NCBI GenBank assembly: GCA_964036295.1 | Contig: OZ038469.1 | Location: forward strand, 18,037,591-18,101,590 | Length of the DNA: 64,000 nt | Direction of reading: 5' to 3' | From: Plumapathes pennacea | Lineage: Eukaryota; Cnidaria; Anthozoa; Antipatharia; Myriopathidae | Shown: one piece after another, positions 1 to 64,000 of the stretch | How the letters are laid out: every line of letters starts with the position of its first letter | Numbering within the stretch: the stretch's first letter is position 1 | Made by a program: the position numbers and the translations under genes | The notes under the pieces: generated by a model | The model's database searches: none | Seen by the model: the letters and a program-made list of their open reading frames with translations, nothing else | What the model was told of the DNA's origin: nothing

Positions 1-571
1 CTTGAACTTTCAGACTATTCCCGCTGCGGATGGCTTGGCACTTTGCTGATCTCCGAACATATTAACTTGACTTCGGGCTTGTAGATTTGCACTTTCATTT
101 GACGATAACTTTGCCAGCTCCTCCCGAATTTCTTACAGGCTTTTACATCCATGTTTTAGAGTCGATTTCGTGCTTTTGAATTTCCCAGTCTAAACTTTTA
201 TGGCTGCTTTGTTTATGTTTTGGGAATCTCTCGCTCTTGGCCACCATTTTTTCTCGATGCAAAAGTTGAGCTTGCGTGATTGTCATGGCATCGAAGTGTG
301 CAAAATCAATTAATCTGTGCAATTAACTCTGATTAACTACTTTTGCACACCTGATTAACTTTTTTTGCACACTTGCACACTGATTTAAATATAACAGCCT
401 TGTTCTCAGCCAACCAGAATCGAGTATTTTTGCATCTATATTATTAAGCCAGAAATGGCCGATTTTTGAAAAAATGGTAAGGCTAAAACCCATGGTTTAT
501 TGCCAAAATTGGTCAATTTTGAACAAAATTTTAAACTCCTGAAACTTTCAGGAACCTTTAATCGGGATAGG
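1..571. other. Gene-free, repeat-rich left edge
   Basis: No reading frame here resembles a protein and no splice-consistent exon was seen. From about 436 to 571 the sequence carries motifs that recur in the large satellite to the right: a gccnatttttga-like stretch, then an aaactcctgaaactttcagg-like stretch. It therefore looks like an eroded member of the same repeat family. Positions 1-435 hold nothing I can name. Confidence 0.5.
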
Positions 572-823
572 TTTTTATCGGGAGTGGTAAGTGTGCGTGA
601 TAATTGGAAGTGGTACCCGGGAGTGGCAATCGGGAGTGGTAAGCGGGAGTGGTAATCCGGAGTGGCATTCAAGAGTGGTAATCGGGAGTGGTACCCGAGA
701 GTGGTAATCGGAAGTGGTACCCGGGAGTGGTAACCGGAAGTTGTACCCGGGAGTGATAACCGGGAGTGGTAAATGTGAGTGATAATCATGAGTGGTAGTC
801 AGGAGTGTCAATTACCACTCCCA
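572..823. repeat. Degenerate 12-bp tandem repeat (gggagtggtaa family)
   Basis: About twenty imperfect copies of a 12-bp word close to cgggagtggtaa follow one another, with substitutions such as acccgggagtgg. Because 12 is a multiple of three, all frames read as repetitive protein, but nothing suggests coding. It is a minisatellite. Confidence 0.8.
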
Positions 824-937
824 ATTACAACTGAGATTAGTACTGCATGATTTCGAATGCAATATGGAATAAATGAGCACAAGTAAATTTTCAAAGACCA
901 CAAAATTGCACGAGCGCCGCGCGACAAAAATAGTAAT

Positions 938-1199
938 GGCCTGGCAAAACGAGGACACATTGTGGCAGCAACATTGCCTCCTTCGATGTTTCCAGGGTGG
1001 CAAAACGTGCGGCAACATTGTTGCGTTCCGCGTAGACACAACAAATGTTTCTGAAGTTTTTCAGAAACATTTTTTGTGTCCAGGACACAAATTTGTGTCC
1101 GCAACAAATGTTTCGCGCGTGGCAAAAAGGGGCAACACTTGGGAAACATGTGCGCGCTAGCAATGTTGCAGCCACAATGTATCCTTGTTTTGCCAGGCC
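938..1199. mobile_element. Fold-back / MITE-like element with about 40-bp terminal inverted repeats
   Basis: The left end (ggcctggcaaaac... through gcaacattgc, 938-977) is matched in reverse complement by the right end (caatgttgcagcc... through ttttgccaggcc, 1161-1199) with only a few mismatches over about 40 bp. The interior holds more palindromic words, for example gacacaaatttgtgtc and a fold-back around gtttctgaagtttttcagaaac. There is no transposase. No clear target-site duplication is visible at the flanks, so the exact ends and superfamily are uncertain. Confidence 0.7.
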
Positions 1200-1255
1200 T
1201 TAAAGATAACGCCCATAGTTTATTGGCACAATCGGCCATTTTTGACGAAATGACG

Positions 1256-4200
1256 ATTTTGACAAAATACTAAGGCTATAGCCCAGGGTTTTTTTGCCGA
1301 TTTTGGCCAAAAATTGAAAACTCTTGAAACTTTTAGGAAACCTTCCTGGGATTATAAGAGGACTTTCTGAAATACATTTGCCTTATGTATCTACATTCGT
1401 TAGCGAGATATAGCAGCAAAATCGCTTATAACTTTGAAATGTGTGATGTTTCAATTAGTCAAAGGTTTGCTCTAATTTCTCACGACGCGCGGGTTAAAGT
1501 TTACAAAAGCTACGCAGAAACCGTCCGCATAGTCCCAGGAACATTTCCTGAAAGTTTCATGCGATTCTGAGATGGTCGAAAAATCTTGGAATTTTGACAA
1601 AATACTAAGGCTATAGCACAGGGATTTTTGCCGATTTTGGCCAAAAATTGAAAACTCTTGAAACTTTCAGGAAACCTTCCTGGGACTATAAGGAGACTTT
1701 CTGCAATACATTTGCTTTATGTATCTTCATCCGTTGGCAAGATATAGCAGGAAATGCGCTTAAAACTTTGAAAGGTGTGATGTTTTAATTAATGCATGAT
1801 TTGCTCTAATTTGCTCTAATTTCTCACGACGCGCGGGCTTAAAGTTTACAAAAACTATGCAAAACGCGTCGGCATAGTCCCAGGAACATTTCCTGAAAGT
1901 TTCATGCGATTCTGAGATGGTCGAAAAATCTTGGAATTTTGACAAAATACTAAGGCTATAGCACAGGGTTTTTTGCCGATTTTGGCCAAAAATTGAAAAC
2001 TCTTGAAACTTTCAGGAAACCTTCCTGGGACTATAAGGAGACTTTCTGCAATACATTTGCTTTATGTATCTTCATCCGTTGGCAAGATACAGCAGTAAAT
2101 CCGCTTAAAACTTTGAAAGGTGTGATGTTTTACTTAACACATGATTTGCTCTAATTTGCTCTAATTTCTCACGACGCGCGGGCTTAAAGTTTACAAAAAC
2201 TATGCAAAACGCGTCGGCATAGTCCCAGGAACATTTCCTGAAAGTTTCATGCGATTCTGAGATGGTCGAAAAATCTTGGAATTTTGACAAAATACTAAGG
2301 CTATAGCACAGGGTTTTTTGCCGATTTTGGCCAAAAATTGAAAACTCTTGAAACTTTTAGGAAACCTTCTTTGGACTATTACAAGACTTTCTGCAATACA
2401 TCTTCCTTATCTATCTTCATCCGTTGGCAAGATATAGCAGGAAATGCCCTTATATCTTTGAAAGGTGTGATGTTTTAATTAACGCATGATTTGCTCTAAT
2501 TTGCTCTAATTTCTCACGACGCGCGGGCTTAAAGTTTACAAAAACTATGCAAAACGCGTCGGCATAGTCCCAGGAACATTTCCTGAAAGTTTCATGCGAT
2601 TCTGAGATGGTCGAAAAATCTTGGAATTTTGACAAAATACTAAGGCTATAGCACAGGGTTTTTTGCCGATTTTGGCCAAAAATTGAAAACTCTTGAAACT
2701 TTTAGGAAACCTTCCTGGGATTATAAGGAGACTTTCTGCAATACATTTGCTTCATGTATCTTCATCCGTTGGCAAGATATAGCAGGAAATGCGCTTAAAA
2801 CTTTGAAAGGTGTGATGTTTTAATTAATGCATGATTTGCTCTAATTTGCTCTAATTTCTCACGACGCGCGGGCTTAAAGTTTACAAAAACTATGCAAAAC
2901 GCGTCGGCATAGTCCCAGGAACATTTCCTGAAAGTTTCATGCGATTCTGAGATGGTCGAAAAATCTTGGAATTTTGACAAAATACTAAGGCTATAGGACA
3001 GGGTTTTTTGCCGATTTTGGCCAAAAATTGAAAACTCTTGAAACTTTCAGGAAACCTTCCTGGGACTATAAGGAGACTTTCTGCAATACATTTGCTTTAT
3101 GTATCTTCATCCGTTGGCAAGATATAGCAGGAAATGCGCTTAAAACTTTGAAAGGTGTGATGTTTTAATTAATGCATTATTTGCTCTAATTTGCTCTAAT
3201 TTCTCACGACGCGCGGGCTTAAAGTTTACAAAAACTATGCAAAACGCGTCGGCATAGTCCCAGGAACATTTCCTGAAAGTTTCATGCGATTCTGAGATGG
3301 TCGAAAAATCTTGGAATTTTGACAAAATACTAAGGCTATAGCACAGGGTTTTTTGCCGATTTTGGCCAAAAATTGAAAACTCTTGAAACTTTTAGGAAAC
3401 CTTCTTTGGACTATTACAAGACTTTCTGCAATACATCTTCCTTATCTATCTTCATCCGTTGGCAAGATATAGCAGGAAATGCCCTTATATCTTTGAAAGG
3501 TGTGATGTTTTAATTAACGCATGATTTGCTCTAATTTGCTCTAATTTCTCACGACGCGCGGGCTTAAAGTTTACAAAAACTATGCAAAACGCGTCGGCAT
3601 AGTCCCAGGAACATTTCCTGAAAGTTTCATGCGATTCTGAGATGGTCGAAAAATCTTGGAATTTTGACAAAATACTAAGGCTATAGCACAGGGTTTTTTG
3701 CCGATTTTGGCCAAATATTGAAAACTCTTGAAACTTTCAGGAAACCTTCCTGGGACTATAAGGAGACTTTCTGCAATACATTTGCTTTATGTATCTTCAT
3801 CCGTTGGCAAGATATAGCAGGAAATGCGCTTAAAACTTTGAAAAGTGTGATGTTTTAATTAATGCATGATTTGCTCTAATTTGCTCTAATTTCTCACGAC
3901 GCGCGGGCTTAAAGTTTACAAAAACTATGCAAAACGCGTCGGCATAGTCCCAGGAACATTTCCTGAAAGTTTCATGCGATTCTGAGATGGTCGAAAAATC
4001 TTGGAATTTTGACAAAATACTAAGGCTATAGCACAGGGTTTTTTGCCGATTTTGGCCAAAAATTGAAAACTCTTGAAACTTTTAGGAAACCTTCCTGGGA
4101 TTATAAGGAGACTTTCTGCAATACATTTGCTTCATGTATCTTCATCCGTTGGCAAGATATAGCAGGAAATGCGCTTAAAACTTTGAAAGGTGTGATGTTT

Positions 4201-7200
4201 TAATTAATGCATTATTTGCTCTAATTTGCTCTAATTTCTCACGACGCGCGGGCTTAAAGTTTACAAAAACTATGCAAAACGCGTCGGCATAGTCCCAGGA
4301 ACATTTCCTGAAAGTTTCATGCGATTCTGAGATGGTCGAAAAATCTTGGAATTTTGACAAAATACTAAGGCTATAGCACAGGGTTTTTTGCCGATTTTGG
4401 CCAAAAATTGAAAACTCTTGAAACTTTTAGGAAACCTTCCTGGGACTTTAAGGAGACTTTCTGCAATACATTTGCTTTATGTATCTTCATCCGTTGGCAA
4501 GATATAGCAGGAAATGCGCTTAAAACTTTGAAAGGTGTGATGTTTTAATTAATGCATGATTTGCTCTAATTTGCTCTAATTTCTCACGACACGCGGGCTT
4601 AAAGTTTACAAAAACTATGCAAAACGCGTCGGCATAGTCCCAGGAACATTTCCTGAAAGTTTCATGCGATTCTGAGATGGTCGAAAAATCTTGGAATTTT
4701 GACAAAATACTAAGGCTATAGCACAGGGTTTTTTGCCGATTTTGGCCAAAAATTGAAAACTCTTGAAACTTTCAGGAAACCTTCCTGGGACTATAAGGAG
4801 ACTTTCTGCAATACATTTGCTTAATGTATCTTCATCCGTTCGCAAGATATAGCAGGAAATGCGCTTAAAACTTTGAAAGGTGTGATGTTTTAATTAATGC
4901 ATGATTTGCTCTAATTTGCTCTAATTTCTCACGACGCGCGGGCTTAAAGTTTACAAAAACTATGCAGAACGCGTCGGCATAGTCCCAGGAACATTTCCTG
5001 AAAGTTTCATGCGATTCTGAGATGGTCGAAAAATCTTGGAATTTTGACAAAATACTAAGGCTATAGCACAGGGTTTTTTGCCGATTTTGGCCAAAAATTG
5101 AAAACTCTTGAAACTTTCAGGAAACCTTCCTGGGACTATAAGGAGACTTTCTGCAATACATTTGCTTCATGTATCTTCATCCGTTCGCAAGATATAGCAG
5201 GAAATGCGCTTAAAACTTTGAAAGGTGTGATGTTTTAATTAATGCATGATTTGCTCTAATTTGATCTAATTTCTCACGACGCGCGGGCTAAAAGTTTACA
5301 AAAACTATGCAAAACGCGTCGGCATAGTCCCAGGAACATTTCCTGAAAGTTTCATGCGATTCTGAGATGGTCGAAAAATCTTGGAATTTTGACAAAATAC
5401 TAAGGCTATAGCACAGGGTTTTTTGCCGATTTTGGCCAAATATTGAAAACTCTTGAAACTTTCAGGAAACCTTTCTGGGACTATAAGGAGACTTTCTGCA
5501 ATACATTTGCTTTATGTATCTTCATCCGTTGGCAAGATATAGCAGGAAATGCGCTTAAAACTTTGAAAGGTGTGATGTTTTAATTAATGCATGATTTGCT
5601 CTAATTTGCTCTAATTTCTCACGACGCGCGGGCTTAAAGTTTACAAAAACTATGCAAAACGCGTCGGCATAGTCCCAGGAACATTTCCTGAAACTTTCAT
5701 GCGATTCTGAGATGGTCGAAAAATCTTGGAATTTTGACAAAATACTAAGGCTATAGCACAGGGTTTTTTGCCGATTTTGGCCAAAAATTGAAAACTCTTG
5801 AAACTTTCAGGAAACCTTCCTGGGACTATAAGGAGACTTTCTGCAATACATTTGCTTGATGTATCTTCATCCGTTGGCAAGATATAGCAGGAAATGCGCT
5901 TAAAACTTTGAAAGGTGTGATGTTTTAATTAATGCATGATTTGCTCTAATTTGCTCTAATTTCTCACGACGCGCGGGCTTAAAGTTTACAAAAACTATGC
6001 AAAACGCGTCGGCATAGTCCCAGGAACATTTCCTGAAAGTTTCATGCGATTCTGAGATGGTCGAAAAATCTTGGAATTTTGACAAAATACTAAGGCTATA
6101 GCACAGGGTTTTTTGCCGATTTTGGCCAAAAATTGAAAACTCTTGAAACTTTCAGGAAACCTTTCTGGGACTATAAGGAGACTTTCTGCAATACATTTGC
6201 TTTATGTATCTTCATCCGTTGGCAAGATATAGCAGGAAATGCGCTTAAAACTTTGAAAGGTGTGATGTTTTAATTAATGCATGATTTGCTCTAATTTGCT
6301 CTAATTTCTCACGACGCGCGGGCTTAAAGTTTACAAAAACTATGCAAAACGCGTCGGCATAGTCCCAGGAACATTTCCTGAAAGTTTCATGCGATTCTGA
6401 GATGGTCGAAAAATCTTGGAATTTTGACAAAATACTAAGGCTATAGCACAGGGTTTTTTGCCGATTTTGGCCAAATATTGAAAACTCTTGAAACTTTCAG
6501 GAAACCTTCCTGGGACTATAAGGAGACTTTCTGCAATACATTTGCTTCATGTATCTTCATCCGTTGGCAAGATATAGCAGGAAATGCGCTTAAAACTTTG
6601 AAAGGTGTGATGTTTTAATTAATGCATGATTTGCTCTAATTTGCTCTAATTTCTCACGACGCGCGGGCTTAAAGTTTACAAAAACTATGCAAAACGCGTC
6701 GGCATAGTCCCAGGAACATTTCCTGAAAGTTTCATGCGATTCTGAGATGGTCGAAAAATCTTGGAATTTTGACAAAATACTAAGGCTATAGCACAGGGTT
6801 TTTTGCCGATTTTGGCCAAAAATTGAAAACTCTTGAAACTTTCAGGAAACCTTTCTGGGACTATAAGGAGACTTTCTGCAATACATTTGCTTTATGTATC
6901 TTCATCCGTTGGCAAGATATAGCAGGAAATGCGCTTAAAACTTTGAAAGGTGTGATGTTTTAATTAATGCATGATTTGCTCTAATTTGCTCTAATTTCTC
7001 ACGACGCGCGGGCTTAAAGTTTACAAAAACTATGCAAAACGCGTCGGCATAGTCCCAGGAACATTTCCTGAAAGTTTCATGCGATTCTGAGATGGTCGAA
7101 AAATCTTGGAATTTTGACAAAATACTAAGGCTATAGCACAGGGTTTTTTGCCGATTTTGGCCAAAAATTGAAAACTCTTGAAACTTTCAGGAAACCTTCC

Positions 7201-10200
7201 TGGGACTATAAGGAGACTTTCTGCAATACATTTGCTTCATGTATCTTCATCCGTTCGCAAGATATTGCAGGAAATGCGCTTAAAACTTTGAAAGGTGTGA
7301 TGTTTTAATTAATGCATGATTTGCTCTAATTTGATCTAATTTCTCACGACGCGCGGGCTAAAAGTTTACAAAAACTATGCAAAACGCGTCGGCATAGTCC
7401 CAGGAACATTTCCTGAAAGTTTCATGCGATTCTGAGATGGTCGAAAAATCTTGGAATTTTGACAAAATACTAAGGCTATAGCACAGGGTTTTTTGCCGAT
7501 TTTGGCCAAATATTGAAAACTCTTGAAACTTTCAGGAAACCTTTCTGGGACTATAAGGAGACTTTCTGCAATACATTTGCTTTATGTATCTTCATCCGTT
7601 GGCAAGATATAGCAGGAAATGCGCTTAAAACTTTGAAAGGTGTGATGTTTTAATTAATGCATGATTTGCTCTAATTTGCTCTAATTTCTCACGACGCGCG
7701 GGCTAAAAGTTTACAAAAACTATGCAAAACGCGTCGGCATAGTCCCAGGAACATTTCCTGAAACTTTCATGCGATTCTGAGATGGTCGAAAAATCTTGGA
7801 ATTTTGACAAAATACTAAGGCTATAGCACAGGGTTTTTTGCCGATTTTGGCCAAAAATTGAAAACTCTTGAAACTTTCAGGAAACCTTCCTGGGACTATA
7901 AGGAGACTTTCTGCAATACATTTGCTTGATGTATCTTCATCCGTTGGCAAGATATAGCAGGAAATGCGCTTAAAACTTTGAAAGGTGTGATGTTTTAATT
8001 AATGCATGATTTGCTCTAATTTGCTCTAATTTCTCACGACGCGCGGGCTTAAAGTTTACAAAAACTATGCAAAACGCGTCGGCATAGTCCCAGGAACATT
8101 TCCTGAAAGTTTCATGCGATTCTGAGATGGTCGAAAAATCTTGGAATTTTGACAAAATACTAAGGCTATAGCACAGGGTTTTTTGCCGATTTTGGCCAAA
8201 AATTGAAAACTCTTGAAACTTTCAGGAAACCTTTCTGGGACTATAAGGAGACTTTCTGCAATACATTTGCTTTATGTATCTTCATCCGTTGGCAAGATAT
8301 AGCAGGAAATGCGCTTAAAACTTTGAAAGGTGTGATGTTTTAATTAATGCATGATTTGCTCTAATTTGCTCTAATTTCTCACGACGCGCGGGCTTAAAGT
8401 TTACAAAAACTATGCAAAACGCGTCGGCATAGTCCCAGGAACATTTCCTGAAAGTTTCATGCGATTCTGAGATGGTCGAAAAATCTTGGAATTTTGACAA
8501 AATACTAAGGCTATAGCACAGGGTTTTTTGCCGATTTTGGCCAAAAATTGAAAACTCTTGAAACTTTCAGGAAACCTTCCTGGGACTATAAGGAGACTTT
8601 CTGCAATACATTTGCTTCATGTATCTTCATCCGTTGGCAAGATATAGCAGGAAATGCGCTTAAAACTTTGAAAGGTGTGATGTTTTAATTAATGCATGAT
8701 TTGCTCTAATTTGCTCTAATTTCTCACGACGCGCGGGCTTAAAGTTTACAAAAACTATGCAAAACGCGTCGGCATAGTCCCAGGAACATTTCCTGAAAGT
8801 TTCATGCGATTCTGAGATGGTCGAAAAATCTTGGAATTTTGACAAAATACTAAGGCTATAGCACAGGGTTTTTTGCCGATTTTGGCCAAAAATTGAAAAC
8901 TCTTGAAACTTTCAGGAAACCTTTCTGGGACTATAAGGAGACTTTCTGCAATACATTTGCTTTATGTATCTTCATCCGTTGGCAAGATATAGCAGGAAAT
9001 GCGCTTAAAACTTTGAAAGGTGTGATGTTTTAATTAATGCATGATTTGCTCTAATTTGCTCTAATTTCTCACGACGCGCGGGCTTAAAGTTTACAAAAAC
9101 TATGCAAAACGCGTCGGCATAGTCCCAGGAACATTTCCTGAAAGTTTCATGCGATTCTGAGATGGTCGAAAAATCTTGGAATTTTGACAAAATACTAAGG
9201 CTATAGCACAGGGTTTTTTGCCGATTTTGGCCAAATATTGAAAACTCTTGAAACTTTCAGGAAACCTTCCTGGGACTATAAGGAGACTTTCTGCAATACA
9301 TTTGCTTTATGTATCTTCATCCGTTCGCAAGATATTGCAGGAAATGCGCTTAAAACTTTGAAAGGTGTGATGTTTTAATTAATGCATGATTTGCTCTAAT
9401 TTGCTCTAATTTCTCACGACGCGCGGGCTTAAAGTTTACAAAAACTATGCAAAACGCGTCGGCATAGTCCCAGGAACATTTCCTGAAAGTTTCATGCGAT
9501 TCTGAGATGGTCGAAAAATCTTGGAATTTTGACAAAATACTAAGGCTATAGCACAGGGTTTTTTGCCGATTTTGGCCAAAAATTGAAAACTCTTGAAACT
9601 TTCAGGAAACCTTCCTGGGACTATAAGGAGACTTTCTGCAATACATTTGCTTTATGTATCTTCATCCGTTGGCAAGATATAGCAGGAAATGCGCTTAAAA
9701 CTTTGAAAGGTGTGATGTTTTAATTAATGCATGATTTGCTCTAATTTGCTCTAATTTCTCACGACGCGCGGGCTTAAAGTTTACAAAAACTATGCAGAAC
9801 GCGTCGGCATAGTCCCAGGAACATTTCCTGAAAGTTTCATGCGATTCTGAGATGGTCGAAAAATCTTGGAATTTTGACAAAATACTAAGGCTATAGCACA
9901 GGGTTTTTTGCCGATTTTGGCCAAATATTGAAAACTCTTGAAACTTTCAGGAAACCTTCCTGGGACTATAAGGAGACTTTCTGCAATACATTTGCTTTAT
10001 GTATCTTCATCCGTTCGCAAGATATTGCAGGAAATGCGCTTAAAACTTTGAAAGGTGTGATGTTTTAATTAATGCATGATTTGCTCTAATTTGCTCTAAT
10101 TTCTCACGACGCGCGGGCTTAAAGTTTACAAAAACTATGCAAAACGGGTAGGCATAGTCCCAGGAACATTTCCTGAAAGTTTCATGCGATTCTGAGATGG

Positions 10201-10391
10201 TCGAAAAATCTTGGAATTTTGACAAAATACTAAGGCTATAGCACAGGGTTTTTTGCCGATTTTGGCCAAAAATTGAAAACTCTTGAAACTTTCAGGAAAC
10301 CTTCCTGGGACTATAAGGAGACTTTCTGCAATACATTTGCTTTATGTATCTTCATCCGTTGGGGAGATATAGGAGCAAAGCCGCTTAAAAC
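1256..10391. repeat. 345-bp satellite array, about 26.5 units
   Basis: The phrase gacaaaatactaaggctata returns at 1260, 1593, 1938, 2283 and then every 345 bp to about 10,223. The first unit is about 12 bp short and more diverged, and the last fades out at about 10,391. Most units differ at only a few positions. Every unit contains a motif close to aaactttcaggaaacctt and, about 210 bp later, its inverted counterpart close to aggaacatttcctgaaagtt. An identical 61-codon minus-strand frame recurs in nearly every unit. It changes only where the DNA changes and matches no family I know, so I read it as a by-product of repetition. Units share marker variants at multi-unit spacing (see findings). 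Confidence 0.97.
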
Positions 10392-11150
10392 CAGCCCTAT
10401 GGAAGAGATGCCAGATCGCTTTAATAACCAACGTTATATGCATGGGTAAATTGACTCGTTGTACTGTGGGCGTATAAAGCAGGTAATCTTGATATGACGG
10501 CCAAATATTTTGCCATGTGGTATAAATCGTCAGCGGCTGATGAAAGATAAGACAAATGTATAAAAAAGTTTCGTTATAGTTTTAGAAAGGTGTCCTAAAA
10601 GTTTCAAGAATTTTAAAGTTTTCCTCAATTCGGCCATTTTTGGTCAAAAGCATGGGCTATAGCCTTACCGTTTCTTCAAAACTTGGCCGTTTTCGACCTA
10701 ATTTCAGAACCGCATGAAACTTGCAGGATATGTTCCTGGGAGTATTGCTAAGGTTTCGATATACTATTTGTGATATCTAAATGAACGGGTCGGGAGTAAT
10801 AAGAGCAAATCATTGCCTCGCACATTGGGAAAACTACGCAAAAACTTTGAACTTTTGTTTGAATAAGACAAAGTGCTAGGCTTATTGCTCGCGATCCGAG
10901 CTAGAACGTAGCGCAAATATTACATAAAAATCTTCTCTATACTCCTAGGAACGTTTCCTGAAAGTTTGATGCAATTCTGAGATTAGGCCAAAAATGGCTG
11001 ATTTTCGAAAAAATAAAAGTTAATGCTATAGCCCATGGTTTATTGCCAAAATCGGCCGATTTTTGAGGAAAGTTTTTAAACTCTTGAAACTTTCGGGAAA
11101 CGTTCCTGGGACTATAACAAGACTCTTTGCAATACAATTATCAACACAAG
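10392..11150. repeat. Diverged flank of the satellite family
   Basis: No gene is visible. Scattered pieces match satellite motifs in both orientations: a cctaaaagtttcaag stretch near 10,590, a gcaggatatgttcctgggag stretch near 10,722, an aggaacgtttcctgaaag stretch near 10,947, and a gaaactttcgggaaacgttc stretch near 11,086. These are older, degraded members of the family that gave rise to the array. Confidence 0.65.
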
Positions 11151-11250
11151 TCAACATAAATTTACATAAGTCAACATAAGTCTACATAAGTCAAAATAAG
11201 TCAACATAAGTCAACATTGGCCAATATAAGTCTACATAAGTGAACGTATG
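11151..11250. repeat. Short tandem repeat (cataagtcaa family)
   Basis: Ten- to twelve-bp imperfect repeats of aagtcaacataagtctacat fill this stretch, directly after the degraded satellite flank. No coding potential is seen. Confidence 0.75.
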
Positions 11251-11386
11251 CAACTATAACAAGACTTTTTGCAACACGTTTGTCTGATTTTTCTCCAACC
11301 GTTGATGAACATAAAAAAGAGATTGCGAATGCGCAAGCGGGTCTGAGTTTAATGTGATGAGAGACTCTTCATAAATATACACGTGA

Positions 11387-11392
11387 TTTATT
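11387..11392 (-). other. Candidate polyadenylation signal of the receptor kinase gene
   Basis: The plus strand reads tttatt, which is AATAAA on the minus strand, about 220 bp past the stop codon of the receptor kinase. It is the nearest canonical hexamer I noticed downstream of that stop. Confidence 0.4.
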
Positions 11393-11610
11393 GGCATAAT
11401 TGCTTGCGTTATTAACCTGTATACACTTTACCATAATCAATATCCCAAATAGTTTGAACGCAGGATTTTCAACAGTATGTCGGCAGTGATAATTCTATTA
11501 GAGTTATCTCCGGGAAGACTGATGTTGTTGATGACTGACATTAGGTACCAATCGTCCTGTAGACTATGCTCACCTGGATGGCATGAGCCGACCAATGACC
11601 TTGGAGGAAC

Positions 11611-26118
<14,508 letters not shown>

Positions 26119-28178
26119 CTCATCCCCTAGTCTTTGGTTTGTACCAGTTCGACGAATGCGATGGCAACTGGAACGTGATCACAAACCACCGACGGAAAAA
26201 CTGGAACGCGACCTCAATCTGAATTGCTCTCTTTGGCAATGACGTCACAAACGTCAACGCAAAGCGGAAATTCTCGATAACTCGGCTGGACGTCAACTTG
26301 TCTAGTGGAATAAAAGCATTGAAGAGTTCTATTTTAAAGTTACACGAACTCTTCACCTTGGTCTAGAGAGGAGGCAATCGATTATCATACGAAAAAAACG
26401 GGATACCCGATAGCCGACACTAATAACCTAAGAGGCGAAGTAACTCTGTAATCGTATTTAATCATTGAGTAAATGTGAAAACAACGATTTAGGTAATATG
26501 ACTTGCCCAGCAACCCTACAGCGAATGTATTATTATTGTGAACGCAATACTGAATCTCTTGTTCTGTACATTGTAGTCCGTTGCACGCCGGGAATAAACT
26601 TGAAGAGCAAACCGAAGTGATTGTCATTTCTAAGTCTCCTCATTTAGTATGAACATTATCTAGTCTCCAGTGTCAATACGTCTTTTGATTAATGATGGAA
26701 GAAACAATATTGCAACCAAGTCATTACTGGAGCGATATCTGTCCAAGCGGTCAGGCACAAGTACCAGCTGTGATGTAGGTTCAGTTTCTTCTTTGTAAGT
26801 AACTCAGAAAATTTCCCTGTCTATAACTGTCTGTTGAAAACGTTTTCCTACATGGTAAGGACTATAATGCTTCAATGCGCATATTGTTCGCAATATTCGA
26901 GAACTTTCGTGTGTCTCCACGTTATAAATAACTGTGGTGACTAATCCACATCCGTCCGGTGCTTGAGCAGGATATAGATTGAGACAAAGAGCTTTTTGAG
27001 ACTTTTCTGCAGAATAGAAACCAAGAAAGAGAAGACAGAAAAATAGAGAGAAAAATAAAAAAAGAAAAAGAAAGAAAGAAAAAAGAAAGGGAAGAGAAGA
27101 GAAGAAAAAGAGGTTAGAGGAACAAGAAAAGGAAAACGGTGAACATCACGAAGTGCGGAAACACTAATCCTAACTCGGCAAAACCTTTATACAAGCAACT
27201 ACTGTGTACGGCATCAATACCAGGGTCAAGTGGCCTTGCTTCTAATTAAAAGAAACCTTCACACTTCACAGCAAAAGTAGCGAAAAACTCCCACCTCCTG
27301 AAGAGGCAAATGGCACTGAAATTAAAGCTTTTACTTTATGTACAAGAAACTATTACTAAATGTAGAAGGGCAGTATCAAGTAGAGTTCACGATTTGTGAG
27401 CAAAAGAAACTTAAAGATTATCCTATTCGTCAGTACGTTGTGTTGTCATGAAACAAATTTGAGAATTGTTTAGAAATAGCATCAGTTCAAATCGCAATAT
27501 TCAGTGCTCGCATGGTTGAATTGAGACACACCCAGCGCTTGTGTCCTGTTGAGTCAATATTTCTGCATTTGACAAACAAAGCATTGATCACGAAACCACG
27601 TCAACCAAACCACACGCTGTTATATTCGACTGTAAAAGAGTCACGGTTTTGTGGTGTAACCGCATTCTGTGTTTCCGAGCTGTGACCAAAACTTATAGAC
27701 AAAATGCACTCAGAACTAAAAGACAAATTTAGTTTTAGCGTCTTGTAACGATGACAAAAAATTTGCTACCGCGAATTACCCGGTCTGTATTCCAGCGCAG
27801 AGACAGCTAGAAACACGCGATCCTATAATAGCCGTGACGACAGAAAGTGCTACCATCACACTTAGTGGAATGTGGCTGATTTGCGTACTAGATAGACCAT
27901 GGACTGATGCTAATGCAGAACTCGTTTAGCTGATTTGCGTAGTAGATAGTCCACGGACTGATGCACAATTACTCGGACTGCATGCCCGAGCACCAATATC
28001 ATTTAAAAATGATGCAGTGTAACAGTGATTAAGATAATTGTGGTCCATAAAATTTAAAGTATGAAACTACAGAGTAAACCTCGCCGCCATAAAACGTTTT
28101 TCTGTTGTTGGGTAGTCAGATTAGAGAATGGAGTTTGTGGATGTTTTACCTATTAGGTGTTCCTGAAGCCAACTCTTG
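26119..28178. other. Intergenic region between receptor kinase and HECT ligase
   Basis: This 2 kb lies upstream of the receptor kinase and downstream of the HECT ligase, both on the minus strand, so it should contain the kinase promoter and the ligase 3' UTR. I see no coding exon. It contains a purine-only tract at 27,045-27,130 (a/g, many gaaa units). It also contains a pair of similar words near 27,868 and 27,931 (ctgatttgcgta...agatag), which look like a diverged tandem duplication of about 62 bp. Confidence 0.6.
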
Positions 28179-31100
28179 TCATGAGAATGAAAAGCCTTCC
28201 GCGCCATGCCTGATGGCAATCAGAAGTTTCTCTCGGAGTTCTTTCTCTTTGTCGTATTCTGTCAGCTTTAACATGTTGAAACATGTGGACGCCAATGGAA
28301 TCTAGAGAAACAAACCAGAAAGTACAATGTACTAAACCGGAATGAAAGAGAAGTATCTCTAAATGCGGCCTTTTACCTTGTTCATGCCTCCAATCTTGAC
28401 GATAGTGAATTTCCCTGTTCCCGCCATGCCCTGTTAGAACACAAACCAGAATGTGACTGACTCACGACTAGTGACGGCCACAACTTTGCCTTTTTCCAGA
28501 CACAACAAACACAAGCACAACAAAACAACTCTGCCACCACTTCAGCCACGACAAATACAAGCACAACAAAAACAAACAAACAAACAAACAAAAACATAAA
28601 AAGTGAAGGAATTAATACAAAGAAAAGTACACCAATCCTAGGGAGGGATGCGGTGGTTGGGTATACAAGTTTAACTGTCTTGATGTGCGAGAATATATTT
28701 ATGATTCGTAATGTGGAGGGGTACAAAATCCATCCGTCAATCATGGAAATATCTAGCAGTACAGAATGCACTTGACAAGCCGTACTTGGAGTGCAGCAAA
28801 TCCACCAACTGGAACACACGGTGACCCCGTGGAAAACTTCAGTAGCAGGGCTTTCTCCTCCTCTTTCAAACGTGATACCGCTGACCAGAACCATCTAATG
28901 ATGTCATCGTCTGCATCGCAGCCGCTGTACTAAATACGAGGAGTCACTAATTAAAAACTAAAAACTTGTACTAGTTACTCTATCGCTTTGCCTGAACACC
29001 GGTACTTGATGTGTGAAGAGCTAGTTGTCTTGGGTTAGCCAAGGCAAATGCATTTAGACGAACGGTCAGTTTTGTCTGCCGTTCACAGTCACTAAACGAG
29101 CACAATTGGTGATCAAGGAATGGTAGAGCCAGGGTAATAATACAAGAACACCGTTCCATAAATCGACAAATGTTATTTACACTCCAGTGCTTGCACTACC
29201 TGAGTATTACGTTTCCAGTCTTCAACGTCAATTGAACAAACCCCATTGATTAAAAGAGAAAATTCGTCAGCAGTGAAGAACGACAAAAGTTCTCGTGGAA
29301 TAATCTGTAAAAAAGCAAATGAAAATCAACAAACAGCGTCGTCTAATTCTATGGAATTTTCAACCGGTAGCCAGTAAGAATCTCAGATCTGTCAATCAAT
29401 GCGTAGTATCTAAAGGTACAGTAAAACCTGTTTTTTTCATCTAACTTTCAATAGTTAGAGAGGCATCATTATTTTTTTATCATTGATCTAGTTTTAGTTC
29501 AAGTACTGCACTGCGACATATTCACCTCTCTGAGGCCTCTGGTAAATTCAGCCACTTCGTCTTTAATGGACGTCTCCAACATGAATTCTGACACCAAGTT
29601 AACGTACATGTGCTGAAACAACGCGATGGTGTAAGATACTAAATATACTCACCAATCACAGACGAGTAGCTAAAAATACACATCAATCACAGACGATTAA
29701 TTAGATGTAAGATCAAATTACCATAATGATTACATCATTTACTTCATGTAAGATCAAATTACCATAATGATTACATCATTTACTTCATGTAAGATCAAAT
29801 TACCATAATGATTACATCATTTACTTCATGTAAGATCAAATTACCATTATATCATTTATTTCATGTAAGATCAAATTACCATTATATCATTTATTTCATG
29901 TAAGATCAAATTACCATTATATCATTTATTTCATGTTGCAAAATCAAGATAATAATTTAAAAAGCATAAATGAATCACACACCTTGTTATCGTCAGAAAG
30001 AAGTCTGTCCTGCTCTTCGCAAAGCATCACGGTCACTGGTTTCTTGTCCCAGGGATTGACGACGTCAATACTGAACGGAAGCTCTAGCTCACAGACGCTG
30101 TTCTCTAGTACCCAGACTACCGCGTTCTTGTAAAGGTCATTATCAAACGAGCTCAGGTCGGCCGGGTGAGACAGTTGGATACCCAAAACCTGGCAACGAG
30201 GCAATACAAATACGGAACACACAGTTGGTAAAATATGAACGGATTATATAAAGCATGCACTAGAGCTGAGAGAGAGAGGGCACGCTTTACAATAATAACT
30301 ACATACAAGTTCTGGTCGCATAACAAGGAATTACAAATACAGAACACAGTTGGTATATTACGATCACTAGAACGGAGAGAGAGGACACGCTGTACAATAA
30401 TAAGTACACACAAGTTCTGGTCGCATAACAAGGCAATACAAATACAGAACACAGTTGGTATATTACACGCTGTACAATAACAACTACCTACAGGTTCTGG
30501 TACCATAACGAGCGATCAAATATCGACATTGTTGCGACAAATTTGGAACTTCACTGGTCAAAAGAGAAGCGTCAGATATATCGAATTTTTCGTTTACTGC
30601 ACAAGTTATATTGATAGCTCGGTTGGTTGGAAAAATTGTGGTTTTCCCTGTTTCGTTTTTCTTTTTCTCCAATCTCAATTTATCTCCATTCGCTTTTTAT
30701 CTTTCTCATCTATAGCACAAATTTATTCTGTGTGATGCATTTACCTGTTTCACAAACGGCTCTGATAAGGCAAAGTCAAGCAACATGTCTTCACAGATTG
30801 CGAAACCAACCATTCGACCAATGAAATTCATCTGCCTCAGTTTTAAGCGAAGAGACAAAACCCGTCCAGTCTTGTCGCTCTAGAGGGACAACAATCGAAA
30901 ATGAAAACATCAGCAATAAAATATTCAGTAAAACACTCAACATTCTGTAATCTGTGAACGTCAAGATAAAGAATATAAATATAAACCTGTTTATCGAGAG
31001 GGGAACCCAGAGTGCTTGCTGGTGTAGTCGCCCGCTTGTTTGCATCTGACGCTTGAGATTCAAGTTCAGTCACAGCAGCCATAAGTTCGTCATCTGAGCA

Positions 31101-34100
31101 CGCATCTGTTGGTTGTCCTGAATTGCTTAAAGTACTGCCGGTTTGACTCGTAGCTTGACTCGTGGTTTGACTGCTTGAAGTACTGGTTAGATTCGTGGTT
31201 TGACTGCTTGAAGTACTGGTTAGATTCGTGGTTTGACTGCTACCTGCTCGTGACGAGGACTGCGTCTCCATTTCAGTACACTTCGCAAAATATGCATTTG
31301 GCAAAGGACTGCAAAAAGGTATTTTTGGAGAAAATAAGCACACACCACAAGGTTGGATGATTACGCGTACGTCTGAGTTTAGAATTCTCCTATTAAACAA
31401 GCGCGATCAGGTCTGTAAATTAGTCCGAGGTCTTCATACAAACCGAGGCGCTTCGCCCGTGAGACAGAAGGAAAATGTTCCTCCGTAAGAACCGACCGGG
31501 CACGGAAACGAAAATGAAACTTCGAAGAAAATCATTCGCGACGTGCAGCAGAAACTTTGCGGGTCTGTATGGGAGGTGATTGGCGCGTACAAATGTACAG
31601 TAGACGCAGATACACTGACCTGTACTGAGAATCATCAGTAACTGTAAAGAGACCTTTTTTTGTGTCGACCACATCTTTGCAAAAACATGCATAAAACTCC
31701 CTCTTAGGCCCAGTGCAAATACCTGCAAGAGAAGAAAAGTGAGGAAAAGTGCTAGTTACACTTCTTAAACCATTTCAGTTCAAATGCCCTGGCACAATAT
31801 AAGATAATAGTCATTGCCTGATTGCCACCGTCAGTACTTTGTGTTACAAATCGTAGCAATACAGTAAGGGTTATGCTTAATTTAAGTACAAACTTGATGC
31901 AAAACGACAGCACGTGATCAAGTTACCCGGTTCATCTTTAAACGTAACATGCAGTGATTTCTGACGTAACTTGTGCCCAGGTACGTGGCCTAGTTGTTGC
32001 ATGGCGCTGCCCAAAACGTTCTTGCGATCCACGACGAGCGTCATACAGTCTCCATAAACATATGGCCCCCTGAAATCAGACCGGCATAAAAAATAGGTTA
32101 CTATATGTATCAGTTGTACTGTATGTATCAGTTGTATTGTATGTATCAGTTGTACTGTATGTATTAATTAGTTGTATGTATTTATCAGTTGTACTGTATT
32201 TATCAGTTGTACTGTATGTATTAATTAGTTGTATGTATTTATCAGTTGTACTGTATGTATCAGTTGTACTGTATTTATCAGTTGTACTGTATGTATTAAT
32301 TAGTTGTATGTATTTATCAGTTGTACTGTATTTATCAGTTGTACTGTATGTATTAATTAGTTGTATGTATTTATCAGTTGTACTGTATGTATTATTTAGT
32401 TGTATGTATTTATCAGTTGTACTGTATGTATTAATTAGTTGTATGTATTTATCAGTTGTACTGTATGTATTATTTAGTTGTATGTATTTATCAGTTGTAC
32501 TTTATGTATTAGTTAGTTGTATTGTATGTATCAGTTGTACTGTATGTATCAGTTGTTAAGTGCAGATGTTACGTTTAAACCTTTCACACAGTACCTGATT
32601 TGGTTTAACTTCTTACGAAACCATCTGCGCTTGTTGTCATAGTCAACAATCCCCCTCCACGTGTCCTGTAATAATCCCTGGTTGTGTTCATCCAGCATCT
32701 CTGGGTGAGCCCGGATAAAGTCATTAAACACAGTGTAGTATGCATCGTGATTGGCTAGTGAGACCAGCACATTCTTGACGACCTAAATTCAGACAGAGAA
32801 AGCCTGTCACGTTACACAAGTTTGATTTTCGTGGATAATACAGTAAACATGCGAGTAAACTCATTTTCACTTGAAAAAGAGGCTGAACATGGCTTATATC
32901 AGATATTACACTGTACAATGTGGTTTCAGATAACAAACGTGGTATTCCAAAATCACAGAATCAAAACATGATGTACACATCCTATGAGATGTAAACCTAA
33001 GATTTAATGCATTACACAACTAACATTGCAAAGAGCTAAATGCCCCCACATGCTCACACTCATTTAGTGGTACAGAGTATGCTACAGGTGAACTCTAAAC
33101 TTATGTACAGTATACCTTGAATGTCTTTCTTTTGTCCACCTCACTTTCTGCTTTTCTCAATAACTTTCCTAAAACAAATACTTGGTCTGGTTTCGGTTTC
33201 ATCAATGCAAGAACACAGCTCTCGTGTGCTTGGAAGTTTGCATACAACAGCGGAGGCCAGCCATGCCGGTCCAGACAGTCAACTTGATGCCCATACTCCA
33301 AAAGCAGCTGCACGCAGCGGGCACTGCCAATCATTGCTGCAAGATGAAGACTGGATGTGCCATGACTGTCCTGTGAAAAATCACAGCTGAACTTTAACAC
33401 ATGCTGAACACCTTATGCAAGTATCTGTTAAGTTACAGACTTACAACACAATGATACTCCCCCAAAAACCGAATTAGTTACTTTTAAAAACTTACTGAAG
33501 TAGATACAGAGGCTTCATATTCCAGCAAAGCAGCAGCACAATCTGCATTCCCACTTTCACAGGCATACATGAGTGGAGTAAACCCTGCACAAGAGATAAA
33601 AGACAATATCCAGAATGCATGCGTAGAATGTAAAGCCAGCTGAAGGAATCAATACCATAGTGGCACATAACATCACTTTTTTTATGCTGTAAATCTCGCC
33701 ACTATGATCAACTCTATACATAACATCACTTTTTTTATGCTGTAAATCTCACCATTCTGATCAACTTCATCAATCCTAAGTTTCATCTGTGGCAAGAGTT
33801 CTCTCAGACACAAGGAGACATCTTGATGTTCCTCTGTCATGTGTGAACTGGCGCTCTCCACGGCATAGTGCAACAAGTTGCCTCCTTCACTTGTCTTAAA
33901 CTGATGCGGATTAGCTCGTCTTGCCATCAAAGCTTGCACACACTACAGAGGAGGGCAGTAGCACATGCAGTACTGTAGTCAATCTGTGTTCTTTGCAAGT
34001 GTGACTGCTTTGAGTTGACCACAAAACAATAAAAAGAACAAGCCAATTGCAGTACATAATATCTTGCATCTACTGCAGTAGCCTAAAGGAATGTTGTGTT

Positions 34101-36536
34101 TGGGATAATGTGTACATTAAACATACAGTACATTACTGTGTTGTGTATTGGCATCATGGAAAAATCATACTGTAACTTCCATCAGTCAGCATTGATTGCA
34201 CTGCATACAGTATACAGTATTGGACTTGCTTGACTCACCACTCAGAAATGTGTAATTTGCTAATAACATTATATATTAATATTAATTTAATAAAAACAAT
34301 GGACTCGTTAGTAACAAGTCAAACAAATGCTTTTGTTCCTCATCTTAAGACAATCATAACTGCTTACTGAAATTGATACTGGAAGAATTGAGTTGGTCTG
34401 CACCCTACCTTATGTTGGGCCACATTTACAGCACAAACAAGAGGAGTAAAGCCTTGTTGGTTGTCTGTGTGATCCAGCAGACGCTGAAATGTCTTCTTGT
34501 CATGCTCAAACAGCAGTTCTAAACATTTAACTCGAGAATCACCAGTGCCCAAAACAGCAAAATGCAACAGTGAGAAGCCCTGCTGGCTCTTCTCCATCCG
34601 CTTGGCAATTTTCATCAGGCTTTTGTCAGTATACTTCAAAATTAATTCCAGACATTCTGGGTGGCCATCTGCAGCATATGCAACTGCAGGTAGATGGTTG
34701 CCATCATAAATGGTTGGATTAGCTCCAACAGTCAACAAGCACTTCACCATTTCAGTATTTCCTTGGGTTGCAGCAAAATGCAATGCTGTCTTTTTCTTGA
34801 ATAAATCATTAATGCATTTTGGGTCCTCCCTGACAATGTCCTCAAGCGCTTGCTGATCTCCTTCAAGTACAGCATTTATAACAGGAACAGAACATTTGTC
34901 AGCTAACCTTTTACTTGTGCTCGTTTCTTCACTCTCTTCATTGGCTACAATTCTGTGCCAGGTTCTCCCTCGTTTCTCCCTTCCATCATCACATGGCTCT
35001 GCTTTTAATGCTAAAATGTCCATAACTTGTTCTGCAGGATCAGAATTCATTTCACTCTCTGTTACCTCATCATCTGGCACTACAAAGGCCCTGTCATCTT
35101 CATCTTCATCTTCACTGTAGTTCTTCCAGGTTTCCAGTTCAGGAGCTGTCTCATGATCATTGTCTGTCCTCTCCTCTTGTACTTTTCTTTCCATTCTCTC
35201 TTTGTGTGTAAGTCTTGCTGATTGTCTTTTGTGCAAAAAAGTGCCCAAAACCTCATGTCGTTTATTCTTGTGCCTCCTTGCAAGTTTCTGAACTCTGATA
35301 GATCTTGGCCTTGTTGCTGATTCTCTACAGGTCGCTTTGTGCTTGTGTTTTGAAGTTTGTTCCACATCGCATTTATCTTCCGCTTTGCACGTAGAACTCT
35401 CACTAGATCCAGATGAGATCCTCTTTCTTTTTCTTGCTGACATTTGCTTCTCTGTGTGATTAAAGTCATCACTTGAATCACTCTCAGATGAGGCAATGTT
35501 GGCACAACGTTTCACTTTTTTGCTCCTCCGCTTGTGCCTGGTCCTTATATCCTGGTGGTCATGATTGTTTATTTCATCATCTGAGCTTGACTTTGCTCTC
35601 CTCACATTACTTCCATTTTCTTCTTGATCACTATCAGAGTTAGACGAGCTGTTTTCATGGTCATCATCAATGAAGTCTGACAAGACGCTGTCATCCGAGT
35701 CCACTTCATAGTTCCGTTCAGTTACATATGTGGAACGCCTGTTTAGCAAACAGTGATGGTTTAAGATTTTGAGACAGTACATCTTTAGCTACATACTGTA
35801 GGAGTTTAAATATGGGGCAAAATGATGATAATTATGTAGACAGTAACTGCATACACAAGGGTGTGGCTAATTCAGAACCAAGGCTACTGCTCTGTACAAT
35901 AGTTAAATACTCAAGCTTGTGTATGCAGTATGAATCGTGCATTATGATTAAAGAAAACATGCACAGTTGCCATGGTGGCTGGGAGATGCAGGTCAGGGGT
36001 CTGGACACGACTTGCCTTGAGCGGTGTGGGTGGATTGTTAAACTGAAATTCAGAGCTGAAGTGGACTTTAACAAAAAGCCTTCTACAGTAAATTTATCTG
36101 AAGAAAAGGTTCGTTTTTCAAAATACGGGAGATCGACGTGAGTTCGCGGGGAAGCGGGGTTCACTTGGAAGTTGGACTTGGAAGTTTGTGTGACAATAGA
36201 AATTAAGACTATAACTTACTCTCTCAAGAAGTTGTTGACAAGGTTCCTCGGTTTGAGACTGCGGATGTTATCCTGCGTGTAAGTCGCATTTCCAGGGGAA
36301 ACTTGCTCTAGCGCCTCCTCCCTGCTCGGTAGATGAAATCTCTTCGATGCCTTGTCTCGCAAGCGTGCAGAACTTCTAGAGACCGCTGATCTTGTTGCAA
36401 CAGATTCATGCTCTGGATCTGACTCTGATGACAATAGCCTGGCGGGTGTGTGGCGCTTCACAGTCACATGTTCTTCTTCACTTTCACTCTCATCCAACGC
36501 GGCGGCCATCATTTCGCACACTCGCCCCATGCCCAA
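28179..36536 (-). CDS. Ankyrin-repeat HECT-type E3 ubiquitin ligase, 16 exons
   Basis: Predicted ubiquitin ligase that forms a thioester with ubiquitin on its HECT cysteine. Exons in transcript order: 36536-36220, 35738-34409, 33942-33753, 33584-33496, 33370-33116, 32782-32595, 32069-31927, 31722-31620, 31308-30987, 30879-30745, 30189-29983, 29612-29526, 29304-29200, 28929-28786, 28430-28377, 28301-28179. Summed length is 3792 nt, giving 1263 aa with every junction in frame. Residues 1 to about 390 are acidic, Ser- and Lys/Arg-rich and probably disordered. About eight ankyrin repeats follow (for example KTALHFAATQGNTEMVKCLL, TSSLHLAAMIGSARCVQLLL). The HECT domain runs from about 790 to the end, with SIDVEDWKRNTQ, GGFAALQG and STCFN; the last holds the catalytic Cys, about residue 1230. 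The start could instead be a Met eight residues later, at 36512. The domain order recalls HACE1, but the long N-terminal region differs and I do not assign orthology. Confidence 0.92.
28281..28283 (-). other. Catalytic cysteine codon of the HECT domain
   Basis: The last exon reads IPLASTCFNMLKLTEY on the minus strand. The TCFN motif holds the cysteine that accepts ubiquitin in HECT ligases. It is intact here, as is the downstream LREKLLIAI helix and a short C-terminal tail ending GFSFS. Confidence 0.92.
29706..29940. repeat. Tandem repeat of 41 bp, shortening to about 37 bp
   Basis: Units start catgtaagatcaaattacca. Three copies of about 41 bp include a dataatgattacatcattt-type segment, followed by three shorter copies lacking part of it. 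The array lies in the HECT ligase intron between exons 29526-29612 and 29983-30189. Confidence 0.9.
30190..30490. repeat. About 104-bp imperfect tandem repeat
   Basis: The word acaagttctggtcgcataac occurs at about 30,306 and 30,410 within a longer shared segment (cagaacacagttggtatatta). A third, more diverged copy overlaps the upstream exon boundary. It lies in an intron of the HECT ligase. Confidence 0.8.
31155..31250 (-). repeat. 33-bp coding repeat inside the HECT ligase
   Basis: Within exon 30987-31308, a 33-bp unit (plus strand gtttgactgcttgaagtact plus ggttagattcgtg) is repeated. It adds an 11-residue Ser/Thr-rich unit, SSSQTTNLTST, to the protein. The length is a multiple of three, so frame is kept. 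Confidence 0.9.
32098..32560. repeat. Minisatellite of atgtatcagttgtactgt units
   Basis: About 460 bp of 18-bp units (gtatgtatcagttgtact and variants with tattaattagttgt) combine into longer 54-90 bp periods. The array lies in the HECT ligase intron between exons 31927-32069 and 32595-32782, starting 29 bp from the former and ending 35 bp from the latter. Its long open frame is repetitive nonsense. Confidence 0.95.
33667..33754. repeat. 53-bp duplication overlapping a splice donor
   Basis: The segment cataacatcactttttttatgctgtaaatctc occurs at 33,667 and again at 33,720. The second copy ends exactly at the splice donor of the ankyrin exon 33753-33942. The first copy therefore reproduces most of a donor region (ctcgcc in place of ctcacc). 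Confidence 0.75.
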
Positions 36537-36977
36537 TTAGTTTTACCCCAGGCCCTCTCGAGCGCCTTGATTGAACAGAGTTGGACTGCCAGAAAAAAAC
36601 TGTAAGCGTCTGTAAAATAAAAAGGGCGCCATGCTGCACAGCCGCAGCGAAAAAGGAAGTGATCCCAAGGAAGCTCAATTTGCGCAACCCCCCCTCCCCC
36701 TTCCGGCAGCCGAACCGAACACAAAGCACAAGGAGAAGCGATTAGTACATCTTGGCTCCCAGAACTGTGGGGCAGGGTTTGTCGCAGGATTTTTAAAGAA
36801 ACGAACGAAGGAAAAGAAAACATAGAGGTAACAAATGTTCCTTCACAAAGATAACAAAGAAGACAAAAAATATCTGCTTATTGCTTTGTTGTTAATATTG
36901 CCGTTACAAGGAAAAAGAAAATACATCCAATGCACTTGGCTTGCAGGTGACATGGGGGCTAGTTCCACTGAGGCTGC
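36537..36977. other. Gap between HECT ligase start and DPP3 stop
   Basis: Both neighbours are on the minus strand, so this 440 bp should hold the DPP3 3' UTR and the HECT ligase promoter and 5' UTR. I see no exon. It includes a pyrimidine-rich stretch (about 36,688-36,705) and no obvious TATA box. Confidence 0.5.
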
Positions 36978-39900
36978 TCAGTTCTCGTCTCGGTGAAAGC
37001 GCAAGTCAGAGCGCCACAAATTCTCGAGGATGACGTCATGAGTGGAAAAGCGAGTAACGAAGGACTTGATCATACCGCCTGGGCTGCCGTCGAACTCTTT
37101 CAGAGACACAGTGTCACCTGAAAACAAACACGATACACTTGCATAAATGTTTATGTCACTGACGCTACTATGGGTGGACAGAAATCGCAGACAATATAAA
37201 AGAAGAAACGCCATTACAGCCAATAGGATAAGTAACTCCACCTTCACACTGCGTGTGCGGCTGCACGAACAGTCTCCGGGGAGTTTTCCTTTCAAGTACA
37301 ATTTGTCTCATGGCCAAGAATGATTCGTTCACCTCTGAGTAACGAGAGTACAGAGCTTTACCAGCTTCATAATCTGCAGTCGACTTATAAACCTGTCACA
37401 GATTGAAACATATAATTATCAGGACATAACATAGCTAACAACTTGCATGACATAAATCGCCGTATACACATGGCCCAGCGAGGATGATGTAACGGAGATA
37501 GAAGGAAACAAGACGCCAGCTAATCAAACTTTAACTGTTACTTTACACGTAAACACAAACTCGACATAGCGGGTATTCACAGAACCTGCAGCTTTCTCAA
37601 GAACGTCGCAATAGCTGGTCTTCCGACAGATTCGATCTTGACCCGGTCCAAAGACACCACGAGGTCTGGTTTGCCATCTTCTCCTGTTGCCCTGGTTAGC
37701 GTGACTAAACCCTTGCCAGACTCCAGAAGGACACGTAGAATAACAAACCGAGCTTGCATGTGGGCCTGGAATCAAGTGGAAACTTAATGGTTTATACTCA
37801 GAAGAGCACAAGCCTAACAATACGCGGTGAAAACGGTAGAGCGTTGCATGCCTAGCAATACGCGGTGAAAACGGTAAAGCGCTCCATGCCTAACACTACG
37901 CGGTGAAAACGGTAAAGCGTTCCATGCCTAACAATACGCGGTGAAAACGGTAAAGCGTTCCATGCCTAACAATACGCGGTGAAAACGTTGCATGCATGGC
38001 AATAAGTGGTATAGTATCACACCAGCTGAATGTCCCGAACCGGTTCTGATCAATTTCATAAATTGCTTGAAGGAAATAATCTGATGAAAGTTTAATCCAA
38101 AGTTCAATTTACCGTGTTAATGGTCAGTAAAAGCTCGCGGGCTCACCTGCCGCCATTTTTTAGTGTTGGGGCTGTAAAATTCCAGCCCCATAAGTCCTGC
38201 GCGAACCATGTTCAACCAGTTGACATACACAATGTCTTCAGCGCCAGCACCAGTGTGTCCGAAGATCCTGAAAAAAGGACGAGAATTCCAGATTACGCAA
38301 TCAGCACGACAGCAGAACTCGACGCGCTTTTTCAAACGAAACATCTTCCTGTAAAAAAGAATTTATATCGCCAAAAGTGCCTTACACACTCGCAATGTTC
38401 GAGAAAATGCCATTTACCAAACCTTTGACCAAGTAAAATCAAATAGAAGGAAATTAACAAAAAAGGAATAAACGTAGGTCTGACTAAGAATGTCGCACTT
38501 GGGGTTCCGACAACAAGATCTACCAACTGCTCTGTAAGTCATAGATCAGCAAGGTTTCTGTAAGAAAACCCACAAAACTTTATCCCAGCGAACAATTAGG
38601 GCACATGGTTTCTCCTACCTAAGAACATCCTCCGAGGTGCACATGTAAATACCAACACATTCAGCTCTGCATTCTTCATAGGAAGCACTGATATCTGCAA
38701 ACTTTGTGTTCCACGTTTCACCCTCTGTGTACCAACTAACGATCTACAGAAAAAAGAAACAAAACAAGTCTGAACAAGAAAACACAAGCGGTTAGGTTTA
38801 GGGTTATGAAGGTTAGGTTTAGGGTTATGAAGGTTAGGTTTAGGGTTATGAAGGTTTATGCAAACAAGTGAATGCACCGCTTAGTGTATATCTACTTGTG
38901 TACAAATGTTCAATGCACTGTACAACTGGCCTGAACCCAGGTTTTACAAAATGACGGCTGGTTTTTCTTCACCTTTCCTCCATTTTCTGCGTGTTGCACA
39001 TTTTCAGTGTCAAAATTATAAGTCCCATCTTTGTTCTGCCAAAAGAAAAATTGCACTTCGTAAGCCGAGGAACGCACGACATTTAAGTAAGATATTGTTT
39101 TAAACAAATGCAGCAAAATGTAATACTTGCAACATTCACGAGCGGCTATGTGCTATGTATTGGCTATGTATTGCGTGTACCGAAGGGACAATAAATGCCG
39201 CGTGATTTGTATGTGCAGCTGAATGTCTGGCTATATGTATTCGTAAGATACCGCGTGTACTGTGCATGTTGTATAAGGCACTTATTAAGACAAACATTAT
39301 ATTTATTACAACCTTTATGAAGAGTTTTCCACTGCCGTGTCCTAGTAGTTCATGGAGGCCAACTTGCACTTCAAATGAAGGCGCTTTAAGTTTGCCGTAC
39401 AACTCCTGGTCACATGGATAATGTCGTAAAAGACAATGTCAAAATTAAGAAACGCATTGTTGTAGACCTTGTTCATGTGTCTATTAATTTGACAATGCGA
39501 CAACCTAACTGTCAAACAAAACTTCTGTAGAACGCCGTTAACCTGTTGCAGTTCATCAGAACTGTCACAAACAGTATGAAAATACGTGTTAAAGCTGTCA
39601 CACAAGATCTGTACATGAGAACCTTCTGTTCTGAACATGATATATCCAAATAGCAATGGATCGTCAAACAAGAAAAGAAAGAAACTCTGTCTTGAAACAG
39701 CTGGGCACCAAATGAATAATGAAGTACAAACAACGTTTACCTGGTCTTCCTCATTAAGAAATGTGACTTTCTTATTGTTTGAGTTAGCTGCCAGCACGTT
39801 ACCAAGGGAAACATTTTTGAACCCTTCTTCTTGACGAATTTCATCATCTGGGAACAAAAAATACACAAATATAGTATCCACATCAAACATTACCAACAAT

Positions 39901-42900
39901 ACTTCGAAATGAATAAATTGAAATCAAATTTTGGTTCATCCATTAAAAAGATAACGGCGTCATGATGGTTGTCAGCTTGGTGCGTCAGTACTTCTACTGA
40001 AGACGGAGAAATAAGGACAGTGTATGACTGTTGTAAAATCATTAATGTTTGATTTGCATTCCACATAGTCTGCACAATAGGATACTAACAGTTTGGAATG
40101 TTGATGCCTGCAGGAATCCCACTGCTTCCATAAGCGAGAACATCAAGGGACGTGAAGTCTGGTCGTAAAAACGAGTCCTTTTCATAAGCTTGTGGCCATG
40201 GAAGAGAAGGAAGCAACTCTTCTGCTCGAGCTACCAGTTCCGCAAACTTGGCACTCATTTTTTTATTTACTACAGACACGAAACCTGAAGGAAGAAAAGA
40301 ACCCAAGTTAGAACTCACAAAATCTTTGTTTCAGAAAGAAAATTGTAACACTAACACTTAGAACAGGCTCACCATACCCTCATACTCTGCACGTGTTCCC
40401 ATTGGATCTCTGTACGACTCAATAAATCCAATGTAACTAAAAAAGAAGTTGATATTAACCACATGTCTTGTAATATTTACAGGACTTCACAAGGATAGCA
40501 GTGCAAGATGTTCACACAATAATAACTAGTTATTACCTCTTCACAGTAATAACTAGGTTTTACCTCTTCACAGTAATAACTAGGTTTTACCTCTCCACAA
40601 TGGGCCCTTTGTCACGGATCCAAAAGCGAGAGCCGTTCTTGTGAGCATCAACCGAACCAGTGTTGAAACTGTGCATATAGCACTTGAGCATAGACACCTC
40701 AGTTTCATTTGAGGCATAATCCTGTCAACAAGAACAATATAAAAACAGATATCTTAATACCATGTATATGTATATATAAAATGTGTGAGGAGGTAGCCTG
40801 GCTATGGATCAATATATTGTACATGTGTATATGCATGTACATCTGTACTTACAGATGTATAGGAATGTGTGTGTGATGAGCTAAATGGAGTGGCTTGCAT
40901 AAAGGTACCCTTTAACATTCCTTGGGTACTGTGAAAGCTGTAAGCAGTAGGTGATTTCCTCAACACTACAGCAGGCTGTTCTGACCCCTTTGTTGATACA
41001 TTTCTACAGACTGTTGTATATTCCCAGGTTTGCATGAAATGTTTTAAATGTACCTTGGCTTTCTCAAGACTCTTCACCACTCTTCCCAACAGGCCTGAGT
41101 AATCGCCCCTGGACACATTGATGGTGCACCCCTTATATTCATATGATCCAATGAGAGGACCCATGGAATCTTCTTGCCCATCTGGGCCAGGCATCGGGGT
41201 TGCTATAAATGAGATAACAACAGCCATTAGCATGTTTGAGACGGGTTTTACTCTACTCATTTTCATGTCTTTTTGTGCCATGTGGTGTGTGACTGAAAGT
41301 TCATGCATTACTGATTAAGACAATGAGGAAGTGGGTCCACAAATGAAGATGATCATAAAATCAACAACCATGCCCCTAACAAGCAAGGCTCTTCCTACTA
41401 CAGGCTCTAGAGTCCCTAATATTACATGTAATATTGATGCTGAAGACTTTAACATTTTACACTAAAAGTTAATTTTTTTTTTCAAGCAGCTAGATTTGGA
41501 AGCAGTGCACATCATACAAGAATATTGACTTGCCTGTGTTCGCAACAGATGCTACATAAATTGTGTACACTACACAGCCCTCAGCGCCTACTTGCTTGAA
41601 CAAGCGTGTGTTATAGGCTTCAAGATCCTGCAAGGGTTAAACACGACTTTTTACGTGATTAGCATTCAAAACTTAATCAATTCCACCAACTCCTTTAATT
41701 TATATTAGGTGTTTGAAAATATATGGTATGTAATAAAAGATATAATTTGATTTTGCTGAGGTAAATTTAATAATTTCTTAATAATTGAGTGTGGTATATA
41801 AATGAGTGAATCTGATACCTTGAGTGATGGCTTCATATTAAACTTGTGCGCTCAAGAAAAAGGAATTCCAAACACATTTTAAAGTTTTTAAATTTATTTG
41901 GATTAATCATGTTCTGACTCACACCTTGCTTTTCATGAAGTCCTGCACAAAAAGAGCATCTGATTTGTCACAATTGATGGAATAGTAAGTAGAAATCCCC
42001 TGAAAATAAAGGAACATAGTTACTTTGAACAGAATACACAATCACATATATACAGACCTAAGAAAGAGTTATAAATCCAAGTGCAGGGTAGAATGTCGCT
42101 TTTAGTTGTTATCACAGCTCACAACATACCTAGTACCCTGTATGTCTGCAAAACAATGCAGGGCATTAGAAAGAAAGATCCTGACCTGTTCTCCAAGTCC
42201 AAGCTGTAGCAACTTTGGTTTTAAGGAGTACATGCTGTCCACACATTCATTCCATAAATCTTGCACTACTTTGGGGTCATCAGCATAAGCCTTACTTGAA
42301 ACTATGATCTGCTGTAGTTTCTCCTGTGGGTTTCAAACAATTTTATTAAGCATTTTTATAAAGTCTATAAAGAATCCATAATTCATTGCACAGATCAAAT
42401 TTACTGAGCTTGACAGTTGCGTGACATTTGAAACAAGTCTATTGAACACTATTTATTTCTGTTACATGTCCTCTCACCTTTGGTAAAGCAGGAATAAACT
42501 TTGTGTCTCCAAATGACTTGTAGTTTCCAAGGTTGCCATAAAAAGCTGCTGCATAAATGATGAAGCTCTGATATAAAAATAATAAAAAGAATGTAATGAC
42601 CAACAAAATAATAACAATTATAACAAATAAATAATAAATGTATGTCATGACCCAGCAGCAGTCAGCCCATTCCAAAGCCCTACCCCATCCCACCCCTCCA
42701 GGTATTTGGGCCCCAATTGGTCCAGAGGGAGGTCTCAGGGGGTGGGGGTGGGGGAAGGTTTTTAAAACTATTTAGTCATTTTTAAATTTTTTTTTAAGGG
42801 GCGGCTATACACAGCCTAATAATGATATTACAAGTAGCTCTATAAAAAGAATATTGAATTGGCAAGAATCGAGGCGCATGTGGGGTAGAATTTTTAGCGT

Positions 42901-43303
42901 ACAATACGCACACGCACGTGTACTGACGTGAACATAAAATTATATTATTATTTTAAAATTCTAAAAGCTTCATTCAATAAACACCAAGCTAATTTCAGGT
43001 TTAATCTACCTCAAATTCCTCGCTTGAGGGTCCATCTCCAGACCCAGTAGCTCTTTCTTTTAATTTGTGTACTTCTTCAGCGCTAAGTATCCGTTGTAAC
43101 AGCATAAAAATCCCCGCGGATTCGGGAGATGTCTGCAGCAAGCAGATTAATGCTCCCTCCCACGAGGCTTGGCCCAAATAGTGAGCATACAGCTTCTCTT
43201 GCTTGGAAAGTCCGTTGAAAGCTGTACGACAGTCAAGAAGGCTGATCTCTGTTTCACTTGGAATCGTATAAAGGGACAAATCAACCTCGCTAGTGGCGGC
43301 CAT
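36978..43303 (-). CDS. DPP3: Dipeptidyl peptidase 3 (family M49), 17 exons
   Basis: A cytosolic zinc exopeptidase that removes N-terminal dipeptides from short peptides. Exons in transcript order: 43303-43010, 42567-42478, 42323-42186, 41999-41925, 41627-41534, 41202-41054, 40721-40591, 40436-40378, 40284-40090, 39847-39741, 39405-39313, 39035-38973, 38743-38619, 38267-38147, 37765-37586, 37392-37242, 37117-36978. They sum to 2205 nt, or 734 aa, close to the mammalian length of 737. The M49 zinc motif HELLGH is at about 462-467, and EECRAE starts 57 residues later, the same spacing as in mammals. Other family blocks are [26 protein letters not shown] and SWYTEGETW. The start is the Met of MAATSEVDL; an in-frame ATG lies nine codons upstream at 43330. 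One intron has a GC donor. The enzyme appears complete. Confidence 0.96.
37812..37996. repeat. 38-40-bp intronic minisatellite
   Basis: Five copies of a unit close to gcctaacaatacgcggtgaa followed by aacggtaaagcgttccat lie in a DPP3 intron. Their high identity suggests recent expansion. Confidence 0.9.
38790..38852. repeat. Telomere-like 21-bp repeat, three copies
   Basis: Three perfect copies of ggttaggtttagggttatga plus a lie in a DPP3 intron. Each includes ttagg and ttaggg words like the animal telomere unit, but the unit is 21 bp and not six. Confidence 0.85.
39337..39354 (-). other. HELLGH zinc-binding motif of DPP3
   Basis: The minus strand encodes H-E-L-L-G-H, the HExxGH-type signature particular to peptidase family M49. 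The two histidines bind zinc and the glutamate is catalytic. The third zinc ligand is a Glu of EECRAE, encoded near 38,677 in the exon 38619-38743. Confidence 0.95.
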
Positions 43304-43359
43304 TTTGAAGGTATGAATCCGCGGTGTCATGTGGACAGCGGAACGCGTATCAAAAAAAT
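43304..43359. promoter_or_regulatory. Compact bidirectional promoter between DPP3 and PMVK
   Basis: The DPP3 ATG (43303, minus) and the PMVK ATG (43360, plus) are separated by 56 bp. Both starts sit in an atggcggc-type context, ggcggccat on one side and atggcggcgg on the other. With so little room, the two genes must share promoter DNA or have 5' UTRs overlapping each other's coding region. No TATA box is evident. I infer shared regulation from spacing only. Confidence 0.75.
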
Positions 43360-44004
43360 ATGGCGGCGGAAGACGGACCTCTTGTTGTTTACGTTTTGAG
43401 TGGAAAACGAAAGTCTGGCAAGGACTTTGTTGCTGCGAAACTGTTTGATGCTTTCGGGGAGGATCTCTGTGTAATAATAAGGCTCTCAGAGCCGTTGAAA
43501 TACGAGTATGCTCGCCTGCATGGCCTCAGATTTGATGAGCTGTTAGAGTCGTCCCCGTACAAAGAGCGTTACCGCACGGACATGATCCGCTGGGGGGAGG
43601 AGAAGCGAAACGCCGACCCACTGTATTTCTGTCGCTTAGCAACTGAACTGCCTTTGCTAGGACAAGAGAGGAACCGTAGCGACTACACAGTCAAGAAAAA
43701 TCACAAGCGAAAAGTGAAACAAGTTTGGATTGTTTCTGACGCTCGAAGGAAGACAGACTTGAGATATTTCGAAGAGAGATACAACGTCATCAGCGTGCGA
43801 ATAAACGCGTGTGAAGATGTTCGAGCCGGACGAGGTTGGATATTTACATCAGGAGTGGATAATGTACAGTCGGAATGTGCTCTGGATGATGCCACGTTCG
43901 ATGTTCAGCTGCAGAACGATTGTGATGATGTTAACTTTCAGAATGCCATAAAATCCCTCGTGGGCAAAGGTTCAGCGTTTGTGAACAAGGCAAGGGGGGT
44001 TTAA
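43360..44004 (+). CDS. PMVK: Phosphomevalonate kinase, animal type, intronless
   Basis: Phosphorylates mevalonate 5-phosphate to the diphosphate with ATP, in the mevalonate pathway to isoprenoids. The single open frame encodes 214 aa. A nucleotide-binding loop is near the N-terminus (VLSGKRKSGKDF, residues about 12-23), followed by RLSEPLKYEYARLHGL, SPYKERYRTDMIRWGEE and WIVSDARRKTDLRYF. These match the animal enzyme family (usually about 190-200 aa), which is unrelated to the GHMP-type kinase of yeast and bacteria. I chose the ATG at 43360 because similarity begins right after it and the context is good; the frame stays open 36 bp further upstream without an ATG. The C-terminus ends KARGV and lacks the SRL-type peroxisomal signal of the human enzyme. 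No introns are needed, which is unusual among these neighbours. Confidence 0.93.
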   Translation: MAAEDGPLVVYVLSGKRKSGKDFVAAKLFDAFGEDLCVIIRLSEPLKYEYARLHGLRFDELLESSPYKERYRTDMIRWGEEKRNADPLYFCRLATELPLLGQERNRSDYTVKKNHKRKVKQVWIVSDARRKTDLRYFEERYNVISVRINACEDVRAGRGWIFTSGVDNVQSECALDDATFDVQLQNDCDDVNFQNAIKSLVGKGSAFVNKARGV

Positions 44005-44044
44005 TTGCTGAGTGGTAGTGTCAGCCAAAACTGAATCTGTGATT

Positions 44045-44252
44045 CAGTTAACGCCCTCATAACGGACACTTCTCTAAGACGGACACTTCTCTAAGGTGGA
44101 CACCTCTCTATAAGGCAGACACCTGGTAGAAGCAGTTCCGGCCGTTTATTTAGTCACATTGCTATAACTGACCTCTCTTGAATACAGACACCTCTATATA
44201 ACGGTCAGTTAGAGCTTGTCCCAATTGTATCCGTTTTAGAGGGAGTTGATTG
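44045..44252. mobile_element. 208-bp MITE, Tc1/mariner-pogo-like ends, downstream of PMVK
   Basis: The left end cagttaacgccctcataacg and right end (reverse complement caatcaactccctctaaaac) are imperfect inverted repeats of about 25 bp. The right end is followed by TA. The interior contains repeated acggacacttctctaag words. It lies 40 bp beyond the PMVK stop, so it is probably in its 3' UTR. A relative with similar ends occurs at 60410-61248. Confidence 0.7.
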
Positions 44253-44254
44253 TA

Positions 44255-44825
44255 AAACCGCAGGCAATTGTAGATATGAGAACTCTCCTGTGAAGGAGTG
44301 CGACGACATCAATGATTGGAGGATGTTTACGATAATCGGGACCTGGCGGCCGAAACTGTCAGTTGTCGGCAAAAGAACCCTGCGGCACATCCCCACCCGC
44401 GTGTGTACGTATTTTCGCGAAATATTGCTTGGAAGGACAAAGAGAAATATACGCTATAAAAAATATATCGATGGAAGAAGTAGAAATTGAATGCATAGAA
44501 ATGTAAGTAAGCAGCTGGTTGCAAATACAATAAACCCAGCCCACATGTTTTCCCTGACTGATTTTCTCGTAGACTAGGGAAACAACTGTAAAGTTTGCAC
44601 CTAAACCTGTTGCCCTCCATAACCTTGTCACCTTGGCGAAAATCAATATGAATATTAATAAGTCGACTGCTGTCAGGCAATATACAACAAACGCTTTCCT
44701 GAGTGTAACCCGACGTTTCTTTAAAACTTTCTTTCTACTTTAGATGAAGATATAGTTAAAAGTTTTATTCGTCAAATTGTGTTTTGTTTCTAGAAGCTGC
44801 AATTGTCTGTTTTTAGAGCCGAAAC
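44255..44825. other. Intergenic region upstream of expansin gene 1
   Basis: This should hold the end of the PMVK transcript and the promoter of expansin gene 1. An aataaa at about 44,528 could serve PMVK. A possible 5' UTR acceptor precedes the start codon at 44826. No coding exon was seen. Confidence 0.45.
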
Positions 44826-47800
44826 ATGAACATCCTCGCTGCTGTGACTCTGTGGTTCGTATTGGTTGTGAATCCTGCTCAGGTAAGATGCATCACTTCT
44901 CATCACCATCAGCTTCCAGCGTTTTCATTATCCCCTCAACGCAGATCACGCAAGTTTCCTTTAAACAGACAAAAGAAAGACGAAAAAGGGACACTACTCT
45001 GAGTAATGTGAAGGCAATCTTCAACAGATACATGATCACGTCCACTGGGAAGGTATGGCTGGACTGCAAAATGGTGAATTTTGTTGTCTTGTATTGTATT
45101 TGTGCTTCACTCTCTTTCTATCGCTGTGTAAATATAGTGGTAAATTGTATTCAGTGTTGTTGAACCGCATTTGTGCTTCACTCAGCTGGTCACATAAAAC
45201 ACGAAGAGAAAACAGACTACATGACTGCAGGAGTTCTTTGTACTTGTTTTCGTATTTTAAATTGTTGACCTGTTTGTGTTGTAACTACTGCAGGCCACGT
45301 ACTATGGGGAATATCCAGGGGGAGGCGCATGCGCACTGGACCCGCTCCCCATACTGGGCAAACAGCCAGGCTGGATTCAAGTTGCAGCCGGACAGGACGA
45401 TTTCCAAAACTCCCTCGGCTGTGGAATGTGCCTGAAGATCCGTGGTAGCGGCAAGGCAGCAGCACCAGACCTTTCTGGAACAACTCCAGTAAAAGGAAAC
45501 CTCTACGGATTTGTTACTGATCTCTGTGGCTCATGCAAGCAAGGTCACGTGTAACCCATGAAATATCGACCAATGACAATTAGTAATTTTGATACTAGAG
45601 TTTCTTTTGCAAACTTTATCTTGACCGGTCGTAATTATGTTTGCAACTATTGTGGAATGAGAACACACAGATTAGAGGTAGCTGTAGTAACTGTGTTCCA
45701 CTGAGCTTCTTGGGATCTAATCTTGTTCGTAATAGACCTTCTGTTACCGGTTATAATCATGGCATTTTAGTATTTTAGCTGAAATGGGCGAAAACATTAC
45801 GCACCGGGGCAGTTCCAAACTTACAGTTCAGTTTTTGCGGCTTAAACAGGTGACCTCGATCTATATATACCTGGAAATGGAGTTTGGCAGATCCGCTTTA
45901 AAGCCATTGAGTGCCCCACCATAAGCGGACCAGCCGGGTACATTCAGTTTAGGTTCACTGGCAGCAACGAATGGTACTTAAAGTTGCAAGTGAGAAACAC
46001 AAGGTAAGGGGATCTACTGTCAAGAGTCTAGTGTTTCCATAACTTTGTGTACAGTTGTTACATTGCTTCTTAAATATTCCCTCCGTAGGCTTCCCGTGGC
46101 GGGTGTTGAGGCGTTTGACGTGGCGAACGATGAATGGCGCTGTCTCACTCGCACATCTGATAATCATTTTTCCAGTGAAGGACTCGGCAGGTTGTTGTTC
46201 CCTTTAAAAGTTCGTTTGACCAGCATCGCCGACGAGCAGTTGGAGAGTACAATAACTTCTCCTGTAAATGACGAGAACATTCCAACACAAGTGCAGTTCA
46301 TGAGTCTACGGTTGAGTGGTATGTCACTAATGTTTTAATTATTTCAGTTATAAAATTCAACACTGTGGGTGTTACTAAAGTTACGAGTTATGTCACAGGA
46401 CAGTTAAACAGCAAAATGAAACGTTGTGATAAAGATAGATTGCATTTCTGGTTATTGCAATGACGTCATATGCCGTTCCTACACAGGTGGAGCTCCAGAT
46501 AACATTAAGTGCTACGGACAAGGCAACAGGGAATCCACACGGAAAGGTTATTGTTATTTCCTGTTATTTTCTCGGAACTTGCTCTGTCAACCATCTTTTT
46601 TAAAATCTGTGTTTGTAAAAGAATGCTTTCAAAAAGTACCTCCGCCGTTAGAAACAGCTTAACCTGACCTTGTGATGACCGCAACTGACGGCTCACTTGC
46701 ACTGCAGGTGACGACAACTTCTGCGTAGGAAAAGAGGATGGGATATACGCTGACCGCCACGACTGTACTGCTTTTTACTTGTGCAGCAGAGACCGAACAT
46801 TCAGAAAATTCTGCCCGGCAGGACTAAAGTTTAACCCACTTATCAGAAATTGTGACGATCCTGAAAATGTGAACTGCCAAGAGCAAGACCAACAGAAACA
46901 CGTCCTCGTCAAGAACAAGAGCAATGACTGGAATAAGAATGAAGAAACAGCCATAAATAATACAAAAATCTTTATAGAGCAAAACAATAGTGGTTTCTTG
47001 AACGAATATGAGACTCCCGCACACATTACAGCCAGCCCAGCTCTGCCCACGAACGATACGAGACTGAACTCCAACCAAATGTGGAACGATACGAGACTAA
47101 ACTCCAACCAAATACGGAACAATAGCCACGAGTATAGCTTAACGGGAGTAAAAGAAGCTGAACATGCAAGAAATATCAGCCTAAAGAAAAAATATGAGAA
47201 TAGAAACCATTCTTCTATTGACTACGTATCACATTCCCTTGTGAAGACAAATGCGGTTAAAAATACAGAACAAATGCGAGGAACCAACGACAAGGAAAAC
47301 GAAACTGGAAGTTATATTGATTTTACAAGTACGCAAGAGCAGAATAGAATCCAACCAAATACCTTGAGTAGAAATATCCTCAAGTGGGAGAACAATTTCG
47401 TAGCGCCAGCGCTCAGGATGGACAGCAGTCTAAAACAAGGATATCACGACAATGACACAAGAAAAAACAACACAACTCTTACAAGTGTTAAACTTCGCAC
47501 TGTGTTCCGAGGAAAGCGTCCATTGGTTAATGATGGGCATGCCAACATTGAAGAGTTAAAGGTCGTTCAATCTGTTCACCCGGGAAAGAGCCTTGAGGTT
47601 AGTTTGCCGACAGTAGAACCATCAAGTTCGACTATGTCTAGAATCATGGGGAGAGAGAAAGGCAAAAATGATGATTCTATACAAAATAACGGTCTTCTGG
47701 AATCATTGAATTCAAAGGACAACGGGAATCTCCTTTTAAAGAAAGTCATGAACCAAGAAAAGGTTGGAGTTTCCAAGATCTTGCCAGGACAGACGCTCAG

Positions 47801-48806
47801 TGGACTTGGTATCGAGCGAGTCGCTGCACAAAGATACAGTCATGAAATATCTAATAAAAGTGTCGATAATTCATTTCAGACACCACCACTACAGCTTGAA
47901 AAAAATAGACCAAGAAACAAGTCAAGTTTTGTGTTACTCCTCAGGAATTCTATCAATAAAATGCCATCACAGGTGGAGCCAACCTTGAAACAAATAATTA
48001 ACACACAACACAAAACCAGTGTCTCGCGACAAATATATGGGAAAGACAAGAACTATTTTGACGATCGGAGCACCAAAGGAATGCTTATCAGCAGTAAAGA
48101 AAATGAAACGAATGGAAAACAAAATTCTGCTCAAGAAGCAAATAGCAGTGGATCTTCCCCAGAGGACGAATACTTTGAGGACACAAATGACGTCATAATC
48201 GACCTCGCTGAGAAGCAAAGGACTTCATTTGTCAGACGTAAAGGAGCAAATAACACCAGAATAACTGAGTTGCCGCGCTTTAGAGGTTGGCACAAGACTG
48301 TGCACAGCCCTCGCCTGGAACACCAGGAAGTGAAAGAAGATAAATGTGAGTGCGAGTGATTCGCTCAGGGCGAACTTTACATTGGTTTACTTGTTGACTT
48401 TGTTTGGCGCGTGCCTTGTTTTGATATATTTTTCACTATAGCTCGCTTACAACGTAAACTGCTCATCAACAGAGAAAGGAACGAATATGACGATTTATTG
48501 ACAACTAATTCCAATCAAATTTCCAAGCCAACAAAAGCAAAGCAAGCAAGTCTCACGAGCAACTTCTCACTGGAGCAGACGAAGTCTTTGGGTTGTTTCT
48601 TCTCCTGCATTAGTTCTTATACCTAATACCATAATAAAATGATAACGGGCCACCTAAATACTTTCTCCTGACTTTCTGTGTTTTCCTCTCAAGATGGGGA
48701 AATGAAAGACAGCGATCTGGACGTCCACAAAGGAATGGTCGACATTCAGATTGATGAATTTAAAGACAAAGTCACACTTCACATGAGGCAGGACGGGCGC
48801 CCTTGA
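44826..48806 (+). CDS. Secreted expansin-like protein with CBM14 domain and long Asn/Ser-rich tail (expansin gene 1)
   Basis: Exons: 44826-44882, 44945-45052, 45294-45543, 45850-46003, 46089-46318, 46487-46546, 46708-48345, then 48694-48806 (869 aa). An alternative last exon at 48442-48626 gives 893 aa, and read-through to the stop at 48357-48359 gives 836 aa. Exon 1 is a signal peptide (MNILAAVTLWFVLVV). Exon 3 encodes a double-psi beta-barrel: ATYYG near its start, GGGACALDP, LGCGMCLKI and FVTDLCGSC, whose Asp matches the essential Asp of bacterial expansin. Exons 4-5 encode a CBM63-like domain (NEWYLKLQVRNTRLPVAGVE). Exon 7 opens with a six-Cys CBM14/peritrophin chitin-binding domain and continues as about 480 Asn/Ser-rich residues with many N-x-S/T sites. 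Expansins loosen polysaccharide networks without hydrolysis; pairing with CBM14 points to chitin. Exact substrate unknown. Confidence 0.88.
48442..48626 (+). other. Alternative terminal exon of expansin gene 1
   Basis: The donor at 48345/48346 (aaatgtgagt) is strong. Two acceptors downstream both continue the frame in phase 1: this exon, ending SCISSYT then stop, and 48694-48806, ending RQDGRP then stop. Each is followed by its own AATAAA (48633-48638 and 48914-48919), so both could be real 3' ends. Which one is used cannot be told from DNA. Confidence 0.55.
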
Positions 48807-48913
48807 AGCGCATGCGCAGTTTCTGTGGTACACTTTGTAAAACTAAGCTTGTACTCCTTCAGCAAGCTAGACGTTAGCAACTCTCCACAGTCCACAAAGC
48901 AAAGTATTGAGAA

Positions 48914-48919
48914 AATAAA
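48914..48919 (+). other. Polyadenylation signal, expansin gene 1 distal end
   Basis: A canonical aataaa lies 108 bp after the stop at 48806. It is the natural partner of the terminal exon 48694-48806. Confidence 0.6.
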
Positions 48920-50568
48920 TATCTCGTTAAGATGATCTGCGACTTCGCCATAAACTATTATATATATACATGAACATAAAAAAATATCCCTTTCTCTGCC
49001 AGTTTTAGAATACGAGTTCTCCCAAACATAAAGTAAGAAACTGTGTGACTAATGAAATGTGAATTCATATCTCAATTCAATTTTACTTGGTATCACTCAT
49101 GTCAAGTTCTCCATACTGAACAATGTATCTCTGGCTCTTGGAGGCGAAATGTTTAAACTATAATACAAAGAACAGAACACCTGTCGACTTGTCTAGATTA
49201 ACAGGTTACCAAGTCAAGTGAACAATACTGGACATATTTACAATGAAATCAGACTCATATGAAGTTAAAATTTATCAGTGAGTTAGTTAATTTGTTCTTT
49301 TGTTATGGCGCCGAACAAATTTGTTGTAGGTGAGTTGGTTCACTTAGAGGCGATGATTGATCATCAATGTATATTTTTGATTCTTGTATTGCTGTCTTGT
49401 TGTCATTGCTGTCTCTCTTTTTGTCTCTAGTATTTTCTGTCTATCCTGCAGTGGTCGAGGTCGTATTCAAAACAACGTGTACTGGCGGAAACAGTATTTA
49501 CAGGTCTGAAATATAGAAAATGTGATTTAAAAACATCTACAATATTGCTGATACTTTTTAAAATAGAATTTCTATCGGACAGTTCAGACCTGCACTGTTC
49601 CTGTTTTCGCTAGTATACAATAATATATCTACAAACGCAGTCACACCACACATCAACGCCGGTGAAAACGTAAAAGCATTGGTTCCCACCGCCTGCCTTT
49701 TGGAACAACACATCTTTTCCAGTTTAGTTTAAACGCTAATCTCTGAAGCCCGTGTTAATGAAGTCGAGGTAGATGGACACGGGGAGTTTATGATGAATAT
49801 GTCAGACAAAATAAATAAATGTAAATAAATTTTAACACGATTTGTATTTCTCCCGGATAGTTTTAAGGGGTTAAGTTGCAATTGGGACGCAAGTTCTGTT
49901 CTTTTCCCCAGTCACACCCTTAATTTCTTTGTTTCATGTGCTTGTAAATTGTGTGCCTTTATACGTTATTCTACTTGTAATTTGTAAAGGTGGCAAATTC
50001 ATTAAACTAAACTAAACTAAACTTTTGTGCTAGGTAATTTATAAGTAACTAAATAAATTTTACTGATCGCCACTGACACTTAAAGGCAGCAGAATACCAG
50101 AATACCAGACATCAGAAAAGTGTCAGCAACTCAAAATGTCCGTCATGAAGCCCAGAACAGCGGCCACAGAAGAATACGACCAAGCAAACTTTGTTTAATC
50201 CGTCATGAAGCCAAGAATTGTGGCCACAGAAGAATACGACCAAGCAAACTTTGTTTAATCCGTCATGAAGCCAAGAATTGCGGCCATATGAGAATATGAC
50301 TAAAGAAACTTTGTTTAATTCACCTTTGCCGCACAATACACCTGTTATGAAATGGACACTTGAAGCACTAAGCAGGTGCATGCCTACCACTAATTTTTAT
50401 TGTTCGCTTCAGATTTCAGGCCAGGAGTTTCCTGTCTCGTGTTATTACTGTCATGTCTTGAGTTTGCGCAGATTCTGGTGAGTGGCGTAGCCCTCGATTC
50501 TATAAATAGCTTTACACGTTGAACTTTTCAGTCTTGAAAATGTCTAAAGCTCGACCATGTCCACACAG
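48920..50568. other. Intergenic region between expansin genes 1 and 2
   Basis: About 1.6 kb with no supported exon. It must contain the gene 2 promoter and, if gene 2 is secreted like its neighbours, its unlocated signal-peptide exon. The only clear structure is a 60-bp tandem repeat at 50,138-50,318. Confidence 0.5.
50138..50318. repeat. 60-bp tandem repeat, three copies
   Basis: Three near-identical 60-bp units (ccgtcatgaagccaagaatt... gaccaagcaaactttgttt) follow head to tail, 250 bp upstream of the first recognised exon of expansin gene 2. They have no coding interpretation. They may be promoter-proximal. Confidence 0.9.
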
Positions 50569-52889
50569 GGAGACACATCGATGGAAAATGTAAGGGCAAT
50601 ATGGAGCAGATATAGTCAAACGTTTCAAGGAGATGTATGTTTTTTGCATTATTTTCTGGTGGATTTTCTGTTAGTCCGTTTAGTCGTTTCACTTCTGTCT
50701 TTCTTTGGCTGACGTTTTTGTGCAACTTAAAGACACAGCATTGCAAGGTATGTGATAACGTCTTTAAAAAAATACAAGTGACTGTAGACAGCGTAAACTG
50801 ATTTTACGACATACTAATTAAACAAAAAACTTAAGTTAACGACACACCATTAAGTGACGTGTTCATGTCACATGATCTTCGTACAGAGCACGTACTACGG
50901 CAACTATCCAGGCGGAGGAGCATGCGCACTGGACCCTTTGTCACCGCTAAACAGGCAGGCAGGCTGGATCAGAGTTGCAGCGGGAAAAGATGATTATCAG
51001 AAGTCGCTTGGATGTGGCATGTGTATTGAGATCACCGGTAATGGCGAACCAACGACATCAGCCACGGGCGGAGCGACTCCGATAACAGGCAAAACCAAGG
51101 CTGTTGTCACGGACCTGTGTGGTGGTTGCCAGCAGGGTAAGAAACCTGGATTGAGATACGACGGTGTTGCAAAACCTAGCGATTATAAGGAGCTTCACTG
51201 TTACTGTGATATTTGACAGTACCTATAATGAAATTTCTCGTTGGATTGCTAGTAAGAGACGCAAAACAAACCAGGCTGAATGTTTGTTAACTAAACTAGT
51301 TCTTTTAAATACTAGCTTTCCATTGGATGTTATTAAAGCCTCCTTCTATTACCACTGCAGGTGGGTTTGATTTTTACATTCCTGGAGACGGCAAGTGGAA
51401 GACCGAGTTCAAGGCCATCGAGTGTCCGACGCTGGCGGGAAACGACGACAACATCCAGTTCAGATTTGTAGGCAGCAATCTGTGGTATATCAAACTACAA
51501 GCGCGCAATTCAAAGTACGCAGATAAACCGTAAACAAAACAAAAGTGCATGCATAGATAACTTGACAATCACACAAGTGTTTGTTATCACGTACAACAGA
51601 TTGTGGTAAACGTAGATGTGAATAGGCAACACTACAGGAAGCTTGTCAGCTAAGATAACGCGATACGTTTGACGCAGGGTGGTAACCGTCGGCATGGAGA
51701 TCTTCGCCAGAGAAGACTGGGTTTGCATGAAACGACTAGATGACAACTACTTTACTGAAAATGGCCTGGGGAAACTGGAATTCCCCATGCGAGTTCGAGT
51801 GACGAGCATCAGCGGGGAACAACTGGAAGGCACGATCCCGTCTCTAAAGAATGACGTCAACATTCAGAGTGGCTTTCAGTACTCTGGTTTTTTACCTGGT
51901 AAACATGCAGCATGTATTTACGCCATCCAACCACTGTTACTCTACGGCATTTTTTACTGAATTGAGCGTCCAACCTTGTCTGCAGCTAATAATTGCAGAT
52001 AGCTCTGTCCCCTTTATAAAGCTGGGCATCAAGAAATAAATATCAAGTATCCACGAAACTTTCATCAACTGCCGATCCTCCGTTGCGTAAAAGGACGAAA
52101 AATAGTTTTCCAAAGGATATCCATGTATTGCAGCTAATTTGCGAGCTATAGGTGTCAAACTTATATTCTCCCGTTAGTGTCCAGATAATCTACAGAGCAT
52201 ACCTGGTCGATACATGAACAGAAGATGAAAGCAGATCCTGAGTGCAGCGCTAATGCAGCAAACGTGTAACCGCTGAATCCACGATGGCGATATTTCTTAC
52301 TGTATGTTTCTCTTATTTCAGCCAGTAAACCTGAGAGCATCAAATGTTACGGTCAAGGAAATATACCTGGAGGGGGAGGTAAAGCTTAGAGCTTACTAAT
52401 AGAATTACGTATATACTTGTTGGCATATAGTGACCACTAATGATTACATTAACAAGCGATAGCAACCAGTGCCTTGCATTTCTCACCAGGTGCGGCCACT
52501 AAGCCAAATATAATCAAACCTCCTGCAGAGAATGCTGTCACTCCCGAAAAAGAAACGGAAACTAAACCTTCTGAAGCAGCTCCTATTCCAGGAAAAACCC
52601 CGGGAACTGAACCTTCTGAAGTTGTAGGTACGTTTACTATATGAAATGTCGGCGTTCGGCAAGTCCAGCATTTTTATTAACCTGGCTTGTTCTTCCTAAC
52701 CAACTAGGGGTCTCCTTTTGCAAAGAAAAGAAAGATGGCTCGTACCCAGACCCAGAGGACTGCGCTTCCTTTATCATCTGCAGTAACGGGATGATGTACA
52801 AGAAATCATGCCCACCAGGGCTGAAGTACAATGCCAAAATCGGTGTCTGTGATTGGCCGAGAAACGTGGAGTGTCCTCAAGACAGCTAA
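50569..52889 (+). CDS. Expansin-like protein with C-terminal CBM14 domain (expansin gene 2; 5' exon not located)
   Basis: Exons: 50569-50634, 50887-51136, 51361-51514, 51678-51898, 52322-52378, 52490-52627, 52708-52889, giving 355 aa from the first recognised exon. Exon lengths and phases match gene 1 (250 and 154 nt for the central two). The first exon carries the short pre-barrel segment SMENVRAIWSRY and can be entered in phase 0, where gene 1 has its signal-peptide junction. I could not find the signal exon; an in-frame ATG at 50557 is an alternative non-secreted start. The barrel has STYYG, GACALDP, CGMCIEI and VTDLCGGC; the CBM63-like part has LWYIKLQARN. A Pro/Glu/Thr linker (exon 52490-52627) leads to a complete CBM14 (FCKEKKDGSYPDPEDCASF, CGW-type end). 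AATAAA is at 52940. It is a short version of gene 1. Confidence 0.87.
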
Positions 52890-52939
52890 ACTTACAGAAC
52901 GCAGCAGATAGAGGCCAATTCAATACCAAAGTAAATCTG

Positions 52940-52945
52940 AATAAA
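52940..52945 (+). other. Polyadenylation signal of expansin gene 2
   Basis: A canonical aataaa lies 51 bp after the gene 2 stop codon. Confidence 0.7.
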
Positions 52946-53189
52946 GTTTTCCTTATAATTAACGTCAGACTGGCGGAGTGCGTGTGTGAACAATCAAACG
53001 TGAATCAAAAGCTGCGCTAACTATCCAAAAAGGGAAATATTTTACAATTTATTTGTCAATTGAAAGTTAATTCAGATATCCTGAACCGTTTGAAGCTTTG
53101 CAAGCCCTTTGAGCAGTATTATTTCCAGTGTGTTCAATTTTTATAGTTTTATGCCACCAGGGTAAAATGATAGAGAAACTGGCAACATA

Positions 53190-53762
53190 CAGTGGAACCC
53201 CGCCTTACGGCCACCCCGGTATTACGGCTACTTCGGTATTACGGCCAGCCCGGTATTACGGCTACTTCGGTATTACGGCCATTCTTTTTTTGTCCCGAAC
53301 AAGCCCAGTCACTTTCTTACCTGAAAACCCCATTAACACGGCCACCTCGTTAATACGAACAACGGCCACTTTATGAAATCCCTACAGACCATTTCCTTTA
53401 TAAATTTATCCCGTTAATACGGCCACTCAGACGAAATGTGAATGCTAAAATCCGATTTTTTCAAACCGTCTACATAACTAAGTTATTTGCTGGCTGTTAA
53501 AAGTGAATTAGGAGATCTTCGTTAGTGTAGTACTGTACGAATTTGTGGAACTTTATCCTGTTTATTAATTCCAGTTTTGTTCATCTTAGTTTGGTTATAA
53601 TAAATTTCTTCTGCGCTCTAGATACTCACAAATAGTTCATTTTAAGTCAGATTTCATTGTAACTGACATTACATAATTTTAAACGTTAATAAGGCCACCC
53701 CAAAAATATGGCGACAGCTTTTTGTTTCGATGGTGGCCGTATTAACGGGCTTCCGTGCACTT
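53190..53762. mobile_element. About 570-bp non-autonomous DNA transposon, pogo/Tc1-like ends
   Basis: The left end (TA then cagtggaaccccgccttacg) and the right end (reverse complement aagtgcacggaagcccgtta) are diverged inverted repeats containing the shared word acggccac. Many copies of ggtattacggc and ccgttaatacggccac fill the left third. TA flanks both sides. No transposase frame is present. It lies between expansin genes 2 and 3. Confidence 0.65.
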
Positions 53763-54262
53763 TAAAAAGCGACAAAATAGTCAGTCAGAGGCCGTTTGCA
53801 CAATATATAATAATGATAATTTATAATTTAACAATTCGATGATATGTAATGAAAGGCGAAAGTATTCTATAATAGGTATATGTGTTCTCTTGAATACATC
53901 GAAGATAGCATTTGCTAGTGATGAGTTTTAGCATTATTTAGACACCCGATGGGGAACCAAACGCTGGCAATATTACACAATAATTAAGATACATCACTAA
54001 TTATGTTGTTATTGAAAGGATCTATTTAAGTCTTGTATAGATCTAAAGAAATTTACGCACGTCATTGTTGTAAACCTTTTAGTAAAAGCCTGATGAAGAT
54101 CATTACTGTGAGAACCGGCTGTTGCCTGCCCAACTTCATGAAGATGCACGACGTCTAACTGAAACAAAGCGACTGGAATACTGAACACGAGTAACGTTGG
54201 CCGTATTAAACATAACATCTGAAGCATATGTAAAAGAAACAATTGTTCTATCTATAGAGAAA
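53763..54262. other. Intergenic, nothing recognised
   Basis: AT-rich sequence between two transposon-like elements. I see no exon, repeat or regulatory site that I can support. Confidence 0.5.
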
Positions 54263-54683
54263 CCCGGGGGGGGGGGGGGGGGGTACTCAATAGGAATTTG
54301 GGTAGGGGTGTTCCGCTGACTCTATAAAACCCTGCCCCTATTCAAGACACAAAAATGGAAATTTTGCTACCCTGTCTAAGACAAAGTGCTCTAATTTGAT
54401 ACCCTGTTCAAGACTAAGTTTAGATAAGTTAGCCTGCGTTGCACGCGTTTCTACGGACATATGAAGAAATCACGCGAAAATGACGATAGCAAAAATGTGG
54501 TTGAGGGGGAGGGGAAGAGGAGAGAATATTCAAGTGCAGAAAATAACAGAAAATAACCCTGTTTAAGACACGAAAATGTAAAATTTGATACTCTGTTTAA
54601 GACAGAAGACCCTGAAAATGATACCCTATCGGCGGAACATCCCTATATAGGAAATATATGGGAGTACCCCCCTCCCCCCCGGG
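54263..54683. mobile_element. 421-bp MITE with about 50-bp inverted ends and a 7-bp target-site duplication
   Basis: The left end runs cccggggggg...ggtactcaatagg... to ggtgttccgc. The right end is its inverse, gcggaacatccctatatagg... to gagtacccccctccccccc and ggg. Identical agagaaa heptamers flank the element (54256-54262 and 54684-54690) as a target-site duplication. The interior repeats the phrase gaccctgttcaagac in variant forms. There is no transposase. A 7- or 8-bp duplication would suit a hAT-like origin, but the superfamily is inferred. Confidence 0.85.
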
Positions 54684-54690
54684 AGAGAAA

Positions 54691-55803
54691 CTCAAGGACC
54701 CCCTACACTTGACGTTTGAAAGGAATGTTAATATACAAAGGCGGATCGGTGTGTTAAGCACATTGGCTCTGGTTCAATGCGGCGCAGCCACGCGGATACC
54801 AACAAATCGTCAGGACCGGCGGCACATTTATTCGCCGCAAACGCTAGCTGGGTAAGTTTAGCCAATTCGGCTACAGTCCGTCCTATTACTTTCCAATAAT
54901 GACGGATCTTTTAGAATCGTTCTACACTATTGGTAGCACCCATGACATAAGTCAACTGTCGTTACATTCCGATAGAACTTTAGCTCTCTGTTCAGTATAA
55001 ATCCCGCTTTACCACGTACGGCGGCGGGTTAATTTTAGACAAAGTTTTGCAAAGTAACTCGAGGTTTGCGAGCAAACGTACACATCGTTTTTCCTGAGCC
55101 GTGATGACTGACAGATCGTGTATACTTCCTTTGTGAACTAAGCAAGATTAAATTTATGTAAATATATACTAAACAAGGGAACGCAAGCCACTTCTATCTG
55201 AACTTTGTTTTGCATGCTTATCGAAAGGAACAAGTAAGTCTTGTCACTAAGCAAGCACAAAGCCAAATCAACCGTCACTATTAAATATAGACTCAGGTTG
55301 CTGGAAAGAAACTGTCCACTTTTTACTAGGGCATAGTGGCTAACTTGTGCGGAAGACATGTGTGCATGGTCAAGGGAACTCTATCGAGTGCTGAGAGCCA
55401 TTATCACAGCGTATTACTGCACATCATCGTTGTTGTGAAGTTTGCAACTAAGGAACGTTCGTCATTGCCACGCTTGGACACTCAAATAAAGCGTCACCAG
55501 AGGATTATTGTCTCTGGTTCATTCCATTTCCGGGGGGGGGGGGGTGGTGGGGGTGGGGGGTCACTAAAACACTAACCACGGCGAGTGATGTTGAATCACA
55601 TTGGTATTTGAAAAGGGTGCGGAAACCGGAAATTCCGCCTCGGGACAATTACATTTTAACTAAGATTTTCATGTTTCATTCGGAGTACAACATCTTGTCA
55701 GGCGCTTTGTCGGTGTGATAGAACAATCAAATTCCATTAGGATTCGATTGCCGAATAAGTGAATTATCTAATCGCCATGTTGTCTTATTTTTTTGCTGCA
55801 GAT
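54691..55803. other. Intergenic region upstream of expansin gene 3
   Basis: No coding exon was seen. A guanine-rich tract occupies 55,531-55,560. An acceptor-like tttttttgctgcag ends at 55801, just before the start codon, so a non-coding 5' exon probably lies within this interval. Confidence 0.5.
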
Positions 55804-58800
55804 ATGTCCGGACCAACAATTGCGCTTGCAATATTTGTCAGCATTACTCTTCTCAAGGTGAATACTATGTAATATATAAAGGTAGTCGATAAGTCCAGTC
55901 CAACAAATTTGCAATACTTCAAAGAGGCAATCTTTACACAACTTTGTCTTCCAGGTGTCAAATGTGTACTGTGCGAGTTCTTTGCAAGACGTGACAAATA
56001 TTCACGCGAGATTCCAATCAATCGCAGCAGAAGGCGAGGTAGGAAGGTCAGCGGAATATCTTTCTACCTACAGCGATCAACTCTAATACCCGAAGTATAG
56101 ATAAATACTTGTTTTAGATAGATAACTATATTTCACCTCGGATTGGTGATGTTGATTAGGCCTCTACCAAATACATTGCTAATGTGCCGAGAAAAACAGA
56201 ATATGAATATACTAGCGGGACCCCGTAAAATACGGTGATCGGATATTTTTTCTTTCTTTTTCCTTTTTGAAGTTCATTTCGAGCATCTTAAATGCATTTT
56301 ACAGCGTCAAAGTACAAACTTCTCTGTAGTGCGTGTACCACTCGACGAATTGTCGATCGATCGACATGAAAATCTCCCCGTTTTTTGAACATGTGGAAGC
56401 ACCAGCCCGACATCCGGTCACCTGACAGCACAAATTCTCTTTTTAAACTCACTTCCGATTTCTAAAAAAACTGTGGTCGGCATACGAGGCCAATATTTGT
56501 AATAGGTTTCTTTCAATGTGGCGGCCGTGTTGGATTTTTTGAGGAGGCCTGGGAAAGAGCGTTACAGACGGACGGACGGAAGTGAGTTAGCGTATTATTA
56601 TACAGATAATATCATATAGCCTAAGGAAAATGCAAACTTCACTAGTTAACTGACTGACTAACTTCAGATACTTCAGAAAAAATATAAGACTAAAGACTAT
56701 TTAGAGGAATATAGACCGTACCGCGGTCTTACAAGATTCTCTCTTTGAACTTGTGAAACTCTTGTTTTTCCAGGGAACTTACTCTGGAAGCCAAAATGTA
56801 GCTGGTCACTGTTCTCTGGACCCCTTATCGCCAATAGCAAGTCAACCCGGGTGGATTCAAGTCGGTGTTTCGCAAGATACCTATCTTAACTCAGTGGTTT
56901 GTGGGTCATGTCTTGAGATTAATGGAACAGGAGAAGGAGTTGGAAACGATCCTATTCAGGGCCAGTACAAGGCAGTCGTGACAGATAGCTGTTCAGGATG
57001 TAACGCTAATAGTATGGGAATTATTAAGTACCCGCCATAACCACGCATCACACTGCATACGTGTTAACATATTAAACTTTACATTGTCGTTGTATCTGGA
57101 CCCCAATCTTATCCACGTCACATAAAATATATCAACCAAGCCGACTGTTTAGCCCATCTGCTTTACATTTTAGGTTTGAACTTTGCTACCAGTGGTGACG
57201 GTCGCTGGAAGTTAAACTTCAAAGTCATTGACTGCCCTACATTGAGTGGACAAGATGGTAAAATCCAGTTCAAGTTTCAGGGCAGCAGTGCTTGGTACTT
57301 TAAACTCCAAGTGCGCAACACAATGTGAGTCTTGATTCGTGAAAACAATCGAACAGCGAAACGACAGGGGAGATAAATATAATCACATGTTGTCTGATTT
57401 ACCGATATTACGTTTCCCGTCAGAATTCCGATCGCTGGCATCGAGACTACGGTGAATGGAAGATACCACTGCATGACGCGGGAAATGGACAACTTCTTTA
57501 CGTTGTCGAAAGGACAATATATGGACGTCCCGCTCAGAGTGCGGCTGACTTCTATCACAAACGAACAGCTGGAGACCACCATCAACGAAATAAAGAATGA
57601 CGTCAGTATTTCCAGTGATAAGCAGTTTTCGGGCTTCGACACAGCAAGTAAGACATCACTATAGAACGCACTTATTCAGAGAAAATAACAATATAAAGAA
57701 AATATTATAGTCACACATTCCATTTTAAAGACTGATGACTGTTGTTAGGACTAACACCGGTTTATGAATTTTACAAGGCGACCCATCCAAAATAATTTGC
57801 TTTGGCCAGGGAGGCAACGCTCCATATCCTGCTGGTGGACTCGGTAAGTGCATTCCAGGTTTCAGAAAGGCCTGAGGTAGTTCTTATTGTGAATCTGTCC
57901 TGAGTGGTTGTTTAAAATTATTCTCTTCAAATCAACGAGTGGGGGACACCTTCAAACGTTTACTATAGTAGTTACAAAAACGAATAATTTATCGTGTAAT
58001 TCAAGACCCCAGTGATCCCATGTCCACATCAGGAGTGGTAATTTCAACATCCACGGTGTCCCAGGCCCCAACATCTCTTTCAACCATTGGATCAGAACAA
58101 AGAACCACAAAATCTGCACCAACCTCTGACGGAATTGGTGAGTAGAGTAGTATTTATTTCCTTGTAACAAACCAATTGCAAAAAATAGCGAGGCCTGTGT
58201 TGTTAGTCATTCCCTGAGAGGCGCTTATTGTAATACCGTATCTACTCTAATTTAGGCGCCACCCAGCAAAGTATTTTTCCATTTGACTCCCTTTTAGGCG
58301 TCACGGAAAAAATATTATTGTATTTATAAGCCGCTTCGTATGAACTACGCTTCCACCAGTCACCACGCCGAATAACTGATTAACCCAACAAATCATTCCA
58401 GATCCCAGTAGTCCCGTACCAACATCAGGAGTGGTAATTTCAAAATACACGGTGTCCCAGGCCCCAACATCTCTTTCAACCATTGGATCAGAGCAAAGAA
58501 CCACAAAATCTGCACCAACCTCTGACGGAATTGGTGAGTAGAATAACATTTATTTCCTTGTAACAAACCAATTGCAGAAAAGAGCGAGGTCTGTGTTGTT
58601 AGCCATTCCCTGAGAGGCGCTTATTGTAATACCGTATCTACTCTAATTTAACCCAACTCATCATTCCAGATCCCAGTAGTCCCATACCAACATCAGGAGT
58701 GGTAATTTCAAAATACACGGTGTCCCAGGCCCCAACATCTCTTTCAACCATTGGATCAGAGCAAAGAACCACAAAATCTGCACCAACCTCTGACGGAATT

Positions 58801-61800
58801 GGTGAGTAGAATAACATTTATTTCCTTGTAACAAACCAATTGCAGAAAAGAGCGAGGTCTGTGTTGTTAGCCATTCCCTGAGAGGCGCTTATTGTAATAC
58901 CGTATCTACTCTAATTTAACCCAACTCATCATTCCAGATCCCAGTAGTCCCATACCAACATCAGGAGTGGTAATTTCAAAATACACGGTGTCCCAGGCCC
59001 CAACATCTCTTTCAACCATTGGATCAGAGCAAAGAACCACAAAATCTGCACCAACCTCTGACGGAATTGGTGAGTAGAATAACATTTATTTCCTTGTAAC
59101 AAACCAATTGCAGAAAAGAGCGAGGTCTGTGTTGTTAGCCATTCCCTGAGAGGCGCTTATTGTAATACCGTATCTACTCTAATTTAACCCAACTCATCAT
59201 TCCAGATCCCAGTAGTCCCATACCAACATCAGGAGTGGTAATTTCAAAATACACGGTGTCCCAGGCCCCAACATCTCTTTCAACCATTGGATCAGAGCAA
59301 AGAACCACAAAATCTGCACCAACCTCTGACGGAATTGGTGAGTAGAATAACATTTATTTCCTTGTAACAAACCAATTGCAGAAAAGAGCGAGGTCTGTGT
59401 TGTTAGCCATTCCCTGAGAGGCGCTTATTGTAATACCGTATCTACTCTAATTTAACCCAACTCATCATTCCAGATCCCAGTAGTCCCATACCAACATCAG
59501 GAGTGGTAATTTCAAAATACACGGTGTCCCAGGCCCCAACATCTCCTTCAGCCCCACCAACCCAGGCTCCTGGACCTGTGAGTGGAGAACTACAGAAGGT
59601 TCTAAATTTCCATGCCAGATACAAGTCGGTCTCAGCAGAAGGCGACGTAAGTTCAATGTCATCTTTTCTTCAAAGTAAGACCGGCAGTTGATCAAAACAG
59701 AGAGAAAAGTAAAGATCAATGCAACTTTAACACAGAAACACAGCGTCATTTGTACTGTGCTCCAATAATGTTTGCTCCCGAAGATGAAAGACTAATGCTC
59801 GAAGTCCGCTCAAACTTCTCAACGGCGCACAGTTTTCATACATTATATCCATTAATCATATATCCTAATAAAAGTCGAAATGACAATGATTTTTCCAATA
59901 GGACCACTTGCAAATCAGTAAGTCCATTATTTTGCAGGGAACTTATTACGGAGACCAGAACGGAGGTGGCTACTGTTCTCTTAACCCTTTATCACCCATT
60001 GCCAGTCAGCCCGGGTGGATTCAAGTTGCAGTCTCTCCAGACACTTATCTCAATTCTATTGCCTGTGGAGCATGTCTTTTGATTTCTGGGACCGGCCAAG
60101 GGCTTGGAAACAATCCGATCGAAGGGCAATACCAAGCCGTGGTGACGGATAGCTGTCCCGGATGTTACGCCAACAGTAAGCCTGTCAGAACCTCGAGCAG
60201 GATTATTTTACAATTTATATTCAAAAGCTGTCGCTGACATGCATGCTTAACGCCTTTTTACAATGCTGAGATGGAAGACAATCGTTTTCACTGTCAAACT
60301 TTGTTTCGGACATCTATAATAGTTTGGCTCCGGATGTTAATATGCAATTCAACTTTTGCAGAGTACTATTACACATCTTGAGCATAACCATTGTATATTC
60401 GCTTTTATACTGCTAATCTCTCTTTAAGGCGGACACCCTCGGAAATAGCATTATATAATAATAATAATATAATAATAATAACTTTATTTAGGCAGACGGT
60501 CAGCATCACTGTAAGGTGCTTTTCAGCTGAGCTCTGCATACAATAATATTAGAAGAAAAGAATGACTAAATTACAAAAACTGACTAAATTACAATAAAAG
60601 GCTAACTAAATTACAAATAATTACATTTATAATTACAATAAATCTAGTTAAATTACAATAAAAAGCTAGGATTAATATATAAGCTAAAATCTAAGCTATT
60701 ATATAAAAAAGTAAAGTAAAGTAAATTTAGTGTCTGCCTTTAGAAAGAACTGATGTAGCCTGACACCCAAACGTCAAACATGAAACGCATAGTCTTATTA
60801 CAGTGTATGACAGTCATATGACGGACCGGTCTGCGTGCCTTTCAGTCCTAACGGAAAAAGTTTTAAAATATGTAGCATACTAATCCAATAGCTCATATGC
60901 ACTTTGAACGCCCGTGAACAGTAACCTTGACAACACCAATTTGCGCCGCTTGTTATTTAATCGGAGAGGGATGAATTTACAAAACTCACAGAGAAGGGTG
61001 GATGTGGGCTTGCAAAGGTCGCGGCCTGGATCGCAAAGTGCATAACCAACAAAAAACGCGAAGATAAAAAGTGCTGTTGATCAGAGCCCAGAAGGGGGAA
61101 AGCGAAAAAAAGGGAGCAAGTGACTCGAGTGAGTAGTAAAAAGACTGCGTAAATGAGTTGTCTTTCGAATGAAGTAAAGTGCAGTGATTCAGATTGTTTA
61201 CTTTTTCTCCCCGCCTAAGAGAAGTGTCCGCTTGGAGAGAGTTGACTGTATATATTCTTATACCTTTGTTTATGAATTGCAGGTCTTGATTTCGCCACAA
61301 GCGGTGACGGTCGCTGGAAATTAACGTTCAAAGCTATCGACTGCCCTACATTGAGTGGACAAGATGGTAAAATCCAATTCAAGTTTCAGGGCAGCAATTC
61401 TTGGTACTTTAAAATCCAAGTGCGCAACGCAATGTGAGTAACGCTTTCGATCAAACTATTATGTAAGACTCCATTTAACGTCATGATGACGTTAAATAGC
61501 AAAGAGTTTCAGTGGAATGTCACAACGCACATCCCTTTCAACTGGAGCAACTAACACTGCTTGTACAATCATTGCTGTTCAGATATTTATGTTGCAAGAG
61601 TAATTGGTTTACTTACTGAGTCTCATTTATCGTCAGTATTCCTGCCGCTGGCATGGAGGCCACTGTAAATGGAAAATACCACTGTATGAAACGTGAAGCG
61701 GACAACTTCTTCAGTCTTGGTAACATGGGAGAAATGGACGTTCCTCTCCGAGTGCGACTGACGTCTATCACAAACGAGCAGATCGAGACCACTATCAACG

Positions 61801-63860
61801 AAATAAAGAATGGTGTTAGCATTTCCAGCAATATACAGTTTTCAGGCTTCGATCAAGCCAGTAAGTCGACAATGGCGCTATGTTACTTGGCGGTGCCCAA
61901 GGTAGCCTGCGTCGCATCCAAACTATTGTGCATACTGGGGAGAGCTTTTACATTGTGGCTTGACACACCAACATTAAAATGAGCAGTGAGTCAAAATTGT
62001 GACAGTATAAGTTATCGACGTAATGTGTTTGAGTTGGTATTGTCGCTTAGTTCATACATGCAGCAATATAAAGTAGAATTTATAGAATAGATTATAAATA
62101 ACCAGATTATAATTTCAATGGTTTTATAAAGTATAAAGTATACATCCATTCCACGTCTTCGTCCAGGTGACCCCGGCACGATTCTTTGCTTTGGTCAGGG
62201 AGACAGCGCACCATATCCTGCTGATGGGCTTGGTGAGTGCGATTGCATTGAAGTCCTTTACTGAGAGGCGCTTGTTGTAAGATATAACTGATTCATATGA
62301 GCGGCACGTTCCAACATGTCCAATTCTTTACCAGACTAAATAACTGATTAACCCAACTAATCATTTTAGATCCCAGTGGCCCTGTACCAACATCAGGCGA
62401 AGTCTCTTCCCCACCCGGGATATCCCAGGCCCCAACCTCTCTTTCAATCCCTGTATCGGAGCAAATAAGTACAGCAGCCGCACCAACCCAGACTCCAGGA
62501 CCTGTGAGCGGAGAACTACAGAAGGTTCTAAATTTCCATGCCAGATACAAGTCGATCTCAGCAAAAGGCGATGTAAGTTCAATGTCACAGTCCTTTAAAG
62601 TTAGTACGGAGAAGCTGTAATCGGGTCAGAAAATTGACTGATTGAGTTGAGGTTCACCGTTGTGAATGACATAAACATTCTCAATGAATAACATGATGTA
62701 AAGAAAGGTGAAAGTAATTACTTGCACGCAAATATCGCTGTGATTCCACAATCCTGTCACCACCCGGCACGTCAAATATTAATTTATACAGAAAGTTACA
62801 GTTGTGTACCAATCCATCTACCAACAAAGACTTAGGGCCGATGTTTTAAACAAAGTCTAATTTAGACCTGGTTTATCGCTAAATTGAAGTTTAGACGGAC
62901 GCCGTAAAACAGGGTTAACCAAACGTTAAATTGCATTTTTAGAACATGGATCGGAGTCAGTTTATAAAGACGACGTTTAGCCGTTGTCCGTTAAGCATGG
63001 CTATTGTTTAAATCTTGTTTAGACCAGGACTTTTTTAACCGCGGTCTAAACCTTGTTTAAAAAATCGGCCCTTAAAGTCTAACTTGTCAATAATGCACAA
63101 CCTCTCCACACAGCGGGAAGTTAGTAAGGATATCTTGACCCAAGAAACATATTATTTATGGTATTTAGAAAAATGGGCAAAACTATTTCATCTTTCAAAA
63201 GAAGTTTGGTTAATCAGTAAGTCCATTATTTTGCAGGGAACTTATTACGGAGACCAGAACGGAGGTGGCTACTGTTCTCTTAACCCTTTATCACCCATTG
63301 CCAGTCAGCCCGGGTGGATTCAAGTTGCAGTCTCTCCAGACACTTATCTCAATTCTATTGCCTGTGGAGCGTGTCTTTTGATTTATGGCAGCGGTCAAGG
63401 GCTTGGAAACGATCCGATTGAAGGGCTATATAAGGCTGTGGTGACGGACAGTTGTCCCGGATGTTACGCCAACAGTAAGTGAAGCAAGATCATCTCAGTG
63501 GAATTTACGTTCAAAATTTTGGCACTGCCGTAGATAGCATAATGATTGTGACATTTCATGCCAGTTGCACAAGATAGAGGATAGGGTTACCTCTTTTACC
63601 ATTTGCAGACACGTACTTTGACGATTTGTTTTCGACAAAATATATACAAACAACTTGACTGAATAAATATCAATATTATTCTTAACCGCGCGTATCATTA
63701 TAACTACAGGTCTGGATTTCGCCAAAAGCGGTGACGGTAGATGGAAGTTAACGTTCAAAGCTATCGACTGCCCTACGCTGAGTGGACAAGATGGTAAAAT
63801 CCAGTTCAAGTTTGAGGGCAGCAATCCTTGGTACTTTAAAATCCAAGTGCGGAACGCAAT
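55804..63860 (+). CDS. Multi-module expansin-like protein, at least three expansin modules (expansin gene 3; 3' end outside window)
   Basis: Exons: 55804-55857 (signal peptide, MSGPTIALAIFVSITLL), 55955-56038, module 1 at 56774-57011/57174-57324/57424-57647/57778-57843, linkers 58006-58137, 58402-58533, 58670-58801, 58938-59069, 59206-59337, 59474-59646, module 2 at 59938-60175/61283-61433/61637-61860/62167-62232, linker 62370-62572, module 3 at 63237-63474/63710-63860, then off the window. At least 973 codons keep frame. Modules 1 and 2 have identical exon lengths (238, 151, 224, 66), and module 3 repeats the first two. Each has TYxG, GxCSLxPLSPIASQPGW, a VVTDSCxGC Asp motif, and a CBM63-like WYFKxQVRN. 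Linkers are Ser/Thr/Pro-rich and end in a short FHARYKS segment before the next barrel. No CBM14 is seen within the window. Predicted role: secreted multivalent polysaccharide-binding or loosening protein. Confidence 0.88.
58006..59473 (+). repeat. Amplified linker exons: 268-bp exon-plus-intron tandem array
   Basis: Exon starts at 58402, 58670, 58938, 59206 and 59474 are spaced exactly 268 bp. A more diverged founder exon lies at 58006. Each full linker exon is 132 nt, phase 1 at both ends, and encodes a 44-residue unit with SQAPTSLSTIGSEQ and TSDGI. The copies at 58670, 58938 and 59206 are virtually identical in intron as well as exon, so the last duplications are recent. Because the exons are symmetrical, any copy number keeps frame. 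Confidence 0.95.
60410..61248. mobile_element. 839-bp non-autonomous DNA transposon in an intron of expansin gene 3
   Basis: The left end (ctgctaatctctctttaagg then cggacac) pairs with the reverse complement of the right end (cagtcaactctctccaag then cggacac). TA lies on both sides. The interior holds an (aat)n stretch and repeats of ctaaattacaataaaa, with no transposase. Its ends resemble those of the element at 44045-44252. It fills most of the unusually long intron inside module 2. Confidence 0.75.
62835..63071. mobile_element. 237-bp PIF/Harbinger-like MITE with TTA target-site duplication
   Basis: The ends gggccgatgttttaaacaaa and tttaaaaaatcggccc form inverted repeats extending over about 35 bp. 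TTA flanks both sides (62832-62834 and 63072-63074). A GGGCC-type terminus with a three-base TTA duplication is typical of PIF/Harbinger elements. There is no transposase. It lies in the intron before module 3 of expansin gene 3. Confidence 0.8.
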
Positions 63861-64000
63861 GTGAGTCTGGTGTAAAATCCTTGCTGTTTCATAATATATA
63901 ATTATGACTCCGTTCGCACTTTGTCTTGTGAAATTAGAACAAAATAATATCTATTTAATGATAGAGGCCACGTTTACAATTTTTGAAGTGCAAGCGGCAC
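63861..64000. other. Intron of expansin gene 3 at the window edge
   Basis: Follows the donor at 63860 (caatgtgagt). By analogy with modules 1 and 2, the next exon (224 nt, the second half of the CBM63-like domain) should lie just outside the window. Confidence 0.7.

Follow-up and report, generated by a model that had tools for sequence, protein, structure and literature searches.

A tandem cluster of divergent expansin genes, two of them fused to CBM14 domains, in the antipatharian Plumapathes pennacea

We analysed a 64,000-nucleotide stretch of the Plumapathes pennacea genome (contig OZ038469.1, positions 18,037,591 to 18,101,590; hereafter the window) that carries a cluster of expansin genes. 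A genome-wide search placed six expansin modules, each consisting of a barrel and a CBM63 domain, in this single plus-strand cluster, with five of the modules beginning inside the window and the sixth beyond its end. Gene models built from the DNA resolved four architectures: expansin-CBM14 with a long tail, expansin-linker-CBM14, a triple expansin, and an expansin alone. The initial annotation had described three genes with one module each, and that cluster proved real but too small, as the third gene contains two additional modules and a sixth module lies past the window end. No tRNA genes or Rfam families were found in the window.

Gene 1 (44826–48359, plus strand) was modelled by splicing with GT-AG borders and consistent phases as seven exons encoding 836 amino acids, laid out as a signal peptide, a helix exon, one expansin module, a CxGQG exon, a CBM14 domain and a long N/S/K-rich tail. 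Its signal-peptide exon (MNILAAVTLWFVLVVNPAQ, 44826–44882), located by a hydrophobicity and donor scan, is followed by the helix exon (44945–45052), which carries the motif NVKAIFNRY..TGK and ends in phase 0. Module 1 comprises a 250-nt barrel exon (D1; 45294–45543), a 154-nt exon A with Asp82, the end of the barrel and the start of CBM63 (45850–46003), and an exon B with the remainder of CBM63 (46089–46318). The CxGQG exon (46487–46546) precedes the exon for CBM14 and the disordered tail (46708–48359), in which CBM14 matched PF01607 at E 2.7e-13 (51.4 bits, cut-off 22.1) and the tail holds 16 N-glycosylation sequons. Gene 2 (50569–52889, plus strand; spliced model with a provisional 5' end and the stop taken from the open frame) consists of a helix exon, an expansin module, a linker and CBM14. 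The barrel exon of module 2 (250 nt, 50887–51136), exon A (154 nt, 51361–51514) and exon B (51678–51898) are followed by the CBM14 exon (52708–52889), which scored higher than that of gene 1 (PF01607, E 1e-16; 61.2 bits, cut-off 22.1). The CBM14 domains of both genes had been overlooked, and a third CBM14 copy was found beyond the window end (45.3 bits against the same PF01607 cut-off of 22.1).

Gene 3 (plus strand) begins at 55804, runs to the window end at 64000 and continues to about 65440 on the window scale, with 22 phase-consistent exons forming one open frame of 1182 amino acids, excluding a candidate signal exon (55804–55857). It contains three expansin modules. Module 3 is encoded by a 238-nt barrel exon (56774–57011), a 151-nt exon A with Asn where Asp82 is expected (57174–57324) and an exon B (57424–57647), after which come five 132-nt Ser/Thr/Pro linker exons, four of them within a 268-bp tandem array (58006–59337). 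The next exon (59474–59646) starts with a linker repeat and ends with the helix of module 4, and because it fuses the two, module 4 (barrel exon 59938–60175, exon A 61283–61433, exon B 61637–61860) belongs to gene 3. A linker and helix exon (62370–62572) likewise introduces module 5, whose barrel exon (63237–63474) and exon A (63710–63860) lie within the window and whose exon B lies beyond it. The alternative that gene 3 holds a single module was thus rejected, as modules 4 and 5 are each preceded by an exon that runs from linker repeat to the helix of the next module. The last exon of gene 3, at about 65440, encodes a hydrophobic C-terminus and a cysteine pattern that we take to be of the Ly6 or three-finger type; it matched PF00087 weakly (E 1.4 over positions 1–72 of 72) and had no relevant match in the PDB. 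Through this end the gene 3 product is predicted to be membrane-attached. The barrel of module 6 lies at 67735 on the window scale, in a gene 4 that consists of an expansin alone, and neither gene 4 nor the triple-module protein carries CBM14. A simple scan for hydrophobicity and a donor site, made with no trained predictor, gave a clear signal peptide for gene 1 and a candidate for gene 3, but picked up no signal peptide in genes 2 and 4.

Each module was identified as an expansin in both of its domains, with CBM63 directly after the barrel in all six. Profiles built from 62 other expansins, themselves gathered by similarity to the modules, scored 31.1–38.8 bits for D1 on all six barrels (best of 3,000 shuffles 8.8) and 61.3–67.6 bits for CBM63 on all six modules (best of 3,000 shuffles 10.6). 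The independent NF041144 model (expansin EXLX1) matched every module over nearly the full profile (E 1.7e-21 to 3.6e-25), with scores of 76.4–88.4 bits that fall under its curated cut-off of 100. Against the PDB, the best matches of the module profile were expansins (YoaJ, 6e-14; 9ms5, 3e-11; 7wvr EXLX1, 3e-10); the CBM63-only profile matched YoaJ (E 8e-11), and the barrel-only profile ranked expansins at the top but weakly (best E 0.009, non-expansins from E 0.38). With E values up to 1 allowed, Pfam models for DPBB_1 and the expansin C-terminal domain matched none of the four modules scanned (1, 2, 4 and 6), and a PF03330 search of the genome returned no matches. The two-domain expansin layout first read from the sequence was therefore borne out, each domain matching expansins separately and far above shuffles, by NF041144 and the D1 and CBM63 profiles but not by PF03330, the profile proposed for the barrel.

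Conservation of key positions was uneven (BsEXLX1 numbering). Thr12 and Asp71 are present in all six modules and Asp82 in five, with Asn in module 3; Asp82 to Asn is reported to abolish creep in BsEXLX1 (PMC5072189). The Tyr73 position, named as essential in BsEXLX1 (PMC11040781), is Cys in all six modules and in 42 of 62 homologues. Positions 125/126 keep an aromatic pair throughout, Trp125 followed by Tyr in place of Trp126, and the Tyr157 position is Asp in every module, where the 62 homologues have Tyr in 53 and Asp in three. At the Lys119 column, judged by eye, the residue is T, V, Q or E depending on the module. W125-W126-Y157 is the linear aromatic triad that forms the cellulose platform of BsEXLX1; because this triad reads W, Y, D here, we classify the modules by homology as divergent expansins, not canonical cellulose binders. 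A short stretch just after Asp82 is also absent from all six modules, and when placed on the fold of a bacterial homologue the deleted segment is predicted to be a short helix.

Several lines of context indicate that the genes are native to the animal. Intron phases are common to all six modules, and the barrel exon lengths of 250, 250 and 238 nt and first CBM exon lengths of 154, 154 and 151 nt reported initially for the first three modules were confirmed, with GT-AG borders and matching phases. The cluster sits in a long animal chromosome next to a phosphomevalonate kinase gene, and the same assembly includes an anemone-like mitochondrial contig. Because of the shared introns, long chromosome, anemone-type mitochondrion and phosphomevalonate kinase neighbour, our results support the cluster as native animal genes of the expansin family that arose by tandem duplication. 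The earlier description of native secreted genes accordingly holds for nativeness and tandem duplication, while a clear signal peptide is confined to gene 1. The alignment between units 4 and 5 tracks exons, and dN/dS was 0.126 between modules 4 and 5 and 0.122 between modules 3 and 4. These values of about 0.12 indicate purifying selection on modules 3–5, which hence are not relics.

In an unrooted tree the six modules formed one clade (support 100/100), whose stem measures 1.78 changes per column. Across a branch with support 97/92, the modules, 7wvr and 11 loci from the phylum of a Myxococcales genome stand apart from the remaining 50 rows. The tree points to no one sister or donor of the modules, and the long branch of 7wvr, an EXLX1 that is presumably fungal, makes its placement unsure. 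These Cys-type expansins share a DxCPxC-like motif and partly the barrel-end Cys with the host modules, but retain the stretch after Asp82 that the host modules lack. Searches for a source covered viral contigs and bacterial genomes. Viral contigs scanned with module 6 gave six pattern matches and no relative, and a viral source was rejected; a scan of the genome collection with all six modules for a close bacterial donor gave 22 pattern matches and no relative. A mixed-alignment scan of the collection found at least 80 bacterial loci, with 25–35% identity among those listed, and a close bacterial donor was likewise rejected. Expansin matches at E 1e-5 occurred in 42 of 377 genomes in the phylum of the Myxococcales genome (43 of 377 in a repeat draw of nearly the same set, which is not independent), 24 of 301 in that of a Chloroflexales genome, 4 of 345 in that of a Bacteroidales genome and 4 of 296 in that of a Lentzea genome.

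Comparison with known systems places the cluster near bacterial EXLX1 (BsEXLX1/YoaJ, NF041144), with which it shares the order D1 then CBM63, Thr12, Asp71, Asp82 and Trp125. It differs from bacterial EXLX1, at the 25–35% identity given above, in the cysteine-rich barrel and extra Cys, the deletion after Asp82, the changes of Trp126 to Tyr and Tyr157 to Asp, the introns and the CBM14 fusion. Fusions of bacterial expansins with cellulose- or chitin-binding domains are described (Nikolaidis et al. 2014, via PMC5072189) and resemble the host proteins in having a chitin-binding domain on an expansin module, although the passages on them leave the chitin-binding family unnamed and mention neither CBM14, introns nor a triple module. 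Among animals, the earlier statement that expansins have no established role generally needs qualifying, as expansin-like proteins serve plant-parasitic nematodes as effectors (PMC11800479) and an Exaiptasia gene is linked to the pedal disc (PMC6626399). The nematode effectors and a whitefly EG45-like protein are, like the host genes, expansin-related animal genes, but are described as acquired and plant-directed, the whitefly one being barrel-only (PMC11800479). Exaiptasia pallida Aipgene19685, annotated Expansin-YoaJ and 2.12-fold up in the pedal disc, combines barwin-like, pollen-allergen-like and invertebrate chitin-binding superfamilies as genes 1 and 2 do (PMC6626399). The CBM14-expansin architecture is thus already published in that pedal-disc table, as one row that we compared by annotation and that does not describe a cluster, a triple-module gene or the residue changes (PMC6626399). 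A literature search found no functional study.

The initial annotation had guessed at chitin, algal cellulose or prey walls as the target; of these, the CBM14 fusion and the altered cellulose platform favour chitin as a candidate. We propose, with a little less than even confidence, that these are secreted or surface-held expansins that would loosen, non-lytically, the soft chitin matrix of the animal itself. In this model CBM14 would attach the protein to chitin, the Trp-Tyr pair of CBM63 would stack on a sugar chain, and the D1 groove (Thr12, Asp71, Asp82) would disturb hydrogen bonds between neighbouring chains, which would let ectodermal or pedal-disc coats stretch, undergo remodelling or be bonded. 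The protein with three modules would hold several chains from the cell side. More tentatively, the host may possess a chitin-directed expansin subfamily, marked by loss of the helix adjacent to Asp82 and by Tyr157 to Asp, that loosens its own soft chitin uncut and includes a membrane-anchored triple expansin gripping several chains, in a self-directed role related to growth or adhesion. The sea anemone Nematostella is reported to express chitin synthases and contain chitin (PMC10216261). In the P. pennacea genome a chitin-synthase search yielded two hits that passed the cut-off (E 3.3e-10 and 1.3e-7) with a model that is generic, because it was also positive in 4 of 14 control genomes, and the cellulose synthase model PF03552 had no match, the same search being positive in 3 of 14 control genomes. 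Expansin-related chitin binders are described from fungi: Schizophyllum commune ScExlx1 bound chitin and boosted chitinase (PMC4372547), and four Phanerochaete loosenin-like proteins bound chitin more strongly than cellulose with no substantial chitinase boost (PMC9888185). They differ from the host proteins in being fungal, with CBM14 unmentioned in these accounts, and the loosenins lack CBM63 (PMC4372547, PMC9888185). Of five microbial expansins, four were only weak chitin binders (PMC11040781). Points against chitin loosening are Tyr73 to Cys, Tyr157 to Asp, Asn82 in module 3 and the deletion after Asp82, as well as NF041144 scores below the cut-off, silent Pfam models, and a gene 4 and triple-module protein without CBM14.

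Some of the same features would suit chitin-binding matrix or adhesive proteins, in which the expansin fold would persist as a sugar-binding scaffold, cross-linking the coat of the pedal disc with no loosening. CBM14, the glycosylatable tail of gene 1 and the multivalent triple-module protein fit a cross-linker, as do the raised expression of the Exaiptasia relative in the adhesive pedal disc (PMC6626399), the segment lost next to Asp82 and the Asn82 of module 3; yet invariant Thr12 and Asp71, with Asp82 in five of six modules, go beyond what binding alone should require, and we regard this explanation as rather unlikely. Less probable again is a role in digestion or symbiosis, with cellulose of algae or detritus as the material loosened; the nearest family's name, cellulose-binding, and retention of Trp125 with an aromatic at 126 would speak for it, against Asp at Tyr157, a Lys119 column of T, V, Q or E, the chitin-binding nature of the CBM14 family and the link of the Exaiptasia relative to the pedal disc (PMC6626399). 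We consider it improbable that the proteins serve in defence by binding peptidoglycan or fungal chitin: two solved bacterial expansins among the PDB matches are named peptidoglycan-binding and a surface-held form would suit recognition, but known immune domains were not recognised in the fusions scanned. A pseudogene cluster or bacterial contamination, to which the unmatched Pfam expansin models would point, is rejected as extremely improbable given shared introns, a single long chromosome, exon-tracking conservation and dN/dS of about 0.12 in modules 3–5.

Expansins are wall looseners of plants, and tools that microbes and plant parasites use against plants. Here a free-living animal has retained and duplicated them, with purifying selection, and given them new domain partners, including a chitin-binding module of animal type, which suggests that animal chitin, too, may be loosened non-lytically; the cluster offers a direct test case for soft chitin remodelling in cnidarians. 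As a natural active-site variant with the helix deleted and the aromatic triad changed, it also bears on the unsolved mechanism of expansins.

A whole-genome protein search returned 18 matches forming six three-exon sets, all on the plus strand (contig coordinates 18082887-18106344), while no expansin module was matched elsewhere in the genome at E up to 0.1 among the best candidates scored. Each module consists of a double-psi barrel exon, an exon A with the Asp82 position, the barrel end and the start of CBM63, and an exon B with the rest of CBM63. Besides the genome-wide protein search, we located these exons by querying the window and the 39 kb past its end with exon sequences; the barrels start at 45294, 50887, 56774, 59938, 63237 and 67735 on the window's scale. 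Exon borders and phases were identical across all modules, with junctions in phase 0 from the preceding helix exon to the barrel, 1 from barrel to A, 2 from A to B and 1 from B to a C[YF]GQG exon. From module 1 to 6, barrel exons measured 250, 250, 238, 238, 238 and 235 nt, and A exons 154, 154, 151, 151, 151 and 151 nt. The matching intron positions and phases of the initial annotation (barrels 250/250/238, first CBM exons 154/154/151) were recovered and proved common to all six modules. Its plus-strand tandem cluster also stood, but not its extent of three modules in three genes, as six were found and modules 3-5 are predicted to share gene 3.

The NCBIfam expansin EXLX1 model, NF041144, covered nearly all of each module (E 1.7e-21 to 3.6e-25), under its curated cut-off. 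When the PDB was searched with the module profile, expansins ranked first, and the eight matches with an E-value no higher than 1 were all expansins or expansin-type proteins. Expansins also came first for the CBM63 half alone (E 8e-11) and for the barrel half alone, but there at only E 0.009, and both halves scored far over shuffles with profiles built from 62 other expansins. Given the NF041144 scores, PDB ranking and half-by-half profiles, we call the modules divergent expansins by homology, outside the curated EXLX1 subfamily. The earlier reading of a barrel plus CBM63 is upheld by these comparisons, but not by Pfam, where a scan of four modules matched neither expansin domain and did match CBM14 (PF01607, chitin-binding).

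Spliced gene models were predicted from DNA alone. Gene 1 (44826-48359) would encode a signal peptide, helix exon, module 1, CBM14 and a 491-residue N/S/K-rich tail with 16 glycosylation sequons. Gene 2 (50569-52889; model lacking a defined start) carries module 2, a linker and CBM14, and three 60-bp repeats lie immediately 5' of it (50139-50319). Gene 3 (55955 to ~65440) joins modules 3, 4 and 5, its 22 exons sharing a single 1182-residue frame, with a candidate signal exon at 55804-55857. It has five 132-nt linker exons, four within a 268-bp tandem array (58380-59550; 4.4 near-identical copies), and because the copies contain complete linker exons, its Ser/Thr/Pro linker may vary in length between individuals. 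Its last exon (65103-65440, or 1694-2031 of the adjoining downstream stretch, L001) is in phase and has a Ly6-like cysteine pattern that profile searches did not confirm (weak match, E 1.4); the hydrophobic C-terminus of the predicted protein would suit a GPI anchor. Alternatively, the last linker exon may read through to a close-by stop.

Gene 4 (67319-69019), also modeled without a defined start, contains module 6, has eight Cys in total and stops after CFGQGE, with no CBM14 following in its frame. At 71412 (L001:8003-9390), however, lies a long-tailed CBM14 exon that an in-phase splice from exon B of module 6 could reach. This exon lies ~310 bp or less past a helix exon resembling that of gene 1 (71027; L001:7618-7695), with no barrel or CBM63 between the two, whose usual phases (0, then 1) are mutually incompatible. 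The pair may be what is left of a gene stripped of its expansin core, or it may begin a further gene or give gene 4 a different end.

Residues were compared, in BsEXLX1 numbering, with 62 homologues, of which 60 are bacterial loci and two are PDB chains; functional roles were taken from excerpts of PMC11040781 and PMC5072189 (Thr12 from the latter). Thr12, Asp71 and Trp125 are kept in 6/6 modules. Tyr73 is replaced by Cys throughout, as in 42/62 homologues, Trp126 by Tyr (Trp in 58/62) and Tyr157 by Asp (Tyr in 53/62, Asp in 3/62). Asp82 is present in five modules; module 3 has Asn (57174-57324), though it is constrained overall, and this change inactivates BsEXLX1 according to an excerpt of PMC5072189. 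Past Asp82, all modules show an 8-9-residue gap, as read by eye from the alignment, where 62/62 homologues have an SxxAFxxIA-type stretch. AlphaFold modelling of a relative from Myxococcales (mean pLDDT 91, 20 sequences) places a short helix in this stretch, directly after the Asp82-bearing strand. In every module, moreover, CBM63 carries one additional Cys and the C[YF]GQG exon another; a disulfide would join the two.

NG86 dN/dS was 0.126 between modules 4 and 5, 0.122 between 3 and 4 and 0.119 between 3 and 5, while the remaining pairs say little because synonymous distances exceed 1.8 or are not computable. Between units 4 and 5, aligned blocks (81-95% identity) track exons with at most ~35 flanking bases on each side. 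In a tree of 68 rows, the modules formed one clade (100/100) on a long stem, split into (1,2), (3,(4,5)) and 6. A well-supported branch (97/92) placed them on one side with 11 Myxococcales-phylum loci and chain 7wvr, against the other 50 rows, which is at most a hint since the tree is unrooted and 7wvr sits on a long branch. Bacterial relatives among the matches listed share 25-35% identity.

The surrounding assembly comprises 290 Mb in 24 contigs, with the window at 18037591-18101590 of its chromosome. Contig 24 is the mitochondrial genome (17.7 kb), where an intron with an open frame splits cox1 (PF00115), nad1 and nad3 sit inside a split nad5 (names assigned by eye from frames) and ARAGORN gives two tRNA genes only (anticodons cat and tca), a layout we take to be typical of hexacorals, sea anemones in particular. 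Upstream of the cluster, a plus-strand single open frame encodes phosphomevalonate kinase (PF04275; ~43000-44000), in head-to-head orientation with a minus-strand frame, presumably dipeptidyl peptidase 3, and the pair possibly shares a promoter. Minus-strand exon frames at 11600-18270 resemble a receptor tyrosine kinase by eye.

Such proteins are probably already named in sequence databases. Among the open-licence papers listed by full-text searches, the sole cnidarian expansin, seen in excerpts, was a table row in PMC6626399. It describes an Exaiptasia gene, 2.12-fold up in the pedal disc, whose protein combines barwin-like, pollen-allergen-like and chitin-binding superfamilies. PMC7831173 confines the word expansin to its reference list. 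According to excerpts of a 2018 paper (PMC6300095), expansins range over plants, bacteria, fungi and amoebozoa, no animal terms were found in a 2022 expansin review (PMC10095946), and an excerpt of PMC10913743 on whelk egg fluid lists Expansin-YoaJ among the transcripts attributed to bacteria.

Published work gives the main clues to function, among them the pedal-disc rise of the Exaiptasia gene. Searches of this genome gave no match for cellulose synthase and two over cut-off for chitin synthase, with a model that also matches 4/14 control genomes. Nematostella expresses chitin synthases and contains chitin, according to excerpts of PMC10216261, whose text does not mention expansin, pedal or Exaiptasia. 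In the excerpts consulted, fungal expansin relatives bind chitin (PMC9888185; PMC4372547), and chitin binding was weak in four of five microbial expansins (PMC11040781). The likeliest role of these proteins would be to loosen or bind the animal's own chitin: binding only seems rather unlikely, and loosening is the stronger, still tentative proposal, falling a little short of an even chance.
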